From Mesorhizobium loti (lineage in GTDB: Bacteria > Pseudomonadota > Alphaproteobacteria > Rhizobiales > Rhizobiaceae): DNA of 64,000 nucleotides. The notes under the pieces were generated by a model. That model did not search any database. It was not told the DNA's origin and saw only the letters and a list, made by a program, of their open reading frames with translations. Each line of letters starts with the position of its first letter. The stretch's first letter is position 1. The position numbers and the translations under genes were made by a program. Of the stretch, positions 1 to 64,000 are shown one piece after another. The stretch covers positions 2,609,001 through 2,673,000 of the forward strand of contig CP050293.1 in assembly GCA_014189435.1 (NCBI GenBank), in the 5' to 3' direction.

Positions 1-332
1 CATGCGCGGATCCGGCGCTCAAGTGTGCGGCGAATACCAGAATCGAGCTCGGGATGACGCTTGCAAAGCTCACGAAGAATGCCGACAGGGCGCAAGCCGG
101 GAGCGCTTTGCAGCATGGGAACCACCTCTTCGGTGAATATCCCTTCCAATGGATCAGGCCGACGTCGTTCGTGTTTGGCCTTCTTCTCGCTTGGTGGACG
201 GGGGTCTGATTCGATCCGATAACCAGTGGATGGGCTGAAACCTGATTTGGCGGCCGCGACAGGGACACTGTGCTTCTGGCGATTTTGCATATAGAGCCTC
301 GATTGTTGATCCGTGATGTGACTGCCGGACAT
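1..332 (-). CDS. IS21-like (IstA-type) transposase, N-terminal part, cut by window edge
   Basis: Reading the minus strand from an ATG at 332 gives an uninterrupted frame to the window edge, about 110 codons. It starts MSGSHITDQQSRLYMQNRQK and contains RIESDPRPPSEKKAKHERRR, then PMLQSAPGLRPVGILRELCK and RRTLERRIRA. These strings match, from memory, the N-terminal region of transposases with an integrase-type core that are annotated as IS21-like in rhizobia. The catalytic DDE part would lie to the left of the window. Another ATG four bases upstream opens a different, unrelated frame. Whether the element is intact cannot be judged here. Confidence 0.7.
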   Translation of the reverse strand, partial: MSGSHITDQQSRLYMQNRQKHSVPVAAAKSGFSPSTGYRIESDPRPPSEKKAKHERRRPDPLEGIFTEEVVPMLQSAPGLRPVGILRELCKRHPELDSGIRRTLERRIRA

Positions 333-389
333 TCATTCTTCCTTTGAGCGGGAAGAAGAAATGCACCCGACACATCGCGATCACCAGAC

Positions 390-476
390 GGCGTGAACCC
401 TATGTGGGTTCGCGCCGTCGCCAGGAACGTCCCTCCAGTCGGGCTACGCCCTCCCTCCGTGACGTCCCTGGCGACG
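390..476. repeat. Two nested inverted repeats between transposase remnants
   Basis: Positions 390-400 and 406-416 form an 11-bp hairpin with a 5-base loop and one G-T pair. Immediately after it, 416-431 pairs with 461-476 over 16 bp with one mismatch, around a 29-base loop. The repeats lie between the IS21-like gene and the IS630 remnant, so they may be insertion-sequence ends or a REP-like unit. No coding sequence is supported here. Confidence 0.55.
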
Positions 477-492
477 CTCCCATCCTGATTGA

Positions 493-873
493 CGCTCCTT
501 CCAGGTTGATTGCCGCGCCGTAGACGGTCCGATCAACGGCCAATGCTTCCGCGCCTATGTCGAGCAGCAGCTCATCACCGTGCTGAAGCCCCGCGATATC
601 GTCGTCATGGATAATCTGGGAAGCCATAAGTCGGCGGCCATCAGGCAGATGATCAAGGCTGCCGGCGCAAGGCTCTGGTACGTGCCGCCCTACTCTCCGG
701 ATCTCAATCCGATCGAGCAGGCCTTCGCAAAGATCAAACACTGGATGCGTCAGGCTCAGAAGCGCACCGTCGAGGACACTTGGCGCCACATCGGCCACCT
801 CGTCGAAACGATCGAGGCAGCCGAATGCAACAACTACTTCGTAAACGCCGGATACGCTTCCGTCAAAACGTGA
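493..873 (+). pseudogene. IS630-family transposase, C-terminal remnant
   Basis: The frame reads DCRAVDGPINGQCFRAYVEQ, then VVMDNLGSHKS and YVPPYSPDLNPIEQAFAKIK, ending in NNYFVNAGYASVKT. These are the DDE-core landmarks of IS630-type transposases: the second Asp sits in VMDN, and the terminal Glu in NPIE. An in-frame TGA at 490-492 closes the upstream side, and nothing before it resembles the N-terminal helix-turn-helix half. Only the C-terminal half survives. A GTG at 580 could start a 97-residue protein, but it would lack the first catalytic Asp. The element should be inactive. Confidence 0.85.
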
Positions 874-930
874 AACGCTCTAGCGAGCGGCGAGGTTTAA
901 CGGCTTCAACGAAATGTAACACTTGCTCTC

Positions 931-971
931 GAAGGCAGAGGTCACAGGTTCGCATCCTGCCTGGTGCATCA
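931..971 (+). other. Possible tRNA 3'-end remnant
   Basis: The stretch contains a T-arm-like element: acagg at 944-948, loop ttcgcat at 949-955, cctgc at 956-960, with one mismatched pair. An acceptor-like tail ctggtgcatca follows. In one frame it translates as SQVRILPGA, a signature often produced by tRNA 3' ends. No D-arm or matching 5' acceptor strand was found upstream and no proper CCA follows, so this is not a working tRNA. It could be an attachment-site half left by an integrated element. Confidence 0.35.
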
Positions 972-1218
972 TTTTGTATATGAATATCATGTAGTTAGCC
1001 GATAGTGATTCCCGCGGAAGGGCGCTAGTCTAGTCCTTCTCACGGAAGCATCACGGAAGCATGGTCACTGGTTCACATTTGATGCTCGGCATAACCGCCC
1101 TCGCATCGGCAGATCTTGATGACGAAGGGTGCGACGTAACCGATGTTGCTCTCTCGACCAGTTTCGTTCCATCGAGACTTGCTGGCTTCGAAGTTATCGC
1201 GGAAGAAATCGAGCTTCC

Positions 1219-2171
1219 CTAAGTGTGGAGCCTCAACAGGTTGTCCAGGGTTAGATCGAGGCGACTGATAGGTGGTTTGGACTTTAGGCTGCCGTGTGGG
1301 CGATGCCAATTGTATCTGTGCAGCCAGACAGGCAGTTCGGCGGCGCGGTGATCGGATGTCTGGTAGGCAATGGCATAGGCCCATTCTCGCAGCGCCGTCT
1401 GGATGAAGCGCTCGGCCTTGCCGTTGGTCTTGGGTGTATAGGGCCTTGTCCTGACATGCTTGAGGCCGAGATCGCGGCAGGCCTTGGCGAAGGTCTTCGA
1501 TCTGTAGCAGGAGCCGTTGTCGGTCATGACGCGCGCTATCGTGACGCCGAGACTGGCGTAGTAGGCGACCGCCGCCTTGAGAAAGGCGATGGCGCTCTCT
1601 TTGCGCTCGTCCGGCAGGATTTGCGAGAAGGCGATGCGCGAGGCGTCGTCGATGCAGACATGAACGAACTCCCAGCCGACGCCGCGCGACTTGCCCTTTG
1701 CGGATCGCCGGTGATGCGGTGCCCAACCCGTTCAAATCGCCCGAGTTTCTTGATGTCGATATGGATCATGTCGCCGGGATGCTCGCGCTCATAACGGCGA
1801 ACCGGCTCGGCCGGCTCGATATCTTTCAGCCGTGATAATCCAGCTCGCTTGAGAACTCGGCTGACAGTGGCGGGCGAGACGCCAACCTCCATGGCGATAT
1901 GCTTGCCGGTCCAACGTTGCCGCCGCAACGCCACGATGCGCTCGGCGATCGAGACAGCGGTGGCCTGTGGCATACGGGCGGGCCGCGAGGAACGGTCGAT
2001 CATGCCGGCCCGCCCTTCGGCCTTATAGCGCTCGACCCAGCGCGCCACGATCTTCGCCGACACGCCGTAGACGCGCGCCGCATGGGCTTGGGAAAGACGC
2101 CCCTCAATGACCGACAGCGCCATCTCCTCTCGACGCAGCGGCGTGAGACGGGCATTCTTGTAAATGTTCAT
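1219..2171 (-). pseudogene. IS481-family transposase, frameshifted
   Basis: From the ATG at 2171 the protein begins [20 protein letters not shown], with a helix-turn-helix (AARVYGVSAKIVARWVERYK) and a second HTH (MEVGVSPATVSRVLKRAGLS). The first core Asp lies in HIDIKKLGRF. Close to 1697, just after ITGDP, the reading moves to another frame. There it continues as WEFVHVCIDDASRIAFSQIL, VMTDNGSCYRS and TPKTNGKAERFIQ, down to LRLHT at 1219. IS481 transposases are normally a single ORF of about 310 residues, so a 1-base change has broken this copy. Programmed frameshifting is unlikely because no slippery run is evident. A candidate right terminal repeat lies near 2240-2260. Confidence 0.85.
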
Positions 2172-2285
2172 TCGGATCCTCCGGTGAGTGCTGCAGCGTG
2201 GTAACTCCAGTCTCCCCGGTCCGGTCCGAATGGACAACCTCCCGAAAGCTCACACCTAAGGCAATGCAAGACGGCTAGGACCGCT

Positions 2286-3365
2286 TCAGCCAACCGCCGC
2301 TGCCGACCGTTTGAATACGATAGTCACCCTCGTGCCCTCATTCGCACTCGAGTTGACCTCGAACTCCGCCTTGGCGTTCTCTGTCAGCGAGCGCGCGATC
2401 AGCGCGCCAAGCTTACCGGGCTTGGGCCAGGTTTCGCCCTCAGGCAGGCCGATCCCATCATCCGCGATGGTAACCCGGCAGCCATCGCCATTGACGATAC
2501 TGTGCAGCGTTATCGTGCCGCCCTCACGCCCTCTGAAGGCATGTTTGAGCGCATTGGTGAGCAGTTCGTTCACGACCAGCCCGGCTGGCATGGCAACGTT
2601 GATCGAGACCGGGTAGGTATCCACCTTCATGTCGAGGCGGATCCCTTCGACCGCATGCGAGGCCATGACCGCGGACGCGATTTGGCTGAGATATACGCCG
2701 AGATCGACCTCATCCTTCTGCTCGTCAGCCGACAGCGTCTGATAGAGGATCGCCAGTGCGTCGACACGGCCAGCGAGCCTCTCGAAGCGCTTCTGGTCCG
2801 GCTCGGGGGCGTTTCGGGTTTCGAGACGGATCAGCGCGGTGATCATCTGCAGGTTGTTTTTTACCCGATGCTGCAGCTCGCGCAGCAGCGTGTCCTTCTC
2901 GCGGACGCGCTCCTCCACTGATCGCGCGTCGGTCTCGCCATGGGCCGAGACGTCGACCAGCGCTACCAGCCGGAAGCAGATCTTGCCGTTGTCGTCCTCA
3001 ATGACGTTGGAATAGACGTCGACGATCGGTTGGTTTTCCTCTCGCTCCAGCCGAAACGTGCCGACGAAATCAGTTTCCTCGACCACGGCCTCGACGAGCG
3101 GTCGGTCCTTCTGCTGGTGGATACCGACGCCGGAAAGCGCCGCCCAGTTTTCCCGGGTAAGCTTCGCCGCCTTGACGCCTGACAGTTTCTCGAATTCCGG
3201 ATTGGCATAAACGACGCGCTCCTTAGCACCCAGGTCCGAGACGGCGATCGCGATGGGCACCTGGTCGAGGAACTTCTTAAATTGTTCACTTTCAAGCGCG
3301 GTGGCAAGGTCAGGTGTATCGAGCAATTGCTCGACCGACTGGGCTTTCTCTGGATCGGATGTCAT
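2286..3365 (-). CDS. Sensor histidine kinase, PAS plus HisKA_2 type
   Basis: The protein has 359 residues from the ATG at 3365. Residues about 30-140 form a PAS domain (FLDQVPIAIAVSDL, YANPEFEKLSG). The HisKA_2 phosphoacceptor motif LRELQHRVKNNLQMI follows, with the probable phospho-His at 166. The HATPase part shows NELLTNALKHAF and the DDGIGLP G-box. No transmembrane segment is seen, so it is probably a cytoplasmic sensor. Alphaproteobacterial HisKA_2/HWE kinases often act in the general stress response or light sensing. No response regulator is adjacent, so partner and signal are unknown. A longer frame to 3533 exists, but its extra N-terminus looks non-coding. Confidence 0.85.
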   Translation of the reverse strand: MTSDPEKAQSVEQLLDTPDLATALESEQFKKFLDQVPIAIAVSDLGAKERVVYANPEFEKLSGVKAAKLTRENWAALSGVGIHQQKDRPLVEAVVEETDFVGTFRLEREENQPIVDVYSNVIEDDNGKICFRLVALVDVSAHGETDARSVEERVREKDTLLRELQHRVKNNLQMITALIRLETRNAPEPDQKRFERLAGRVDALAILYQTLSADEQKDEVDLGVYLSQIASAVMASHAVEGIRLDMKVDTYPVSINVAMPAGLVVNELLTNALKHAFRGREGGTITLHSIVNGDGCRVTIADDGIGLPEGETWPKPGKLGALIARSLTENAKAEFEVNSSANEGTRVTIVFKRSAAAVG

Positions 3366-3624
3366 CTGCGAGACCCCGTACTGTGTATGAGCGCCACCAA
3401 TATCAACGATGGGCTCCGCCTGCCATCGCCAAACCCGCACTGGGGTCTCCAGTCGACTCTTCACGCGCCGCTTGTGCATGCAAACCAGACGTGCGCCAGA
3501 CGCCGACGGCCGTTTCCGGCGCCCTCCTGACATTCAGCCATTTGCCATTAGACACACATTACGTCGTTTGCAAACCAAGATCGGCCTCGGAGAACGACGT
3601 TCGTTGCTTAACCTCACCCAGCCG

Positions 3625-3867
3625 TCAGGGCTGGACCAAACCGGCACAACGGGCCGCTTTCAAGAAGGCCCGTCTTGCATGTTGCGCAGCCCGCCAACCG
3701 TCCAAGGAGTCGCGGCAAGCGCGGCAGGCTGCCTGAGCTTGGTCCTCTCGCCCATTCTGGCCATTGGTTGTGAAGGCACTCGAGCGCTTCCCAGGAACTG
3801 GCAACGATGCGCCCCTTGCGGATTTCAGGCGCAGTCTCGCTGGTTCGGGAAATCTAATATCCCTCAT
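3625..3867 (-). pseudogene. DUF982 gene with two compensating frameshifts
   Basis: The ATG at 3867 follows a strong ribosome site (GGAGGAAACT), and an 80-codon frame stays open. Residues 1-17 and the end (ACRACRDSLDGWRAAQHARR, then AFLKAARCAGLV) look like DUF982. The middle does not. A second frame over the middle reads RIVASSWEALECLHNQWPEW, which is the missing DUF982 core. One shift near 3815 and a reverse shift near 3740 would restore a normal protein. Either this is a decaying paralogue that still makes a scrambled product, or the sequence has errors. It lies upstream, on the same strand, of the kinase gene. Confidence 0.65.
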
Positions 3868-3891
3868 AGTTTCCTCCGATCTACCGATCGA

Positions 3892-4209
3892 TTACACAAG
3901 TCTCCTGTGCCCTCCCGAAGCGATTCCCAAGGCGCCGACTGCCTTGGCCGCGACGATCTCTCCTGCGGCCGGTACAAGCAAATCCATGCGGCGGGCGAAG
4001 GCAACGAAAGTGCTACGAGCGGTTTCGGCATCCACCTCGCCGGCGAGGGCTGCCCTGCAGGCATTGAGCGCGACGCCATGAGTAGCGTCCCGCTTCGATG
4101 GCGGCCATTCATCCAGCAGGACGAAAGCCTCTTTTACGCTTTGAATGTCGGTCGGAAACCCAAGACCCACGAGCACCCTCACGGGATGCTGAAACTGATT
4201 GTGTTCCAA
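3892..4209 (-). CDS. DUF982 domain protein
   Basis: This 105-residue protein starts at a TTG at 4209, supported by GGAGG five bases upstream. It carries typical DUF982 features: FQHPVRVLVGLGFPTDIQSV, then VKEAFVLLDEWPPSKR, ALNACRAALAGEVDAETARS and FVAFARRMDLL. DUF982 proteins are small, mostly rhizobial and of unknown function, usually in several copies. It lies in a run of minus-strand genes downstream of groES-groEL. Similar copies occur at 8481 and 11102, with broken ones at 3625 and perhaps 8329. Confidence 0.8.
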   Translation of the reverse strand: MEHNQFQHPVRVLVGLGFPTDIQSVKEAFVLLDEWPPSKRDATHGVALNACRAALAGEVDAETARSTFVAFARRMDLLVPAAGEIVAAKAVGALGIASGGHRRLV

Positions 4210-4234
4210 GTTTTCCTCCGTTTACGTGGTTAGT

Positions 4235-4540
4235 TCAATCGATCGGAAGCCTGCTCACGTCGCGTTGCGCGAAAGGTTGGCGTACACAGCGCCTAAGCCT
4301 ATCGAACTCCCGTTTGCTGCAGGGGGGGCCTTTGCTGTCGGTGAGACACCGCGCGGCCAGAAACATCACCGTGTATGTTGCTTTGCGCCGATCCCAACCC
4401 GCGTATTCCGCCCTATCAAGGAGTTCCGATAGAACCGGGTCTAGCGCGGTTTTCAGATCCGCTTCGTAGTTCAGGTCGGTGGCCGCTCGCGAGGGCGGCG
4501 GGATCACTTCTAGTTTCATCATGTTCATGGCGTCACCCAT
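4235..4540 (-). CDS. Conserved small rhizobial protein
   Basis: This is a 101-residue protein. The central part (LKTALDPVLSELLDRAEYAG, WDRRKATYTVMFLAARCL) resembles small unnamed rhizobial proteins that share an AGWDRRKA-type motif. It begins just after the hairpin that follows groEL and reads in the same direction, so it could be expressed by read-through from groESL. ATGs at 4540, 4528, 4522 and 4519 are all possible starts. No function can be assigned. Confidence 0.6.
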   Translation of the reverse strand: MGDAMNMMKLEVIPPPSRAATDLNYEADLKTALDPVLSELLDRAEYAGWDRRKATYTVMFLAARCLTDSKGPPCSKREFDRLRRCVRQPFAQRDVSRLPID

Positions 4541-4549
4541 CTGTCAGGG

Positions 4550-4575
4550 GTGTCCGCGCCCACGGGCGCGGACAC
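4550..4575 (-). terminator. Hairpin after groEL
   Basis: A perfect 12-bp inverted repeat (4550-4561 with 4564-4575) lies 11 bases past the groEL stop codon. It is very GC-rich and has no clear T run on the minus strand. It could stabilise the groESL mRNA or act as an attenuating terminator before the next gene. Confidence 0.6.
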
Positions 4576-4586
4576 GGCTGTTCCCG

Positions 4587-6218
<1,632 letters not shown>

Positions 6219-6264
6219 TCAACTCCTTCCTTTAAGGCAGCATTTTGACTGATTAAGACCCCGA

Positions 6265-6579
6265 TCAGGCAGCCTTCCTAGCCAGGACTTCGGCCTCGAC
6301 CACGCCCATGACGTCGGATTCCTTCATGATCAGCAAATGCTCGCCATTGAGCCTGATCTCCGTGCCGGACCATTTGCCGAACAGGATACGGTCGCCAACC
6401 TTGACGTCGAGCGGTTGCAATTGGCCGCTCTCGTCGCGGGCGCCCGGACCGGCGGCGATCACCTCGCCTTCCTGCGGCTTTTCCTTGGCGGTGTCGGGGA
6501 TGATGATGCCGCCGGCCGTCTTTTCCTCGGCCTCGATGCGGCGCACCAGGATACGATCGTGCAATGGACGGAACGTCAT
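6265..6579 (-). CDS. groES: Co-chaperonin GroES (10 kDa)
   Basis: GroES caps the GroEL cavity as a heptameric lid. The 104-residue product has the usual order: [20 protein letters not shown], the mobile loop [18 protein letters not shown], then [20 protein letters not shown] and [14 protein letters not shown]. An AAGGAG ribosome site lies eight bases before the ATG at 6579. It is the promoter-proximal gene of the groESL operon. A degenerate CIRCE-like repeat lies about 150 bases upstream. Confidence 0.98.
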
Positions 6580-6730
6580 GTCGTTCTCCTTATGGACAAA
6601 CAGTGTTTAAGAAGCTCCTCCGCGCCGCATCCGAAGCGGGCCCGGCGCGGAACGCGCGACCCTTTCGGCACCGCGCGCATATCGAGCTAGTTTTGCGATT
6701 TTGATGTTTCAAGAGGTCGCTCAAAAAATT

Positions 6731-6758
6731 TTGACACTCGGGCCGACAGGGGTGCTAG
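6731..6758. promoter_or_regulatory. Degenerate CIRCE-like inverted repeat upstream of groES
   Basis: TTGACACTC at 6731-6739 and GGGTGCTAG at 6750-6758 are separated by 10 bases. They resemble the CIRCE operator (TTAGCACTC, nine bases, GAGTGCTAA) bound by HrcA, but each arm has mismatches and the spacing is one base too long. Its place ahead of groESL fits. It may be a weak or vestigial HrcA site, with RpoH control instead. Confidence 0.35.
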
Positions 6759-6916
6759 CGCCATGGATTCATGCAGCTATTTGCTCATCACACCCGCGTT
6801 TCATGTCTTGAAATTTTGCCGGACCTCTACATAATTTTCTGGCTGGTTGGAGTCCCCAAGGGGGTCACTGCAATCAACACGATGCCAAGGAGATTGTTAG
6901 GAAACGGAGACCATCG

Positions 6917-7264
6917 ATGGAACGAACCTTGTCGAAAAACATCCCCTCGATCGCCCCTGAAACCTCTGATCTTTCCCTTGACCGCCTGCTGTTCCCGGCG
7001 CGGCATTTTAATCACCCCGACGAGGTGGTAGGCGACCGCACGCTCGATATTCAGGAAAAGCGCGCCATCCTTGCCTCATGGGCGTCGGATGCTTGTGCTG
7101 TCGAATCCATGCCTGCGCTGCGAAAGCCGCCGGGTGCTGCGGGGCCGGTGACGTTTAATGCCGTCATGGCTGCACTTCGCCGCCTGGACGACATCCGCGC
7201 AGACGTTGCCTGTGACTTCAAGGACCGGCGGGATCGAGAACGCCCACAAAGACTTGATGCTTGA
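6917..7264 (+). CDS. Conserved rhizobial hypothetical protein
   Basis: This is a 115-residue soluble protein. It contains LLFPARHFNHPDEVVGDRTL, EKRAILASWASDACAVESMP and LRKPPGAAGPVTF, a pattern that recurs in small rhizobial proteins near stress genes. Function is unknown. GGAGA lies nine bases before the ATG. It is divergent from groES and 24 bases upstream of the broken Usg-like gene, with which it may have formed an operon. Confidence 0.7.
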   Translation: MERTLSKNIPSIAPETSDLSLDRLLFPARHFNHPDEVVGDRTLDIQEKRAILASWASDACAVESMPALRKPPGAAGPVTFNAVMAALRRLDDIRADVACDFKDRRDRERPQRLDA

Positions 7265-7287
7265 ACGTGCCTGAGAAGGAGAGACGC

Positions 7288-7571
7288 ATGGTCAGCGACG
7301 CATCGTCAGCAGGGAATTCCGGCTGCAGATCGAGGGCTACGGTCTCACAACTGCGGAGATCCACTACCACCTTCCAGATCATCCAAGCCTTTTGCAGCTC
7401 TACGTCTGGCAGGAATACGATCTCGCACCGGAATTCCCGACGCTGAAAGGGGTTCTGGATTACTGGGAGCGCGAACTCGAAGGCGCGCTCCATTCCGTGC
7501 GCGTCGCCCATCACCGCCTGATCCGGTCTTCCGAATGGCAGGCTGTAGACGGCATCTTCACAATTCAATAG
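7288..7571 (+). pseudogene. Usg-like gene with N-terminal frameshift
   Basis: After AAGGAGAGACGC an ATG at 7288 reads MVSDASSAG and then loses sense. One frame over, the sequence reads EFRLQIEGYGLTTAEIHYHL, PDHPSLLQLYVWQEYDLAPE, then ELEGALHSVRVAHHRLIRSS and AVDGIFTIQ to a TAG at 7571. That is a good match in order and length to alphaproteobacterial Usg-like proteins (about 90 residues, unknown function). A single missing base near 7315 explains the break. It is either a recent pseudogene or a sequencing error. The 3' end is partly duplicated near 8960-8987. Confidence 0.75.
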
Positions 7572-7640
7572 CCGGCGCCCCGGGTCCGCTCGGGCCGGGT
7601 GCGGCAGTTCGCCGTCGTCAGGCTATTGGTCAAGACCGTC
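7563..7640 (-). repeat. Degenerate copy of the 3' end of the gene at 8978-9232
   Basis: The motif attcaatagccggcgcc occurs at 7563 and again, with one base fewer in the following C run, at 8975. In both places it joins a Usg-like tail to the reversed end of a small gene. Here the minus strand encodes DDGELPHPARADPG, comparable with EEDLADPAKAGPGAGY of the intact gene, but it is frameshifted. The next 180 bases up to 7826 show no recognisable gene. Confidence 0.5.
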
Positions 7641-7825
7641 GCACCAAATCCCTCTTTGTTGACGCTGATGGCGGTGTGCAGCAGCCATAACGCCAATAAA
7701 GCCAATGCGCCCGCTTCGGTCAGTTTTGATGGACGGACGATAACGCAGGGTTCGTAGCGCCACTCCGGGACTTCGCGGCGGGTTCTCCAACAACGGAAGC
7801 GCGGTTGCCGTTCGCCGTCGGTGGG

Positions 7826-8008
7826 TTAGTGCGTCCGATTTCCCGGAAATTGTGATCGCGCCATTTGGCGGTTGAATGCCGCAGCTTCCTCAGCAGTATC
7901 GAAGGCCCGTGCCGTCACGGTGCCGTCAGCTGCCAGAATGACCGCAAGAAAAGGTAATCCGTGCGCTGGCGGGTTGTACACGGAGTATGTAGTGTTCGCC
8001 GTTTTCAT
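7826..8008 (-). CDS. Small hypothetical protein
   Basis: A 60-residue frame reads MKTANTTYSVYNPPAHGLPF, then LAVILAADGTVTARAFDTAE and EAAAFNRQMARSQFPGNRTH. Composition and codon use look like a real rhizobial gene, and the compact strand-rich layout resembles short stress-cluster proteins. No family is recognised. The 320 bases that follow to 8328 contain no convincing gene. Confidence 0.5.
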   Translation of the reverse strand: MKTANTTYSVYNPPAHGLPFLAVILAADGTVTARAFDTAEEAAAFNRQMARSQFPGNRTH

Positions 8009-8328
8009 ATTCTTATTGTACTGATCTATTGCGAATTTCCAAGTGCAAAATGTATCGGATACTTATTTTGGGAGAACTCCATGGCATCGTGCCGATCTTC
8101 TACCAAAAGATCGCGCAATCGGCGGCAGCGCCGCGGGATAGGAGGCCGCCGTGGATGCTACGCTCCAGCCGGCGATGACGTTCTCCCATTCGAACCACCA
8201 TGCGGGACGGGAGCGGGTATGGACGGTGCTGCTGTTCGTCTCGTCAGCCCCTTGAACTGAAAAGACGTGTTTCCAATCTTTTTCCTGTGCGCCAAGTGCG
8301 GCTTGCCGGATAGGAGCAGAAGGATCGC

Positions 8329-8480
8329 ATGGAAACGATCTTCTTTGAATATCCCGTTTCCGTCCTGATTTGCGGTGGCGTTCGCCAAGCTCGTCGGGAT
8401 GCTTTTGCCGGGAACACACATCATTGCCGCGCACGGTGGTCAGGATCAGTTGCCGCTCAAGGTTTTGAAGGGAGGTCACC
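8329..8480 (+). pseudogene. Possible truncated DUF982 start
   Basis: An ATG preceded by AAGGAT opens METIFFEYPVSVLICGGVRQ. This resembles the first residues of the DUF982 proteins here (MEHNQFQHPVRVLVGLGFP and MESTTFKQPVFVRDDGYG). The frame then runs into sequence unlike the family and overlaps the start of the intact gene at 8481. It is probably a duplicated and eroded 5' end. Confidence 0.3.
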
Positions 8481-8795
8481 ATGGAAAGTACGACGTTCAA
8501 ACAGCCGGTTTTTGTAAGAGACGACGGCTATGGTCTCCAAAAGATCGGCTGTGTCATGGATGCGATAGAGTTTCTGGAAGAATGGCCGGTTGAAAGGCGG
8601 GGCCTCCTCCAGGCAGCGGCGTGTGATACATGCTACTCCGCCTACGATGGTCGGAAGTCTGCCGAGGCGGCGAACAAGGCCTTTACGACTTGGGCACGTA
8701 GGGTCGGTGTCATCGAGGACCTGCCCGCGGCGCCGCCGTGGATGACAGGGCCGAAGATCAGCAGTGCGGATCATCTTTTAGAAAGTGACGGCTAA
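8481..8795 (+). CDS. DUF982 domain protein
   Basis: This 104-residue protein has an excellent ribosome site (GGGAGGTCACC) before the ATG. Family features are MESTTFKQPVFVRDDGYG, VMDAIEFLEEWPVERRGLLQ, AAACDTCYSAYDGRKSAEAA and NKAFTTWARRVGVI. DUF982 function is unknown. This is one of three intact copies in 7.5 kb, all placed among heat-shock genes, which suggests but does not prove a stress link. Confidence 0.8.
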   Translation: MESTTFKQPVFVRDDGYGLQKIGCVMDAIEFLEEWPVERRGLLQAAACDTCYSAYDGRKSAEAANKAFTTWARRVGVIEDLPAAPPWMTGPKISSADHLLESDG

Positions 8796-8977
8796 ATCCG
8801 CTGCGGCGGTAATCATACCGCCTCAGCATCGGAGCGGCGTGTCTTCGGAGCACGGGCGAAGGCCGAGACCCTTGTTGCCTTTTCATGCGGTTCGAATGCC
8901 TTCTTCGGCAGAAGCAACTTGCCAGGCGGATCGCGCGATTGAGCGCGTCTGCCTGGACCTGGACGGCACGTCACGAT

Positions 8978-9232
8978 TCAATAGCCGGCGCCCGGGCCTG
9001 CTTTGGCCGGGTCCGCCAGGTCTTCTTCGTCGGGCTCAATCAGGTCGATTAGAGCTGCCACCCGCGTTCCCGGCAGCGGTCGGCCTTGGTTGATCAACGC
9101 CTCGTCACCAAAAGCCCATGCCCATGCCTCTCTCAACTCTTCAAGCGAGGCACCGGACGCGATGATTTCCGCAATCGTCGCGTTGTCCATGGGTCCGAGG
9201 ACCGAGACAACGTCTTCGCGAGTCATAGCCAT
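8978..9232 (-). CDS. Small acidic conserved hypothetical protein
   Basis: The 84-residue product starts at the ATG at 9232, with AGGAGG six bases upstream. It reads MAMTREDVVSVLGPMDNATI, then AEIIASGASLEELREAWAWA and ALIDLIEPDEEDLADPAKAG. It looks like a small alpha-helical protein; similar proteins occur in rhizobia but have no named function. Its 3' end abuts a leftover of a Usg-like gene, the same arrangement as near 7571. It is divergent from the hsp20 gene at 9481. Confidence 0.7.
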   Translation of the reverse strand: MAMTREDVVSVLGPMDNATIAEIIASGASLEELREAWAWAFGDEALINQGRPLPGTRVAALIDLIEPDEEDLADPAKAGPGAGY

Positions 9233-9395
9233 CGTTTCCTCCTTCCAATATCCGCGAACTAGATGGGCATTTGAGAGAGTGCTTTCCAGCAGCGCCGACC
9301 TTTGAATGCGCGTACCGACAGACACTGATTGCTCCCGAAAACTGATTCCGAAACCCCTTGACGTTGCGCAAATCGATTCCCAGCTTTTTAATCGT

Positions 9396-9480
9396 CGGTC
9401 GCTGAGGGGCCGACACTGTCAGGGAGCGCCGGGCTTCTTGGCGCTCCTCGTACCTATGTTGCTCCAAGGAGGATGTAGCT
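9396..9480 (+). promoter_or_regulatory. ROSE-like RNA thermometer in the hsp20 leader
   Basis: The 5' leader ends with TTGCTCC (9459-9465) directly followed by AAGGAGGA (9466-9473). The Shine-Dalgarno sequence can therefore fold onto an upstream U(U/C)GCU motif, the hallmark of rhizobial ROSE elements. A separate perfect 8-bp hairpin lies at 9423-9447 (GGAGCGCC with GGCGCTCC). By family knowledge, ROSE hairpins hide the ribosome site at normal temperature and melt on heating. CTTGAC near 9356 could be the -35 box of an RpoH-type promoter. Confidence 0.75.
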
Positions 9481-9951
9481 ATGAGAACGAACCTGGACTT
9501 TTCCCCCTTCTACCGGTCGAGCATCGGCTTCGATCGCGTCTTCAACCTGCTCGAGAACGCCAGCCCGCCCCAGAATGGGGACAACTGGCCGCCCTACGAC
9601 ATCGCCAAGGTTGGCGAGGATGCCTATCGCATCGTTATTGCAGTCGCCGGATTTAGCGAGGACGAGCTTACGATCACACACGAGCCAAACCTGCTCGTGA
9701 TCGAGGGCGCCAAGGCAGAGAACGAGGAGGTTCAGTACCTCCATCATGGCTTGGCGCTGAGGCCGTTCGCCCGCCGTTTCGAACTGGCCGATCATGTGAG
9801 CGTTGTCGGAGCAAAGCTCGAAAACGGACTTCTGGTCATCGACCTCAAGAAAGAAATTCCCGAGGAGATGAAGCCGCGGCGCGTTGCCATCAACGCCGAC
9901 CCCTGCAAGAAGCCGGCGTCGAAGCGGATCGAAGGCAACGTAGCCGCCTGA
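9481..9951 (+). CDS. Small heat-shock protein, Hsp20/IbpA class A
   Basis: This is a 156-residue ATP-independent holdase that binds unfolding proteins in the cytoplasm. It has the class A start (MRTNLDFSPFYRSSIGFDRV, FNLLENASPPQNGDNWPPYD), an alpha-crystallin domain from about residue 38 (IAKVGEDAYRIVIAVAGFSE to LENGLLVIDLKKEIPEEMKP), and the G-L-L form of the conserved G-x-L motif in the last part. The ROSE-like leader implies translation on heat shock. It lies 91 bases upstream of a second Hsp20 gene and may be co-transcribed with it. Confidence 0.92.
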   Translation: MRTNLDFSPFYRSSIGFDRVFNLLENASPPQNGDNWPPYDIAKVGEDAYRIVIAVAGFSEDELTITHEPNLLVIEGAKAENEEVQYLHHGLALRPFARRFELADHVSVVGAKLENGLLVIDLKKEIPEEMKPRRVAINADPCKKPASKRIEGNVAA

Positions 9952-10042
9952 TCTTTGGCGATCGGCCTGCGCGAACGCCCCCCGTCCCGACGTTTGGGGG
10001 TGTTGGCTGCGCCCCATAACACAAAGGAAAGGAGAAAGGACA

Positions 10043-10552
10043 ATGAGTGTACGTGACTTGATACCCTGGAACCGGGGCAACAACCAAGCTCCGAGTGTCT
10101 ATCGCGGTGGCGACGTGGATCCATTCATGTCGTTGCATCGCGACGTTAACAAGCTCTTCGATGAAGTCTTCCGCGGCTTTGACACCCCCACGGTGTTTGG
10201 CCGCATGACTCCTCGAACCGGCACCTGGCCAAGCGTCGAATTCTCGGAGAATGACAAGGAAATCCAGGTGACAGCCGAGGTGCCGGGCCTCGAGGAAAAA
10301 GACATCGAGGTGATGGTGGAAGACGGCGTCCTGACGCTTCGCGGCGAGAAGAAATCCGAAACCGAGGACAAGGATCGCCAGTTCAGCGAACGCTATTATG
10401 GGCGTTTTGAACGGCGCTTTGGTATGGGCCGCGAGGTCGACGAGGACAAGGTGGCGGCGACGTTCAAGAACGGTGTGCTCACCGTAACGCTGCCGAAGTC
10501 CGAAAAAGCGCAGGCAAGCGCAAAACGCATTGCGATCAACGGCAGCAAATGA
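10043..10552 (+). CDS. Small heat-shock protein, Hsp20 family (second type)
   Basis: The 169-residue product starts MSVRDLIPWNRGNNQ. Its alpha-crystallin domain spans about residues 60-160 (WPSVEFSENDKEIQVTAEVP, DGVLTLRGEKKSE, FKNGVLTVTLPKSEKA). The Hsp17-like N-terminus (DPFMSLHRDVNKLFDEVFRG) differs from the class A gene just upstream, so the pair could form distinct oligomers. AAAGGAGAAAGGACA precedes the ATG. The leader has no ROSE motif, so regulation is by a shared transcript or its own promoter. Confidence 0.93.
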   Translation: MSVRDLIPWNRGNNQAPSVYRGGDVDPFMSLHRDVNKLFDEVFRGFDTPTVFGRMTPRTGTWPSVEFSENDKEIQVTAEVPGLEEKDIEVMVEDGVLTLRGEKKSETEDKDRQFSERYYGRFERRFGMGREVDEDKVAATFKNGVLTVTLPKSEKAQASAKRIAINGSK

Positions 10553-10626
10553 TCGCCGACAAAGCCGGCCGGGCCAGCGGGGTCCGGCCGGTATCCTTTA
10601 TCCTTCGCCGAAGAGGAGGGATGTCA

Positions 10627-11088
10627 ATGACGGAACCGCTTACAAGAGACAAGGAAACGAACCGCATTTCCCAGAAGACCTCGCAGGCCGCGAGCACCAA
10701 CCTGCCGATGGTGTTCCATCCCACCCGGGTTCCGCTGCCCCGCCACGTTTCGGCGCGCATCTTCCGCACCGGCCGATCAGTCGTGACTTCAGCGCGGATT
10801 ATGCCGCGGCAGTGGCGGCTGATCTTCGAACGCCGGACGCCACCCTCTATCGATCATTTGATGGGCTACACCGGCGGCGATGACACTCTGACCCAGGTGG
10901 AGTTGAACTTTCCGACCAGGGAAGCGGCCGAGACCTACGCTCTAAAACTGCAACTGGATTATGTCGCGCAGCCCGTTCCACCAGAGCTGCCTCGACCAAA
11001 CGTTCGAAACCTTTTCCGTGAGCAGCTACCCGTCCGGCAGCCCCAAGCGAAAGAGCTGTGTCGCGGGAGCTGCATCAACATGCACTGA
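10627..11088 (+). CDS. NDUFS4-like (ETC complex I subunit region) protein
   Basis: The 153-residue product contains VSARIFRTGRSVVTSARIMP, RQWRLIFERRTPPSIDHLMG, YTGGDDTLTQVELNFPTREA and AETYALKLQLDYVAQP. This is the core of the NDUFS4-like family, an accessory subunit of respiratory complex I. The ATG at 10627 is chosen over 10621 because GAGGAGGG then sits at proper spacing. An unusual N-terminal extension and a Cys-containing tail (CRGSCINMH) surround the core. It lies between hsp20 and DUF982 genes, not near nuo genes, so it may be a stress-linked paralogue. Confidence 0.75.
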   Translation: MTEPLTRDKETNRISQKTSQAASTNLPMVFHPTRVPLPRHVSARIFRTGRSVVTSARIMPRQWRLIFERRTPPSIDHLMGYTGGDDTLTQVELNFPTREAAETYALKLQLDYVAQPVPPELPRPNVRNLFREQLPVRQPQAKELCRGSCINMH

Positions 11089-11101
11089 CAGGGAGGTAAC
11101 A

Positions 11102-11395
11102 ATGTCCAATCTCGCTTTCCTTGCCCCCGTGCAGGTTAAAACCAACGACGTAGTCCACGATATCGACACAGTGCGGGAAGCACTTGTGTTCCTGAATCAA
11201 TGGCCAAAGGCTCGTCGGGGGCCGGTATTCAGTTGCGCAGTGAGAAGCTGCAACGCGGCGATCGCCGGGCAGATGACAACCGAACAGGCCCGGCAGGCAT
11301 TTGTCAGCTTTGCCAGGATTGCTGGCGTGTTGGCCAGGTCCGATTTTTCGCCACGGGTCGACGCTCAAAAGCAGCACAAGAGCCACCACACGTGA
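11102..11395 (+). CDS. DUF982 domain protein
   Basis: This 97-residue protein follows the NDUFS4-like gene by 13 bases, with the ribosome site AGGGAGGTAACA. It shows HDIDTVREALVFLNQWPKAR, AVRSCNAAIAGQMTTEQARQ and AFVSFARIAGVL, a clear DUF982 pattern. Function is unknown. It is probably in an operon with the preceding gene and perhaps with the hsp20 pair. Confidence 0.82.
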   Translation: MSNLAFLAPVQVKTNDVVHDIDTVREALVFLNQWPKARRGPVFSCAVRSCNAAIAGQMTTEQARQAFVSFARIAGVLARSDFSPRVDAQKQHKSHHT

Positions 11396-11856
11396 CGCAT
11401 AGTCCGCTGGGGAAACCCCATCAATTCCTGACGGGACGGCGCCAAGGGCTTATTGGACGGTCGCTCATTTGGCTCAACTGCCGGTCTTCGGTCCAATCTT
11501 CCGATAGGGCCGGGCGCCAGTTCCACGGGCTGCCAGAACCCACCGCCCTGCCGCGATTCTCGGGCTTTTCCTCCTGCGTTCTCGGGCCTATAAGTGCCAA
11601 CTCGAAGTAATCGCCAGCGATCCAAGGGCTTGGCCCTTCTCGTGGTTTCCGCCGACTTTCTTCCATGCCGATACCCACGTCTCCTGGTCTCTTGGATTCC
11701 GGCTCCTATTTTGTCCGTGAAGGCGTTGCGTTCTACGAAACGCTGGCAGCAGTGCGACAGATCAAATTGTCGGAACATTTTTAAATGACGGCTAGGCCGG
11801 CTGATGGCAGGGTGTGCCTTCGTCCGATCAAGCCTCTCGTCCCTTGGAGACGCCTG
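11396..11856. other. Intergenic stretch without recognisable genes
   Basis: Several frames of 60-200 codons are open on both strands, as expected at this GC content. None has a supported start, a familiar motif or consistent rhizobial codon pattern. I see no repeat, RNA or promoter that I can defend. Confidence 0.5.
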
Positions 11857-12168
11857 ATGCTTGACCGATCCGCCAACAATTGCGACCAGGCGATCTATCC
11901 GTCCGATCTCAACATTCTCAAAGGCGTCTTCGACGCGCTTTGTCACGAGCGAGGCTATTTTCCCGAATCCGAGGACGCTCTTGACATAGCCGCGGAGTTG
12001 GTGAGGCATTTCCAGACCGGGACGACAGACGAGAGTGTCTTAAAAGTCGTCGTACGTCCCAAGCGTCAGGCGTTCGCACGGAGGCAGTTCAGCAGAAGGC
12101 ACTGCCGGCTTTTGGACGGCTGGATGCCGCTCAGGGATGAGCTGTGGCCAGCGCGGTTTTGCCGGTGA
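11857..12168 (+). CDS. Conserved small rhizobial protein
   Basis: From the ATG at 11857 (GGAGA upstream) the protein reads MLDRSANNCDQAIYPSDLNI, LKGVFDALCHERGYFPESED and ALDIAAELVRHFQTGTTDES. This matches a small protein family seen in many rhizobia, with an LxxxFDAxCxERG pattern and no known function. The last 30 residues look less conserved and may result from loss of the normal stop. It is the last intact gene of the heat-shock cluster. Confidence 0.65.
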   Translation: MLDRSANNCDQAIYPSDLNILKGVFDALCHERGYFPESEDALDIAAELVRHFQTGTTDESVLKVVVRPKRQAFARRQFSRRHCRLLDGWMPLRDELWPARFCR

Positions 12169-12479
12169 AGACAACTGCCTGAAAGCCCGCACTGGCCTTG
12201 ACGGCATTGGAATCGCCGCCAAACAACAATTTAGAGCAGACTAAAGTATGCGAAATGGTGCGATCGCGGAACCTTGGCTGGCCGCACCGGTGGCGATCTG
12301 TTAGACATGCGGACCGCCGCGGACGGGGACAGTCGGTTCCGCGTCCCGTCCTGCGGCCGGCGCTATGCTGACGCTCCTACGGCTGTCCTGTTCACCACCC
12401 GCGGCGGGGGCGAATTTCCTACGTCCTGCGCGCGACAACTGTCCGCTGTTGCGGACGCGCGCAGAACTGCGGTTTATAC

Positions 12480-12900
12480 GCCGTCTGCTTTAGAGCGCCC
12501 AGCCGGTAGGTTGGGTGACCATCGAGAAGGGGCGCCCTTCGACGCACGCCCGGCGGGCGCGTCCAGTTCAGCGAACCGCTATCAGGCGAAGCCGATGCCA
12601 TTTTCCATCTTGTGGATAGACATGGCTTCGAAGGCTTGTTTTCGAAGCGACGAATAGAATGTCCGAGCGGCCCTTCGACCAGTTGACTGAAGGCCAAATG
12701 GTCCTTGATTGATAAGCATGAGCTGCTTGGCGGCGAGCGTGACGCGAGCCTGCTTCGCCTCATGCGGAGTGCACAGGGAGCGCTATGTCGGCTCGCCTTC
12801 TATCACGCTTAGCTGCGCATGGGGCAGGCGCCGTGGGGAGCGTTCAACAGCACGCAGGCACAGCGTCTGGGGACGAAGCGGCTTATCTGTTGCGTGGGCC
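12480..12900 (+). pseudogene. Remnant of an ATP-dependent DNA ligase (LigD/LigC-like)
   Basis: One plus-strand frame reads VQFSEPLSGEADAIFHLVDR, HGFEGLFSKRRIECPSGPST, then a TGA, then LKAKWSLIDKHELLGGERDA. This parallels the ligase core of NHEJ-type ATP-dependent ligases, where a GLEGxVSKR motif V is followed by a WLKxK-type segment. A shifted frame downstream gives RYVGSPSITLSCAWGR, like the start of the OB-fold part. At least one stop and two or more frameshifts are present, and no upstream nucleotidyl-transferase KxDG motif is seen. The gene is dead. The flanking 12170-12480 holds nothing recognisable. Confidence 0.6.
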
Positions 12901-12921
12901 CGTCGCCAAGAGGGCGACGGG
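12899..12921. terminator. Perfect 9-bp hairpin
   Basis: CCCGTCGCC (12899-12907) pairs with GGCGACGGG (12913-12921) around a 5-base loop. No T run follows on either strand. On the minus strand it lies 19 bases past a 26-codon frame (13020 down to 12940, beginning MAAVATMMRNGGLPD), whose reality is doubtful. Function is uncertain. Confidence 0.35.
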
Positions 12922-13211
12922 CTTCAGCCGCAAGGCTGGTCAGTTGTAGACTTTGATGATCTTGTGGTTGCTTGGATCGGGAAGCCCACCATTGCGCATC
13001 ATCGTTGCGACAGCCGCCATCTTTCCTGATCGGTGCTCCAAATTCGGTCAAGCAGTGTAGGATGGGGGCTATGGCCAGTGCTGCAGGGCTTCACAACCCT
13101 TGTGATGCGGTCAATCGGCGATCGTAATACTTATCACGGCTGCAGCAGCGGCCGTAATACATTCCAACTGTTTACTTGTGAGCAGACCGACGCGATTGAA
13201 GGAGTGCCAAC

Positions 13212-13790
13212 ATGATACGCCAGTTCTCGAGTATGAGCAGATACGCTGCGGTTCTCTGCGGCCTCGTCTTCACGCTTAGTGCAGGGGAGGCGCGATCTGA
13301 CGTAAAACTCGACGTCACCTATTCGACCTATCAATTGCGAGGCCTTAGCCGGCAAGCGATCCATGACGACCTGCACCGTGTGGCCAAGAGGGACGGAGAC
13401 GGTATTATTGAAGGCGAGGTCGCAGATCACTGGGATTGGAATTTCAGGTTTGCGGCGACCGGAAACTCCTGCCAGGTCACGTCGGATGAAATCATACTCA
13501 AGCTCAGAATTCTACTTCCGACCTGGGTAGACGATGCGCGCGCCGATCCAGCCACGCGCACGGCCTGGAACAATTACTTTCAGGAGCTGAAGGCCCATGA
13601 GGATGGCCACAAAACGATTGCCCTGGAGGCAGCTAAACAGGTTAGCAAGTTGACCCACGGCGCCACGGCCCCGGGAGCATGTGCAGCTCTGGAGCGGTCA
13701 TTAAATCGCGCTGCCAAACAGATTGTCGAGAATTCCGAAAAGGCGCAGGATCAGCATGAGGCCAGCCTCCCGTCGTATACGCTCGAATAA
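13212..13790 (+). CDS. Secreted DUF922 family putative Zn-protease
   Basis: The 192-residue product has an N-terminal signal peptide (hydrophobic run in residues 11-25, probable cleavage after GEA). The mature part follows the DUF922 plan: LDVTYSTYQLRGLSRQAIHD, WDWNFRF, then an HExxH-like HEDGH at 129-133. The two His and the Glu could bind and activate zinc. DUF922 proteins are predicted periplasmic Zn-dependent proteases with unknown substrates. GGAG precedes the ATG. It stands alone between a pseudogene region and cspA. Confidence 0.8.
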   Translation: MIRQFSSMSRYAAVLCGLVFTLSAGEARSDVKLDVTYSTYQLRGLSRQAIHDDLHRVAKRDGDGIIEGEVADHWDWNFRFAATGNSCQVTSDEIILKLRILLPTWVDDARADPATRTAWNNYFQELKAHEDGHKTIALEAAKQVSKLTHGATAPGACAALERSLNRAAKQIVENSEKAQDQHEASLPSYTLE

Positions 13791-13976
13791 ATCGACGTTC
13801 GATTTCCAAGGAAGGGTCGTCCAGTAGGGAAAGATAACTGCGGACACCTTGGCGGCCATCGAGACACCCCCCATCGCTGTGGTTCTTGGCTGCAGGATCC
13901 CTTGCTTGCAATTTTTCGCGTTTCTGCCTCTATCTCAATCTCGACACAACCGGTCTGGCTTACAAGGAATACGCAT

Positions 13977-14189
13977 ATGGCTACTGGCACCGTGAAGTGG
14001 TTCAACAGCACCAAGGGCTTTGGATTCATTCAGCCCGACAACGGCGGTCAAGATGTGTTCGTTCATATTTCCGCAGTCGAACGCGCGGGCCTCTCAACCC
14101 TGGTTGATGGCCAGAAGATCAACTATGAGGTCGAGCAGGATCGCCGTACCGGTAAATCTTCTGCTGGCAGTCTCAGCAAAGCAGGCTGA
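13977..14189 (+). CDS. Cold-shock domain protein (CspA family)
   Basis: The 70-residue single-domain RNA/ssDNA-binding protein has both RNP motifs: KGFGFIQPD (RNP1) and DVFVHISAVE (RNP2). It starts MATGTVKWFNSTKGFGFI. AAGGAA lies seven bases before the ATG. A leader of about 180 bases without an ORF precedes it, as is common for csp genes. The family acts as an RNA chaperone in cold or general stress, in keeping with the heat-shock genes upstream. Confidence 0.95.
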   Translation: MATGTVKWFNSTKGFGFIQPDNGGQDVFVHISAVERAGLSTLVDGQKINYEVEQDRRTGKSSAGSLSKAG

Positions 14190-14471
14190 TTTTCTGTCTG
14201 GGCAGAAGCCTGAGCCCCGCGAAGAGCGTCGGTAGCTGGGTTCGGTCGACATTGATTGGGGTTCGTTTCCTCCGCTAGATCGGTTGACTGCCTGAGGCGG
14301 CGATACATCGTGCTGAGCTAAAGTGGCCTCGATGTGATGTAAGCTCACACACGGAAGGTCTGATGCAGGATGCAACGGCGCAACCGCTACTGATGCCACG
14401 CGCGGCCAGCTTCTTTCACCCGGCGCACCCGTGATAGTCGTCCTGCCCGAGCTGAACCAGATCGCGAGACC

Positions 14472-15470
14472 ATGAGCATCCTTACGCGGACCGCATCCGT
14501 TCGAGATCAATCGAAGCGAATCGTCGCCATCGACGTCCTGCGCGGCCTCGCGTTCATCGCCATGGCGAGCTACCATTTCACCTGGGATCTGGAATTCTTC
14601 GGCTACACTGATCCGGGCCTGACCGCCTTCGGCTGGTGGAAGATCTACGCGCGCTGCATCGCCTCGACCTTCCTGTTCCTGGTCGGCGTCAGCCTGTACC
14701 TCGCCCATGGCCGACAAATCCGCTGGAACGGTTTCTGGAAGCGGTTCGCCATGGTCGCCGGAGCCGCGATCGCCATTTCGGTCGTCACCCGCATCGCCAT
14801 GCCGGACGGCTTCATCTTCTTTGGCATACTGCATGAGATCGCGCTGGCAAGCCTGCTGGGTCTCGCCTTCCTACGCCTTCCGGCGCTGCTGACGCTTGCC
14901 GTTGCCGCGCTTGTCATCGCGGCGCCCGTCTATCTGCGCTTCGAGGCCTTCGACCGTCCCTGGCTATGGTGGGTCGGCCTTTCCGCCATCAATCCGCGTT
15001 CCAACGACTACGTTCCGCTGTTCCCGTGGTTCGGCGCGGTGCTGTCGGGGGTCGCCACCGCGAAGTTTGCCTCCACCTCCGGCGTACGGGCGCGCCTGGC
15101 AAGCCTCGCACCCGGCCGCTGGGCCAACCCGCTGGTCTTCATCAGCCGCCACAGCCTCGCCTTCTACCTGATCCACCAGCCGCTGCTGATCGGCTGTGTC
15201 TGGCTGTTTTCGCAAGTGATGCCGGCCAAGGTTGAAACCCCACAGGTTAACTTCCTGAAAACCTGCCAGCTATCGTGCGAACAGTCGCGCGGCAGCAAAT
15301 TCTGCTCCAGCTATTGTGGCTGCATGCTCGATACGCTGGAGGGCGAGGCCTCGCTTGATCGGCTCTACAACAACAACGATCAGACTGCGGAATGGAGGGC
15401 GCATCTGGGTGACCTCGTCCGCATGTGCACCGCCAGCACAGACATCAAAATGGAGGAAGGTGCCAAATGA
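14472..15470 (+). CDS. DUF1624 (heparan-alpha-glucosaminide N-acetyltransferase-like) membrane protein
   Basis: The 332-residue polytopic membrane protein starts with the family hallmark IVAIDVLRGLAFIAMASYHF. It has about seven to eight hydrophobic helices and SRHSLAFYLIHQPLLIG near residue 230. It ends in a cysteine-rich soluble tail (KTCQLSCEQSRGSKFCSSYC). DUF1624 proteins resemble acyltransferases that move acyl groups across the membrane; the bacterial substrate is unknown. Its stop overlaps the ATG of a short frame that looks like the start of a lost downstream gene. Confidence 0.85.
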   Translation: MSILTRTASVRDQSKRIVAIDVLRGLAFIAMASYHFTWDLEFFGYTDPGLTAFGWWKIYARCIASTFLFLVGVSLYLAHGRQIRWNGFWKRFAMVAGAAIAISVVTRIAMPDGFIFFGILHEIALASLLGLAFLRLPALLTLAVAALVIAAPVYLRFEAFDRPWLWWVGLSAINPRSNDYVPLFPWFGAVLSGVATAKFASTSGVRARLASLAPGRWANPLVFISRHSLAFYLIHQPLLIGCVWLFSQVMPAKVETPQVNFLKTCQLSCEQSRGSKFCSSYCGCMLDTLEGEASLDRLYNNNDQTAEWRAHLGDLVRMCTASTDIKMEEGAK

Positions 15471-15667
15471 CCGACAGGCCACTGACCCGGGCTCTTACGT
15501 TGGCCCGCGCCTTGCCCTGCATGATCTCGCGGATGAGATGCCGGTCCGAGGCGAAAGAGCCGGGTAAGGTGGGCTCACCGCTGCACGACGTCGTCATCCT
15601 CGTCGGAGGGCAGCATCTCCGTCGTGGCCCACAATTACATCGTCGTGGCCCACAATTACATCATTGA
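15467..15667 (+). pseudogene. Truncated downstream gene start
   Basis: The ATG overlaps the previous stop (ATGA) and reads MTDRPLTRALTLARALP. This resembles the start of a membrane isoprenylcysteine-methyltransferase-like gene sometimes found after DUF1624. The frame then passes into unrelated sequence with a 21-base tandem repeat and ends after 66 codons. The body of the gene is absent, probably lost by deletion. Confidence 0.4.
15620..15661. repeat. 21-base tandem duplication
   Basis: The unit cgtcgtggcccacaattacat occurs twice without a gap (15620-15640 and 15641-15661) and is exact. It lies between the truncated gene start and the promoter of the probable small RNA, so it may be a scar of slippage or deletion. 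Confidence 0.85.
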
Positions 15668-15692
15668 AACATCATCGGTGTGACTCATATGT
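15664..15692 (+). promoter_or_regulatory. Candidate sigma-70 promoter for the small RNA
   Basis: TTGAAA at 15664-15669 and ATATGT at 15687-15692 are separated by 17 bases, close to a housekeeping promoter. Transcription would start near 15699, shortly before the CTCCTCCC motif of the predicted RNA. Confidence 0.4.
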
Positions 15693-15698
15693 GCAGCG

Positions 15699-15792
15699 TG
15701 TCGGATATCTCCTCCCATTCGTCCGGCGCGTTCCCCTTTGGAGGTTCCAACCTTCACAGTTGGCCGGACTCTCACAGTCCGGCCTTTTTATT
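15699..15792 (+). ncRNA. Probable trans-acting small RNA (alpha-r14/suhB-like)
   Basis: A stretch of about 94 bases contains an anti-Shine-Dalgarno motif (CTCCTCCC, 15709-15716), a second pyrimidine-rich segment followed by GGAGG, and a strong intrinsic terminator. Rhizobial alpha-r14 RNAs (suhB/NfeR1 type) share this layout of CCUCC motifs in hairpin loops plus a terminator, and act on many mRNAs by covering ribosome sites. The match is from memory of the layout, not from alignment. A 64-codon frame across the same bases has no coding character. Confidence 0.5.
15762..15792 (+). terminator. Intrinsic terminator of the small RNA
   Basis: GGCCGGACT (15762-15770) pairs perfectly with AGTCCGGCC (15776-15784) around CTCAC, followed by five T and then ATT. 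This is the clearest Rho-independent terminator in the window. Confidence 0.9.
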
Positions 15793-15962
15793 GGCAAACG
15801 AGCCTGTGACCACATCGGACTGATGCGACGCGTCGGTGCATTCTCATGTCAAGCATGAGCGGCTTCGGAGTTGGCTATTCGCGGCTATGTCTGGTTGCAC
15901 TGCAACAAATTGACGGCAATTGGTCTTGACAAACCAAGCGAACAATTGTCCCAAGGGCTCCA

Positions 15963-16376
15963 ATGAAATGCCTTGGCCGAATCTCGATCGCACGAATTGC
16001 GTCGCTCCGCGCGATGCTGGCTGTCGTGTTTCTGGTTATGTCTTCTCTCCAGCCGGGCCTCTTCGCAAGCGCTAACACCGCAGGTGTTCACAGCGACTCC
16101 GGAGCGACGCTTCAGGTCGAGAAATCTCATCACGATAGTGGCAGCGATGTTGGCGATCACAACATCGCGGATGAAAGCGATGTGGATGAGAAACATCCTG
16201 ATGGCGAAAAATCGGCGAGTGACGACTGCGAGGTCCATTGCGCGCCGGCACATGCTGTGCCCGTGGACTGCCCCGGTATCAACCGCACGGCAAGCCGCTG
16301 CTTCGCAGTGATAGTGGCCACTGTGCTACCGCTCGGTGCATATTCCACCCTGATCAGACCTCCCAAACACATCTGA
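15963..16376 (+). CDS. Small secreted His/Cys-containing protein of a copper cluster
   Basis: The 137-residue product has a signal-type N-terminus (hydrophobic residues 16-36), an acidic His/Asp-rich middle (KSHHDSGSDVGDHN), then DDCEVHCAPAHAVPVDC and a last hydrophobic stretch ending IRPPKHI. No named family is recognised. The CxxxCAPxxxVP pattern recurs in the small proteins at 37554 and 51305, each beside copper genes. AAGGGC precedes the ATG. A periplasmic copper-binding or sensing role is inferred from context only. Confidence 0.6.
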   Translation: MKCLGRISIARIASLRAMLAVVFLVMSSLQPGLFASANTAGVHSDSGATLQVEKSHHDSGSDVGDHNIADESDVDEKHPDGEKSASDDCEVHCAPAHAVPVDCPGINRTASRCFAVIVATVLPLGAYSTLIRPPKHI

Positions 16377-16467
16377 ACTGACGCGCTCTCTCCGGAGGGC
16401 GTTCGCGCGCAACGTCGGGAATTCGTTCCCGCGTGGCCAAACGCATATGTCAAGCTTCAGGTCTACA

Positions 16468-16701
16468 ATGAAAATCGCAAGCTCCGCGATGCTCGCATCG
16501 CTATTGGTTGCCGGATGCGCGGTAACCACACCACCGACCGTGCTTCCATCGTTCAACCCGGCCGATCCTGTGCTGGGCGTCCGTGATGTGCACTATCACC
16601 CGGTCGTCGCCGACTATAGCCATAGGGAACCGGTGGATCCGCAGAATTGGCGGCGTCTCAATCAAGAACGTTCACCTGCAAAAACGGGAGCCGGATCATG
16701 A
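16468..16701 (+). CDS. Small lipoprotein
   Basis: The 77-residue product has a lipoprotein signal with lipobox LVAGC, Cys at 17, so it is probably anchored in the outer membrane. The mature part is short (VRDVHYHPVVADYSHREPVD) and includes His residues. It overlaps the TolC-like gene by four bases (ATGA), so the two are co-translated. The ATG at 16468 gives a normal signal peptide; an ATG at 16447 would add seven residues. Function is unknown; it may assist the efflux protein. Confidence 0.6.
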   Translation: MKIASSAMLASLLVAGCAVTTPPTVLPSFNPADPVLGVRDVHYHPVVADYSHREPVDPQNWRRLNQERSPAKTGAGS

Positions 16702-18149
16702 AGCGCCGGTTCCTGAACATGGGTGCGGCCATAGCCATCTCGCTGGTGGCTGCAGGATGTACGACCACCGCTGGCCCTGACAGCGTTTCCGACCCCATCG
16801 CGGGCTTCACGACAGTCGCGGCACGCGCCGGAGCTGTGACCGGCAAGAGGACGGCTTGGGTGCAGTCCAGCGAGGCCGCGCAGGCTCTCTCCGCGCAGGT
16901 GAATAGCCTGGTACAGAGGAAGACCATTGGTGCGGACGTCGCGGTGCAGGTCGCCCTGCTTAACAACAAAGGCTTGCAGGCCGCCTACGCCGAGATCGGT
17001 CTGTCGGCGGCCGATGTCTGGCAGGAAGGGATGCTCGTCAATCCGACAATCTCGGTTGGAATGATCGGCATCGATCCCGTACGCACGATTGAGGGGGCTG
17101 TTGCCGGCAACATCCTCGCGCTGATGACCCGTCAGCGACGCGTTGCGGTCGCGGATGCACGCTTCCGCCAAGCCCAGCTTCGGGCCGCCGAGGAAACGCT
17201 ACGGCTCGCTGCTGACACGCGGCGGGCGTGGATCAATGCTGTGTCGGCCCGGGAAGGCGTTTCTTATTTGAACAAGGCGCAAGTCGCCGCCGACGCCGCC
17301 TCCGAACTCGCTCAAAAACTTGGGGAGACGGGCGCCTTCACAAAGACCGGCCAGGCCCGCGAACACGTCTTCTACGCCGAGATCACCGGTCAGGCGGCGG
17401 AGGCGCGGCTCGCCGCCCGGACCGCCAAGGAAGATCTCACCCGGCTGATGGGTCTATGGGGGCCGGACGTCGATTACTCAGTCCCCAACACGCTTCCAGC
17501 CATGCCGAAGGTCGCCAAGGCCAAACGCACCATCGAGGCAGAGGCGCTAAAAAATCGCGTCGACCTTGAGATCGCGAAGCTTGAGCTGGAAGCGCTGGCG
17601 AAGTCCTATGGTCTTACCGAGGCGACGCGCTACGTCACCGATCTCGAACTTCTCTCCGGCGTGGAAGTGGAACGGGAGGAGTCGGAAGAGGGCGGAACGG
17701 AGACGAGTGTCTCCCCCACTCTGGAACTCGAGTTTGTGATTCCGATTTTCGACACCGGCAAGGCCCGCATGCGCAAGGCCGAGTTCGCCTACATGCAAGC
17801 CGCAAACCGGATGGCGGAAAAGGCGGTCAACATTCGGTCCGAGGCCAGGTCCGCCTATGACGCCTACCGCTCGACCTATGACATTGCTCGGCACTATCGG
17901 AACAGTGTTGTGCCGCTGCGAACAAAGATCGAGGCGGAGTCGGTCCTCACCTACAACGGCATGATCACCAACACGTTCGAGCTTCTGGCGGACACCCGCG
18001 CGAAGATCGGCTCGATCATGCTTTCCCTCAACGCCAAGCGCAATTTCTGGCTGGCCGACGTCAATCTCGGAACTGCCATCCATGGCGGCGGCGCAAGCTC
18101 GCCCGGGGGCGGCGACGCACCGGCCGCGGCCGAAGCCGAAGGCCACTGA
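16698..18149 (+). CDS. TolC-family outer membrane efflux lipoprotein
   Basis: The 483-residue protein has lipobox LVAAGC, with Cys at about residue 21. Two long coiled-coil repeats follow, typical of outer membrane efflux proteins: RRVAVADARFRQAQLRAAEE in the first, and a related AEFAYMQAANRMAEKAVNIR in the second. It ends in a Gly/Ala-rich tail. Such proteins form the exit duct of tripartite pumps or sit in copper clusters without an obvious pump. No RND or membrane-fusion gene is nearby. Downstream lies the copper oxidase at 18168, with an 18-base gap, so a copper role is likely. Confidence 0.88.
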   Translation: MKRRFLNMGAAIAISLVAAGCTTTAGPDSVSDPIAGFTTVAARAGAVTGKRTAWVQSSEAAQALSAQVNSLVQRKTIGADVAVQVALLNNKGLQAAYAEIGLSAADVWQEGMLVNPTISVGMIGIDPVRTIEGAVAGNILALMTRQRRVAVADARFRQAQLRAAEETLRLAADTRRAWINAVSAREGVSYLNKAQVAADAASELAQKLGETGAFTKTGQAREHVFYAEITGQAAEARLAARTAKEDLTRLMGLWGPDVDYSVPNTLPAMPKVAKAKRTIEAEALKNRVDLEIAKLELEALAKSYGLTEATRYVTDLELLSGVEVEREESEEGGTETSVSPTLELEFVIPIFDTGKARMRKAEFAYMQAANRMAEKAVNIRSEARSAYDAYRSTYDIARHYRNSVVPLRTKIEAESVLTYNGMITNTFELLADTRAKIGSIMLSLNAKRNFWLADVNLGTAIHGGGASSPGGGDAPAAAEAEGH

Positions 18150-18976
18150 ACTCAAGGAGAAGAAGAGATGCTTTCAAGACGTCAGCTACTCGGCGCGGGA
18201 GCTCTGCTCGCCGGCGCCACGGCATGGACCAAGACCTCTGCGATGGGCTTGCCGGACGCCGCTGTCATGGAATCGCCGGACATGCATCCACCGATATTTC
18301 CGACGAGCGGCCCGGACTACCAGCCGGTGGTGACGCTCAACGGTTGGACGCTGCCCCACCGCATGAACAATGGTGTGAAGGAATTCCACCTCGTCGCCGA
18401 GGCGGTTGAGCGGGAGCTGGCGCCTGGCATGACCGCCTATCTCTGGGGTTATAACGGCCAGTCTCCCGGTCCCACCATCGAGGCGGTCGAGGGCGATCGG
18501 GTCCGCATCTTCGTGACCAACAAGCTACCCGAGCACACCACAGTGCACTGGCACGGCATGATCCTGCCCTCGGGCATGGACGGCGTGACCGGCCTAACCC
18601 AACCCGGCATCCCTCCCGGCAAGACGTTCGTCTACGAGTTCGATCTCGTGAAGAGCGGCACCTTCATGTACCACCCGCACGCCGACGAGATGGTGCAGAT
18701 GGCCATGGGTATGATGGGCTTCTTCGTTATCCATCCGAAGGACCCGAAGTTCATGCGGGTGGACCGCGACTTCGTATTTCTGCTGAACGCCTACGACATC
18801 GAGCCCGGATCGTACGTTCCGAAAATCATGACCATGACTGATTTCAACCTGTGGTGTTGGAACAGTCGCCTGTTCCCCGGCATCAGCCACCTTGTCGTGT
18901 CCAAGAACGACAAAGTGCGGGTCCGGGTCGGCAACCTGACCATGACCAATCATCCGATCCACATGCATGGCTACGA

Positions 18977-18984
18977 TTTCGAAG
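18977..18984. repeat. Target-site duplication, left copy (TTTCGAAG)
   Basis: The 8-base word at 18977-18984 is repeated at 21515-21522 on the other side of the IS66 element. Removing the element and one copy restores the oxidase frame (GYDFE followed by VTCTDGGW). Confidence 0.95.
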
Positions 18985-19061
18985 GTAAGCGCGTAGGCAT
19001 CCCCACGTAGCGTGCAGGCGGTTGATCGCTCATTTTCAGCATGAATCATGCGGAGAATCCT

Positions 19062-19448
19062 ATGAGCGACAGTATGAGCCATCATCGAACATTCGAGATT
19101 TTGACGGCGGAGCCTGTGCCGTCCCGACGCAAGCCGCGCCATCGGTCGGACGAAGAGAAGGCACGGCTTGTCGCCGAAGCGTTCTCGCCAGGGGGCAATG
19201 TCTCGGCGGTTGCGCGTTCCGAGGGGCTGGACCCCTCGCAGCTCTATGCGTGGCGCCGCAAGGCGCTTTCGTCGGGCATGGTTGCGCCACTGACGGAGGG
19301 AGCGAGCAAGCCGGCGAAGTTCACGCGCTTTGAAGCGGTGGGCAGCGACACGGTGGAAATCGTCATTGGCGACGCAGTGGTGCGCGCCGGCGGCGATGTC
19401 GATCCCGATCGCCTGGCGAGGATCATCCGCGCGGTTCGTAAGGCATGA
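19062..19448 (+). CDS. tnpA: IS66 accessory protein TnpA
   Basis: The 128-residue product has the HTH of IS66 OrfA/TnpA (RHRSDEEKARLVAEAFSPGG, NVSAVARSEGLDPSQLYAWR). The ATG at 19062 is preferred because GGAG precedes it; an ATG at 19041 is in frame. The gene overlaps tnpB by four bases (ATGA), which implies translational coupling. It probably helps recognise the IS ends. Confidence 0.9.
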   Translation: MSDSMSHHRTFEILTAEPVPSRRKPRHRSDEEKARLVAEAFSPGGNVSAVARSEGLDPSQLYAWRRKALSSGMVAPLTEGASKPAKFTRFEAVGSDTVEIVIGDAVVRAGGDVDPDRLARIIRAVRKA

Positions 19449-19789
19449 TCGCTTCCGGTGTGGTGGTTTACGTGTCGTGCCAGCCGGTCGACTTCCGCAA
19501 GGGCGCGGCATCTTTGATGGCGCTGGTCAGGGATGGCGGCCTGGACCCATTCTCGGGGGCACTTCACGTATTCCGTTCGAAGCGTGCGGACCGGGTTCGC
19601 ATCGTGTGGTGGGACGGCAGCGGGGTTTGTCTTTATTCGAAGACTCTGGAAGATCACAGCTTCTGCTGGCCGGGGATATCGGCCGCGCGCATGCGTCTCG
19701 ACCACGCCCAGTTGATGGCGCTTCTGGCCGGACTGGACTGGAAAAAGATTCGTCCGGCCAGGGTCAGGCGGCCGTTATCGACGGGCTGA
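19445..19789 (+). CDS. tnpB: IS66 accessory protein TnpB
   Basis: The 114-residue product carries the classic IS66 Orf2 signature PVDFRKGAASLMALV, with VFRSKRADRVRIVWWDGSGV and GLDWKKIRPARVRRP. It is required together with TnpC for transposition in the family. Its start overlaps tnpA, and 76 bases separate it from tnpC. Confidence 0.95.
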   Translation: MIASGVVVYVSCQPVDFRKGAASLMALVRDGGLDPFSGALHVFRSKRADRVRIVWWDGSGVCLYSKTLEDHSFCWPGISAARMRLDHAQLMALLAGLDWKKIRPARVRRPLSTG

Positions 19790-19865
19790 AACCGGCCTGC
19801 GGCAAGATGAATCATGCGGCTGGAACGGTTGGGAAAGCGGCTGTTTTTGTGCTCTGTTGCTTGCC

Positions 19866-21506
19866 ATGGTTCTACCGGGTCTTGCCCTTCCCGACGACGT
19901 TGATGCGCTGAAGGCGATGATCCTTTCCATGGCTCGCGAGCAGGCTGCAAGCGAGGCCCGGATCGCAGTCGCCGACGCTCGGATCGCAGCATCTGAGGCG
20001 GAGGTCGCCCGGCTGAAAGCTGTCGAGAAAAGCGCCAGCGAGCGGATCGCCAATCTCACGTCAATCCTGAAAGTTTTACAGCGCACGCAACATGGCACGC
20101 GTTCCGAGCGGCTACGCCTGGCCATCGACGACGAGCAGGCCTCCTTTGCCTTCGAAGAGGTCGAGACCGGCCTTTCGGAAATCCGGAGCGAACTCGACCG
20201 CGCGGTCGGGAACAAGCCGAAGCGCGCCCCGCGTCCGCGCAAGGGCTTTGCTGCCCACCTCGAACGCATCGAGGAGGTCGTCGAGCCGGAAATCCCGGCC
20301 GACTGCGAGGGGCTTGAAAAGGTTCTGATCGGCGAGGATCGATCCGAGCGGCTGGACGTCGTGCCGCCGAAGTTCCAGGTCATCGTCACGCGCCGTCCCA
20401 AATACGCCTTCCGGGGCCGTGACGGCGTGGTCCAGGCTCTGGCGCCGGCGCACATCATCGAAAGCGGCCTGCCGACGGAGCGGCTGCTCGCCTATATCGC
20501 CGTCTCCAAATACGCCGACGGCCTCCCGCTTTATCGGCAGGAGGCGATCTATCTGCGCGACGGCGTCGAGATCAGCCGGTCGTTGATGGCGCAATGGATG
20601 GGGCATCTGGGCTTCGAGCTGCAGATGCTTGCTGATTACATACTGGAGCGCATCAAGGAGGGCGAAAGGGTCTTCGCCGACGAGACGACCTTGCCCACCC
20701 TTGCCCCTGGTTCCGGGAAAACCACGAAAGCCTGGTTGTGGGCCTACGCACGGGATGACCGACCCTATGGCGGAACCAGTCCGCCAATGGTTGCCTATCG
20801 TTTTGAAGACAGCAGAGGTGCGGATTGCGTGGCGCGCCACCTCGCCGGATTCAGCGGTATCCTGCAAGTGGATGGCTACTCGGCCTATACCAACCTGGTC
20901 AAGGCACGGGCCAAAGCCGGCAGCAATGAAACAATCCGGCTCGCCGGGTGCTGGGCTCACCTGCGGCGCAAATTCTACGACCTGCACATCAGCGGGGTCT
21001 CGCAGGCCGCGACGGATTCGATCATCGCCATGACCGAATTGTGGAAGGTCGAGGACGAGGTTCGCGGCAAGGATGCCGGAAGCCGCGCCGCGCTGCGTCA
21101 GGAAAAGTCCGTGGCCATTGTCGCGAGCCTCTTCGATCTATGGGAAGCGGAACTGGGCAAGGTCTCCGGAAAATCCAAGACCGCCGAGGCGATCCGCTAC
21201 GCGCTCACCCGGCGGGAGGCGCTGGAACGCTTTCTGATGGACGGTCGCATCGAAATCGACTCCAATATCGTCGAGCGTGCAATCAGGCCCCAGACGATCA
21301 CGCGAAAGAATAGTCTATTCGCCGGCAGCCACGGCGGTGGACGAACCTGGGCGACGGTAGCCACCTTGCTGCAAACCTGCAAAATGAACAGCGTCGATCC
21401 GCTCGACTGGCTCTCGCAGACCTTGACCCGCATCGCTCAAGGCTGGCCGGCATCCGAAATCGAAATGCTCATGCCTTGGAACTTTAGGCCTGACGTTATC
21501 GGCTGA
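19866..21506 (+). CDS. tnpC: IS66 transposase TnpC
   Basis: The 546-residue DDE transposase has an N-terminal leucine-zipper-like coiled coil (residues 5-60). It also has the TnpC zinc-binding-type region, the core with VFADETTLPTLAPGSGKTTK and LQVDGYSAYTNL, and the C-terminal ERAIRPQTITRKNSLFAGSH. The frame is complete, so the element may still be mobile. The ATG at 19866 is used; an upstream TTG at 19857 would add three residues. Confidence 0.95.
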   Translation: MVLPGLALPDDVDALKAMILSMAREQAASEARIAVADARIAASEAEVARLKAVEKSASERIANLTSILKVLQRTQHGTRSERLRLAIDDEQASFAFEEVETGLSEIRSELDRAVGNKPKRAPRPRKGFAAHLERIEEVVEPEIPADCEGLEKVLIGEDRSERLDVVPPKFQVIVTRRPKYAFRGRDGVVQALAPAHIIESGLPTERLLAYIAVSKYADGLPLYRQEAIYLRDGVEISRSLMAQWMGHLGFELQMLADYILERIKEGERVFADETTLPTLAPGSGKTTKAWLWAYARDDRPYGGTSPPMVAYRFEDSRGADCVARHLAGFSGILQVDGYSAYTNLVKARAKAGSNETIRLAGCWAHLRRKFYDLHISGVSQAATDSIIAMTELWKVEDEVRGKDAGSRAALRQEKSVAIVASLFDLWEAELGKVSGKSKTAEAIRYALTRREALERFLMDGRIEIDSNIVERAIRPQTITRKNSLFAGSHGGGRTWATVATLLQTCKMNSVDPLDWLSQTLTRIAQGWPASEIEMLMPWNFRPDVIG

Positions 21507-21514
21507 CCGCTTAC

Positions 21515-21522
21515 TTTCGAAG
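21515..21522. repeat. Target-site duplication, right copy (TTTCGAAG)
   Basis: This is an exact repeat of 18977-18984, directly adjoining the right terminal repeat of the IS66 element. Confidence 0.95.
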
Positions 21523-22107
21523 TGACCTGCACCGACGGGGGTTGGACACGTCCTGAGGCTCGCTGGCCGGAAGTATCGATCGACATTCCGGTCGGCGCGA
21601 TGCGGGCCTACGAGTTCGATGCCAAGTACTTGGGCGACTGGGCGATCCACTGCCACAAGTCGCATCACACAATGAACGCCATGGGCCATGACGTGCCTAC
21701 GTTTATCGGTGTCGACAACTCGAAGGTCACCGACAAGATCCGACGCGTTCTGCCGGATTACATGGCGATGGGAGACAAGGGCATGGCCGACATGGGCGAG
21801 ATGGAAATGCCACTTCCCGACAACACGATTCCGATGATGACCGGTTGGGGTCAGTTCGGCGCTATCGAAATGGGAAGCATGTTCTCGGTCGTGAAGGTGC
21901 GCGAGGGCCTGTCCGCGAACGATTACGCCGATCCCGGATGGTACAGACATCCGGAAGGAACCGTGGCCTACGAGTGGACCGGCGATGTTCCAGCCCCCAC
22001 CAAGTCAGGCGACGCAAAAACGATGGTCCCGGCAGAGCACGGCGGTCACGGAAAACAGGGATGAGAAACCGAAACCCCTCAACCTCAACAATGAGAGAAT
22101 GTGCAGC

Positions 22108-22596
22108 ATGAAACGTATATTAGCAGCGGCCGTTTTGATGGCGGTCAGTTCCGGAGCAGCTCTTGCCAGTGGAACCCACGCCGGAGGACATGGCGACAAA
22201 GCCGCCACGATGGCGATCGGCAACCCCGGCGAAGCTGGCATCGCAAAGCGTACTATCAACATCTCCATGTCGGAGAAGGACGACGGGACGATGTTGTTCC
22301 AACCGGCCGTGCTCAAGGTGAAGAAGGGCGAGACCGTTCGCCTGAAGTTCGTCAACAAAGGGCAAGTCGACCACGAGTTCGTCATGGATGTCCATGAGGG
22401 GATCATGGACCACAAGGCGCTGATGGAAAAATTCCCAGAGATGGAACACGCCGATCCCAACTCGATCCGGCTGGCGCCCGGCGCCAGGGGCGAGATCATC
22501 TGGACGTTCGCCAATGCCGGCGAATTCGGTTTCGCCTGCCTGGTCCCGGGACACTACGATTCCGGCATGAAGGGCGACATCAGCGTCGCCAACTGA
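22108..22596 (+). CDS. Periplasmic cupredoxin (blue copper protein)
   Basis: The 162-residue product has a signal peptide (MKRILAAAVLMAVSSGAALA) and one plastocyanin-like domain. Likely type-1 copper ligands are His in DHEFVMD and the C-terminal CLVPGHYDSGM set (Cys, His, Met). It lies 43 bases after the broken copper oxidase and in the same orientation, so it probably carried copper or electrons to that oxidase. The IS66 insertion upstream may reduce its transcription unless a promoter lies inside. Confidence 0.9.
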   Translation: MKRILAAAVLMAVSSGAALASGTHAGGHGDKAATMAIGNPGEAGIAKRTINISMSEKDDGTMLFQPAVLKVKKGETVRLKFVNKGQVDHEFVMDVHEGIMDHKALMEKFPEMEHADPNSIRLAPGARGEIIWTFANAGEFGFACLVPGHYDSGMKGDISVAN

Positions 22597-22621
22597 CCAC
22601 CAAACCGCAAAGGAAGAAACC

Positions 22622-22906
22622 ATGACATTGTTGGTAAAGACGCTCTCGACACTCGCGCTCATGCTCGCCATTGGCGGGAGCGCGCTTGCGCAGGAATACG
22701 TCAAAGGCGAAGTCATCAAGGTCGACGCCAAACAGAAAAAGCTGACGATCAAACATGAACCGCTGACAAATCTCGACATGCCGGCGATGACGATGGTGTT
22801 CGTCGTCGCGGACCAGGGTTTGCTTGAGAAAGTCAAAACCGGTCAGGCGATCGAGTTTATTGCCGACCGCGTCAACGGACGCATCACGGTCACCAGCATC
22901 AAATGA
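22622..22906 (+). CDS. CusF-like periplasmic copper-binding protein
   Basis: The 94-residue product has a signal peptide ending ALAQ and a CusF-type OB-fold (YVKGEVIKVDAKQKKLTIKH, DMPAMTMVFVV). Probable Cu(I) ligands are His45, Met56 and Met58, placed as in CusF. CusF-type proteins hand Cu(I) to export systems in the periplasm. AAAGGAAG precedes the ATG. A strong terminator follows, so this is the end of the copper operon that begins at 15963 or 16468. Confidence 0.92.
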   Translation: MTLLVKTLSTLALMLAIGGSALAQEYVKGEVIKVDAKQKKLTIKHEPLTNLDMPAMTMVFVVADQGLLEKVKTGQAIEFIADRVNGRITVTSIK

Positions 22907-22918
22907 CCCGGAACTGGC

Positions 22919-22945
22919 GCCGCGGGTTGAAAATCAACCCGCGGC
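22919..22945 (+). terminator. Intrinsic terminator after the copper operon
   Basis: Twelve base pairs (22919-22930 with 22934-22945) around an AAA loop form a perfect GC-rich stem. TGCTTTTC follows. It lies 12 bases past the CusF-like stop. Confidence 0.85.
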
Positions 22946-22979
22946 TGCTTTTCGATCGGGCAATGCTGTGAGCAGGGAG

Positions 22980-23348
22980 TCACGATGAGGGAGCCGCGCA
23001 GAATGTCATCCAGAGATTTTCTTTCCAATCATCATGTCCGAAGCCGCTCAGAGGCATCCCCATAGGGTATTTTCGCGTGCCCACGCCGACATAGGCGGGA
23101 TAATTACAGCGAACGCGCGCACTATGCCTGGCGGGATCTTCATACCTAACGGCGCCGCTCGCGTCTGTCTCGACCAGGCCAATAGCGACGTCAAAATCAT
23201 AGTCCCGATCTTGCGAGACGCTGTTGTTTCGCACGCTGAGCTGGACCGACGTCGCATCTGGAAAGCTGGCAGCGTAAAAGACCAGTTGCTCCGCCGCTAT
23301 CGAGGGCGTAGCCACCAAAACGCCGGCAAGAAATGCAATGGCGCGCAT
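22980..23348 (-). CDS. Hypothetical secreted protein
   Basis: The 122-residue product starts at the ATG at 23348 with GGAGGAGG just upstream. It has a signal peptide (MRAIAFLAGVLVATPSIAAE). The mature part (VFYAASFPDATSVQLSVRNN, SARVRCNYPAYVGVGTRKYP) looks strand-rich with two Cys, possibly disulfide-linked. No family is recognised. A longer frame to 23498 lacks coding character in its extension. It is convergent with the copper operon. Confidence 0.6.
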   Translation of the reverse strand: MRAIAFLAGVLVATPSIAAEQLVFYAASFPDATSVQLSVRNNSVSQDRDYDFDVAIGLVETDASGAVRYEDPARHSARVRCNYPAYVGVGTRKYPMGMPLSGFGHDDWKENLWMTFCAAPSS

Positions 23349-23547
23349 GTCCTCCTCCCGAGGATCGAAGACGATACTATCACCTATCGCATGTATGTTC
23401 AGAATCGATTCCCTGTGCCGGTAGCGGGCCGCGCCAATGGCCACTGCCGAATGAGAGGCCGCAACCCGCGTGGTGATTGCCGCACCGGGCGCCGCCATGT
23501 ACTATTGGCTTGTCGGTCGTCTCGGGGCCGGCAGGGAGGAAACAACC

Positions 23548-23787
23548 ATGTTACGTTCAATTTCTCTTGCGCTTTTCTTGTCGGTCATCCCAGCTGCCGC
23601 TTTTGCAAATTCATGCCCGACCATCATGGCCGCGATCGACGCCGCGTTGCCGTCCGCGACCCTCGCCGAGGCCGATATGACCAAGGTCAAAGGACTGCGT
23701 GCCCAAGGCGAGAAATTGCATGCCGCCGGCGATCATGCAGGATCAGAGGCTGCGCTCAACGAAGCCAAGAAGATGCTCGGCATTTAG
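23548..23787 (+). CDS. Small secreted helical protein
   Basis: The 79-residue product follows GGGAGGAAACAACC. It has a signal peptide ending AFA, then a helical mature part (CPTIMAAIDAALPSATLAEA, KVKGLRAQGEKLHAAGDHAG) that ends EAKKMLGI. Proteins of this kind occur beside rhizobial metal genes but have no known role. Confidence 0.6.
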   Translation: MLRSISLALFLSVIPAAAFANSCPTIMAAIDAALPSATLAEADMTKVKGLRAQGEKLHAAGDHAGSEAALNEAKKMLGI

Positions 23788-23943
23788 TCCGATGAACGCG
23801 GCTTTCGTGGCCGCGTGCGGGGCTTGTTCGTTCGTCTTCACGTGGCACGGCGTCACCGTGGACGACATCGCGATCATGTAGCGATGTGTCTGAGTGGGTG
23901 TGCAACTCTCTCTTGGAGACAAACAAACTGCAGATCTGGCGAC

Positions 23944-24549
23944 CTAATGTGAACCGCCTTCGGCAAGGTGAGCCAGGATTCCGTCGGTTGCCAAACGCCT
24001 GAACATCGCATCGACCTCAGCGGGCGACGGCTTCGCGCCCCGGTCGAGCCACCAGATCAACACGGCCATGTAGGCGCCAACGACATACTGGACGACGAGT
24101 TCGCGCGGGGTTGCCTCCGAACTCTTGCCGGCGGTTGCGGCGAGTTCGTCGCGCACCAGGTCGGAAAGTATCTGGCGAATGCCGCCAAGGCTGACATCGC
24201 CGCCGCGACCGCCGGCCAAGGCCCGGTACAATCCCAGATGGTCGCGCGCATGTTCGAACATGACCAGGCTGAAGGCTAAGCTTCGGCTGCGACTGTCTCC
24301 CGTCGTCGCAAGCGCCTCTCGCTGCTGGTCGGTGAGCAGGGAGCGCAAATGCTCGTCCAGACCGCGCCGCTTCAGATCGTCCTTGCTTTTGTAGTGGGCA
24401 TAAAAGGTCGAACGGCCGACGTTGGCCACATCGCAGATATCTTCGACCGTGATTGCCTCATAACCCTTTTTGGGGATCAACGAGATCAAAGCGTGCTGCA
24501 GCATCCCTCTGGTGCGGGCAATGCGACGGTCGATCGTTCCGTTTGCCAT
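23944..24549 (-). CDS. TetR/AcrR-family transcriptional regulator
   Basis: The 201-residue regulator has an N-terminal HTH (ALISLIPKKGYEAITVEDIC, DVANVGRSTFYAHYKSKDDL) and an all-helical ligand-binding part. It is divergent from the flavin reductase at 24737, and the 187-base gap probably holds its operator. By family knowledge it is a repressor released by a small molecule. The inducer is unknown. Confidence 0.9.
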   Translation of the reverse strand: MANGTIDRRIARTRGMLQHALISLIPKKGYEAITVEDICDVANVGRSTFYAHYKSKDDLKRRGLDEHLRSLLTDQQREALATTGDSRSRSLAFSLVMFEHARDHLGLYRALAGGRGGDVSLGGIRQILSDLVRDELAATAGKSSEATPRELVVQYVVGAYMAVLIWWLDRGAKPSPAEVDAMFRRLATDGILAHLAEGGSH

Positions 24550-24736
24550 ATCCTACTCTATTCAAAGAAATTTCAGGTCGAGTGTTCATTTCCGGACGTT
24601 CACGGCATCCCGTTCATTGACAGAATTCCGCACACAATGTCCGATACCGCACGCCTTGTTCATTTTCAATGACCGATGGCTTAGGCGGCAAGCCTGCTCT
24701 CGGCCCCAGGCCGCGCATCTCGCGTACAGGACCAAT

Positions 24737-25858
24737 ATGGATCACGAACACTTTCGTCGCATGCATGGTCGCTCGGGCGCTTCGATGAAGAAGGCTTCAT
24801 TTGAAGTGGCGTTGAAGGGCAAGAGGCAGATTGCGCAAGACAGCTGGGCTTTCGTGTTCGAGAGACCGGACGGCTTTCGCTTCAAGGCCGGCCAACATGT
24901 GCGGATGACGCTCATTAAGCCTCCCGAAACGGACCGCGAGGGCGATAGCCGGTTTTTCTCGCTCGCCAGCACACCTCAGGAAGCCGATCTGGTTGTCGCC
25001 ATGAGGATGCGTGACACGGCATTCAAGCGGGTTCTCAGCCGCCTGCAAACCGGAGACAAGGTTCTCATGCAGATGCTGCTCGATGTTCCGCACGGGGCTT
25101 TTGCGCTGCACGAGGATCCTTCGCGGCCCGCCGCTTTTCTCGTCGGGGGCATCGGCATCGTTCCGGCCTTCTCGATGATAAAGGATGCGGTCGAGCGAAA
25201 GCTGTCGCATAGGCTGTTGCTGCTCTACTCGAACCGGCGGCCGGAGGACGCCGCGTATCTCCGGGAATTGCAGGAGCTCGCGGCGCAGAATTCGTCTTTC
25301 AAACTGGTTGCGACGATGACCGAAGCAGCACGGTCGGCGCATTCATGGACCGGCGAAACCGGGCGCATAACCCACTCGATGCTTGCAAAGCATGTCGATG
25401 ACCCGCTGCTTCCGGTCTACTACATTTCCGGGCTGCCGGAGATGGTCAGCGCCATGAAGACGATGCTCGGCGGTTCAGGAGTGAACGAGGCTAGCATACA
25501 GGCCGAGACGTTCACCGGATTCGATCTCAACATAATCGGCGGTGTCGCCGGCCGTGGGTGGAGGCGATTCGTTCCGGTGGTCGCAACGGCGCTGGCTGTG
25601 GCCGCGCTGGTCATCCTCCATGCTGGCGCTGCTGTCTCGATATTTCGCTACGGTTTCGAAGGATTGTCGGGTCCGAATCCAACCTACGTGACGTTCGGAT
25701 CGTATGCAGCGATCGGGATCTTTGTTGCCCTTGCGCTGTTCAAGATCAGGTATTTTGCCGGTCGCCATCTTTCTGGCAGGGGCAATGCCGGCAACGCTTT
25801 CCTGGGGCAGGGCGATCATACAAAACATCGGCAGGATGGCCCTACGGGACCCTTGTAG
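24737..25858 (+). CDS. Flavin-dependent ferredoxin/NAD(P)H reductase with C-terminal membrane anchor
   Basis: In this 373-residue protein, an FAD-binding barrel (FRFKAGQHVRMTLIKPP, RFFSLASTPQEADLVVAMR) is followed by the nucleotide-binding half (FLVGGIGIVPAFSMIKDAVE, LLYSNRRPEDAAYL, YYISGLPEMVSAM). After about residue 270, two hydrophobic helices (VVATALAVAALVILHAGAAV and a second) anchor it in the membrane. It resembles ferredoxin-NADP reductase relatives but carries no iron-sulphur domain. The ATG at 24737 or the one at 24785 could start it. The divergent TetR gene probably controls it. Confidence 0.8.
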   Translation: MDHEHFRRMHGRSGASMKKASFEVALKGKRQIAQDSWAFVFERPDGFRFKAGQHVRMTLIKPPETDREGDSRFFSLASTPQEADLVVAMRMRDTAFKRVLSRLQTGDKVLMQMLLDVPHGAFALHEDPSRPAAFLVGGIGIVPAFSMIKDAVERKLSHRLLLLYSNRRPEDAAYLRELQELAAQNSSFKLVATMTEAARSAHSWTGETGRITHSMLAKHVDDPLLPVYYISGLPEMVSAMKTMLGGSGVNEASIQAETFTGFDLNIIGGVAGRGWRRFVPVVATALAVAALVILHAGAAVSIFRYGFEGLSGPNPTYVTFGSYAAIGIFVALALFKIRYFAGRHLSGRGNAGNAFLGQGDHTKHRQDGPTGPL

Positions 25859-25914
25859 ACTGTTGCAACACTGCACGCGGCCATATTGGAATGCATCTCA
25901 CGAATGCCGCCAGG

Positions 25915-26859
25915 CTACCGCCGCAACGGGGTCAAGCGAGCTAGGTCGTTTCGGATTGCAACGGCAGCGACACCTCCTTGTCCCATGGCATAGGACAGCT
26001 GATCGAGCCCGCGCACCACGTCGCCCGCCGCATATAGACCCGCTACCGAGGTTCTCTGGTGGTTATCGACGATAAGACATCCGTCGCGCGATACTTCGGC
26101 GTCCATCCCAGCCGCAAGTTCCGAACAGATATGGGATCCTAACGCTGGATAGACCGTTGCGAACGAGCGGCGGCCAGTCGGTGTCGCTATCGCGATGCCA
26201 TCCTGCATCAGTTCAAAATCGAGACATGGACCGTCAACTGTTTGAATGGCGCCGTTCTTGAGACGCGATCTTTGCGCTGCGTCGAGCTCATGATTGCCCG
26301 TCGGTGCAATCAAAGTCACATCAGCGGTGTAACTGCGCAAGAACTCCGCTTCGTTCGTTCCGTGTTCGCCGGTTCCGATGACCGCGACCGCACTATCGGT
26401 CACCTCATAACCATCGCAAATCGGACAATAACGCAATAATCCACGCGCCAGAGCCTCATCGTGGACATCGGCAGGCATGCTCGGTCTCAGGTTGAAGACG
26501 CCTGTTGCCATCAGCACGGTGCGCGCTTGAAACACCCCTTCCATTGCGTGGGCCGTAAACATGCCGGGCCCTCCCTGCAAGGAGAGCACCTTTCCAGCCC
26601 AATGGCGTGCCCCATAACGTTTTCCTTGTTCCCGCATGCGCGTGAGAAGCTCGGATCCCGCGATCCCATCGGGAAAACCTGCAAGGTTGCGGGTGAGCGG
26701 AATCAGATCAGCCCGGCTCTCACCACTGTCGGCCACCAGGACCGAGAGATGGAAGCGAGCAAGGTATATGGCCGCCGTCAATCCGGCCGGTCCTCCTCCA
26801 ACAATCAGACAATCAAGCAGCTCGGCCGCGTTGGCTGGCACGCCGGGGATTGGGGGCAT
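25915..26859 (-). CDS. TrxB-like NAD(P)/FAD-dependent oxidoreductase
   Basis: The 314-residue flavoprotein has an FAD site ([20 protein letters not shown]), an active-site-like CPICD at about residue 147 in the position of the thioredoxin reductase CxxC, a second nucleotide fold ([16 protein letters not shown]), and [18 protein letters not shown] at the end. It may reduce a thioredoxin or thiol protein, or act as a mercuric-type reductase relative. It lies 22 bases after the end of the copper oxidase fusion, on the same strand, so a linked role in thiol or copper redox is plausible. Confidence 0.88.
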
Positions 26860-26881
26860 CTATCAAAAACCTCGGCCGCCG

Positions 26882-29479
26882 CTAATTGACATCGATGACC
26901 ATTGTGAGCCCGCCGCCGCCCTTCTCTTCAACATTGTTGTTCGTCGTGTGATGCGGGATGTGGCAATGCAGCAGCCACTTGCCTGGCCGAAGCGCCCGCC
27001 ACAGGACGTCGAACCTCTGCCCAGGCCCGACATTGACGGTGTCGGCCGTATACCGGGCGTTTTGGGGCAGCGTCGCGCCGTCGATGGCGGCGACCTGGAA
27101 CGGCCCGCCGTGAATATGCATCGGATGGATGGCGGTGGTGTTGGATCCCACGAAACGGATCTTGAGCAACTGACCCACCTTCATGCTGATCGTGTCCGTC
27201 GCGGGGTAAGACTTGCCGTTGATGGTGAAGAAGTTAGGAAAGCCGCCGTCCATCGGCATGGACGGAAAGGTCAGCCCTTCCCGTTTCAGCCATTCCTGGA
27301 GTTGAACGGTGTATTCCAGGTCGGCGGTGATTGCGTCAGCCGGATTCTTCGGGTCGATGATCAGCGCGCCATAGAGGCCGAGCGCCTGCTGACGGTCGAC
27401 ATGATCATGGGTGTGATAGAAATATGTGCCGTACTGCTCGACCGTGTATTCGTAGGAAAAGGTTTCGCCGGGCTCGATCGGCTTTTGTGTGACATAGGCC
27501 GGGCCATCCATCGCATTGGGCACATCGAGGCCATGCCAGTGCACGGTCGTGCTTTCGGGCAGCCGGTTGGTGACGTTGATGCGAACGCGGTCGCCCTGGG
27601 TAACGCGCAGCGTCGGACCGGGAACCTGCTTGTTGTAGGCAAAGGCCTCGACCGTCACTCCGGGCAGAATCGACCATTGGATAACCGAAGCCTCGAGATC
27701 GAATACCTTAACGCCGTTCTCGATTCGCGGTTCGAGGACCACGCCTCCCTGAGCTGCGGGATCAGCCTTGAAACTCACCAGCCGCGGATCGACCGCCGCC
27801 ATATCGCGCATGGCAGCGGCCGGCGTATCGCGATCCATGATCATGCCGGGGGGCATAATGGCTCCGCCGACATCGCGCGCAGACAGGCTCATATTAATCC
27901 AGTTCGCAGGTGCGATCATGCCGATCGCAAGCGCCAGCAGGGACACCACCCCAAGGGCAGTGATCTGTGGCGTCGTGGCGTCCGTCTCCATTTGGTGGCC
28001 GCCGCTCTTTTTGCCCGTGTGGGAGGCCATGTCATGGCCTTGCGGAGCATGATCGCCAGCGTCAGCATGATGCATTTGCATCTGCGCGTGTTGGCCCTTG
28101 GCGGGTTGAGCCTGTGCTGGATGAGAAGCACCATGGTCGTGCTGCCGCATTCCGACACCATGCCCGAAAACCATCTCGCCGCCGTGCCAGCCGGTGTAGC
28201 CAAGCAGCACAACGACGGCTGTCGACATCATCAGCCCCCACGGCAATACGGCATCTGCCGGACCAAGGGAAAGGCGCACGGCCACGCTGATTGCCGCGAT
28301 GGCCAGCAGGATGAGGTTGCCGACGAGATGATAGCGGGCGTGATAGAGCTTGCGAATTGGCGGACTGCCGAGGAAATCCGTCAAGCCGGCGACGGCGGCG
28401 GCGAGGCCGCCCACCAATCCCGCCGCGATGAGCCAAATGGAGGCGGTCGCCCAGAAAGGATTGCCATTGATCCAGAAAACCAGATCGGAGAGAAGTCCTC
28501 CGACGAACAACCCGATCGGCAGGGGAACCAGCATCGGATGAATGGGATGGCGGCCGATCGTAGCCACGACGGGAAATTCAGGGCGGCCCTGCAACTGCTC
28601 TCCAGTGTTGCCGCCGTGATCATGAGAATGATCTTCCGTCACCTCTGCCGGTGCCTTCGCCTGTGCTGATGCCTTCGCCTGTGCAAGTGCCCTTGCTTTC
28701 GCCGGTGCTTTCGCAGGCGCGGTCTTCCCGGTATGTCCGGCATGGCCTTCTTCCGCCATGTCGGATGCCCCGCCGTGCGCGTGCTTTTTCTCCTGACCGG
28801 GTTCGGCGGTTTGCGGGCGCTGCGTCATCAGCCCATGCTTCAGCTTGCGTGCGACCAGCCAGACATTGGCAGGGTAGGCGAGTGCAAAGCCGGCAATGAC
28901 GCCGATCGACATCACGCCCCAGAACAGAAGCTCCGTCGGCTCCATCGCGCGCATGTCGCGACCCATCATCAGGAAGCTCATGACCGGGGCCATGCCGGCC
29001 ATCATGAAATTCATTGAGATGAACTCGGGCAGGAAGCTCTTGCGCACGTTCTCCCAATAGGTGCCGCCCATCATCGATTTCATGAAAAGTGACTGGAAGA
29101 TGAAAAGCCCGAAGGCGAAGCCGGCCAGATATTCGACGATGAGATCAAGCCACATCGGCAGGCCGAGCGACGCGGTGATCACGGCGGCAAGAATGATGCC
29201 GGTCGCATCGCCGGCGACGCAATGAATCGTTGAGCCGACGCCCTGCTTCCAGAGCGACTTGGTGAAGGCCTCATGCCCGCCTGGGCGCGGCTCCTTGTCG
29301 GCAAGCACGTAGAGCAGCAGTCCGATCGGACCCATATAGAGGGTCACCAGGATAAACCCCCATTTCATCACCACTGGTTCGGGGTTGTTACGGTATTGAT
29401 CGAAGCCGACATAGAGCGTCGAGGCGGCGGCAATTGCGAACCAGGCGACGAGAAAATAGTCGATTGGTTGGATAAGCAT
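26882..29479 (-). CDS. DUF4396-DUF2231-multicopper oxidase triple fusion
   Basis: The protein has 865 residues. Residues 1-215 are a DUF4396 membrane domain (QGVGSTIHCVAGDATGIILA). A His/Ala/Lys-rich linker (KAPAKARALAQAKASAQAKA) runs to about 300. A DUF2231 membrane domain follows at 305-445 (HPIHPMLVPLPIGLF, DFLGSPPIRKLYH). A second linker, rich in His and Met, spans 445-500, then a single helix near 507-525. Residues 560-865 form a cupredoxin-type oxidase with HWHG (647-650), HTHDH (689-693), HPMHIH (785-790) and HCHIPHH (838-844). The position five after the last His appears to be Asn rather than Met. It probably tethers a periplasmic oxidase to the membrane. Confidence 0.85.
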   Translation of the reverse strand: MLIQPIDYFLVAWFAIAAASTLYVGFDQYRNNPEPVVMKWGFILVTLYMGPIGLLLYVLADKEPRPGGHEAFTKSLWKQGVGSTIHCVAGDATGIILAAVITASLGLPMWLDLIVEYLAGFAFGLFIFQSLFMKSMMGGTYWENVRKSFLPEFISMNFMMAGMAPVMSFLMMGRDMRAMEPTELLFWGVMSIGVIAGFALAYPANVWLVARKLKHGLMTQRPQTAEPGQEKKHAHGGASDMAEEGHAGHTGKTAPAKAPAKARALAQAKASAQAKAPAEVTEDHSHDHGGNTGEQLQGRPEFPVVATIGRHPIHPMLVPLPIGLFVGGLLSDLVFWINGNPFWATASIWLIAAGLVGGLAAAVAGLTDFLGSPPIRKLYHARYHLVGNLILLAIAAISVAVRLSLGPADAVLPWGLMMSTAVVVLLGYTGWHGGEMVFGHGVGMRQHDHGASHPAQAQPAKGQHAQMQMHHADAGDHAPQGHDMASHTGKKSGGHQMETDATTPQITALGVVSLLALAIGMIAPANWINMSLSARDVGGAIMPPGMIMDRDTPAAAMRDMAAVDPRLVSFKADPAAQGGVVLEPRIENGVKVFDLEASVIQWSILPGVTVEAFAYNKQVPGPTLRVTQGDRVRINVTNRLPESTTVHWHGLDVPNAMDGPAYVTQKPIEPGETFSYEYTVEQYGTYFYHTHDHVDRQQALGLYGALIIDPKNPADAITADLEYTVQLQEWLKREGLTFPSMPMDGGFPNFFTINGKSYPATDTISMKVGQLLKIRFVGSNTTAIHPMHIHGGPFQVAAIDGATLPQNARYTADTVNVGPGQRFDVLWRALRPGKWLLHCHIPHHTTNNNVEEKGGGGLTMVIDVN

Positions 29480-29589
29480 CAGGGTCCGCCCTTGGTTTCT
29501 CGCCGCATTCTATCAGACGGCCCAGCGTACCAAGCCTCAAATGAACGCGGCCGGCGCGTTTATGATCCGCCGGCCGCGCCTGATATCCT

Positions 29590-29793
29590 TCAGGCCGCCA
29601 ATTTCTCGTTGTCGTAGCCGGCAGACTTGATGACGTCGCGGATAGCGGTTTCGTCCGCCTTGGTTTCCACGGCGACCATCGATGATCCGAGGTCGACTAT
29701 GACCTTAGCTGCAGGATCGACACTTTTTACGGCCTTTTCGATCGTGCTGGCACAATGACCGCAGCTCATATCCGGAACTTTCAATTTCAACAT
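29590..29793 (-). CDS. copZ: Copper chaperone CopZ (HMA domain)
   Basis: The 67-residue single heavy-metal-associated domain carries the Cu(I) motif MSCGHC (Cys11 and Cys14). It carries copper in the cytoplasm to the N-terminal domains of CopA. AGGAG precedes the ATG. It is read away from copA, and each has its own MerR/CueR-type promoter in the 190-base gap. Confidence 0.92.
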   Translation of the reverse strand: MLKLKVPDMSCGHCASTIEKAVKSVDPAAKVIVDLGSSMVAVETKADETAIRDVIKSAGYDNEKLAA

Positions 29794-29822
29794 GGCAGCT
29801 CTCCTTTTTTGCTGATAGACAC

Positions 29823-29853
29823 GTTATGGGGCTTCCCATCGTTGGAAGGTCAA
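29823..29853 (-). promoter_or_regulatory. CueR-type promoter for copZ
   Basis: On the minus strand TTGACC and CATAAC are separated by 19 bases. The spacer begins TTCCAACGATGGGAAG, an inverted-repeat centre. A 19-base spacer that is too long for sigma-70 alone is the hallmark of MerR-family activation, here probably by CueR with Cu(I). Confidence 0.8.
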
Positions 29854-29917
29854 GGGCCTATTTTTTCGTCGATGTAATCGTCGCGGTTGCGTTGGAGTGC
29901 TGATCGTATTTTTCCCC

Positions 29918-29948
29918 TTGACCTTCCAATCGTGGGAACCTTTATATG
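29918..29948 (+). promoter_or_regulatory. CueR-type promoter for copA
   Basis: TTGACC (29918-29923) and TATATG (29943-29948) are separated by exactly 19 bases. The spacer TTCCAATCGTGGGAACC is a near-palindrome, almost the same as in the divergent copZ promoter. The cueR gene at 32593 very likely encodes the activator. Confidence 0.85.
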
Positions 29949-29982
29949 GTGTGGCAGCCACCCAAGATGGAGTTGCAAACCC

Positions 29983-32517
29983 ATGAACGCCGTTACCCCG
30001 CACACGCCAGTCGAACCCGTTTCGGTTCCTGGTTCCAAAATTCAGATCGGCATTGATGGCATGACGTGCGCTTCGTGTGTGCGACGCGTCGAAAAGGCCA
30101 TCGCCTCCGCGCCGGGCGTCGTCGGGACATCGGTCAATCTGGCGACCGAACGTGCCGAGGTGACTTTCTCCGGCAAGCCGGACCTTGCTCCCGTTATCGC
30201 TGCAGTGTCGGCCGTTGGCTACGAGACGCGCGCAGATACGATTGAACTCGCCATCGAAGGGATGACCTGCGCCTCCTGCGTGGCGCGCATCGAAAAGGCG
30301 CTGAAGGCTGTGCCGGGCGTAACCGAGGCCAGCGTCAATCTGGCAACGGAGCGTGCCACCGTCCGCATCATCGCGGGCACCATCGAGGCCGCCGCGCTCG
30401 AGGGGGCGGTGGCGGCAGCCGGCTACGAAGCGCGGCAGATCTTGCCGGACGCAGACAAGGACCGTGAGCGCGACGGGCGCGAAGCCGAGATTCGAACGCT
30501 GGGTCGTTTGCTTGCGTTGGCTGCGCTTTTGACGCTGCCGGTGTTCATACTCGAAATGGGCGCCCATCTTATGCCAGCCTTCCATCACTGGGTGATGATG
30601 ACGCTCGGCGACTGGAACTGGCGATTGCAATTCGTCCTGACCACGATTGTTCTGTTTGGCCCCGGCCTGCGTTTCTTTAAGAAGGGAATGCCGGCGCTGC
30701 TCAGGGGCGCGCCAGACATGAACGCGCTGGTGGCGCTTGGGTCGGGTGCTGCCTGGACCTACTCGCTCGTCGCGACTTTCATCCCCAATGTCCTGCCGGC
30801 AGGCACTGCCAACGTCTATTACGAAGCGGCAGCCGTGATCGTGACGTTGATCCTGCTCGGCCGCTATCTCGAAGCGCGGGCCAAAGGCCGGACCAGCGAG
30901 GCGATCAAGAAACTCGTCGGGCTGCAGCCCAAGACTGCGCGCCTCGTCAAGAACGGCGTCACGGTCGAGGTGCCGCTCGCCGAGGTGCGGGTTGGTGACG
31001 TAGTGGTGATCCGCCCGGGCGAAAAGATCGCGGTCGACGGCGAGATCGTCGAGGGATCATCCTTCGTCGACGAGTCCATGATGACCGGCGAACCGCTGCC
31101 TGTCGCCAAGGGTATCGGCTCAGAAGTGGTCGGCGGCACCATTAACAAGACCGGCAGTTTTTCCTTCCGTGCCACAAAGGTCGGCTCGGCAACGCTGCTC
31201 GCCCAGATCATCCGCATGGTCGAAGCTGCGCAAGGCTCGAAGCTGCCGATCCAGGCGCTGGTCGACAAGGTGACCGCCTGGTTCGTGCCGGCCGTCATCG
31301 CGGCCGCCTTGCTCACCTTCGGCGCCTGGCTTGTGCTGGGTCCGCAGCCGGCCCTGTCTTTCGCCCTGGTCAACGCCGTTGCCGTTCTGATCATTGCCTG
31401 CCCTTGCGCCATGGGCCTTGCTACGCCGACCTCGATCATGGTCGGTACGGGCCGCGCGGCCGAACTGGGCGTGCTCTTCCGCAAGGGCGAGGCGCTGCAG
31501 ACTCTGCGTGATGCTACGGTCATTGCCCTCGACAAGACCGGAACGCTCACCGAGGGCCGGCCCGAACTGACCGATTTCGTCGTGACTGACGGTTTTGTCG
31601 AAGCCGACGTTCTCCGGCTCGTAAGCTCCGTAGAGGCCCGGTCCGAGCACCCAGTCGCGGATGCGATCGTGCGGGCGGCCGAACGGCGCGGGCTTGTGCT
31701 TGTCGATGTCGAGAATTTCGAGGCCATTCCTGGCTACGGGGCGAGAGCTGTCGTCGAAAGGTACAAGATCGAGGTCGGTGCTGATCGCTTGATGATCAAT
31801 CTCGGCCTGGACATCTCGACCTTTGCTTCGGCGTCAGCGCGCCTTGCCGACGAGGGTAAGACCCCACTCTATGCTGCCATTGATGGCAGGCTTGCGGCGA
31901 TCGTCGCCGTTGCCGATCCGATCAAGGCATCGACGCCCGCAGCTATAGCGGCGCTGCATGCGCTTGGTCTTCGGGTCGCCATGGTAACCGGTGACAACCG
32001 CCGTACGGCGGAGGCGATCGGGCGGCGTATCGGCATCGACGAAATCGTCGCCGAGGTGCTGCCGGACGGCAAGGTCGAGGCCGTCAAACGGCTTGCCGCC
32101 TACGGCGCTCGCGTTGCCTTCGTCGGCGACGGCATAAACGATGCGCCAGCACTTGCGGCGGCGGATGTCGGCATAGCGATCGGCACTGGCACGGACATCG
32201 CCATCGAGAGCGCCGATGTTGTTCTGATGTCAGGCGATCTCCGCGGTGTCGCGAACGCGATCGCGCTCTCCAAGGCGACGATCCGCAACATTGGCCAGAA
32301 CCTGTTCTGGGCCTTTGCCTACAACATCGCGCTCATCCCGGTCGCCGCTGGCGTGCTCTATCCGCTGAACGGCACGCTCCTGTCGCCGATGTTGGCGGCG
32401 GGCGCCATGGCGCTGTCCAGCGTCTTCGTTCTGACCAATGCCTTGCGTCTCAGGCGCTTCCGAGCGCCGATCGACGACAGGGTACAGGCCAGCCATTTTT
32501 CGGTGCAGGTCGTATGA
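29983..32517 (+). CDS. copA: Cu(I)-exporting P1B-type ATPase CopA
   Basis: This 844-residue inner-membrane pump uses ATP to export Cu(I). Two N-terminal HMA domains each have GMTCASC (the first at 26-32). The transmembrane CPC site is at 473-475. The catalytic DKTGT begins at Asp517, with TGEPLPV (actuator), [10 protein letters not shown] (HP motif) and [16 protein letters not shown]. The last helix has [14 protein letters not shown], as in P1B-1 Cu(I) pumps. The ATG at 29983 is preferred; the frame runs further up through the promoter. It is read away from copZ and followed by cueR at 32593. Confidence 0.97.
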
Positions 32518-32592
32518 TAGAATTGATGCCGATGCGTTTTGCCCCAAGCTCCGGATCTGATGTCGCCGGGACTGCCAGCCTGGAATGCAATC

Positions 32593-33057
32593 ATGAACAT
32601 AGGTGAAGCTGCCGCGGAATCAGGCGTCTCGGCCAAGATGATCCGCTACTATGAGTCGATCGGACTCATCTCGAACGCTACCCGCACCGACGCTGGCTAC
32701 CGGGTCTATTCCGGCGACGACGTTCATACGCTCGGCTTCATCCGCCGGGCGCGTGATCTTGGCTTTTCGGTCGACCAGATGACCGATCTGCTTGCTCTAT
32801 GGAGCGATCGCTCGCGGGCGAGCGCCGATGTCAAGCGGATTGCGATGGAACATGTCGCCGAACTCGAGCGGAAAATGCGCGAACTCCGCGATATGTCAAA
32901 GACGCTGCGGCATCTGGCGGAGCACTGCCAGGGGGATGGTCGGCCGCACTGCCCGATCATCGAGAACCTTTCCAGCGGTCACGAGGCCGGACCAGCCAGG
33001 TCGTCCAAGCGCCCGAAGCTCGGCGGCGAGATCGCCAGGCAACGGCAGGCTTTCTGA
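32593..33057 (+). CDS. cueR: Copper-responsive MerR-family regulator CueR
   Basis: The 154-residue regulator has a MerR winged HTH (MNIGEAAAESGVSAKMIRYY, ESIGLI), a long dimer helix and the metal loop with Cys112 and Cys120 (EHCQGDGRPHCPII). That spacing and numbering match the Cu(I)/Ag(I)-sensing CueR branch. An extra basic tail of about 30 residues follows. It lies 75 bases after copA and should act on the paired promoters between copZ and copA. Confidence 0.95.
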   Translation: MNIGEAAAESGVSAKMIRYYESIGLISNATRTDAGYRVYSGDDVHTLGFIRRARDLGFSVDQMTDLLALWSDRSRASADVKRIAMEHVAELERKMRELRDMSKTLRHLAEHCQGDGRPHCPIIENLSSGHEAGPARSSKRPKLGGEIARQRQAF

Positions 33058-33106
33058 ATCATACCGCGCGCCGACGCGGGCCAGTCTTTGACCTAGGAGA
33101 CAACAG

Positions 33107-34612
33107 ATGCATCGACGCGCTTTTCTGGCGGCAGGTCTTGTGACGGTTTTTGCGAGCCCGCGCGCCATCGCTCAAATGAAGATGGATGACATGCCCGGCA
33201 TGGATATGGGCGGTCACGCAGGTCACGATATGGCCGCAGCGCCGCAAGGCGCGGCCGTGCTGCGTGAAGGAGAAACACTTCGCGACTTGCCTCGCCTCGC
33301 CAACGATGCCCGCACCCCCGGCCTGTTCAGGGGGAAGCTGACGGCAGAGTCCGCCACGGTGCGTTTTGCGGAAGGGCTGGATACGCCCATCCTTGGCTAC
33401 AACGGCCTGAGTCCAGGGCCATTGATCGAAGCGACCGAGGGCGACCGCGTCGAGATCACATTCGCGAACCGAATTCCTGAAGAGACGAGCACCATCCATT
33501 GGCATGGCATGCCCGTTCCGTCTGACCAGGACGGCAATCCGATGGACCCCGTCGCAACCGGCGCCGACCGCACCTACAGCTTCGAACTGCCCGAAGGAAG
33601 CGCGGGTTCATACTGGTACCATCCGCATCCGCACGGCAAGACGGCCGAGCAAGTCTATCGTGGTCTTGCCGGCGCATTCGTGGTCAAGCCGAAGGTCGAT
33701 CCGATCCCGGCCGCCTATGGCGATACCGTGCTGGTGTTTACCGACCTTCGCCTCGCCGCCGATGGCACCATGCCGGACAACACGATGGTCGACCTGATGA
33801 ACGGACGCGTCGGCGATCATGTACTTGTCAACGGACAGAAGAATCCTCAGGTAACGGTGCCCTTTGGCACGAAGCGGCGCTTCCGGCTCTACAACGCGAC
33901 AAACGCACGTTTCCTTCGACTGTCGTTTGAAGCGTCAATGACAGTTATCGGAACGGACGGTGGTCTGCTGGAGACCCCGATCACAGTCGACGAGATCCTT
34001 CTCAGTCCCGCGGAACGCCTTGAACTGATCGTATCATTCGACAAGCCCGGCCCCGCCACGCTGTACACGCTCGACTACGATCGCGGCTGGATGGGCGCAG
34101 GCCGGCCTGCCGATGCAGGCCTGACACTGCTGACGGTCAATGTTTCGGAGACGCCGGCCGAGCCGGTTCCGCCGCTGCCGGACCGGCTGCGGCCGATCTC
34201 GCGGATCGGTGCCCCCGCCGTCAACCGTCGCTTCGTGTTCACCGAAACCATGGCCATGAACGCCAGCGGCATGGAGATGGGGTTCCTGATCAACGGCGCC
34301 GCCTTTGACATGGGCCGCATCGATGTCGTCTCGAAAACAGGACAAGTCGAGCTCTGGGAAATTGTCAACAAGGCTGACATGGACCATCCGTTCCACGTCC
34401 ACGGGACGCAGTTTCAGGTGGTCGACCATGAGCGCGACGGCCAGGTTTCGAAACCGGCCTACCTGGCCTGGAAAGACACCGTCAACGTCGCGCGCGGCGA
34501 GACGGTGCGGCTCTTGCTGCGCCAGGACCGGCCGGGGCCACGCATGTATCACTGCCACATCCTGGAGCATGAGCAGCTCGGCATGATGGGCATTGTCGAC
34601 GTGCAGGCATAG
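33107..34612 (+). CDS. CueO-like periplasmic multicopper oxidase
   Basis: The 501-residue protein has a signal peptide (MHRRAFLAAGLVTVFASPRA) and a Met/His-rich start of the mature protein (MKMDDMPGMDMGGHAGHDMA), likely for weak copper binding. All four copper motifs are present: HWHG, WYHPHPHGK, HPFHVHG and the terminal HCHILEHEQLGMM (first His at 482). It is probably a cuprous oxidase that detoxifies Cu(I). A ribosome site TAGGAGA lies six bases before the ATG. It follows cueR by 49 bases and probably belongs to the same transcript. Confidence 0.93.
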   Translation: MHRRAFLAAGLVTVFASPRAIAQMKMDDMPGMDMGGHAGHDMAAAPQGAAVLREGETLRDLPRLANDARTPGLFRGKLTAESATVRFAEGLDTPILGYNGLSPGPLIEATEGDRVEITFANRIPEETSTIHWHGMPVPSDQDGNPMDPVATGADRTYSFELPEGSAGSYWYHPHPHGKTAEQVYRGLAGAFVVKPKVDPIPAAYGDTVLVFTDLRLAADGTMPDNTMVDLMNGRVGDHVLVNGQKNPQVTVPFGTKRRFRLYNATNARFLRLSFEASMTVIGTDGGLLETPITVDEILLSPAERLELIVSFDKPGPATLYTLDYDRGWMGAGRPADAGLTLLTVNVSETPAEPVPPLPDRLRPISRIGAPAVNRRFVFTETMAMNASGMEMGFLINGAAFDMGRIDVVSKTGQVELWEIVNKADMDHPFHVHGTQFQVVDHERDGQVSKPAYLAWKDTVNVARGETVRLLLRQDRPGPRMYHCHILEHEQLGMMGIVDVQA

Positions 34613-34618
34613 GCCGAG

Positions 34619-35053
34619 GTGGCGGCGCTCTATAGCGCGCTGTTCGTCAGCGCGTTCCTCGCCGCAACCATCCTGCCGGTCTCATCGGAAGTGGTGCTCG
34701 CCGGCCTGATCGTCTCGGGTCGCGGCGATCCGGCGCTGCTCCTTGCGGTCGCCACGCTCGGTAACACGCTCGGCTCCGTGGTGAACTGGATTCTGGGGCG
34801 TGGCATCGACTCGCTCCAGACCAGGCGCTGGTTTCCTGTAACTCCCGAGCGCTATGAGCAGGCCAGCCGGACGTTCCGACGCTTTGGCGAATGGACTCTG
34901 CTGTTTGCCTGGCTGCCGGTTTTCGGAGATGCTTTCACCATTGCGGCAGGCGCGGCACGCGTGAATCTCGGCGTGTTCGTTGCTCTCGTCGCATTGGGCA
35001 AGGCGGCGCGGTACGCGGTTGTCATTGCCGGAGGATTATGGGCGATCGGGTGA
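34619..35053 (+). CDS. YqaA-like small membrane protein (VTT/DedA-related)
   Basis: The 144-residue protein, probably started by GTG, has about four hydrophobic segments (ALFVSAFLAATILPVSSEVV, LAVATLGNTLGSVVNWILGR, LLFAWLPVFGDAFTIAAGAA). This layout and the E-V-V-L-AG and P-x-x-G-D motifs fit the YqaA branch of VTT-domain proteins. It starts six bases after the CueO-like gene, so it is co-transcribed. Role is unknown; transport or lipid scrambling is possible. Its end overlaps the convergent cytochrome gene by 18 bases. Confidence 0.78.
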   Translation: MAALYSALFVSAFLAATILPVSSEVVLAGLIVSGRGDPALLLAVATLGNTLGSVVNWILGRGIDSLQTRRWFPVTPERYEQASRTFRRFGEWTLLFAWLPVFGDAFTIAAGAARVNLGVFVALVALGKAARYAVVIAGGLWAIG

Positions 35054-35632
35054 GCAGCCGGCTTCATCGCCGACCGCAAGCTGCGCGTCCTCTTCCCGCG
35101 AAGCGATGTCCAGCCGCCCAAAGAACATGGTGCGCATGACACCATCGCGAAGCACCAGGAAATGCACAAGCGCAGCCAGGATGTGAACGCCGATAAATCC
35201 AAGCATGATCCAGACCAGTTTTGCATGGATGAACGCGAAAGCTCTTGCCGACAGTCCGCCGACGGATGGCGCCAACGGCACATGCAGGTTTCCGAAAAGC
35301 CGTGCGGGAGGCATGAAAGGCATTGGCCGGTAGCCGAGCCATCCCGTTATCAGGACGGCAAGGATCATGACGTAGAGAAACACGTGAAAGAAAGCGGTCG
35401 CAAACCGCACGGAGCGTGTGGTGTGCTTGACAGGGGGCTGGGTGAAGATGCGCCAGCAAAGCCTGAGGACAATGATGGCAAGGATCGTCACGCCGATCGA
35501 CATGTGGAGCGGAAGCCAGTTCATCGTCGCCATCCCCGGCCCGTTCATCGGTCCGAAGGCAATGGCGATTTGCGCCGCGAGCGCGATCACGGTCAGCCAA
35601 TGCAGCAGACGAATGCCGAAATGCCATCGCAT
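35036..35632 (-). CDS. Cytochrome b561-family membrane protein
   Basis: The 198-residue protein has four transmembrane helices with His residues that can hold two b-type hemes (RWHFGIRLLHWLTVIALAAQ, LPLHMSIGVTILAI, RFATAFFHVFLYVMILAVLI, IMLGFIGVHILAALVHFL). It is an inner-membrane electron carrier, probably from quinol to a periplasmic acceptor. The ATG at 35632 is chosen since the longer frame upstream is the antisense of the YdcF-like gene. Its closeness to the copper oxidases suggests an electron-transfer link, which is inference. Confidence 0.88.
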   Translation of the reverse strand: MRWHFGIRLLHWLTVIALAAQIAIAFGPMNGPGMATMNWLPLHMSIGVTILAIIVLRLCWRIFTQPPVKHTTRSVRFATAFFHVFLYVMILAVLITGWLGYRPMPFMPPARLFGNLHVPLAPSVGGLSARAFAFIHAKLVWIMLGFIGVHILAALVHFLVLRDGVMRTMFFGRLDIASREEDAQLAVGDEAGCSPDRP

Positions 35633-35692
35633 GCGAGGACTCTCTCTCACCTCTGAGGCCCGCGGGTTATCAAATTCGCGCGTGAGGGCGTG

Positions 35693-36502
35693 ATGTTTTT
35701 CGTCATCTCCAAGCTCATCGAGTTTTTCCTGCTCCCTTCCAATCTTGTCGCGCTCCTCGGCCTGATCGGCATTCTTGCCGTGCTCCTCGGCAGATCTCGC
35801 CTGGGACGGGGGTGCATCATAGCGTCGGTTCTCTTGCTCGCCATCTGCGGTTGGAGCCCTCTGGGACCGGCTGCGTTGATGGTGCTGGAGAACCGCTTCC
35901 CCCAACCGGTTATCGATGGGCCCGTCACCGGCATCATCCTGCTTGGTGGAGCCGTCGACACCCATATCAGCAGCGACCGCGACACCTTGGCGATGAATGA
36001 GGCGGGAGAACGGCTGACGGCGACTGTCGATCTCAGCAGGCGCTATCCGGATGCCAGAATTTTTCTCTCCGGAGGGTCAGGTCATATTCACGGCGCCAGT
36101 ACACTGACGGAATCCCAGGTCGCTCGCGATATCTTGGTGTCGCTCGGCGTGTCGCCGCAGCGCATCGAGATGGAGGAACGATCGCGAAATACCTGCGAAA
36201 ACGGCAGGGAAAGCGCCGCCTCGGTTCGACCCAAGCCAGGCGAGATCTGGCTTCTTGTGACATCCGCTAGCCACATGCCCAGGGCGATCGGATGTTTTCG
36301 GGCCGCAGGATTTGACGTGACCCCTTATCCGGTCGACTATCGAACGCGCGGCATAGCAGATCTCAAGCGCCCGACTGGTTCGATCGCCGTCGGTCTTGCT
36401 GCGACCGATCTCGCCGCGCATGAATGGTTCGGATTGCTGACCTACAGGATTGCCGGCATGACGGCTGAGGTATTTCCTTCGCCCTGGGCGGAGCGCTTGT
36501 GA
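35693..36502 (+). CDS. YdcF/ElyC-like DUF218 membrane protein
   Basis: The 269-residue protein has two N-terminal transmembrane helices, then a DUF218 domain (GIILLGGAVDTHISSDRDTL, ERLTATVDLSRRYPDARIFL, SGGSG, EERSRNTCENG, WLLVTSASHMPRAIGCFRAA). ElyC-type relatives work in envelope assembly and lipid-carrier use. It is divergent from the cytochrome gene. The ATG at 35693 has GAGGG upstream; a GTG directly before it is also possible. Confidence 0.85.
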   Translation: MFFVISKLIEFFLLPSNLVALLGLIGILAVLLGRSRLGRGCIIASVLLLAICGWSPLGPAALMVLENRFPQPVIDGPVTGIILLGGAVDTHISSDRDTLAMNEAGERLTATVDLSRRYPDARIFLSGGSGHIHGASTLTESQVARDILVSLGVSPQRIEMEERSRNTCENGRESAASVRPKPGEIWLLVTSASHMPRAIGCFRAAGFDVTPYPVDYRTRGIADLKRPTGSIAVGLAATDLAAHEWFGLLTYRIAGMTAEVFPSPWAERL

Positions 36503-36673
36503 CGATGCCTGCGGTGTTCATTCGGTGGCGCAACTTCCGGTTTGGTTCATCTCCCTCGCGGCCTTCCTTCCGCAGCCAACCCCCCGCAGTTGTCTAGGTA
36601 GGTGACCACACAGATGTGTTCAGGTAGTTCGCAAGGATGTATGTACCTGGTGACTTCGCGGCAGTGGCAAGAA

Positions 36674-36696
36674 GGGGCGCTGTAATTCAGCGCCCC
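36674..36696 (-). terminator. Hairpin after the four-helix-bundle gene
   Basis: GGGGCGCTG and CAGCGCCCC form a perfect 9-bp stem around TAATT. On the minus strand it lies 15 bases past the stop at 36712 and is followed by TTCTT, so it is a plausible terminator. Confidence 0.7.
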
Positions 36697-36711
36697 GTCT
36701 TTAAGTTGTGG

Positions 36712-37044
36712 CTAACCAGCCATCGTGCGGCAGGCTTCTGCGCATTGCCGGCAAGCGTCGACACACTCCTGCATGTCGCCGAGGCGCTCGCAATCATCCG
36801 CGCATTGGCCACAGATCTCCGCGCATTCACCGCAGACATGCTTATGATGCTTCGAGCCGAGCAGCATGAAATGCGCCGATGTTCGGCAGATCTCGGCGCA
36901 GGCCATCATCAAGGTGAAATGGTTCCTCTCGGTGTGCTTTCCGCCCATTTCCAGACAATGGCCCATCGCGGTCGAAAGGCATGTTGAATAGCAGCGCAAG
37001 CATTCCTCGATGCAGGCCCTCATTTTCGGGCTCAGTTGGTGCAT
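36712..37044 (-). CDS. Four-helix-bundle copper-binding (storage) protein
   Basis: The 110-residue protein has 16 cysteines arranged in helices as CxxxC-type pairs (CIEECLRCYSTCLSTAMGHC, CGECAEICGQCADDCERLGD, CVDACRQCAEACRTM). This is the plan of Csp-type/DUF326 proteins, where cysteines line the core of a four-helix bundle and bind many Cu(I). There is no signal peptide from the ATG at 37044 (AAGGAGAATTGCC upstream), so it is a cytoplasmic store. It lies 45 bases after the DUF305 gene, in the same direction. Confidence 0.92.
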   Translation of the reverse strand: MHQLSPKMRACIEECLRCYSTCLSTAMGHCLEMGGKHTERNHFTLMMACAEICRTSAHFMLLGSKHHKHVCGECAEICGQCADDCERLGDMQECVDACRQCAEACRTMAG

Positions 37045-37089
37045 GGCAATTCTCCTTTGAACGTAGGTATCCAATGCGGTCGCGCCTGA

Positions 37090-37506
37090 CTATTTTGCAT
37101 TGGTCTTGAGCCACTTTGTGTAGTCCTTGATTTCCTTCTTTTGAGCATCAATGACCATCTGCGCCTTTTTCTTAGCGTCGGCATTGTCGCCGTACTTAAG
37201 CTCGACTTCCGCCATATCGATCGCGCCCTGATGATGGGCGATCATCCCGCAGATGAAGGCCACGTCAGCATCCTTGGCCTTGATACCCTCCATCATGGCC
37301 GGGTCCATCTTCTCCATCGCCGTCATGTATGCCTGATGCGCGTCGTCCATGTCAGCCTTCGACATTTCCATTCCTGGCATAGGCGCCATCTGATCGGCCT
37401 GGCGGCATTGCTCGGGCAACGGGGATGCCATTTCCTGGCCAAGAGCGAGCGAACCTGCTCCGGCCAAAAACGTCGCGGTCGCAAGGGCGAGTTTGATATT
37501 GTTCAT
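37090..37506 (-). CDS. Secreted DUF305 protein
   Basis: The 138-residue product has a signal peptide ending LALG and a Met-rich segment (MAPMPGMEMSKADMDD). The DUF305 core FICGMIAHHQGAIDMAEVEL is present, with its His-His and Met residues. DUF305 proteins are ferritin-like, often periplasmic and linked to copper or other metals. TAGGAGAAATACC precedes the ATG at 37506. It is probably in an operon with the four-helix-bundle gene. Confidence 0.9.
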   Translation of the reverse strand: MNNIKLALATATFLAGAGSLALGQEMASPLPEQCRQADQMAPMPGMEMSKADMDDAHQAYMTAMEKMDPAMMEGIKAKDADVAFICGMIAHHQGAIDMAEVELKYGDNADAKKKAQMVIDAQKKEIKDYTKWLKTNAK

Positions 37507-37553
37507 GGTATTTCTCCTATCTCTTGAGTTGATCGCGGACTGCAGCGCGGCTG

Positions 37554-37991
37554 TTATCCAACGAGTGGGGCGAGCCGCCGGGCGTGGAAAACAGTCCGCT
37601 TTGGCGGTCGGTCTAGTCGACCCGTGACCTGAGACGGAGGAAGAGCGCTGGTGTCGCCAGCCCCGTCTGATCTTTGCTGACCAAAAGTTGGCGACAAGCC
37701 GCTCGGGGGAATGCCTGCCGTGCAGTGGAGAGATGCACAACAATTGGCGCCGCCAAAAATGTCTTGATGGCAATTGATGGCGGGATAGGCCTCAGACGCC
37801 TGGATGTGGGTTGTGACTAATCTGGTCTGCAACTGACCTGAACTGCCGGGCACGAAAACAGCGGCCGCAAACACCACCACAGTGATGCAAATTGCCATAA
37901 AGAGTGGGTGTATCTGCTGGAGCTTCGGCACGGTTGGCAAACGGGCAGTTGTCAGTTTGGTTCCCAGGGAAGGGCGGGGAAAGCCCAGCAA
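37554..37991 (-). CDS. Small secreted Cys-containing protein of the copper region
   Basis: The 145-residue frame is started by TTG at 37991, with GAGGAG four bases upstream. A hydrophobic signal (LFMAICITVVVFAAAVFVPG) is followed by NCHQDIFGGANCCASLHCTA and a Pro/Arg-rich tail (RLDRPPKRTVFHAR). The layout of signal, Cys cluster and basic tail resembles the proteins at 15963 and 51305. No named family is known. It lies 47 bases upstream of the DUF305 gene and probably leads this operon. Confidence 0.55.
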   Translation of the reverse strand: MLGFPRPSLGTKLTTARLPTVPKLQQIHPLFMAICITVVVFAAAVFVPGSSGQLQTRLVTTHIQASEAYPAINCHQDIFGGANCCASLHCTAGIPPSGLSPTFGQQRSDGAGDTSALPPSQVTGRLDRPPKRTVFHARRLAPLVG

Positions 37992-38174
37992 TTCTCCTCA
38001 CCCAACCTAGCTAGGCTTGAAGGACCGGAGTGAGACGATGTCGCGCCACCATAGCGACCACTCTATTTTGATGCATCGTCCACGAACTCTTCAGTGTCGG
38101 CGGAAGCTCGCAATGCTTACTGTTCCCGTCAAAGGCGGTATAGATGCCCTGCCAAAACACCCGGATCCGAAGCC

Positions 38175-38915
38175 ATGCCTGCGAAGCTTTCCGTCAATCT
38201 CAACGCCATCGCCATGCTGCGCAACCGGCGCGACCTGCCGTGGCCGAGCGTGACCGGGCTCGGGCGCTTTGCCCTGGCCGCCGGCGCGCACGGGCTGACG
38301 GTGCATCCGCGCCCCGACGAACGGCACACGCGGCATTCCGACCTGCCGGAGATCAGGGCGCTGATCGACGACGAGTTCCCCAAGGCGGAGTTCAACATCG
38401 AGGGCTATCCGAGCGAGGATTTCCTGGCGCTTGTGGAAAAGCACCAGCCGGAGCAGGTGACGCTGGTGCCGGACGATCCTGCCCAGGCGACCTCCGACCA
38501 TGGCTGGAACTTCGCTACTGAAGCGGCGTTCCTGACACCGATCGTCAAGCGCCTGAAAAAGGGAGGCTTTCGCGTGTCGCTGTTTTCCGATCCGAATCCC
38601 GAAGGGGTGACGGCCGCGCGAGACACCGACGCGGACCGGATCGAGCTCTATACCGGCCCCTACGGCAGCTATCATTCCGGTCCCGCAAAAGCTGAGAAGG
38701 AGCTGGAAAGATTGGGAAAAACCGCTGACGCCGCCCTTGCCGCCGGGCTCCAGGTCAATGCCGGGCACGATCTTGTGGTGAAGAACCTGCCGGCTTTGTT
38801 AATGCGCATTCCAGCGTTGGCCGAAGTGTCGATTGGACATGGATTGACCGCCGATGCATTGGAATATGGCATGGCCGGTACAGTCGGGCGGTTTCTGAAA
38901 GCCTGCGGCTGGTAG
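38175..38915 (+). CDS. pdxJ: Pyridoxine 5'-phosphate synthase PdxJ
   Basis: PdxJ condenses 1-deoxy-xylulose 5-phosphate with 3-amino-2-oxopropyl phosphate to form pyridoxine 5'-phosphate (vitamin B6). The 246-residue TIM barrel shows [76 protein letters not shown], and [16 protein letters not shown] with [16 protein letters not shown]. The length is normal. The ATG at 38175 is the typical start. It stands alone and looks like a core chromosomal gene. Confidence 0.96.
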
Positions 38916-39020
38916 GGCGCTTGCCCGTCAAAGGCAAAGGACTGGGGGACTCAGTTAATCGATGCCTGATCCGCGGCGTCGCGTTCATGTCAGAGCGCTG
39001 GCTATGACTCGCGAAACCAG

Positions 39021-39689
39021 CTAGCCTTTTGCCCTACAGGACAATTCAAGCTTCGTCGCGAATATCTTGCTCATGTCAGTCCCGGCGGGATCGTTGAAAA
39101 ACGCGTCCGTGAGAGTTTTCTGATTCTGCGAAATGGCCTCGTCGGCATTCGGCCTTATGACAGCGCGAGAGCACGTTGTCGGCAACCGGTCGACCACCAA
39201 ATTGTCATCCGTCAGAAAATCGATGGCAGTGTAGAAGCTCGGATCGTAAACCCCGAAATCGATCTTTCCAGCAAGCATTAAGGGCTTTTTGGGCTTTGAT
39301 TCGAATGAGATAATTAACTGGTCATTTTCGAATTTTGTCGTGAGCGATGGTGGAGGATCCATCAAAATATCCTTTCCATCGACCGTTACGAGCTGAAAAT
39401 ATTTGTAATCAGCAAGCGATGCATAGACCGTTTCGGAAACAAGAGTCATCTCTGATTTGTCGAGCTTGAGATCGAGATTCTTGTCGAACTCCATCATCAC
39501 CGTGCTGGAGAATATTTCGTCGAATCGCCACAAATGCTGCAGTGAGTCTACAGACGACTGGTCAGGGGAAAGGGTGATACTGAGGCTTGCTTCCGCAAAA
39601 ACGTGTGGGTGCGCGCTTGCCTGGCCCGTCAGGCAAAAGGCTATCATCGGCGCGATTGATGCGATGCTAGATGCCGCTTTGCGATTCAT
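39021..39689 (-). CDS. DUF1007 family periplasmic protein
   Basis: The 222-residue product starts at 39689 with GGAGGT upstream and has a signal peptide that ends QASAH. DUF1007 features are HPHVFAEASLSITLSPDQ, LQHLWRFDEIFSSTVMMEFD and YKYFQLVTVDGKDI. DUF1007 proteins are periplasmic and often occur next to nickel/cobalt transporters. No such transporter is seen here. Role is unknown. Confidence 0.85.
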   Translation of the reverse strand: MNRKAASSIASIAPMIAFCLTGQASAHPHVFAEASLSITLSPDQSSVDSLQHLWRFDEIFSSTVMMEFDKNLDLKLDKSEMTLVSETVYASLADYKYFQLVTVDGKDILMDPPPSLTTKFENDQLIISFESKPKKPLMLAGKIDFGVYDPSFYTAIDFLTDDNLVVDRLPTTCSRAVIRPNADEAISQNQKTLTDAFFNDPAGTDMSKIFATKLELSCRAKG

Positions 39690-39825
39690 CGGCACACCTC
39701 CAAGACGGGAGAGCAAATCTTGGGGCGGATGCGACAAAAGTTTCAACACAAGCTCCCAAGTGAATGGCTCGATTCAAACCTAACAAACTGGGCGTTGGCC
39801 GGAGTGTTGGACCTGTCGCAGAATC

Positions 39826-41670
39826 TTAGCAAATTGTTGCACAGTCATCACCCTTGACGCTCGCTATCCACAAGTGGTCGCTGTCTTGCTGCTTGAGCAG
39901 GTCGTCGATGCGCTGGCGCTCGCGGTTGAAGGCGACAAGATCATCGCCCTTCAGCACTTTGCCGACTGGCAGGCGAACGCGCATCGCATCGACCTTGGTG
40001 CCGTTGACGATCAACTCGTAATGGAGATGAGGACCGGTGGAAAGACCGGTCGAGCCAAGATAGCCGATGACCTGTCCTTGCCTCACTCGTGCGCCTGGCA
40101 CGATGCCTTCGGCAAAGGCGTTCTGGTGATTGTAAGACGTCTCATAGCCGTTAGCGTGGCGCAGTATGGTCTGCTTGCCATAGCCGCTTGCCCATCCGGC
40201 CTTCTCGACGACGCCGTTTCCGGCGGCAATGATCGGCGTTCCGATTGGAGCTGCCCAATCTGTTCCGGTATGCATTTTGACGTAACCTAGGATCGGGTGA
40301 CGCCTAAGTCCAAAACCAGAGGTAAATCTGCCATTGGGAACCGGGTTGCGCAGCAGGAACTGCTTGGCGCTGCTGCCGTTCTCGTCGTAATAGTCGGTGC
40401 TACCGTCCTGCATCTGGAAGCGGTAGAAATTGTGGACGGTGCCACCAAAGGTCGACGAAACATAAAGCAGTTCGGACTCGTCGGACGCATGGTCGTCGCT
40501 GTCCGGTTGCGAGAACAGCACATCAAGGCGGTCCGACGGATTGAGCCGCGACTGGAAGTCGACATCAGACGCCAGCAGCTTGACCAGTTGCTGCGTCATC
40601 TTTTTCGACATGCCGTAGGAATAGGCGGCGCGGTAGATGCCATCATAAATGTTCGGCAAATTGCCACGCACCACCACCGGCGGTGAGTCGTCGAACGCCG
40701 TCAGCAATTCGGGATTGGGTTCCGGCTCCTGCGCAGGCACATACTGGCCATGATCGTCGAGCGCGATGGTGACGATGTGCTGGGTCTTGTCGTAGACGCT
40801 GGTGCGAACGACCTTGGCGGCGTCGCCATGCACCTCAAGCCCGACGCGCAACACTGTTCCCGCCTTGAGCGCCGGCGCATTGAGCAGTTTGGCGATCGCC
40901 TCGGCCATGCCGGTGGCGTCCTGGCCCGTGTAGCCCGAATCAGCGAAGGCCTCGGTAATGTCGAGGTCCTTGGTGAAGGGAATGATCTCCTCGGCGAAAG
41001 CCGGCGTCTGATCGTCGGCAACGGCCCGCGGCGACACCGAAACGTTTTCCGGCACTACCTTAACGTCGTAGGAGCCGGCCATGCTTTCGGCAAAGGCCTC
41101 GCCGAATCGCTGCGGGTCGACATAATGCAGCGACGCCACTTGAACCGCGCCCTCGCTCAGACCTGCGCCGGCGCCGCGCACCACCTTTTCCACCTCGTCG
41201 GCTGACAGGTCGCTCTTTTCATCGAAGGACGCCGTTTCGATCGGGAAATCGACGGTCTTCAAGCTCATCTCGCTTTCGACCTTGGCACCATAGATCTGGC
41301 TGACGCCAGCGTCGGTGGGTGGCGGCTGCGCGGCGCCGTCGTCAGCAAACACCTGCATCGGGTCAAAGGGCGGGTAGGGGCGGTTGGTCGTGTGTCCGGC
41401 GGCAAGCGACATCTTGATCTGCACGAAGGGCATGGTGTGGATGACGTCGCGGTCGCCAACCTTGGTCACCATCGACACTTCCATGCGCCGGCGGTCCTTT
41501 GCCTTGGCGATCTGCCTTAGCGCCACCAGCCTGGTCGTCTTGGCGACTTCACCGGAATCGCCGCCGTTTTCGACGTGGGCCAACTCGGCGATTTCGGGCG
41601 GGGTCGCCAGTTGCTGGTGGCCATCAACCGCTGCGAACAGTGCCACGCCCATCAGCACACTCGAGGTCAC
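39826..41670 (-). CDS. M23-family metallopeptidase, N-terminus probably frameshifted
   Basis: The 614-residue frame from a GTG at 41670 ends with a LytM domain: GRFTSGFGLRRHPILGYVKM, HTGTDWAAPIGTPIIAAGNG, STGLSTGPHLHYELIVNGTK. The Zn ligands (H, D and HLH) are present, so it should cut peptidoglycan cross-bridges or regulate such enzymes. The true start is probably the ATG at 41798 (MHDTVDVIAALGNEPPLVAG). That frame fails at the G run 41723-41727, where one more base would join it to RREISARWLSGTFLTG. The break removes the cytoplasmic tail and the start of the membrane anchor. Confidence 0.85.
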   Translation of the reverse strand: MTSSVLMGVALFAAVDGHQQLATPPEIAELAHVENGGDSGEVAKTTRLVALRQIAKAKDRRRMEVSMVTKVGDRDVIHTMPFVQIKMSLAAGHTTNRPYPPFDPMQVFADDGAAQPPPTDAGVSQIYGAKVESEMSLKTVDFPIETASFDEKSDLSADEVEKVVRGAGAGLSEGAVQVASLHYVDPQRFGEAFAESMAGSYDVKVVPENVSVSPRAVADDQTPAFAEEIIPFTKDLDITEAFADSGYTGQDATGMAEAIAKLLNAPALKAGTVLRVGLEVHGDAAKVVRTSVYDKTQHIVTIALDDHGQYVPAQEPEPNPELLTAFDDSPPVVVRGNLPNIYDGIYRAAYSYGMSKKMTQQLVKLLASDVDFQSRLNPSDRLDVLFSQPDSDDHASDESELLYVSSTFGGTVHNFYRFQMQDGSTDYYDENGSSAKQFLLRNPVPNGRFTSGFGLRRHPILGYVKMHTGTDWAAPIGTPIIAAGNGVVEKAGWASGYGKQTILRHANGYETSYNHQNAFAEGIVPGARVRQGQVIGYLGSTGLSTGPHLHYELIVNGTKVDAMRVRLPVGKVLKGDDLVAFNRERQRIDDLLKQQDSDHLWIASVKGDDCATIC

Positions 41671-41798
41671 GCCAGTAAGAAAAGTGCCCGACAGCCAGCG
41701 CGCCGAAATCTCGCGCCGGTCAGGGGGCGGCTGCGGCCACCCGCGACCAGCGGCGGCTCATTGCCGAGCGCAGCGATGACATCGACCGTGTCGTGCAT

Positions 41799-42192
41799 TC
41801 AGAAAGGCGCTTCTTACCCGGGCGGAACGGCTTTTTGCCGTGTTTGAGCCGAAACAAGTGCCTGTCACGGCTGGCAAAGTCAACGACGCGGCTGACCAAA
41901 GCGGGACTCTGTTGGTTCGGCCTCATCGTCTAGATCGGTTTCCGATGGCAATGAGGCGGCAGGCTAGGTCCAAACGTGGCGATCCACATGGTGGCGATGC
42001 TGTCGAGCAAAGTGCTATGGATGCCTCGCTGCTGAGAGGAAGGCAGCCGGAGCCCCTCTAGTTCCCGGCGCGCAGTCGCCGCCCCGCCGCATGTGAGTAA
42101 CCATGTCGCTGATCTGACTGTCCCCATCATTGACACGCAGTGTAAATGGCCGTTAACATTTCGTTAACAATCAGGGACCGCGGGGCGGGGCA
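41799..42192. other. Intergenic region between divergent peptidase genes
   Basis: About 390 bases separate the M23 and BTLCP genes. The part near 42130-42180 is AT-richer than its surroundings and could hold a promoter (two gttaac-type words). No gene, repeat or RNA is recognised. Confidence 0.4.
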
Positions 42193-42816
42193 GTGTTTTC
42201 CTTTTCGACGGCGCAGATCGTGCGCATGGCTGCCGGAATTGCAGCCGGACTGGCTGTTTTGGCATGGGCTGTGGCGCCAGCGGATGCTGCGCATCCGATG
42301 GCAACGGGCGGCCCCACCTCGCAGCCGATAGGACACTACGATTTCTGCAAGACCAATCCGGCCGAGTGCTCGATCCGCCCAACCAATCTCGCACCCGCAA
42401 CCATGACCGATGCGCTGTGGCGCAAGCTGACCAGCGTGACCGCCAAGGTCAACGCCGCTGTCAAGCCGAGGAGCGACTATGACATTTACGGCAAGGATGA
42501 AGTCTGGGCCTATCCCAACAGGGGCGTCGGCGACTGCGAAGACTACGTCCTCGAGAAGCGCCGTGAACTGAACCGCATGGGAATGTCGCTGGCCGATCTT
42601 CTGATCACTGTCCTGCGCAAGCCGGACGGCGAAGGCCATGCGGTGCTGACGGTCCGCACCGACAAAGGCGACTATATTTTGGACAACCTGACTGACAAGG
42701 TCCGCCAGTGGGATCAAACAGATTATCAGTTTTTGAAGCGTCAGGCCGTCGGCAACACCGGACACTGGGTCTCGATCCGGGACGGCCAGCCAATGCTCGT
42801 CGGAGCGGTGCAGTAG
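42193..42816 (+). CDS. Transglutaminase-like cysteine peptidase (BTLCP family)
   Basis: The 207-residue product has a signal peptide (IVRMAAGIAAGLAVLAWAVA). The catalytic Cys is in GVGDCEDYVLEKRRELNRMG, His in GEGHAVLTVRTDKGDYILDN, and an Asp in the same segment (ILDN). BTLCP proteins are periplasmic and linked to cell-surface adhesin processing or cyclic-di-GMP control in other bacteria. The GTG at 42193 follows a GGGGCGGGG-type site; other starts are possible. Confidence 0.88.
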   Translation: MFSFSTAQIVRMAAGIAAGLAVLAWAVAPADAAHPMATGGPTSQPIGHYDFCKTNPAECSIRPTNLAPATMTDALWRKLTSVTAKVNAAVKPRSDYDIYGKDEVWAYPNRGVGDCEDYVLEKRRELNRMGMSLADLLITVLRKPDGEGHAVLTVRTDKGDYILDNLTDKVRQWDQTDYQFLKRQAVGNTGHWVSIRDGQPMLVGAVQ

Positions 42817-42908
42817 AACATCCTGATTTGTATTCGGCTCCGCCGGTTCTCAGATATTCAATGCGCCTGGGCAGGTCACCCGTACGCCTTAGAACCCAGA
42901 TCCATTCG

Positions 42909-43916
42909 TCATTCACTCGGACTATGCGGGTCCGCCAAGGCGGCCTCCGGCCGGCTAATCGGCACGTCGTCCAACGACGTTTTCTTGGCAAGGGCCGCGG
43001 CGCCACGGCTTTGGAGAAGTTTCCGGAAGCTTGGGTGCATGCCTCCATCTGAATAGGCATGAGCTTCGATGGTTGCGCCGGAAGCGAGAAGGGCTGCCGT
43101 CTTGCGTGCATCGGCATCGTCTCGAGCGGCCACAGCACCATTTTCCGAATTTAGCAGAGGTGGACAGGAAGCGAGCGGATCGCGTGGATCGCCACCTTCA
43201 AACTCCGCGTCGAAAACATACCGTCTATCGCAGTAAGAGACCTTCGGCGGACGGCGTGTCACTTCAAAATTGTCGTAACCCTGCTTAAGGTTCGTCCAGA
43301 AATCAAAATTGGGATCATTGCGGTTCTTCGCCATGTTTTCCGGGGTCATCCGGAATGGAAAAGCCTGTACCTGAAATGATGACTGACCGCCCCTTATGGC
43401 CTCCCGGACGACCGAGTAGATTTCCGCAACCCCGGCATCAGTGAGCGCGAAACAACCCGACGATGAGCATGCACCATGAACCATCAACGCTTCGCCGCGA
43501 TAGCCAAGGGCGCTTTCCAGCTTGTTGGGGTAACCGAGGTTGAATGACAGATAATACTGAGAATTCGGATTCAGCATGCCCGCGGACACCTGATAGAACC
43601 CTTCTGGAGCCTGACGGTCACCATTCCTGGTTTTGGGTCCAAGTTTGCCGGACCAGCGGCACATCGGAAAGGTCTTCAGAAGCGCGTATCGCCCAGAGCG
43701 ATCACGTTTCCAGATCTCCAGCTCACTCTCATCCTTGAAGATCCGGATCAGAATCGGATCGGCCGGCGTCATTTTCCGCCTGCTCATATCGCTGACGAGG
43801 CTTGCATTGATCGGCTGGTTTGCTTTGTCAGCGACTTCGAGAACAGTCGACACGCACCCCGACACAAAAATTGCAAGCGCGGACAAAATCAAGAATCTGG
43901 ACAGTTTCTGACTCAC
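42909..43916 (-). CDS. YafK-like L,D-transpeptidase-family lipoprotein
   Basis: A GTG start at 43916 gives a 335-residue protein with a lipoprotein signal (SRFLILSALAIFVSGC). The domain has IRIFKDESELEIWKRDRSGR, YALLKTFPMCRWSGKLGPKT, and the catalytic HGACSSSGCFALTD (His and the active-site Cys), as in YafK/DpaA-type enzymes that act on peptidoglycan-linked proteins. ATGs at 43964 and 44009 would hide the lipoprotein signal, so GTG is preferred. The C-terminal 120 residues are family-poor. Confidence 0.8.
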   Translation of the reverse strand: MSQKLSRFLILSALAIFVSGCVSTVLEVADKANQPINASLVSDMSRRKMTPADPILIRIFKDESELEIWKRDRSGRYALLKTFPMCRWSGKLGPKTRNGDRQAPEGFYQVSAGMLNPNSQYYLSFNLGYPNKLESALGYRGEALMVHGACSSSGCFALTDAGVAEIYSVVREAIRGGQSSFQVQAFPFRMTPENMAKNRNDPNFDFWTNLKQGYDNFEVTRRPPKVSYCDRRYVFDAEFEGGDPRDPLASCPPLLNSENGAVAARDDADARKTAALLASGATIEAHAYSDGGMHPSFRKLLQSRGAAALAKKTSLDDVPISRPEAALADPHSPSE

Positions 43917-44129
43917 TGTATTCTCGTCATCTTTAGGATCCAGCTTCCGGTGCGGCTCCACCATGGGTGAGTCCAATTCCGCAGAAGATTCACATAGCAG
44001 TGGCAGCATTGTCCGTCAGCAGGGTTAACGAAATTCGACTGCGCTTGCTGGTGTGAAATGGACGGCCCAGTGGCGTTCATCGGATGATCGACAGTGGATG
44101 AGTGCGGCTCCTCAAGCCTGAACAATCCG

Positions 44130-45956
44130 TCACTTGGTCTGAAAGCGTGCCACCGACAGGAACTTGACGGCGTTGCCGGTGAACCGGTTGGCGTCGGCCA
44201 TCTGGTTGTCCGGCAGGAAGCCGGCGGTATACACCTCGCTCGGCGGCGTATGCACGATATTGTAGGCATAGCGCGGCGCTGTCGTTGCGCTGGAAACCGT
44301 GGCGACATTCTCGCCGCTGTTCAGCGCCCAGCGCGCGGCCTGAGGCGCGGCGGCAAGAACAACGGCTGCCCTGTGACCATGCTGTGGGTCACCGGCAGTG
44401 GCCCTGGATTCCTTGCCCGTGGTCTTCACGCCTGTGCTGGTTGCCAGAACCGGATCAGAACCCGCCGGACGGGCAGCGATGGCGTTGCGAGGCGATGCGG
44501 CACCGACGCCTGAGGGCTCGTTGAACGCCGACAGAGAGGCGACCTGATATCCGTCGGTCGCGCTGGCTTGATCGACAACGGCCTTGTCTGGCCGCTCGCG
44601 CGGCTGCACCGGGAGGGCGTCGGCGGCAGTCGGGTTGTGTGATGCCGCATCGCTCTGCACCAGCGCGTCGTTATCTTGAGGCGTAAGGTCAGCATGGTCT
44701 GGACGCCAACTTGGCATGGGAACGCTGCTGAGCGCGACCTGCGCCGAATAGCCGACATCCGGGGCTTGCGCTGTCGCCAGCATCCGCTCGGTGGCGGCCG
44801 TGGAGTCCGCCGTGCCGGACGGAACATTCTGCGGCGTCTGAGAGCTAACATCGGCCTTCGGACGCGGTGCGAAATCAGGCAGTGGAATGCTGCGCGCCGG
44901 CAGTGCCGCGATGATCGTCTCCGGCGTGTCCTTCTGCGGCTCCGGAGCGGCGGCATTATCGTCGGCAACCTGCGGAATCTCGGCACGCTGTGCATCTTTC
45001 GGCGCCACGATCGCAATGCCAGGCAGCTTGCTGCTCTTAGCGGCCACCGCCGGCTTCACGCTCTTTGGCTTGGGCGCGGGTGCGGCCGAAGCCGTCTGGA
45101 CATCGGCGCTGTCGTCGGCTTCGTCGTCGCCGCCGCCAAAGAAAGCAGAGAGCAACCCACCGGATTTCTTGGTGCTGCCGCCGGCACTTGCCAGTTCGAT
45201 GGCCGGAGCACCCGAGCCCTTGCGCGCCTTGTAGGAGGCGAGCGCCTGTGCATAACCGGGCAGCGGCTTACCATCGCTTGGCACATGCAGCGTCTTGCCA
45301 TTGGGGAACAGGCTGACCAGTTCCTGGCGGCTGATGCCGGGCCAATGACGCACATTGCCGACATCCATATGGACGAAGGGCGAACCCGACGACGGATAGT
45401 AGCCGACGCCGCCGCCCTGCATCTTCAGGCCAATGTTGCGCAGCTTCTTCAGCGGTACGCCCGGAATGTAGAAGTCCATCGCCTTGCCCAGCATGTGCTG
45501 GCTTTCCTTGGCGACACCGCGGCTGCGGCTGCGCAGCATCGAATTGGTCGCCGGCGAGCGATAGCCGCAGACGACCTGGATGTAGTCTGTGGCGCCTGCC
45601 TGCCGGTAGGCTTCCCACACCAGGTCAAGCAGGCGCGGATCCATCTTGGTCGGTTCGTTGCGACGCCAGTCGCGCAGAATGATGTTGATCTTCCTGAGGC
45701 CTTCCGGATCGTACCGGCCATTGCGCTTGTAGACGATCTCGGCCTTTTCGTGCGTGTGGAGGTGATAGAGTTTCAGCGAGCGCGTTTCGGCGCTTGCGCC
45801 GGTCGCGGCTGCGGCAAGGAAACCAAACGCAACAATCACCGCTGCCAGCCATCTCGGCCAGACGCCAATGTGATAGTGCCGCCCGTTGCTGTGTCGTTCG
45901 ACTTTGTTCAAATCAAAAGGCCTTGCAGGCTGCCGTTTGTCCCCGGATTTGCCCAA
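44130..45956 (-). CDS. DUF882 (YcbK/M15-like) peptidase domain protein
   Basis: The 608-residue protein has one N-terminal membrane helix or signal (WLAAVIVAFGFLAAAATGAS). The DUF882 domain covers about residues 58-210 (YHLHTHEKAEIVYKRNGRYD, YIQVVCGYRSPATNSMLRSR, SQHMLGKAMDFYIPGVPLKK, SPFVHMDVGNVRHWPG), with the His/Asp metal-site pattern of M15 peptidases. The last 390 residues are a low-complexity Ala/Pro-rich region with no known domain. A cell-wall role is likely. Confidence 0.85.
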   Translation of the reverse strand: MGKSGDKRQPARPFDLNKVERHSNGRHYHIGVWPRWLAAVIVAFGFLAAAATGASAETRSLKLYHLHTHEKAEIVYKRNGRYDPEGLRKINIILRDWRRNEPTKMDPRLLDLVWEAYRQAGATDYIQVVCGYRSPATNSMLRSRSRGVAKESQHMLGKAMDFYIPGVPLKKLRNIGLKMQGGGVGYYPSSGSPFVHMDVGNVRHWPGISRQELVSLFPNGKTLHVPSDGKPLPGYAQALASYKARKGSGAPAIELASAGGSTKKSGGLLSAFFGGGDDEADDSADVQTASAAPAPKPKSVKPAVAAKSSKLPGIAIVAPKDAQRAEIPQVADDNAAAPEPQKDTPETIIAALPARSIPLPDFAPRPKADVSSQTPQNVPSGTADSTAATERMLATAQAPDVGYSAQVALSSVPMPSWRPDHADLTPQDNDALVQSDAASHNPTAADALPVQPRERPDKAVVDQASATDGYQVASLSAFNEPSGVGAASPRNAIAARPAGSDPVLATSTGVKTTGKESRATAGDPQHGHRAAVVLAAAPQAARWALNSGENVATVSSATTAPRYAYNIVHTPPSEVYTAGFLPDNQMADANRFTGNAVKFLSVARFQTK

Positions 45957-46227
45957 ACGGATGCGTGGTTCTCACATCCGATATCGATCCCAAATGGTTA
46001 ATCACCGCTTACCTGGAGCCGAAATGCGGTAACACCGTGGCGATATCCCGGCAAAAATGTTGTGTACGTTGCTGACAAACCGCTGGACGAAGCGCCTCCG
46101 AGATCCCACGGAGATATTCTGCGAAACCGATCAGCGACGCGGCTAACTCCTCCGGCAGCAAAGCATTCCGGAGGCAGCGCAGCGCCGCTGTGGTGGTGAT
46201 CTCGGCAGGGTCATCCCCGTCACCCCT

Positions 46228-46791
46228 CTACATGTCGCCGCCACAGCCGTCGGACAGGTTCCATACATCGACGATCTGCTTGCCGGTGAAACCGTGCTCG
46301 TGGATCAGGTATTTCGCTAGTCCGCCATACACTTTCCAGCGCCAGCATTGGCAACAGCACGGACCCTTCTCCTCGGAATTTGCCATCGCATGGTCGTAGG
46401 TCTGCTGTTCGGCGCTGGTGAGTTTCACATCGTAGTAAGGCATCATCTTCTGCGCGACGCCCGCCGGGATATCGTACGGATCGCTCGGGATCATCGCGAT
46501 GTCTCGGTATCTGGCCAAGCCGTTGACCTGCTCGACGTAGCGCTTCATTTCCATCGGGCTGCAACACGAGCCCTTTATCCGCGACGTCGGCGGCATGGTG
46601 GCGATCGACTCCGTATATTTGGCGGAGCACGTGCTGTTGCCGTTCTGGCTGAGGTCTTTGAAGCGGCTCACAAGGCCGGGATCATCCGCGGCGATTGCCG
46701 TATCCGATTCCCTAAGAAAGCCCGCAATCGTCGCGGCGCCAACGACGCCCAGAATAACCGTCCGTCGGCTTGGGTGCGATATCCCTGTCAT
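46228..46791 (-). CDS. Tat-exported cysteine-rich protein with PCCCQC motif
   Basis: The 187-residue product has a twin-arginine-like start (SRRTVILGVVGAATIAGFLR). The mature part has eight Cys: Cys55, Cys76-77, Cys145-147, Cys149 and Cys183. The core GPCCCQCWRWKVYGGLAKYL recalls the PCYCGC motif of a family of unknown function. Its start overlaps the end of the DsbA gene (ATGA), so both are co-translated as the last genes of the operon 46228-51197. Metal binding is likely by composition; no function is proven. Confidence 0.7.
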   Translation of the reverse strand: MTGISHPSRRTVILGVVGAATIAGFLRESDTAIAADDPGLVSRFKDLSQNGNSTCSAKYTESIATMPPTSRIKGSCCSPMEMKRYVEQVNGLARYRDIAMIPSDPYDIPAGVAQKMMPYYDVKLTSAEQQTYDHAMANSEEKGPCCCQCWRWKVYGGLAKYLIHEHGFTGKQIVDVWNLSDGCGGDM

Positions 46792-47576
46792 TTGCCTGCC
46801 CTCGCTTGTTCAATCAGTTTCTTCATCGTCGCAAGGTCGGTCGCGCCGGGAAAGATCTGGTTGCCGACGACGAAACCTGGCGTTCCGGTGATCCTCAACG
46901 CCTGGGCCAGTTCCATGTTGCGGTCGATCAGCGCCTGGATGTCCGGCTGCTGCATGTCGGCCTTCAGGCGCGGCACGTCGAGGCCGGCCTCCGCCGCGAC
47001 CCTGAGCACCACGGCCTCGGTCACCCTTGTCCTGGCGCCGAACAGCGCCTTGTGGAACGCGCCATATTTGCCTTGTCGCTCGGCGGCGAGCGCCGCCTTG
47101 GCCGCGAACACCGAATCCGGGCCGAGGATAGGGAATTCCTTGTAGACGATCCTGAGCTGCGGATCGTCGGCCGCCGCTTGCGCCATGATCGGCGCCACCT
47201 GGCGGCAATAGGGGCAGTTGTAGTCGAAGAACTCGACCATGGTGACGTTGCCCTCGGCATTGCCGCCAACCGGGCTTTGTTTGTCGCGGAAGATGTCGTC
47301 GGCGCGGGATGTGAGAACAGCCTTGGCCGCGGCCGCATCGGCGTCGCGCTGGCGCGCTTCCAATCCTTGGATCGACTCCATGATGACCTCGGGATGCGCG
47401 ATGATGTAGTCGTGCACGCGCTGGTCGAACTGATCCTGGGACATTTCGCCGGCCGCCATCGCCGGTCGCTCCATGCCTTGCAGGCCGAGCAGGAGCCATG
47501 CTGCCAAGCCGATAAGCGTAAGGGCGCTGACAATTGCGCCGCCATCTCGTCTTGCGTCGTTCGCGTTGGTGATCAT
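46788..47576 (-). CDS. DsbA-family thiol-disulfide oxidoreductase
   Basis: The 262-residue protein has an N-terminal membrane anchor or signal (ALTLIGLAAWLLLGLQG), a dimer-like helix, then the thioredoxin fold with CPYC at 121-124 (VEFFDYNCPYCRQVAPIMAQ) and the cis-Pro segment ITGTPGFVVGNQIFPG. It acts on periplasmic Cys pairs, as oxidase or as isomerase/copper-site reductant. It lies 46 bases after SCO in the operon and overlaps the Cys-rich protein gene, which may be its substrate. Confidence 0.92.
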   Translation of the reverse strand: MITNANDARRDGGAIVSALTLIGLAAWLLLGLQGMERPAMAAGEMSQDQFDQRVHDYIIAHPEVIMESIQGLEARQRDADAAAAKAVLTSRADDIFRDKQSPVGGNAEGNVTMVEFFDYNCPYCRQVAPIMAQAAADDPQLRIVYKEFPILGPDSVFAAKAALAAERQGKYGAFHKALFGARTRVTEAVVLRVAAEAGLDVPRLKADMQQPDIQALIDRNMELAQALRITGTPGFVVGNQIFPGATDLATMKKLIEQARAGK

Positions 47577-47622
47577 ATGCGTCTCCTTTTCCCTGTGGTT
47601 TAGCCACGTCGGTGAAGCAGCG

Positions 47623-48366
47623 TCAGAAGAGGTTCTTCAATTTAGCCAGCCAGCCTTCGTCCGGTTCATCGTGAGGACGCTCGATGTTGTTGGTGAGCGC
47701 ATTGACGAAAGTGACGAGATTGACCGAAGCGAAATTCAGGCCGTGGAAATTCGCCCGCCAGTGGCCTTGCCTGTCGATCACATGCGTGACCGTGCCGTGC
47801 ATCTGATAGCCGTCATCGGTGAGGGTGAACTTGTGGCCGAAGGCTTCCTCCGCCAGCTTGCGGGTCGTGTCCTCCGGCTGATCCTGGGTCGTGGTCAGGA
47901 ACAGCCAGTTGGCCGGGTCGAGCCCGTGCGCTGGCGCATATTTGCGCAGCACGTCCGGCGTGTCCCTTGTCGGATCGGTGGTAATGGTCACGAAGGTGAC
48001 CTGATCCTTCATCGGCGTGCCGTTCACCATCGCCTGGATCTCGGCGATTTTTTCGGCATGCAGGGGACAGACATCCGGGCACGATGTGTAGATGAAATGA
48101 AGGACGACGACCTTGCCGCGCAGATCGGCCATTCGCACGATGCGTCCATCGGCGGTGCGCAGCGTGAAATCGGGCGCTGGCCTGTCGATCGGCTGGAAAT
48201 ACTTCTCGTCGCCCTCAAGCAGGGCGTTGACGTCATCTAGCGAGTGGGCTTGCGCGTTATGCGCGAAACCCACGATCAGCGCCGTCAGTGCGATCAGGCG
48301 GCGCAGCAGGCGCACGCTCAAAGCCAAGGAAAGCGCCTGCGGCTCGTCTGGAACCCGGACAAGCAT
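47623..48366 (-). CDS. SCO1/SenC-family copper-handling protein
   Basis: The 247-residue protein has one membrane-anchoring helix (RRLIALTALIVGFAHNAQAH) and a thioredoxin fold with the copper-binding CPDVC (Cys96 and Cys100) and a His in VTHVIDRQG. SCO proteins deliver copper to the CuA site of cytochrome oxidase or work as thiol reductants. The ATG at 48366 overlaps the preceding stop (TGATG). In this operon it more likely serves metal homeostasis than cytochrome oxidase, since no oxidase genes are near. Confidence 0.93.
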   Translation of the reverse strand: MLVRVPDEPQALSLALSVRLLRRLIALTALIVGFAHNAQAHSLDDVNALLEGDEKYFQPIDRPAPDFTLRTADGRIVRMADLRGKVVVLHFIYTSCPDVCPLHAEKIAEIQAMVNGTPMKDQVTFVTITTDPTRDTPDVLRKYAPAHGLDPANWLFLTTTQDQPEDTTRKLAEEAFGHKFTLTDDGYQMHGTVTHVIDRQGHWRANFHGLNFASVNLVTFVNALTNNIERPHDEPDEGWLAKLKNLF

Positions 48367-48677
48367 CAGCCACCGCCTTTCATGGTGCCATCGCCGTCCC
48401 CGTCCGCTTTTGCAGAAACGTTCTCGGTCGGACAGCCGCTGCCGGTCATCCGGCTCATGCACAAGCCAAGCGCGCACATGGCGACGCAAGGCAGCACGCT
48501 GAGCAGCAGGGGCGCAATTCCCGCGGCGACCAACCAGGTCCAGTTGAAGGCGAGGCCGGCGATGGCAATGACGGCGCCGGCGGCTATCTGGCCGCGCCGA
48601 CCGCCGAGATAATGGCGGATGGTCGAGGAGCTATCGGGCGAGGCCTGCCTGGTTTGGGTGAGTTCTGTCGTGGCCAT
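48366..48677 (-). CDS. Small membrane protein with Cys/Met-bearing helix
   Basis: The 103-residue protein has two hydrophobic segments (IAAGAVIAIAGLAFNWTWLV and APLLLSVLPCVAMCALGLCM) and a short tail with MTGSGCP. The Cys and Met residues in and after the second helix could touch copper. It is translationally coupled to SCO (TGATG). AGGAAACGAC lies before its ATG. No family is recognised with confidence. Confidence 0.65.
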   Translation of the reverse strand: MATTELTQTRQASPDSSSTIRHYLGGRRGQIAAGAVIAIAGLAFNWTWLVAAGIAPLLLSVLPCVAMCALGLCMSRMTGSGCPTENVSAKADGDGDGTMKGGG

Positions 48678-48702
48678 TTGTCGTTTCCTTTCTCATTTGG
48701 CC

Positions 48703-49248
48703 TCATTTGGCGGCGAAATGGCTGCGGATGAACGCGACCATGTCGGGCGCATCCCACTCGGCCGGACCAATCAGCCGGCCGATTTCCTTGCCTTCGCCGT
48801 CGATCAGCAATGTCATGGGAAGGCCGGGGGCGCCGAGCGTAAACATCGCCTTGGCCGATGTGTCGATGCTGAGCGCGAGATGCTCGATGCCGATCTCTGT
48901 GAAGAACTTTTTCACCTTGTCGGGGCCGCCGCGATCCATCGACAGCGCAACGACTTCGAAGTCCGGCCCACCGATCTCTGCCTGCAGCCGGTCGAGCGTC
49001 GGCATTTCCTTGCGGCACGGCGCGCACCATGTCGCCCAGATGTTGAGCAGGATGACCCTGCCGGAAAAATCGGCAAGCGTTCTCGGCTGGCCGGCGCCGT
49101 CCGCGAAGCGGATTTCCGGCACCGGGACAGGAGCCTCGTGAACGGCAAAATTCTGCGGCGGTCCGGTGGCCGATGCAGGCCACGGAACCGCCAACAGTAC
49201 GCCAACCAGGACCACAGCCAGTTTGCTCATGATCGCAGCCGGTTTCAT
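48703..49248 (-). CDS. TlpA-like thioredoxin-fold protein
   Basis: The 181-residue product has a signal peptide or anchor (LAVVLVGVLLAVPWPASATG) and the thioredoxin-like core NIWATWCAPCRKEMPTLDRL (WCAPC at 74-78), with a cis-Pro segment GAPGLPMTLLIDGEGKEIGR. TlpA proteins reduce periplasmic Cys, including those of SCO, for copper insertion. The presence of SCO two genes on makes that pairing attractive. It overlaps the DUF411 stop (ATGA). Confidence 0.92.
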   Translation of the reverse strand: MKPAAIMSKLAVVLVGVLLAVPWPASATGPPQNFAVHEAPVPVPEIRFADGAGQPRTLADFSGRVILLNIWATWCAPCRKEMPTLDRLQAEIGGPDFEVVALSMDRGGPDKVKKFFTEIGIEHLALSIDTSAKAMFTLGAPGLPMTLLIDGEGKEIGRLIGPAEWDAPDMVAFIRSHFAAK

Positions 49249-49685
49249 TCTGTGGCGTAGACGGTCGGTGCCTTGCCGTCCTTGGTGAAGGCGTATATCG
49301 TCCAGGTCTCGGCTTTCTCACCGCCCATGCCAGGCGCGCCCGTCGGCATGCCGGCGAGTGTGATGCCTGATATAGCTGGCCGCTCCGTCAAAAGCTTCTT
49401 GACGATGTCGACTGGCACCAGGCCATCGACGACATAGCCGTCGACCATCAGCGTATGGCAGCCTTCGAGATCGGCGGGCACGCCGGCATCGCTGCTTATC
49501 TGCGAGAGATTGTTGACCGGCTTGATGTCGACCTTAAAGCCGTTGTGCTCCAGATAGTTGGCGTAGGATTCGCAGCAACTGCATTGCGGGTTCTTGTACA
49601 TCACCGCGTTGATGGTTGCCGCGACAGCGGGCAGCGGCGTTGCGATCAGCAAAGCAAGGGCGGCGAGGCGATAGGTCAGTTTCAT
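49245..49685 (-). CDS. DUF411 periplasmic metal-binding protein
   Basis: The 146-residue product has a signal peptide ending AVAA. The DUF411 motif MYKNPQCSCCESYANYLEHN has Cys35, Cys37 and Cys38; later come GCHTLMVDGYVVDGLVPVD and LAGMPTGAPGM. DUF411 proteins occur in copper and mercury resistance clusters and are thought to bind metal with these Cys and Met residues. It starts 30 bases after the oxidase gene, with AGGAGAACCGC before the ATG. Confidence 0.92.
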   Translation of the reverse strand: MKLTYRLAALALLIATPLPAVAATINAVMYKNPQCSCCESYANYLEHNGFKVDIKPVNNLSQISSDAGVPADLEGCHTLMVDGYVVDGLVPVDIVKKLLTERPAISGITLAGMPTGAPGMGGEKAETWTIYAFTKDGKAPTVYATE

Positions 49686-49715
49686 TGCGGTTCTCCTTTG
49701 GTTGAATGAAAAGGT

Positions 49716-51197
49716 TCAGGTCACACGGAAGACGGTCATCAGGCCGGTCATCTGGTGATCGGCGACATGGCAGTGCAGCATCCAGTCACCGGGATTGTCG
49801 GCGACGAAGGCGCATTCGATCGTGTCCTTGGGGGCGAGCAGCACCGTGTCCTGCCATTGCCGGTGCGGCACCGGCGAGCCGTTGCGCGACAGCACCAGCA
49901 TGCTGAAGCCGTGGATGTGCATCGGATGCCACCACGCGGTTTCGTTGCGCATGGTGAGATGACAAGTAGCACCGCGTTTCAGCGTGAACTGCGGCGCCAT
50001 GCCGGCGTGGCCGTCACCGGTCATCGACATGCCGTTGATCGCCCATGCTGCACCTCCGCCCATGCCGGGCGTCGCCATGCCCATCATGCCGCCGATGCCG
50101 GCGAGCTTGCCGCCACCCATCATGCCGCCCTGCAGCATGATCTGCTGGTGCTCGGCCTTGGTGAGGTCGGGTTCGGGCAAGGGATTGCGCGGCAGGCCAA
50201 CAGGCGCGTCGAGCGGATGGGTCCGCAGCGGCGTCGCATTGTCATAGGCAAACGTGGTCAGCGTGTAGGCGAGGCCGTCATAGAAATCGTCGATCACGGC
50301 ATGGCGACTGCCGGGGTCGCCCTGCATGTCGAGCACGACATCGATGCGCATGGCCGGCGCCAGCACCAGGCGGCCATCCGCCGGCTCATGCGGGTCGCAG
50401 GGCTGGCCATCGATCGCGACGACGACCGGACGGTGGCCTTCGAAGCGCAGCGCCATCATGCGGGCAAGTGAAGCATTGGCTAAGCGCAGCCTGATGCGCT
50501 CGCCAGCATGCACCGGCTGATCAGCCAGAGGCGCTCCGTTGATCGTGATGACATTGCCCACCCGGCCCGACATCGCCGCGTCCATCGCGCTGCCGAAGCC
50601 GGTGGCGATCTGCCCATCGGCGGCAAGCCGCCAGTCCTGCAGCAGCCATAAGAGGTCGCGGTCGACGGCAAGGGGTTCGCGCTCCTCGACAACGAGGGCA
50701 CCGGCGAGCCCACGCCCGAGCTGCACGAGACTGTCGGCATGCGGGTGGTACCAGAAGGTGCCGGCATCGGGCGGAGTGAATTCGTAGATAAAGCTCTCGC
50801 CCGGTTTGATCGTTGGCTGGGTGAGGCCCGGCACGCCGTCCATGGCGTTTTGTAGACGGATACCGTGCCAATGAACCGTGGTGTCCTCATCCAGTCCGTT
50901 CTCGACGGTGATGCGAACCGGTTCGCCCTGCCGCAGGCGCAGCATCGGGCCGGGAACGGTGCCGTCATAGGCCCAGACCGGCGTAGACGGACCGTCAGGG
51001 CCGATGAACCGGGCCTGGCCCGGCGCGACCCTGATCCGGCGTTCGTCGGGAGCGGATGCCCGCACGGGGCGCATCGATGCGGATAAGGCAACGCCCGCCG
51101 CCGCAATGAGAAACCTGCGGCGCGAAACAGCAAAACTGAAATCGGTATTCACGTTTGGACCCTTTGGACCCACGAGGCCAATGACGCGTAGCGGCAT
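49716..51197 (-). CDS. Tat-exported multicopper oxidase
   Basis: The 493-residue product has a twin-arginine signal (SRRRFLIAAAGVALSA). All copper motifs are present: HWHG, FWYHPHADS, WWHPMHIHGFS and HCHVADHQMTGLM (first His at 475). A Met-rich insert (GGMMGGGKLAGIGGMMGMAT) near residues 370-390 is typical of copper-detoxifying oxidases. It heads the operon with DUF411, TlpA, SCO and DsbA. A GTG at 51152 would give a shorter, also good, signal. Confidence 0.93.
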   Translation of the reverse strand: MPLRVIGLVGPKGPNVNTDFSFAVSRRRFLIAAAGVALSASMRPVRASAPDERRIRVAPGQARFIGPDGPSTPVWAYDGTVPGPMLRLRQGEPVRITVENGLDEDTTVHWHGIRLQNAMDGVPGLTQPTIKPGESFIYEFTPPDAGTFWYHPHADSLVQLGRGLAGALVVEEREPLAVDRDLLWLLQDWRLAADGQIATGFGSAMDAAMSGRVGNVITINGAPLADQPVHAGERIRLRLANASLARMMALRFEGHRPVVVAIDGQPCDPHEPADGRLVLAPAMRIDVVLDMQGDPGSRHAVIDDFYDGLAYTLTTFAYDNATPLRTHPLDAPVGLPRNPLPEPDLTKAEHQQIMLQGGMMGGGKLAGIGGMMGMATPGMGGGAAWAINGMSMTGDGHAGMAPQFTLKRGATCHLTMRNETAWWHPMHIHGFSMLVLSRNGSPVPHRQWQDTVLLAPKDTIECAFVADNPGDWMLHCHVADHQMTGLMTVFRVT

Positions 51198-51304
51198 CGG
51201 GTCTCGTCATTGCTTTGTGCGAATTGATCTCGGCACGCGGAGCGCGCGCAAAGACGACCAGACGCAGAGGTCAACTGCCAGGGGCAGGAGACTTGGGCGT
51301 CAGA

Positions 51305-51703
51305 TCAGGTCGCTGGTCGTGGAGGGGATGGGTCGGGCAGGGAACTTCGCCCATGCAGGAGCGGAGTTGGCAGCGCCGATGGCTGTTGCGCCTGCGGAAC
51401 CACGGTGAGGGCGAGGTCTTCCGGCAGCACAGCGAGCACAGGAGCGATGCACGTCGGCGGACAGTGCATCGGGTTGCCGTTGTCGCCTACGCCCTTGAGG
51501 CAGGCCTTGCAGTCACCATTCATGGCATTATCGGCCATTTTGGCCATGCCGGTATCTGGAGCCATCGCCATGCCGCTCTCGGCCGTCATCGTCATCTTGG
51601 CCGACATGACGCTCGCTTGGGCGCCAGCAAGGCTGAACCCAGCGGTCAGGAAGACCGCAAGGAGCATGACGAGGATATGCTTTGGCGACCAGTGTGCCAT
51701 CAT
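51305..51703 (-). CDS. Small Met/Cys-rich secreted protein
   Basis: The 132-residue product has a signal peptide (ILVMLLAVFLTAGFSLAGAQ) and a Met-rich mature start (KMTMTAESGMAMAPDTGMAK). Four Cys then lie in NGDCKACLKGVGDNGNPMHC and the following PPTC, and a Pro-rich tail ends the protein. The last part (HGRSSLPDPSPPRP) resembles proteins found next to rhizobial copper oxidases. It lies 107 bases upstream of the oxidase gene, on the same strand. Periplasmic copper binding is inferred from composition. Confidence 0.65.
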   Translation of the reverse strand: MMAHWSPKHILVMLLAVFLTAGFSLAGAQASVMSAKMTMTAESGMAMAPDTGMAKMADNAMNGDCKACLKGVGDNGNPMHCPPTCIAPVLAVLPEDLALTVVPQAQQPSALPTPLLHGRSSLPDPSPPRPAT

Positions 51704-51798
51704 CTGTTCAAGCTGGCCTCAAAAGGCGGCATTTGCAAGCCCTGGACGCTGCGACTTCGGGACAATGAACAAGCCTCGGTCGCCGATGCGGTCGTGTC

Positions 51799-52458
51799 TC
51801 AGTTTGAAATTTGACGGGCGCTCTTTTTGTAAAGGCCGCGCTTGCCTGGCTTAAATTCGGCGCGCGACTGTTGCAGGACGACGATCGCGCCCTGGAGAGC
51901 TAACCCCGCCATGATGGCTGCGACGATGATGTCCGGCCAGCCTGCGCCAGTACCGAAAACACCCAGCGCGGCCAACAGCACCGCCAGGTTGCCGAGGACA
52001 TCGTTGCGGGTGCAAATCCATGCCGAGCGCATGTTTGCGTCGCCGCCTCTGTAGGCCCACAGCAGCCCGAACGAGGCGGCGTTGGCTAGCAGCGCAGCAA
52101 GCCCGACCGCACCCATTGTCGACGCTTCTGGAAGGGTTGCATGCGTTGCGTGCCAAACGGTTACACCGATCACCCAGAGGCCGAAAACACCCATAGTTGC
52201 GCCTTTGGCAAACGCCGCCATGGCACGGTGCCGCAAAGCCATGCCGACCACAAACAGGCTGATGGCGTAGTTGCCGGCGTCGCCAAGGAAGTCGAGTGCA
52301 TCAGCCTGGAGCGAGGCAGACCCTGCCGCGACGCCAGCGCCGATTTCAACCGCAAACATTGCCGCGTTGATACCCAGTACCGCCCAAAGAATGCGCCTAT
52401 ACGACGCGTCTTCCTGCTTCGACGGTTCGTGGTCATGTCCGCAGCATTCTGCGCCCAT
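51799..52458 (-). CDS. Cation diffusion facilitator-type transporter, short form
   Basis: The 219-residue protein begins MGAECCGHDHEPSKQEDASY (Cys/His-rich, GGAGGT upstream at proper spacing). Six helices follow, with the CDF metal site in two pairs: SASLQADALDFLGDAGNY (helix II) and TRNDVLGNLAVLLAALGVFG (helix V). The usual C-terminal domain is nearly absent. It resembles DmeF/CzcD relatives. Substrate could be Co, Ni or Zn, or another divalent metal. It may belong to the copper-thiol transcript that follows. Confidence 0.85.
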   Translation of the reverse strand: MGAECCGHDHEPSKQEDASYRRILWAVLGINAAMFAVEIGAGVAAGSASLQADALDFLGDAGNYAISLFVVGMALRHRAMAAFAKGATMGVFGLWVIGVTVWHATHATLPEASTMGAVGLAALLANAASFGLLWAYRGGDANMRSAWICTRNDVLGNLAVLLAALGVFGTGAGWPDIIVAAIMAGLALQGAIVVLQQSRAEFKPGKRGLYKKSARQISN

Positions 52459-52671
52459 TGCGACCTCCAGCCTTCCACCAAGCATATAGGAGTTCCAGGC
52501 CGGATGCGACGGAACGTGCAAGCCAATGATGGTTTCGGCCGCGTGAGACCGCTTGCGATCTTTGACCGAGAGTTCTGCGAAGCAGACGTCCGAGCGAAAG
52601 CAGAACGTCGGTTACGATGAGCGAGACAAATTCGTTGGGTCAGGACGCTTGCATAGTCGCTAAAAAGGCTG

Positions 52672-53553
52672 CTATCCGAGTATCCGATCGTCGGCCCGTA
52701 CAATCCCGTCGTCAACGTTTTGTATGAGCGTGGGAATAGTTCCGCCTGTTGGCGCCCAGCCTGACGGTCCGAGCCGGAAGCTTTTGCTCGTCGATCTGAC
52801 GAATCTCACCTCGTCGAGGTCCCACGCCCGGCACTCGAGATGGATCTCTGGCCGCTCGATCCGAATAAGGTTGAAAGAATTGGCTTCTTGCCGGCGGCGC
52901 GAAGAAATCGCCGTGCCTGCTTGGATCAGCAAGGCGGAGTAGCCCTCGATATCGTATCGGACCGCACTCGAACCGATGCGGTTCAGATGCAGATGTCCGG
53001 ACAGGATCACATCGACGCGGCTTTGTGAGAATACTCCCATCGCCATCCTCGCCCGCCCGACGATACCGTCGTCATCATTCGCGCTGGCGCCTTCGAAGGG
53101 ATGGTGTGTCACCACGATCCGTGTCGTCTCATCCGACTGATCGGCAAAACTTCGTCTCGCCCACGCGAGCTGCTCACTGTTGATACGGCCTCCCTTGATC
53201 GTTAACGACCGAGCGGTGTTTATCCCAGCGATGGCCAGCTCCGGATCGGCATAGAACGGGTCGGTATCCGCCGTAATATAGCGCTTGTAACGCGTCAACG
53301 GCGTGAAGAAGCGCGCGAACAGGTTGTAGAGCGGGACATCATGGTTACCCGGCACGACGAGTTGCGGGTATGGCAACGTGTCGAGAAATGCCCGTGCCTG
53401 CGTGAATTCTTCCTTGCGCGCGCGCTGCGTCATGTCTCCCGAGACGACAACAATGTCAGGGTTGGCTGCGCAAACGTCGGCAGCGAGTGCATCGGATACT
53501 GTCTGGTCAATTCTGCCAAAATGCAGGTCGGAAAGATGGGCAATCGTCTTCAT
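52672..53553 (-). CDS. Calcineurin-like metallophosphoesterase
   Basis: The 293-residue product has the five phosphoesterase motifs: DLHFG, VSGDMT, VPGNHDV, VVTHHP and LSGHLHL. The metal ligands for a two-metal centre are therefore intact. CpdA-type or Icc-like enzymes are the nearest by layout; substrate is unknown. The ATG at 53553 has GAGG at the correct distance; an ATG at 53562 is too close. It lies 21 bases after the lipid kinase gene. Confidence 0.9.
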   Translation of the reverse strand: MKTIAHLSDLHFGRIDQTVSDALAADVCAANPDIVVVSGDMTQRARKEEFTQARAFLDTLPYPQLVVPGNHDVPLYNLFARFFTPLTRYKRYITADTDPFYADPELAIAGINTARSLTIKGGRINSEQLAWARRSFADQSDETTRIVVTHHPFEGASANDDDGIVGRARMAMGVFSQSRVDVILSGHLHLNRIGSSAVRYDIEGYSALLIQAGTAISSRRRQEANSFNLIRIERPEIHLECRAWDLDEVRFVRSTSKSFRLGPSGWAPTGGTIPTLIQNVDDGIVRADDRILG

Positions 53554-53574
53554 CAAGCCCATACCTCACCAGAA

Positions 53575-54504
53575 TCATGAGTCTCGAGGGGTGGCCTTCG
53601 TCAACACGGGTGCGAGAACCCGCAGTGCACCAGGCCGTATCCGATAACGCAACGGAGTTGTCGCCTCGACGGTTTCACCGTCCATCGCAATTCGCATGCG
53701 TTGTCGGCGCGCCCTGATCTCAAGACTTTGCACCCGGAATAGTTCCACATCGCGGACTGGGTCGATCAAACCGAAGGCGACCTTGAAGGGTAGCAGCGCA
53801 AGTCCGAGCCAGGACTGCTGCTTCACGACATAGACGCACAGTTCCCCAGCGGTAAGGCTGTTGCGGTGGCCGAGCTTGCTCAAATCGTAGAAATTGTTGC
53901 CAACGAACACGCAGAGGGTCCGCTGTTCTCGCCCCTTGTCGTCGATTGAGATTCTGACCCGCTGCCAGGATGATGCCTTGAGCATCAGGAGAAGCGCCGG
54001 ACCGAGAGCGGCAAGCTTTCCTACCCCTAGCCGCTTCTGCTCTGCGGACCGTTCGGCGACAAGAAACGGATAGATGCCGACGGACGAGTTGTTGAGGAAG
54101 ACCCGGCTGTTCACCTCCGCAACATCGATTTTCTGCACGTGGCCCGCCGCGATGACGTCCATGGCCGCTTCCAGATCATTCGGCAAACCCAGATCCCTGG
54201 CGAAATGATTGAGGGTGCCCAGCGGCAGGACACCAAGCACGACGTTTGTTCCCGCCGTTGCCGACGCTACGGAACCAATAGTGCCATCGCCGCCGCCGAC
54301 CACGAGGGTCGGCGGCTTACCGCCGGGCGATTTCGCCAGGACGAACTTGTGCGCCATCTCGGCGATCTCGCGGCCTTCTGCAAGTCGCACCTCGGTCTCG
54401 ATCCCTCGTGCCTGAAGCCCACCTCGAATAAGCTTTTCGAAGTCCTCGCCTTTGTTGCGCTGAATGGTGCCTGCGCTCGCATTAAGGAGGACCAAAACTG
54501 TCAT
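53575..54504 (-). CDS. Diacylglycerol kinase-family lipid kinase
   Basis: The 309-residue protein starts MTVLVLLNASAGTIQRNKGE. It has the nucleotide motif VVGGGDGTIGSVA, the GVLPLGTLNHFARDLGLP segment and LNNSSVGIYPF, all typical of the DAGK catalytic family. It phosphorylates diacylglycerol or a related lipid at the membrane face. The start at 54504 follows TAAC-poor spacer sequence, and the long upstream frame overlaps the ChrB-like gene, so it is rejected. It is divergent from chrB-like 54613 and close to two PAP2 phosphatases. Confidence 0.9.
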   Translation of the reverse strand: MTVLVLLNASAGTIQRNKGEDFEKLIRGGLQARGIETEVRLAEGREIAEMAHKFVLAKSPGGKPPTLVVGGGDGTIGSVASATAGTNVVLGVLPLGTLNHFARDLGLPNDLEAAMDVIAAGHVQKIDVAEVNSRVFLNNSSVGIYPFLVAERSAEQKRLGVGKLAALGPALLLMLKASSWQRVRISIDDKGREQRTLCVFVGNNFYDLSKLGHRNSLTAGELCVYVVKQQSWLGLALLPFKVAFGLIDPVRDVELFRVQSLEIRARRQRMRIAMDGETVEATTPLRYRIRPGALRVLAPVLTKATPRDS

Positions 54505-54612
54505 CTTTGCGCCATTTGCACGGTTGGGGTGAGAGTCCAAACGCCTTCCAAAGGGGACGAATTGCTGTATGTTGCCTTTGACTTGTAACGGCCGTTGCAT
54601 TACCATGTTGCG

Positions 54613-55155
54613 ATGGTTGAAATCAACTGGCTTCTCCTCACCTACAAAGTACCTCCGGAGCCCGCCACGAAGCGCGTTGCTTTGTGGCGGCGGCTGAAGG
54701 GAATGGGGGCCGTCTATCTGCAAAATGGCGTTTGTCTGCTGCCCAAGACCGACGACCATGTGCGGCGACTGAAGATGTTGGACAATGACATCACCGAAAT
54801 GGGCGGCGAGGCCGTGCTTCTCGAAACAGTGGCCCTCGACAACGCCCAGGAGGAGAAGGTTGTCGCACGGTTCAAGGCCGATCGCGATGACCAGTATCGG
54901 GAGTTTCTGCGACGTTGCGACGACTACGAGGCCGAAATTGCCAAGGAGATCTCAATCAACAAATTCACCTATGCCGAACTTGAAGAGGAAGATACCGACC
55001 TGAAGAAGCTTCAGGGCTGGCTGGATAAGATCAAGAAGATCGATTTCTACGGTGCGGCGCTGGCCGAAGAGGCAACCCAGCGCCTGCGCGGCTGCGAAAA
55101 GCTGCTCGACGGCTACGCCCAGCGTGTTTTCGATGCTCATGCCGAGAACCGGTGA
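54613..55155 (+). CDS. ChrB N-terminal domain protein
   Basis: The 180-residue protein has the ChrB N-domain pattern: INWLLLTYKVPPEPATKRVA, LWRRLKGMGAVYLQNGVCLL, and AEIAKEISINKFTYAELEEE. ChrB is the regulator/sensor of chromate resistance operons. The C-terminal ChrB half is absent, so this is a stand-alone N-domain. No chrA is present, but an MFS transporter gene begins at its stop codon (GTGA overlap possible), which may replace it. Confidence 0.82.
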   Translation: MVEINWLLLTYKVPPEPATKRVALWRRLKGMGAVYLQNGVCLLPKTDDHVRRLKMLDNDITEMGGEAVLLETVALDNAQEEKVVARFKADRDDQYREFLRRCDDYEAEIAKEISINKFTYAELEEEDTDLKKLQGWLDKIKKIDFYGAALAEEATQRLRGCEKLLDGYAQRVFDAHAENR

Positions 55156-55187
55156 GGGCAGACGTCAAAGATGACGAAGCAAGCGCG

Positions 55188-56405
55188 ATGACGACCGAGG
55201 TGATCTATCCCTCTGCTGCCCGGCAAGGCATCCCGACCGGCATATGGATCCTTGGCTTCGTGTCGATGCTCATGGACATCTCGTCGGAGATGATCCACGC
55301 GCTGCTGCCCGTCTATATGGTGACGGTGCTTGGAACCTCCGCCCTCACAGTCGGCATCATCGAGGGCATCGCCGAGGCGACGGCCGCGATCACGAAGGTT
55401 TTTTCGGGCGCGCTAAGCGACTGGCTCGGAAAGCGCAAACTCCTCGCCGCGCTCGGCTACGGTCTCGCCGCTTTCACCAAGCCAATCTTTCCATTGGCGT
55501 CTTCGATCCAATGGCTCATCGCCGCACGCTTCATCGACCGTATCGGCAAGGGCATTCGCGGCGCGCCACGCGATGCGCTTGTCGCCGACATCGCCCCGCC
55601 GCATTTGCGCGGCGCAAGTTTTGGTCTTCGCCAGTCGCTCGACACGATCGGCTCCTTTCTCGGACCGCTCATCGCCATGGGCCTGATGTGGTGGACCGCC
55701 AATCATTTTCAGACGGTGTTCTGGATCGCTGTCATTCCGGCATTCCTGTCCGTTGGGCTGATCCTCGTCGCCGTTAAAGAACCGGAGCGCCCGCAGAAGT
55801 GGCGCCGCGTCCGGATGCCGCTGCATCGCGACGAACTACGCCGACTTGGGGCGACCTATTGGTGGGTCGTGGCGGTCGCTGCAGTCTTTGCGCTCGCGCG
55901 GTTCAGCGAAGCCTTCCTCATCTTGCGCGCGCAATCGATAGGCCTGCCGCTAGCGCTGATCCCGATCGTGCTGGTGATCATGAGCCTTGCCTATTCCCTG
56001 TCAGCCTATCCCATCGGGGTGCTATCCGATCGCGTCAACCGCCTGACCCTTCTGGCCGCTGGCATTGTCCTACTTTTGCTGGCCGATCTCGTTCTCGCCT
56101 TTGCGACAGGCATCGTGTGGGTCGGGATCGGCGTCGTGTTCTGGGGCCTCCATATGGGCTTCACGCAAGGCTTGCTGGCAACCTTGATTGCCGAGACGGC
56201 GCCAGCGGAGCTACGCGGAACCGCCTTCGGCATGTTCAATCTTGTGACCGGTGTCGCGCTGCTTGTCGCCAGCGTCGTCGCCGGTGCGCTTTGGGATCAA
56301 ACGGGGCCGCAAGGGACTTTCCTGGCGGGAGCCGCTTTCACCGTGCTGACGCTCGCAGGATTGTTTGTCATCCGCGGTCGGCTGAGAGGGCGGGCCAATG
56401 CCTGA
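55188..56405 (+). CDS. MFS transporter
   Basis: The 405-residue protein has 12 predicted helices and the MFS motif between helices 2 and 3 (GALSDWLGKRKLLAALGYGL). Another conserved loop is RFIDRIGKGIRGAPRDALVA. It resembles transporters often next to ChrB-like proteins in rhizobia. The substrate is unknown; oxyanion or drug export is possible. The ATG at 55188 is used; a GTG at 55152 overlaps the previous stop and would add 12 residues. Confidence 0.88.
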   Translation: MTTEVIYPSAARQGIPTGIWILGFVSMLMDISSEMIHALLPVYMVTVLGTSALTVGIIEGIAEATAAITKVFSGALSDWLGKRKLLAALGYGLAAFTKPIFPLASSIQWLIAARFIDRIGKGIRGAPRDALVADIAPPHLRGASFGLRQSLDTIGSFLGPLIAMGLMWWTANHFQTVFWIAVIPAFLSVGLILVAVKEPERPQKWRRVRMPLHRDELRRLGATYWWVVAVAAVFALARFSEAFLILRAQSIGLPLALIPIVLVIMSLAYSLSAYPIGVLSDRVNRLTLLAAGIVLLLLADLVLAFATGIVWVGIGVVFWGLHMGFTQGLLATLIAETAPAELRGTAFGMFNLVTGVALLVASVVAGALWDQTGPQGTFLAGAAFTVLTLAGLFVIRGRLRGRANA

Positions 56406-56491
56406 ATACAGTCGGCGCCACCCGTGGCACTCCCCCCATCAATTGCCCCCAAGCGCGAAAACCTACCACCGAACCTAGGAGCTGCCTGCCT

Positions 56492-57043
56492 ATGTATGAA
56501 CTCGACGCCGCGGTAACACATGCAATCAATGGGCTGGCAGGGCGAAGCGCGGCCGTCGATTTTCTGATGATCTGGATTTCCACGATTGGTGTGCCAGTTT
56601 TGGTGTTGGCCGTCGCCGTTCAATGGTGGCGACGCACCGACAGACCGCAGGTCCGTCACGTCCTTGTCGCGGCGGGGCTCTCATTCCTTCTCGGCCTCGC
56701 CATCAATCAGCTTATTCTGCTCTTCATCCACCGGATGCGGCCGTACGATGGCGGTGTGACCCATCTCCTGATTGCCCACAGCGCCGATCCCTCGTTCCCT
56801 TCCGACCACGCAACTGCGACCTTTGCCATCGCGGCGGCGTTTCTCCTGAATGGTATGCCACGCGTTGGGCTGGGTTTCCTCGCCGCAGCTGTGCTCGTCA
56901 CTTTCTCGCGCGTCTATATCGGAACCCACTACGCCAGTGACGTTCTGGGCGGAGCGCTGACCGGGGTTGTCGCCGCCTACGCCGTTCGCGCAATCTATCG
57001 GCAAAACACCCGCATCGACCGCCTCGTCACCAGCATTCTATAG
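56492..57043 (+). CDS. PAP2-family membrane phosphatase (BcrC-like)
   Basis: The 183-residue membrane protein has about five helices and the three PAP2 motifs: HRMRP (with upstream Lys replaced by His or Arg), FPSDHA and SRVYIGTHYASD. It may dephosphorylate undecaprenyl pyrophosphate or phosphatidate. CTAGGAG lies ten bases before the ATG. It is followed by the DedA-PAP2 fusion after 11 bases, so the two are in an operon. Confidence 0.9.
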   Translation: MYELDAAVTHAINGLAGRSAAVDFLMIWISTIGVPVLVLAVAVQWWRRTDRPQVRHVLVAAGLSFLLGLAINQLILLFIHRMRPYDGGVTHLLIAHSADPSFPSDHATATFAIAAAFLLNGMPRVGLGFLAAAVLVTFSRVYIGTHYASDVLGGALTGVVAAYAVRAIYRQNTRIDRLVTSIL

Positions 57044-57054
57044 GACGCCTCGGG

Positions 57055-59094
57055 ATGCTGACGTCCTTGGTCTCATCGGTGACCGAATTCCTGACGGCGC
57101 ACCCGCATGTGGCCTATCTGGCGGTCTTTCTCCTGGCGCTTTCGGAGTCGCTTCCGATCATCGGGGTCGTCATCCCCGGCACCGCCGTGATCCTCGCGCT
57201 TAGCACCCTGGTGCCGAGCGGCGTATTGCTGCTCTGGCCATTGCTGGTCGCGGCCATTTTAGGCGCCATCGCCGGTGATGGTTTTGCATTCTGGCTCGGG
57301 CATCGATACCACCGCGAGATTCTTGGTCTCTGGCCACTGAACCGCAACCCCGAACTAATAGAGCGCAGCGAAGCGTTTTTCGCGCGCCACGGCGACAAGA
57401 GTATTTTTCTCGCCCGCTTCACACCGGGAGTCCGCGCCTTCATTCCGCTCCTCGCCGGTATGCTGGGGATGTCGGTCAGGCGGTTCTATACCGTGAATAT
57501 CGCTTCGGCGCTCGCCTGGGCTCCCTCACATATCCTGCCCGGTGTGCTGGTCGGTGCCGCGTTCGGCATTTTCGGTGCCGCCGCAAAGCCGCTGGCGATC
57601 CTGCTGTTCGTTTTAGTCCTGGCCGGTTGGCTGGTTCTGCATGTCGTGCGCTGGACGTTGCGCCGCGGCATACCCCTGCTCATCGTTGGTGTGGAACGGC
57701 TGCGGGCCTGGGCCGGCGCCCACGACACCTGGATTGGACGCAATCTCACCAGTTTGCTCGATCCCTCGCTACGCGAGGTGCTGGCTCTCGGATTACCAGT
57801 GGTTCTGCTCATCGCTGCAGCCTGGCTGTTCTTAGGCGTTCTGGAGGATGTCGTTAGTGGCGACCCGTTGGTACTTGCCGACGGCGCGATCTATCGCGCC
57901 CTCCAGGATATTCGCACCGGACCCGGCGATGCGGTGATGATCGCCATCACCGAACTCGGCGACACCGTCGTCGTGGTCGCGGTCACAATCATCATCTTTC
58001 TGTGGCTTGCCTGGAAGCGGGCTTGGCGCACGGCCGCCTACTGGGTCGCTGCAATCGCCGGCGCATCGGCGCTCAACACAGCCATCAAGGTGGCATTGCA
58101 TCGTGCTCGGCCCGGTGAGTTGCTCTATTCCGGCTGGAGCGCGTTTTCCTTTCCGAGCGGCCACAGCACCATCAACATGGTGCTCTACGGATTCCTCGCC
58201 TTCCTCATCGCGCGTGACCTTCGCCCCGCCTTGCGCCTCCCAGTCGTTCTCGGCGCCGCGCTCCTGATATTCATGATCGCGTTCTCACGCCTCTACCTGG
58301 GTGCGCACTGGCTGTCCGACGTGCTTGGCGGATTGGCGTTCGGGTCCGCGTGGCTCGCGCTGCTTGGACTGTCCTATCTGCGGCGGCAAACCGAGCCCAT
58401 TGAATCGAGCAGGCTGCTGGCCGTCGGGTGCGCGGCGCTAATCCTGGCGGGAGGAATTCATATCTATCGCAGCCACGCGACGGATATCCAGCGATACGCC
58501 GTCAAAAGCGCGACGCAATCCATGGTGGCCGCCGATTGGTGGGCGTCGGATTGGCAGCAACTGCCGGTGCGACGCATCGACCTTACCGGCGAGACGCAAG
58601 AACCGCTGGCGTTCCAGTGGGCCGGTAGCTTGCAAAGCTTGCAGAATGTCTTGCTGCCGAAAGGCTGGAACATACCGCCAGCTTGGGTGCCGTTGAGCAC
58701 TCTGACCTGGTTCACGGGATCGGCCAGTCTGGCCAATCTTCCGGTGGTTCCCTCTCTGGCCGGTGGGCGCTTTCCCAGCCTGACCCTTGTTGAGCAGTCC
58801 GGTGACGTTGCATTCCCGGATACTCGTCTTGTGCTCCGGCTGTGGGCTGCCGATCTCGAGCTTACCAACGGACAGACCGCTCCGCTCTGGATTGGGTCCG
58901 TCGTCGAGGAGCGTCTCTATCATCCCCTTTCGCTTGTCACGCTGGTCTCGACGCAGCCCGACGTCAACACACCGCGAAATGCGCTGGCTGAGGTTCTCAA
59001 CGGAGGACGCCTCGTTTCCCGAACCAGCGGAATCGCGGGCTCAGATTGGGACGGCCAGGTTCTGTTGGCCCGCGAGGTGCACGGGAAGCCCTGA
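57055..59094 (+). CDS. DedA-PAP2-LssY_C fusion membrane protein
   Basis: The 679-residue protein has three parts. Residues 1-190 form a DedA/VTT domain (LPIIGVVIPGTAVILALSTL, FFARHGDKSIFLARFTPGVR). Residues 260-450 form a PAP2 domain with KVALHRARP, FSFPSGHST and SRLYLGAHWLSD. Residues 500-675 resemble the LssY C-terminal domain (DWWASDWQQLPVRRIDLTGE, TRLVLRLWAADLELTNGQTA). The joined domains could move and dephosphorylate a lipid or isoprenoid carrier. With the PAP2 gene before it and the lipid kinase close by, lipid turnover is the theme. Confidence 0.93.
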   Translation: MLTSLVSSVTEFLTAHPHVAYLAVFLLALSESLPIIGVVIPGTAVILALSTLVPSGVLLLWPLLVAAILGAIAGDGFAFWLGHRYHREILGLWPLNRNPELIERSEAFFARHGDKSIFLARFTPGVRAFIPLLAGMLGMSVRRFYTVNIASALAWAPSHILPGVLVGAAFGIFGAAAKPLAILLFVLVLAGWLVLHVVRWTLRRGIPLLIVGVERLRAWAGAHDTWIGRNLTSLLDPSLREVLALGLPVVLLIAAAWLFLGVLEDVVSGDPLVLADGAIYRALQDIRTGPGDAVMIAITELGDTVVVVAVTIIIFLWLAWKRAWRTAAYWVAAIAGASALNTAIKVALHRARPGELLYSGWSAFSFPSGHSTINMVLYGFLAFLIARDLRPALRLPVVLGAALLIFMIAFSRLYLGAHWLSDVLGGLAFGSAWLALLGLSYLRRQTEPIESSRLLAVGCAALILAGGIHIYRSHATDIQRYAVKSATQSMVAADWWASDWQQLPVRRIDLTGETQEPLAFQWAGSLQSLQNVLLPKGWNIPPAWVPLSTLTWFTGSASLANLPVVPSLAGGRFPSLTLVEQSGDVAFPDTRLVLRLWAADLELTNGQTAPLWIGSVVEERLYHPLSLVTLVSTQPDVNTPRNALAEVLNGGRLVSRTSGIAGSDWDGQVLLAREVHGKP

Positions 59095-59253
59095 ATGGCG
59101 CTCGGCAGGGTCCTCGAGATCGGGCAGGGGATGCGTCGACAAGCCTGCCTTGGTGTTCTCGATGCGATCAAAGAGACCCGCGACGCTCGGAAGGCCTTTG
59201 TTGAGGCCGCAAAGGAGGTGGGCATTCTGATTGAACGGGAACCTTGGGGTTGA
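59095..59253 (+). CDS. Small hypothetical protein
   Basis: The ATG directly follows the previous stop (TGAATG). The 52-residue protein contains CLGVLDAIKETRDARKAFVE and AAKEVGILIEREPW, a helical pattern seen in small rhizobial proteins. Translation could be coupled to the fusion gene. Function is unknown. Confidence 0.5.
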   Translation: MALGRVLEIGQGMRRQACLGVLDAIKETRDARKAFVEAAKEVGILIEREPWG

Positions 59254-59325
59254 GCACCCGTCGCTTTCCATGGCGCCTTCGCTTGCCCTAATATCAACCG
59301 AGGTCGCCGAGGTCTGGAGCTTTCC

Positions 59326-59919
59326 ATGTGCAATGATTACGAGCAGCATGTCGTTTGGGCCGAATATTGCCGGATGATTGCGTCGCTGGCGCTCAAAATC
59401 CCCAGCCACCAAACAGAACTCGATTTGCCCCGGGCGGATGACGTCCACATCAATGATCCGGCGCCCATAATGTGTGCCGCCGGCGACATTATCGAGCTGG
59501 CATCGATGACGTTCGGATTTCCGCCGACCGGACCAAAAGGCGGCCCTGTGTTCAACTTCCGCTCAGCAGGCCGGCAATTCGGGAATAGCAAACGCTGCCT
59601 CGTTCCTGCGTCCGCGTTCTTCGAATTCACCGGCACGAAGTATCCGAAGGCGAAACATCGCTTCACGCTCACCGGCTCTCCATTCATGGCCGTCGCTGGG
59701 CTTTGGCGTGAAGCCGTCGGCAACAAGCCGCCAACCTTCACCATGCTGACGACCGATCCCGGGCCGGACGTCGCGCCATATCACAACCGGCAGGTGGTGG
59801 TCCTTCAGCCGGATAATTGGGCGGCCTGGATCAATTTAACAAAGCCTGAGGCTGAGCTTTTGCGGCCGCTTCCAGCCGGTTCGCTTTCGGTGGAGACGGT
59901 TCGCGCCGAAAGCTCGTGA
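59326..59919 (+). CDS. SRAP (SOS response-associated peptidase, YedK-like)
   Basis: The 197-residue protein starts with the catalytic Cys2 (MCNDYEQH), which binds abasic sites in single-stranded DNA to protect them. It has RCLVPASAFFEFTGTKYPKA with the conserved Glu, and the His in VAPYHNRQVVVL. It is slightly shorter than HMCES-type relatives, which is normal for bacterial copies. In rhizobia it is often found in accessory or plasmid DNA. It may help in DNA damage caused by metal stress. Confidence 0.92.
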   Translation: MCNDYEQHVVWAEYCRMIASLALKIPSHQTELDLPRADDVHINDPAPIMCAAGDIIELASMTFGFPPTGPKGGPVFNFRSAGRQFGNSKRCLVPASAFFEFTGTKYPKAKHRFTLTGSPFMAVAGLWREAVGNKPPTFTMLTTDPGPDVAPYHNRQVVVLQPDNWAAWINLTKPEAELLRPLPAGSLSVETVRAESS

Positions 59920-59921
59920 CT

Positions 59922-60302
59922 TTAGCTTCGTAATATCTCCGGCACGCTGAGCGGGCCGAGATCGAGAACCGGCGTGTATTCGCCCGTGCGGCGCCAGACG
60001 CCGCGCACTTTTCCATGCTCCCGATCTCGCTTCGGATCGAACATCAGCCCCTCGAAGTGATCAAGAAACGCCTTTGCAGACGAGGCTTCGCCGAAGCAAT
60101 GGAGCCGAAAGGTTTCGTATTTCCCGTTCGGCCATATCGCCTGCACCTGCCGCGTCTGGTGCTTAAGCCCTCGTTCCTGGCAGAACTTCGCGATCATGGT
60201 GAAGTTCCGGTCGGTGCAGAGGTCATCCGGAAGCGCAACCTGGTGTGGCCAGTCGCGGTCGATCACCGCTGGCGTCGGTGAGCCCCGACTGCGCTTGACC
60301 AC
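59922..60302 (-). CDS. Hypothetical protein, co-translated with its neighbour
   Basis: The 126-residue protein starts at a GTG (60302) that overlaps the TAG of the upstream gene. It reads MIAKFCQERGLKHQTRQVQA, then IWPNGKYETFRLHCFGEASS and AKAFLDHFEGLMFDPKRDRE. It looks like a small alpha/beta protein. No family is recognised. Its end is three bases from the convergent SRAP gene. Confidence 0.55.
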   Translation of the reverse strand: MVKRSRGSPTPAVIDRDWPHQVALPDDLCTDRNFTMIAKFCQERGLKHQTRQVQAIWPNGKYETFRLHCFGEASSAKAFLDHFEGLMFDPKRDREHGKVRGVWRRTGEYTPVLDLGPLSVPEILRS

Positions 60303-61057
60303 TATTCGAAATGCATTGACTGGCCGCGCATCATTGCCAGCGTCAGCGCGATCGCAGGATTTGCCGGCGGCTTTTCCATATGCAAGGAGCCGTCGAAATC
60401 ACGCCATGCGGCCATGCGCAATTCATCATCGTCGTCGCCGGCCGCCGGGTCGAAAACGTGGGCATCACAGGGATCTCGGTCAATCTCGATTGTCCAGTCC
60501 TTGAGCGCCTTGCGCGCCATCTCCTCGACCTGGGCAAGGTCGCTGGTGAAGAAGGGGATACGGTCGCCATCCTCCGAAAGCGGCTCAACCCGATCCAGCG
60601 TCGGCCGGTCGGGAACCCAGCCAAGAACAAAGGCAATATCGAAATCGATCTGGCGGTCCGGACCGGCCGTGATTTCCAGCCGCTTGACGACGTCAGGATA
60701 TAGCTGCTTCCGCTCTGGCCAGGTGTCTGGAACCGCCTCGGCTTGCAGCTTCGTGCGGGGGACGTTGATCAGTTCCATGACCTGATGGTGCGGCACTTTT
60801 TCCGCCGGCCAGCCCCCGCAACATGCCGCCGCCGCAGCCTCATCGGCTTCCAACCAGACCGTGGCAGCCCGATCCTCGTCCTCGGTCGGCCTGTCGTCTT
60901 CTGGAAAGCCTTTGATATCCCAGCCTTCCAGCGCAAACAGCCCTTCCGCGCCTTGCAAAGCTGTAATGCCGGCGCGTGCAAACACCGTTTCGGCTGCCGC
61001 GATACCGCGTTCGAGCTCTTGGGGGGTGGCGTCTTGAATGTTCAAGCGAAGTTCCAT
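60302..61057 (-). CDS. Hypothetical acidic protein of accessory DNA
   Basis: The 251-residue protein starts at 61057 with TAGGAGGCGAACC. It is acidic and begins MELRLNIQDATPQELERGIA; later segments are DEDRAATVWLEADEAAAAAC, DIAFVLGWVPDRPTLDRVEP and LAQVEEMARKALKDWTIEID. No family is recognised. The coupled gene at 59922 should be made with it. Confidence 0.6.
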   Translation of the reverse strand: MELRLNIQDATPQELERGIAAAETVFARAGITALQGAEGLFALEGWDIKGFPEDDRPTEDEDRAATVWLEADEAAAAACCGGWPAEKVPHHQVMELINVPRTKLQAEAVPDTWPERKQLYPDVVKRLEITAGPDRQIDFDIAFVLGWVPDRPTLDRVEPLSEDGDRIPFFTSDLAQVEEMARKALKDWTIEIDRDPCDAHVFDPAAGDDDDELRMAAWRDFDGSLHMEKPPANPAIALTLAMMRGQSMHFE

Positions 61058-61214
61058 GGTTCGCCTCCTATGGCTAATTCCGCCGATAGTGAACAAAAAG
61101 AGAACACAGAGTCAAGCGCACTCTTGACGAGAGAGGAATATGTTCCTTATTTCAGCGTGATCTGGAGCAGCAAAGGACCATGGCTCGGCGTCAATCGCGC
61201 TAGCCGGCGAAGCT

Positions 61215-61676
61215 ATGGCAAAAACAGCGGAAGACAATTTTCGGATCGAAGTTTGGGATCGCGAGGAGAAGGCTCTGTCAGAAACTATTTCGCGTTCCCC
61301 CGATTCAACGGTGAGTCAGGCAGCCTGGCAAGCTGCCATCCGGCGGCGGCCAGGCATGTTGCTGATCCACTACAACAGTCGGCATGTGATGGAGAAAATC
61401 CTGACACCAGGCGAGGTGAATATCCCGCCACAGGCCATCATCGACGGCAGCGTTCATGCGGGCCTCGATGTGGCACTCGGAGATCTTCGCGAGTGGCATG
61501 TGTTGCGGGCCTGGTGCAGATCCTGTTCGCACCATGCAACGGTAAAGCCTGCCGGGCTCATCGAACGCTATGGAAAAGGCGCTCTGTTCAGTTCGGTCGA
61601 GCGAGCGCTCTTCTGCACGAATTGTGACAGGGGAGGGCCTGTCAGGCTGGAAATTCACAAGCTGCCACGCAATTGA
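61215..61676 (+). CDS. Hypothetical protein with possible zinc ribbon
   Basis: The 153-residue protein reads MAKTAEDNFRIEVWDREEKA, later AWQAAIRRRPGMLLIHYNSR and a C-terminal set of CRSCSHHATV and FCTNCDRGG. The two CxxC pairs 40 residues apart may hold one zinc. No family is known with certainty. It is next to broken conjugation genes, so it may be part of the same mobile element. Confidence 0.55.
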   Translation: MAKTAEDNFRIEVWDREEKALSETISRSPDSTVSQAAWQAAIRRRPGMLLIHYNSRHVMEKILTPGEVNIPPQAIIDGSVHAGLDVALGDLREWHVLRAWCRSCSHHATVKPAGLIERYGKGALFSSVERALFCTNCDRGGPVRLEIHKLPRN

Positions 61677-61705
61677 GGGGCGAACGGATGCAAGACCTCA
61701 TCTAA

Positions 61706-62035
61706 TTCGTCCAGGCCAACTCGGCGCTGGGTTGGACAATTCCTATCGCATCGTCGCCGATCAGCGGGCGGACTGTCGAGAATCGGGAAGCCTATCAGAC
61801 GCTCCCCTTAGTTCGTCCCGGCGGCGACATCCTGCTGAAGGTCGTAAGTTGGCCCAGTGTCGAACGCGTGCTGCAGGCGATCGACGCCATCCAGCGCCTC
61901 GGCATAGAGCCTCAGTCGGTGTCGCCCGATCATTGGCGGCACATCCACAACCGGATAACCGCCGGGCACGAGCCGCGCGCCTACACGCTCGACCACCATC
62001 GCGCCTTCCTGCTGCGCAAGAGGACCGGGCCGTGA
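61706..62035 (+). pseudogene. DUF2840 conjugation-associated gene, 5' part lost
   Basis: The frame after a TAA at 61703 reads ENREAYQTLPLVRPGGDILL, VERVLQAIDAIQRLGIEPQS, VSPDHWRHIHNRITAGHEPR and TLDHHRAFLLRKRTGP. This is the C-terminal half of DUF2840 proteins, which lie just before traF-type peptidase genes in Rhizobiales conjugation regions. There is no start codon after the stop, so the gene is broken. Its stop overlaps the next gene start (GTGA). Confidence 0.65.
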
Positions 62036-62496
62036 CGCGCGCCGCGATCATCCTGGCCAGCGTTGTCGCAACTATCGGCGTCGGCTATCCCGGCCTCACT
62101 TCGATGCCCACGAAGCTCATCTGGAATGCGTCAGCTAGCGCACCGATCGGCTTCTACACGATCGACTTCGACGGACCCTTCGAGGTCACCGATCTTGTCG
62201 CCGTCGACGCGCCCGAGCCACTCGCGGCGTTCCTCTCTGATCGCGGCTATCTGCCGAGGGGCGTGCCACTCTTGAAGCGCATCCTTGGCGTATCCGTTTA
62301 TCTGTTAGGCCGGGCAAAAGGCATTATGCATAGTGTAGCCGGGGTGTTCGGATTACTCGTCTTCGGCATCGCCGCCGCTGTAGGAGATCGAGCATTTCCT
62401 TCGACAATTTTCTTTAGTTTCGGAGTGGTGCTCCTCATCAGTATTTCGTGCTTGAGCGTCGGTGTCGTTCAGACGCAAGAAAAAGGTGAATCGTGA
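62032..62496 (+). pseudogene. TraF-like S26 signal peptidase truncated and fused to foreign sequence
   Basis: The frame has 154 residues. Residues 1-86 match conjugative S26 peptidases: catalytic Ser36 in ASAPIGFY, and Lys82 in LPRGVPLLKRILGV. After that the family would continue with its C-terminal catalytic core, but the sequence changes to SVYLLGRAKGIMHSVAGVFG and two hydrophobic helices, with lower GC. The change near 62290 is probably a recombination junction. The chimera keeps the Ser-Lys pair but not the remaining fold. Confidence 0.7.
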
Positions 62497-63214
62497 GGTG
62501 GAAGAGCTAACAGCAGGTGCAGATGCGAAACAGGCTGTCCTAGGGTCGCTGACGGCACTCTACCCCTGGATGAGCTCATATCATTCCCGGCCGATACGCG
62601 ACTATGCGTTTCGCCTGTTCGAGGCGCCAGCTTCCAGGTCCATGCCAGAAATCCGGTTTCGAGCCTTCACCAAACTACTCGACATCATCAGGAAGGCAGC
62701 GACACGAAACGGATTATCGACCGATACCGCCTCGGAAATCTGCAGGGATTTCGAAAGGCGCCGCGTGTTGCAGACAGGCCCTCATTTGCTTCTCCTTATG
62801 GAGCCGGAAGCCTATTACACGCATATCTTCAGCCTCCTTGGCCTCTCGGCGCATGGCTGTTCGACCTATGTTTCCTACGCCGTTTCGACGGTGAGCCTCG
62901 TTGAAAAGCCACGCAAGGGGCCAGGCTGGCTCACCGTCGACGGGAAGCCGGTCAACGTCTTTGGCCTGAGCCGAAGCCGGATGGCGGGATACAACCTTCT
63001 GGCCGGGCCGGGCTCCTATGGGTTTGAGCTTGTGCCGACGGAGCCAAACGTTGAGGGCGAGGCGCTCGCGCGGCTACGCAATCTTCTGCCCAAGACCCAA
63101 TTCGAGCGGCCGGCACATGCCATCAAGGCAGCCAATCTGATGCTTTGGCCAAAAATGTTCGCAGGCCGTTTCGCCTTTCTGCAGATCGACGACGAGGATA
63201 ATCGAGTGCGATGA
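62462..63214 (+). CDS. Hypothetical protein of the right-end island
   Basis: The 250-residue protein begins at a GTG at 62462, within the previous frame, or at a later GTG. It contains LTALYPWMSSYHSRPIRDYA, FRAFTKLLDIIRKAATRNGL, FERRRVLQTGPHLLLLMEPE and RSRMAGYNLLAGPGSYGFEL. It has no signal peptide, and I recognise no family. The location just before the probable nuclease gene suggests it may be a component of the same system. Confidence 0.55.
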   Translation: MSFRRKKKVNREVEELTAGADAKQAVLGSLTALYPWMSSYHSRPIRDYAFRLFEAPASRSMPEIRFRAFTKLLDIIRKAATRNGLSTDTASEICRDFERRRVLQTGPHLLLLMEPEAYYTHIFSLLGLSAHGCSTYVSYAVSTVSLVEKPRKGPGWLTVDGKPVNVFGLSRSRMAGYNLLAGPGSYGFELVPTEPNVEGEALARLRNLLPKTQFERPAHAIKAANLMLWPKMFAGRFAFLQIDDEDNRVR

Positions 63215-63254
63215 TGATCCATTCGAGCTATTCCTAAATGGCAGGAACGGCGGG

Positions 63255-63410
63255 ATGAGTGACCTTATCGACCGTTTGGGCGACATTTCCTTCGCCGAGG
63301 CATGTGGAAGCATGAAAGGCTTCGTGACGGACCCGTCGTGGCATCAACTTCACAGCCGGCTGCGGCAGGGGTTGGTCACGCCGGCCGACGAGGAATGGGC
63401 CTTTTCCTGA
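63255..63410 (+). CDS. Small hypothetical protein
   Basis: The 51-residue protein reads MSDLIDRLGDISFAEACGSM, then KGFVTDPSWHQLHSRLRQGL and VTPADEEWAFS. The ATG at 63255 follows a GGAACGGCGGG stretch. It lies between the 250-residue unknown protein and the nuclease-like gene. No family is known. Confidence 0.4.
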   Translation: MSDLIDRLGDISFAEACGSMKGFVTDPSWHQLHSRLRQGLVTPADEEWAFS

Positions 63411-63536
63411 AATGTTTTATGCGATCTAGCAGCTGGCATGTGTGCGCCGGAATGCGAATGGCCGCTTCGCGCCTCATCTCAGCCATTCTCACCTGTTTTC
63501 AACAAAGCCAGAACCTGCCGATCGTTCAGGAGCAAA

Positions 63537-64000
63537 GTGTTGTTTCCACTTGATCGGAAGGAAGACTCCCTGCAAATCATCTCAATGATGGAACAGGAGT
63601 CCAGCTCCGAAATCGCGCGTGGTTCGAGCCCGGCATCGCGGGGGCCTGCAGGTGCATATATCGAAGGTGAGCTCGGCGCGCTCTATCTGCTCGCGCTGCT
63701 GACGGGCAATCGGGCACCGGGCTTGCCCGACGCCCGGGCCGTCAGCGTTCGGTTCCAAGGCACGGAGCAAGGGTTCAAGCTCGATGACCTGATAGTCTCG
63801 GGCGCGGGATCGGCGGGCGACTTCATCCTCGAAATCCAGTCGAAGCGGGATATCACCTTCTCGCCTGGCGATACCGTCTATCAGGATGTCGCGTCGCAAA
63901 TCGCGCGGAGCGTGGTGGGTTCTGTCCCGGAAGACCGGCACTTTCTCGGTATCGCGACTCAGCGGACCAGCCGCAAGATTTCTGGCGCCTATCAGGATGT
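63537..64000 (+). CDS. Probable nuclease-domain protein, N-terminal part (runs off window)
   Basis: A GTG at 63537 has AGGAG just upstream; two ATGs at 63585 and 63588 are alternatives. The open frame continues to the window edge, about 154 codons. It contains YIEGELGALYLLALLTGNRA, then FKLDDLIVSG and DFILEIQSKRDITF, a D...ExQxKR pattern of PD-(D/E)xK nucleases found at the N-terminus of NACHT/STAND-type or Cap4-type defence proteins. The effector-sensor part would lie to the right of the window. Family assignment is tentative. Confidence 0.5.
   Translation, partial: MLFPLDRKEDSLQIISMMEQESSSEIARGSSPASRGPAGAYIEGELGALYLLALLTGNRAPGLPDARAVSVRFQGTEQGFKLDDLIVSGAGSAGDFILEIQSKRDITFSPGDTVYQDVASQIARSVVGSVPEDRHFLGIATQRTSRKISGAYQD

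Follow-up and report, generated by a model that had tools for sequence, protein, structure and literature searches.

In a 64,000-nucleotide stretch of Mesorhizobium loti DNA (the window; contig CP050293.1 of assembly GCA_014189435.1), one gene joins a DUF4396 membrane part, a DUF2231 membrane domain and a two-domain multicopper oxidase (MCO) into a genuine triple fusion. The DUF4396-MCO combination is the common form and only the DUF2231 domain is unusual. Judging from its sequence and surroundings, the product would be a copper-induced inner-membrane copper oxidase, probably serving copper detoxification and built of exchangeable parts, an interpretation towards which we lean with modest confidence. 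The literature searched held no experimental work on any member of this family.

The gene (26882..29479, minus strand) translates as an uninterrupted ATG-to-stop frame of 865 amino acids, and a Pfam search of the product bore out the DUF4396-DUF2231-multicopper oxidase fusion that an initial annotation had proposed. DUF4396 (PF14342) covers residues 77-214 (137.2 bits, gathering cut-off 27), DUF2231 (PF09990) residues 310-444 (135.3 bits, gathering cut-off 26.4), Cu-oxidase_3 residues 600-712 (138.5 bits) and Cu-oxidase_2 residues 745-847 (85.6 bits), with PF00394 overlapping the last stretch. The parts follow in the order DUF4396, linker 1, DUF2231, linker 2, anchor helix and two-domain MCO, and the whole protein contains only two cysteines, Cys87 and Cys839. 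Positions around 28100 and 28700 had been considered as a possible break or join between separate genes; the frame runs through both, and the same order was found in the relatives L073 and L074, which are intact, in L079, whose MCO part is disrupted, and in L075, which is independent. The genome is in three contigs and the gene lies in the interior of one of 7.2 Mb, which makes a contig join unlikely, and an assembly artefact or frameshift is ruled out by the intact frame together with the occurrence of the same architecture in other genomes.

Of the structure predictions proposed for the parts, those for the two membrane parts were run with AlphaFold2. The DUF4396 part (residues 1-215; 28835..29479, minus strand; recognised from Pfam, AlphaFold2 and conservation over 71 sequences) was modelled with six helices (5-29, 36-49 with 51-60, 76-105, 109-137, 141-171 and 184-210; mean pLDDT 87.3), and the DUF2231 domain (28148..28552, minus strand) with four long helices (mean pLDDT 87.8). 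These even helix numbers and the loop charges suggest that the linkers lie inside and the MCO outside; Lys and Arg near the helix ends number 13 on the proposed inside versus 6 on the outside. By a simple reading of hydropathy and charge, linker 1 (residues 220-304; 28568..28822, minus strand; 7 His, 18 Ala, 7 Lys and 1 Met) and linker 2 (residues 449-505; 27965..28135, minus strand; 9 His and 4 Met) are predicted to be cytoplasmic, and hydropathy predicts an anchor helix (residues 506-524; 27908..27964, minus strand) that would put the MCO in the periplasm. A similar anchor helix is found at the start of Nostoc's separate MCO. The linkers had been suggested to bind copper: their composition confirms that they are His-rich, but direct service to the periplasmic oxidase is unlikely because of their predicted cytoplasmic location.

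The neighborhood of the gene points to copper. Immediately upstream, on the same strand, a small gene (29590..29793, minus strand) encodes in translation a copper chaperone that we take to be CopZ-like from its CxxC-type sequence (translated to residue 64, the final codons and stop being read from the DNA), and 22 bp downstream of the fusion lies a gene for a TrxR-like pyridine-nucleotide-disulphide oxidoreductase (25915..26859, minus strand; Pfam Pyr_redox_2), a position that is kept in L076-L078. The three genes likely form one operon. Divergent from them is a gene for a heavy-metal (copper-type) P-type ATPase (29983..32517, plus strand; Pfam E1-E2_ATPase and two HMA domains), whose start codon was picked by reading, the listed ORF starting at 29887; after it comes a MerR-family regulator (32539..33057, plus strand; Pfam MerR) that is CueR/HmrR-like by position. 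Both divergent promoters carry a predicted CueR/HmrR-type box with a 19-bp spacer and two mismatches to the pattern, one (29830..29853, minus strand) before the CopZ-like and fusion genes and the other (29918..29941, plus strand) before the ATPase, in agreement with the described CueR/HmrR regulon signal, a palindrome within the promoter with a 19-bp spacer (PMC1526738). Boxes with at most two mismatches were present in 16 of 76 upstream regions and absent from the other 60; none of 760 shuffles had such a box, and 3 of 575 stretches drawn at random from these loci did. BLAST with the window proteins, over flanks of at most 6 kb and often shorter, found the ATPase near only 23 of 80 loci, a CueR-like gene near only 14 and a CopZ-like gene near only 12. 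In eight of the nine plasmid records opened (Mesorhizobium, Variovorax, Deinococcus, Rhodanobacter, Hymenobacter, Sphingomonas, Leifsonia and Chroococcidiopsis), the fusion or a lone DUF4396 also has annotated copper or heavy-metal genes next to it; the ninth, from Nostoc, contains genes for a 'copper oxidase', for DUF305 and for efflux. The domains, the copper neighbors and the CueR/HmrR-type promoter support the membrane-bound copper oxidase that had been envisaged from the sequence.

The MCO half has the makeup of a type B two-domain enzyme, with two cupredoxin domains, no third in the 865 residues, and a T1 Cys confined to the C-terminal domain. The first cupredoxin domain (27344..27682, minus strand) contains HWHG and HTH, and the second (26939..27247, minus strand) contains HPMHIHG and HCHIPHH with the only T1 Cys, Cys839, after which come Asn849 and Leu858. 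Over 76 rows, window included, the domain-2 HCH and HWHG are present in all and HxxHxHG in 75; in one row, the low-coverage contig L105, the T1 His of HPMHIHG is replaced by Pro. At the domain-1 T1 place, pattern matching gave Ser in 36 rows, Pro in 21 and Thr in 18, and the remaining row has Ser on reading; the window has Thr. In type B enzymes the axial residue is Met, Leu or Phe in HCHxxxHxxxxM/L/F (PMC7036934). The initial annotation had suggested Asn in place of the axial Met: Asn does stand at Cys+10, the usual axial spacing, in every one of the 76 rows (74 matched by pattern and 2 read by eye), but its axial role is doubtful, and Leu858 is a candidate instead, all rows having a Leu that follows an 8-residue loop and precedes the last strand (again 74 by pattern and 2 by eye). 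The axial T1 position may therefore be Asn849 by residue count or Leu858 by strand register.

The DUF4396-MCO fusion proved widespread (Proteobacteria, Actinomycetota, Deinococcus and others; 80 of 203 reported relatives were studied), which contradicts the view of DUF4396 as an unusual MCO partner; the statement that DUF4396 and DUF2231 are normally separate proteins held for DUF2231 only. In two cyanobacteria DUF4396 and the MCO are separate adjacent genes. Tree comparisons indicate that the window gene is a mosaic, with different phylogenies for its DUF4396 and MCO halves: a single history for the whole gene was ruled out (p 7.6e-7 and 2.7e-5, for groups picked after seeing quick trees), and one clade of the window, L076, L077 and L078 on the DUF4396 half was not rejected (p 0.21).

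Conservation suggests that DUF4396 does more than hold the oxidase at the membrane. His86-Cys87 is conserved over the 71 sequences, and helix 5 is rich in Met (Met156, 159, 160, 163, 167 and 171); Met156, 160, 163, 171, 172 and 176 occur in 71 of 71 sequences, Met159 in 70 and Met167 in 69. The six helix-5 Met share one helix face, an arrangement matched in tightness by 0.35% of random sets. Such a near-invariant series is compatible with Cu(I) handling by a Met-rich membrane helix. The distant DUF4396 of L057 lacks it, so the series is not general to the DUF4396 family. No sequence relatives of DUF4396 were found in the PDB up to E 10, and a PDB fold search with the model gave no significant match and no row that stands out; the fold therefore gives transport no support. 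This result would suit an alternative that we think unlikely, in which DUF4396 and DUF2231 merely anchor or cluster a CueO-like oxidase and neither moves copper or electrons, as would the usual ligand set that the MCO retains by itself, the closely related genes without DUF2231 and the separate cyanobacterial genes. However, the DUF4396 half is closer to the window than the MCO half in 73 of 75 rows and has the higher mean share of the commonest residue (87% vs 79%), the invariant Met series and His86 would be superfluous for an anchor, and in Hymenobacter and Sphingomonas DUF4396 occurs in copper clusters without an attached MCO.

Searching for copper genes near 12 separate DUF2231 loci by BLAST with 11 window proteins gave none, which argues that DUF2231 itself is not a copper family; the four separate copies in L086, L097, L104 and L139, which lie near a DUF4396-MCO gene, were fetched along with it and do not count as a test. 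Among the 29 separate loci fetched, 12 adjoin a GSDH-like (sugar-dehydrogenase-like) gene. Helices 1 and 3 each have one His close to their start that is invariant in 9 of 9 sequences, and both residues are fully conserved in a 38-row alignment. Foldseek put CcmF and two C chains of CcmABCD in its top three rows, above cytochrome bd and b561. Together with the TrxR-like gene directly after the fusion, these features would fit a heme- or quinone-binding module that relays electrons between the membrane and the periplasmic enzyme, making the triple form an electron-linked oxidase, a proposal that we regard as rather improbable. Two further leads were set aside: the copper transporter Ctr1 (6m97) as a fold relative (E 0.84, rmsd 19.6), taken as meaningless, and two PDB sequence rows (E 0.73 and 1.8), not credible.

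As a partner in the fusion DUF2231 is rare: the window and 4 of the 80 relatives fetched have it, placed within the His-rich linker. For every one of the four intact triple fusions there is a relative without DUF2231, and in three of these four relatives the flanking DNA is about 90-97% identical to that of the triple-fusion counterpart. M. norvegicum L076, whose DUF4396 part is 98% and whose MCO part is 95% identical to that of the window gene, lacks the DUF2231 cassette (28130..28664, minus strand; alignment breakpoints 815 and 1351 of the gene); its 535 bp, together with 2 bp that are shared, make 537 bp (179 codons). The alignment and tree placed two distinct DUF2231 lineages at the same linker, which implies that the fusion arose at least twice; one origin for all five fused copies was ruled out by the tree and an AU test (p 1e-9). 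Linker repeats lie on both sides of the insert in L073 and L075, and no direct repeats of at least 12 nt were found around the window's own cassette. Triple fusions were sought in 72,556 plasmid records, where no place covered 80% of either query, and no DUF2231 relatives in viral contigs were confirmed with the patterns used. That the insert is a neutral passenger trapped between linker repeats, as its variable presence among close relatives and the repeats in L073 and L075 might suggest, is very unlikely given the two lineages at one place and a dN/dS of 0.11-0.22 for fused copies over six pairs, a rough figure with dS >1 in five of the six and a set that includes the disrupted L079.

In the copper-oxidase reading that we favor, the periplasmic MCO would oxidise Cu(I) to Cu(II) using O2, probably in a trimeric assembly as in other type B enzymes. 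DUF4396 would bind Cu(I) via its Met-lined fifth helix and His-Cys motif and pass it on towards the MCO, and the cytoplasmic linkers may store copper or merely act as flexible joints. DUF2231 would contribute four helices, leaving the side of the MCO unchanged, and may be a membrane redox module; because closely related genes do without it, it would alter rather than create the function. We are doubtful of a bolder version, in which the His loops of one probably trimeric chain gather cytoplasmic Cu(I), a Met-lined DUF4396 pore conducts it and the MCO oxidises it, with the linker as a plug-in site: His/Met-rich repeats would permit in-frame gain, loss or swap of modules such as DUF2231, and modules added in even helix numbers would keep the oxidase outside.

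These results place two domains whose function is unknown in a testable context, namely inner-membrane oxidation induced by copper, and for DUF4396 the Met series and His-Cys motif offer a concrete hypothesis of Cu(I) handling. Gene pairs that are about 90-97% identical and differ in having or lacking DUF2231 offer a natural experiment on its role, and the fusion also suggests how flexible linkers may allow multidomain membrane enzymes to be re-assorted with their topology kept.

Among known systems, the MCO half resembles Streptomyces SLAC and Cellvibrio japonicus CjMCO, type B two-domain multicopper oxidases according to PMC13151041, in its two cupredoxin domains, C-terminal T1 Cys and copper-ligand His motifs, and CjMCO is described there as also having a His-rich N-terminal stretch. 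Unlike these enzymes, the window MCO sits behind 11 predicted membrane helices, the loop that follows its HCHxxxH is longer, and Asn occupies the usual axial spacing. Among solved structures, 3g5w and 2zwn match best by sequence; their T1-type HCH lies in domain 1 and their domain 2 has HDH, which by our own labelling would be a type C pattern. With CueO and CopA (PcoA-type), which are soluble three-domain enzymes, the fusion shares a copper context and presumed Cu(I) oxidation; its NCBIfam scores lie far below the equivalog cut-offs for CueO (105 vs 525 bits) and copper_res_A (157.1 vs 478.95 bits). Separate DUF2231 proteins of the window's order belong to the same Pfam family and have four helices, but are separate small proteins. 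The DUF4396-MCO double fusions, which carry the annotation 'DUF4396 domain-containing protein' or 'multicopper oxidase domain-containing protein', have their DUF4396, their His-rich linker, their anchor helix and their MCO in common with the triple form but contain no DUF2231 in the linker.

A single open frame of 865 amino acids runs from ATG to stop at 26882–29479 on the minus strand, and its Pfam matches, all far over the cut-off, place DUF4396 at residues 77–214, DUF2231 at residues 310–444, Cu-oxidase_3 at residues 600–712 and Cu-oxidase_2 at residues 745–847. The triple fusion of DUF4396, DUF2231 and a multicopper oxidase (MCO) proposed in the initial annotation is thus real. The window's genome holds one copy, the remaining matches there being to the oxidase part, and among the 60 matches listed in a sequence search of solved structures the MCO part alone was matched, best by 3g5w and 2zwn. 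AlphaFold2 modelled DUF4396 as six long helical segments (pLDDT 87.3, from 71 sequences) and DUF2231 as four (pLDDT 87.8, from 9 sequences only). Hydropathy and loop charge predict that both linkers lie inside and the MCO outside, with 13 Lys/Arg near helix ends inside and 6 outside in the proposed topology; with an even helix count in each membrane domain, DUF2231 would leave the side of the MCO as it is. In DUF4396, His86 is present in 71 of 71 sequences and Cys87 in 70, and a conserved series of Met runs along one face of helix 5. The linkers of 73 doubles (DUF4396-MCO genes without DUF2231) had a median of 58 residues and 12.8% His, with His at 10% or more in 57. The gene likely functions in copper detoxification; a role for either membrane domain is hypothetical.

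The usual His set of the oxidase is present (HWHG, HTH, HPMHIHG and HCHIPHH), and the T1 Cys is Cys839 in domain 2, which by its motifs assigns the MCO to the type B arrangement, defined in PMC13151041 by a T1 Cys in domain 2. One relative, L105, has Pro where HPMHIHG, the third motif, carries its T1 His, the sole such case among 76 aligned sequences. Under the spacing of the axial motif HCHxxxHxxxxM/L/F, as worded in PMC7036934, the axial residue would be Asn849. After Asn849 comes a loop of eight residues and then Leu858 at the entry to the last strand, a place that Met or Leu takes in other MCOs; the axial residue may be Leu858 instead. Asn849 and Leu858 are each invariant, in 76 of the 76 sequences. 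In the alignment with 3g5w, a GGGL stretch stands opposite GGI, and that 3g5w domain lacks a T1 site.

DUF4396 and DUF2231 had been described as normally separate proteins, which held for DUF2231 and failed for DUF4396, since DUF4396-MCO is a single gene in many taxa. Among 72,556 plasmid records searched at the protein level, many genes match both ends of the fusion protein and none covers 80% of it; all plasmid genes opened lack DUF2231. DUF4396-MCO is one gene amid copper or heavy-metal genes in records of Mesorhizobium, Variovorax, Deinococcus, Rhodanobacter and Leifsonia, and two adjacent genes in Nostoc and Chroococcidiopsis. In Hymenobacter and Sphingomonas, DUF4396 lies within such clusters with no attached MCO, yet these proteins (L204, L205) retain a tail rich in His and Met plus one additional hydrophobic stretch. 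Unannotated Sinorhizobium meliloti plasmid matches (H24–H33), with the DUF4396-MCO gene in two or three pieces and in one case an ISRm3 transposase under the match, look like remnants.

Among the best 80 of 203 relatives from the genome scan, DUF2231 lies within the gene in four: M. mediterraneum (L073), a Devosia MAG (L074), a Herminiimonas MAG (L075) and Mesorhizobium LSHC420B00 (L079), the last with a disrupted MCO part. The triple architecture recurs in other genomes. DUF2231 is a neighbouring gene in L097 and L139 and more distant in L086 and L104. Within the genus, 45 of 146 genomes had a match with an E value no higher than 1e-110, and three of these (G000, G806 and G828) carry DUF2231 in the matching gene; G786 has fragments at contig ends only, which allow no judgement. 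Two of its contig ends (C35 and C39; L185 and L183) each carry about the last 180 oxidase residues at 97–99% identity, possibly a repeat that the assembly split. Across a sample of 397 genomes from the order, which does not include G806 and G828, 73 had a DUF2231 match, and the only frame of triple-fusion size containing one was the window's (875 aa; next longest 544). Two MCOs, L048 and L049, about 51% identical to the window's, have long N-terminal parts without a Pfam match at E 0.01, in stop-to-stop frames whose starts are unsure. Separate DUF2231 genes adjoin a sugar-dehydrogenase-like (GSDH-like) gene in 12 of 29 retrieved loci (L020–L023, L026–L032 and L035), and also in L203, which suggests a membrane redox partner.

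Several close relatives differ by the DUF2231 cassette. M. norvegicum (L076) carries the gene in the same setting, minus 537 bp, the alignment with the window running at 89.6% up to position 815 and resuming at 1351 with 91.0%. The cassette flanks are 95.7 and 96.6% identical between L073 and the double L106, and 95.9 and 96.7% between L075 and the double L095; for L074 the nearest sequence, L138, is more distant (80% nt identity in DUF4396, 76% in the MCO). Repeats on both sides of the cassette (44 nt, 77% alike, in L075; 25 nt, 80% alike, in L073), and the resemblance by eye of the L095 and L106 translations to single hybrid copies, favour loss by deletion between repeats. No such repeat of at least 12 nt flanks the window's cassette.

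A DUF2231 tree was built from 38 sequences, after removal of three duplicates from the 41 found. In it, the four rhizobial fused copies cluster with support of 89/87, which is not decisive, and the Herminiimonas copy groups with the adjacent DUF2231 gene of Albitalea at 100/100 on long branches. A single clade for all five was rejected (p 1e-9); DUF2231 therefore entered the same linker at least twice. Between L073 and L079, DUF2231 and DUF4396 have similar dS (0.54 versus 0.47), as expected if the cassette moved with its gene. Fused DUF2231 has a dN/dS of 0.11–0.22, a rough estimate since five of the six pairs have dS above 1. Simple descent is argued against by the triple-fusion backbones, which form no common group in the tree of the DUF4396 half or in that of the MCO half. 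For the rhizobial group, our preferred reading is ancestral presence followed by repeated loss; lateral regain is a less favoured alternative.

The half trees comprised 76 sequences, namely the window's and those from 75 out of 81 loci; L079, L112, L113, L121, L126 and L148 had no single frame with both halves in full. The window's DUF4396 half groups with common Mesorhizobium doubles, and its MCO half groups with L076–L078, beside another, mainly rhizobial group. A shared grouping for both halves was rejected (p 7.6e-7 and 2.7e-5), the groups having been picked after viewing the trees. Identity to the window is higher in the DUF4396 half than in the MCO half for 73 of 75 sequences. Nineteen have 86–91% DUF4396 nt identity to the window, with MCO identities of 70.6–73.9% in 16 and 88–92% in three (L076–L078). 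Among 147 other pairs in this DUF4396 range, with those involving L076–L078 retained, median MCO identity was 84.1%, with a 5th percentile of 70.9 and a lowest value of 69.3, so that values this low also arise elsewhere. Given these discordant histories, the linker is probably also a joint where halves were exchanged.

Two divergent CueR/HmrR-type promoter boxes, at 29853–29830 (minus strand) and 29918–29941 (plus strand), both with 2 mismatches to the pattern, show TTGACC, a spacer of 19 bp as in the signal described in PMC1526738, and a hexamer resembling a −10 element. The fusion shares its strand with a CopZ-like gene and a TrxR-like gene, with an ATPase and a MerR-type regulator in the opposite direction. 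Window-wide, the pattern with up to 3 mismatches allowed hit 6 sites versus 3.0 expected, and because 10 of 100 shuffles reach 6, this count proves nothing; the divergent boxes carry weight by position and 2-mismatch quality. At up to 2 mismatches, the box occurs in 16 of 76 upstream regions of relatives, 0 of 760 single-base shuffles and 3 of 575 random stretches. Elsewhere in the window, an MCO gene appears split, with its first part at 18168–19007, an IS66 transposase at 19857–21503 and a C-terminal piece at 21522–22061, followed by cupredoxin and CusF genes. Two more MCO genes (33107–34612 and 49719–51197) each have three Cu-oxidase Pfam families. Cytochrome b561 and DUF326 genes are near; with one that we take to be DUF305-like, they occupy 35036–35965, 36712–37074 and 37090–37773.

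We found no description of this fusion in searches of 5.39 million open-access papers. DUF2231, sought also with copper and as COG4244, reportedly appears there in one database paper (PMC12828279). DUF4396 receives one passing mention, PMC7760498 placing DUF4396 proteins among elements flanking a metal-resistance cluster. We conclude that DUF4396-MCO is the ordinary part of the fusion, and that what is unusual is DUF2231 as a plug-in with two origins, missing from some close relatives, together with the mosaic halves.
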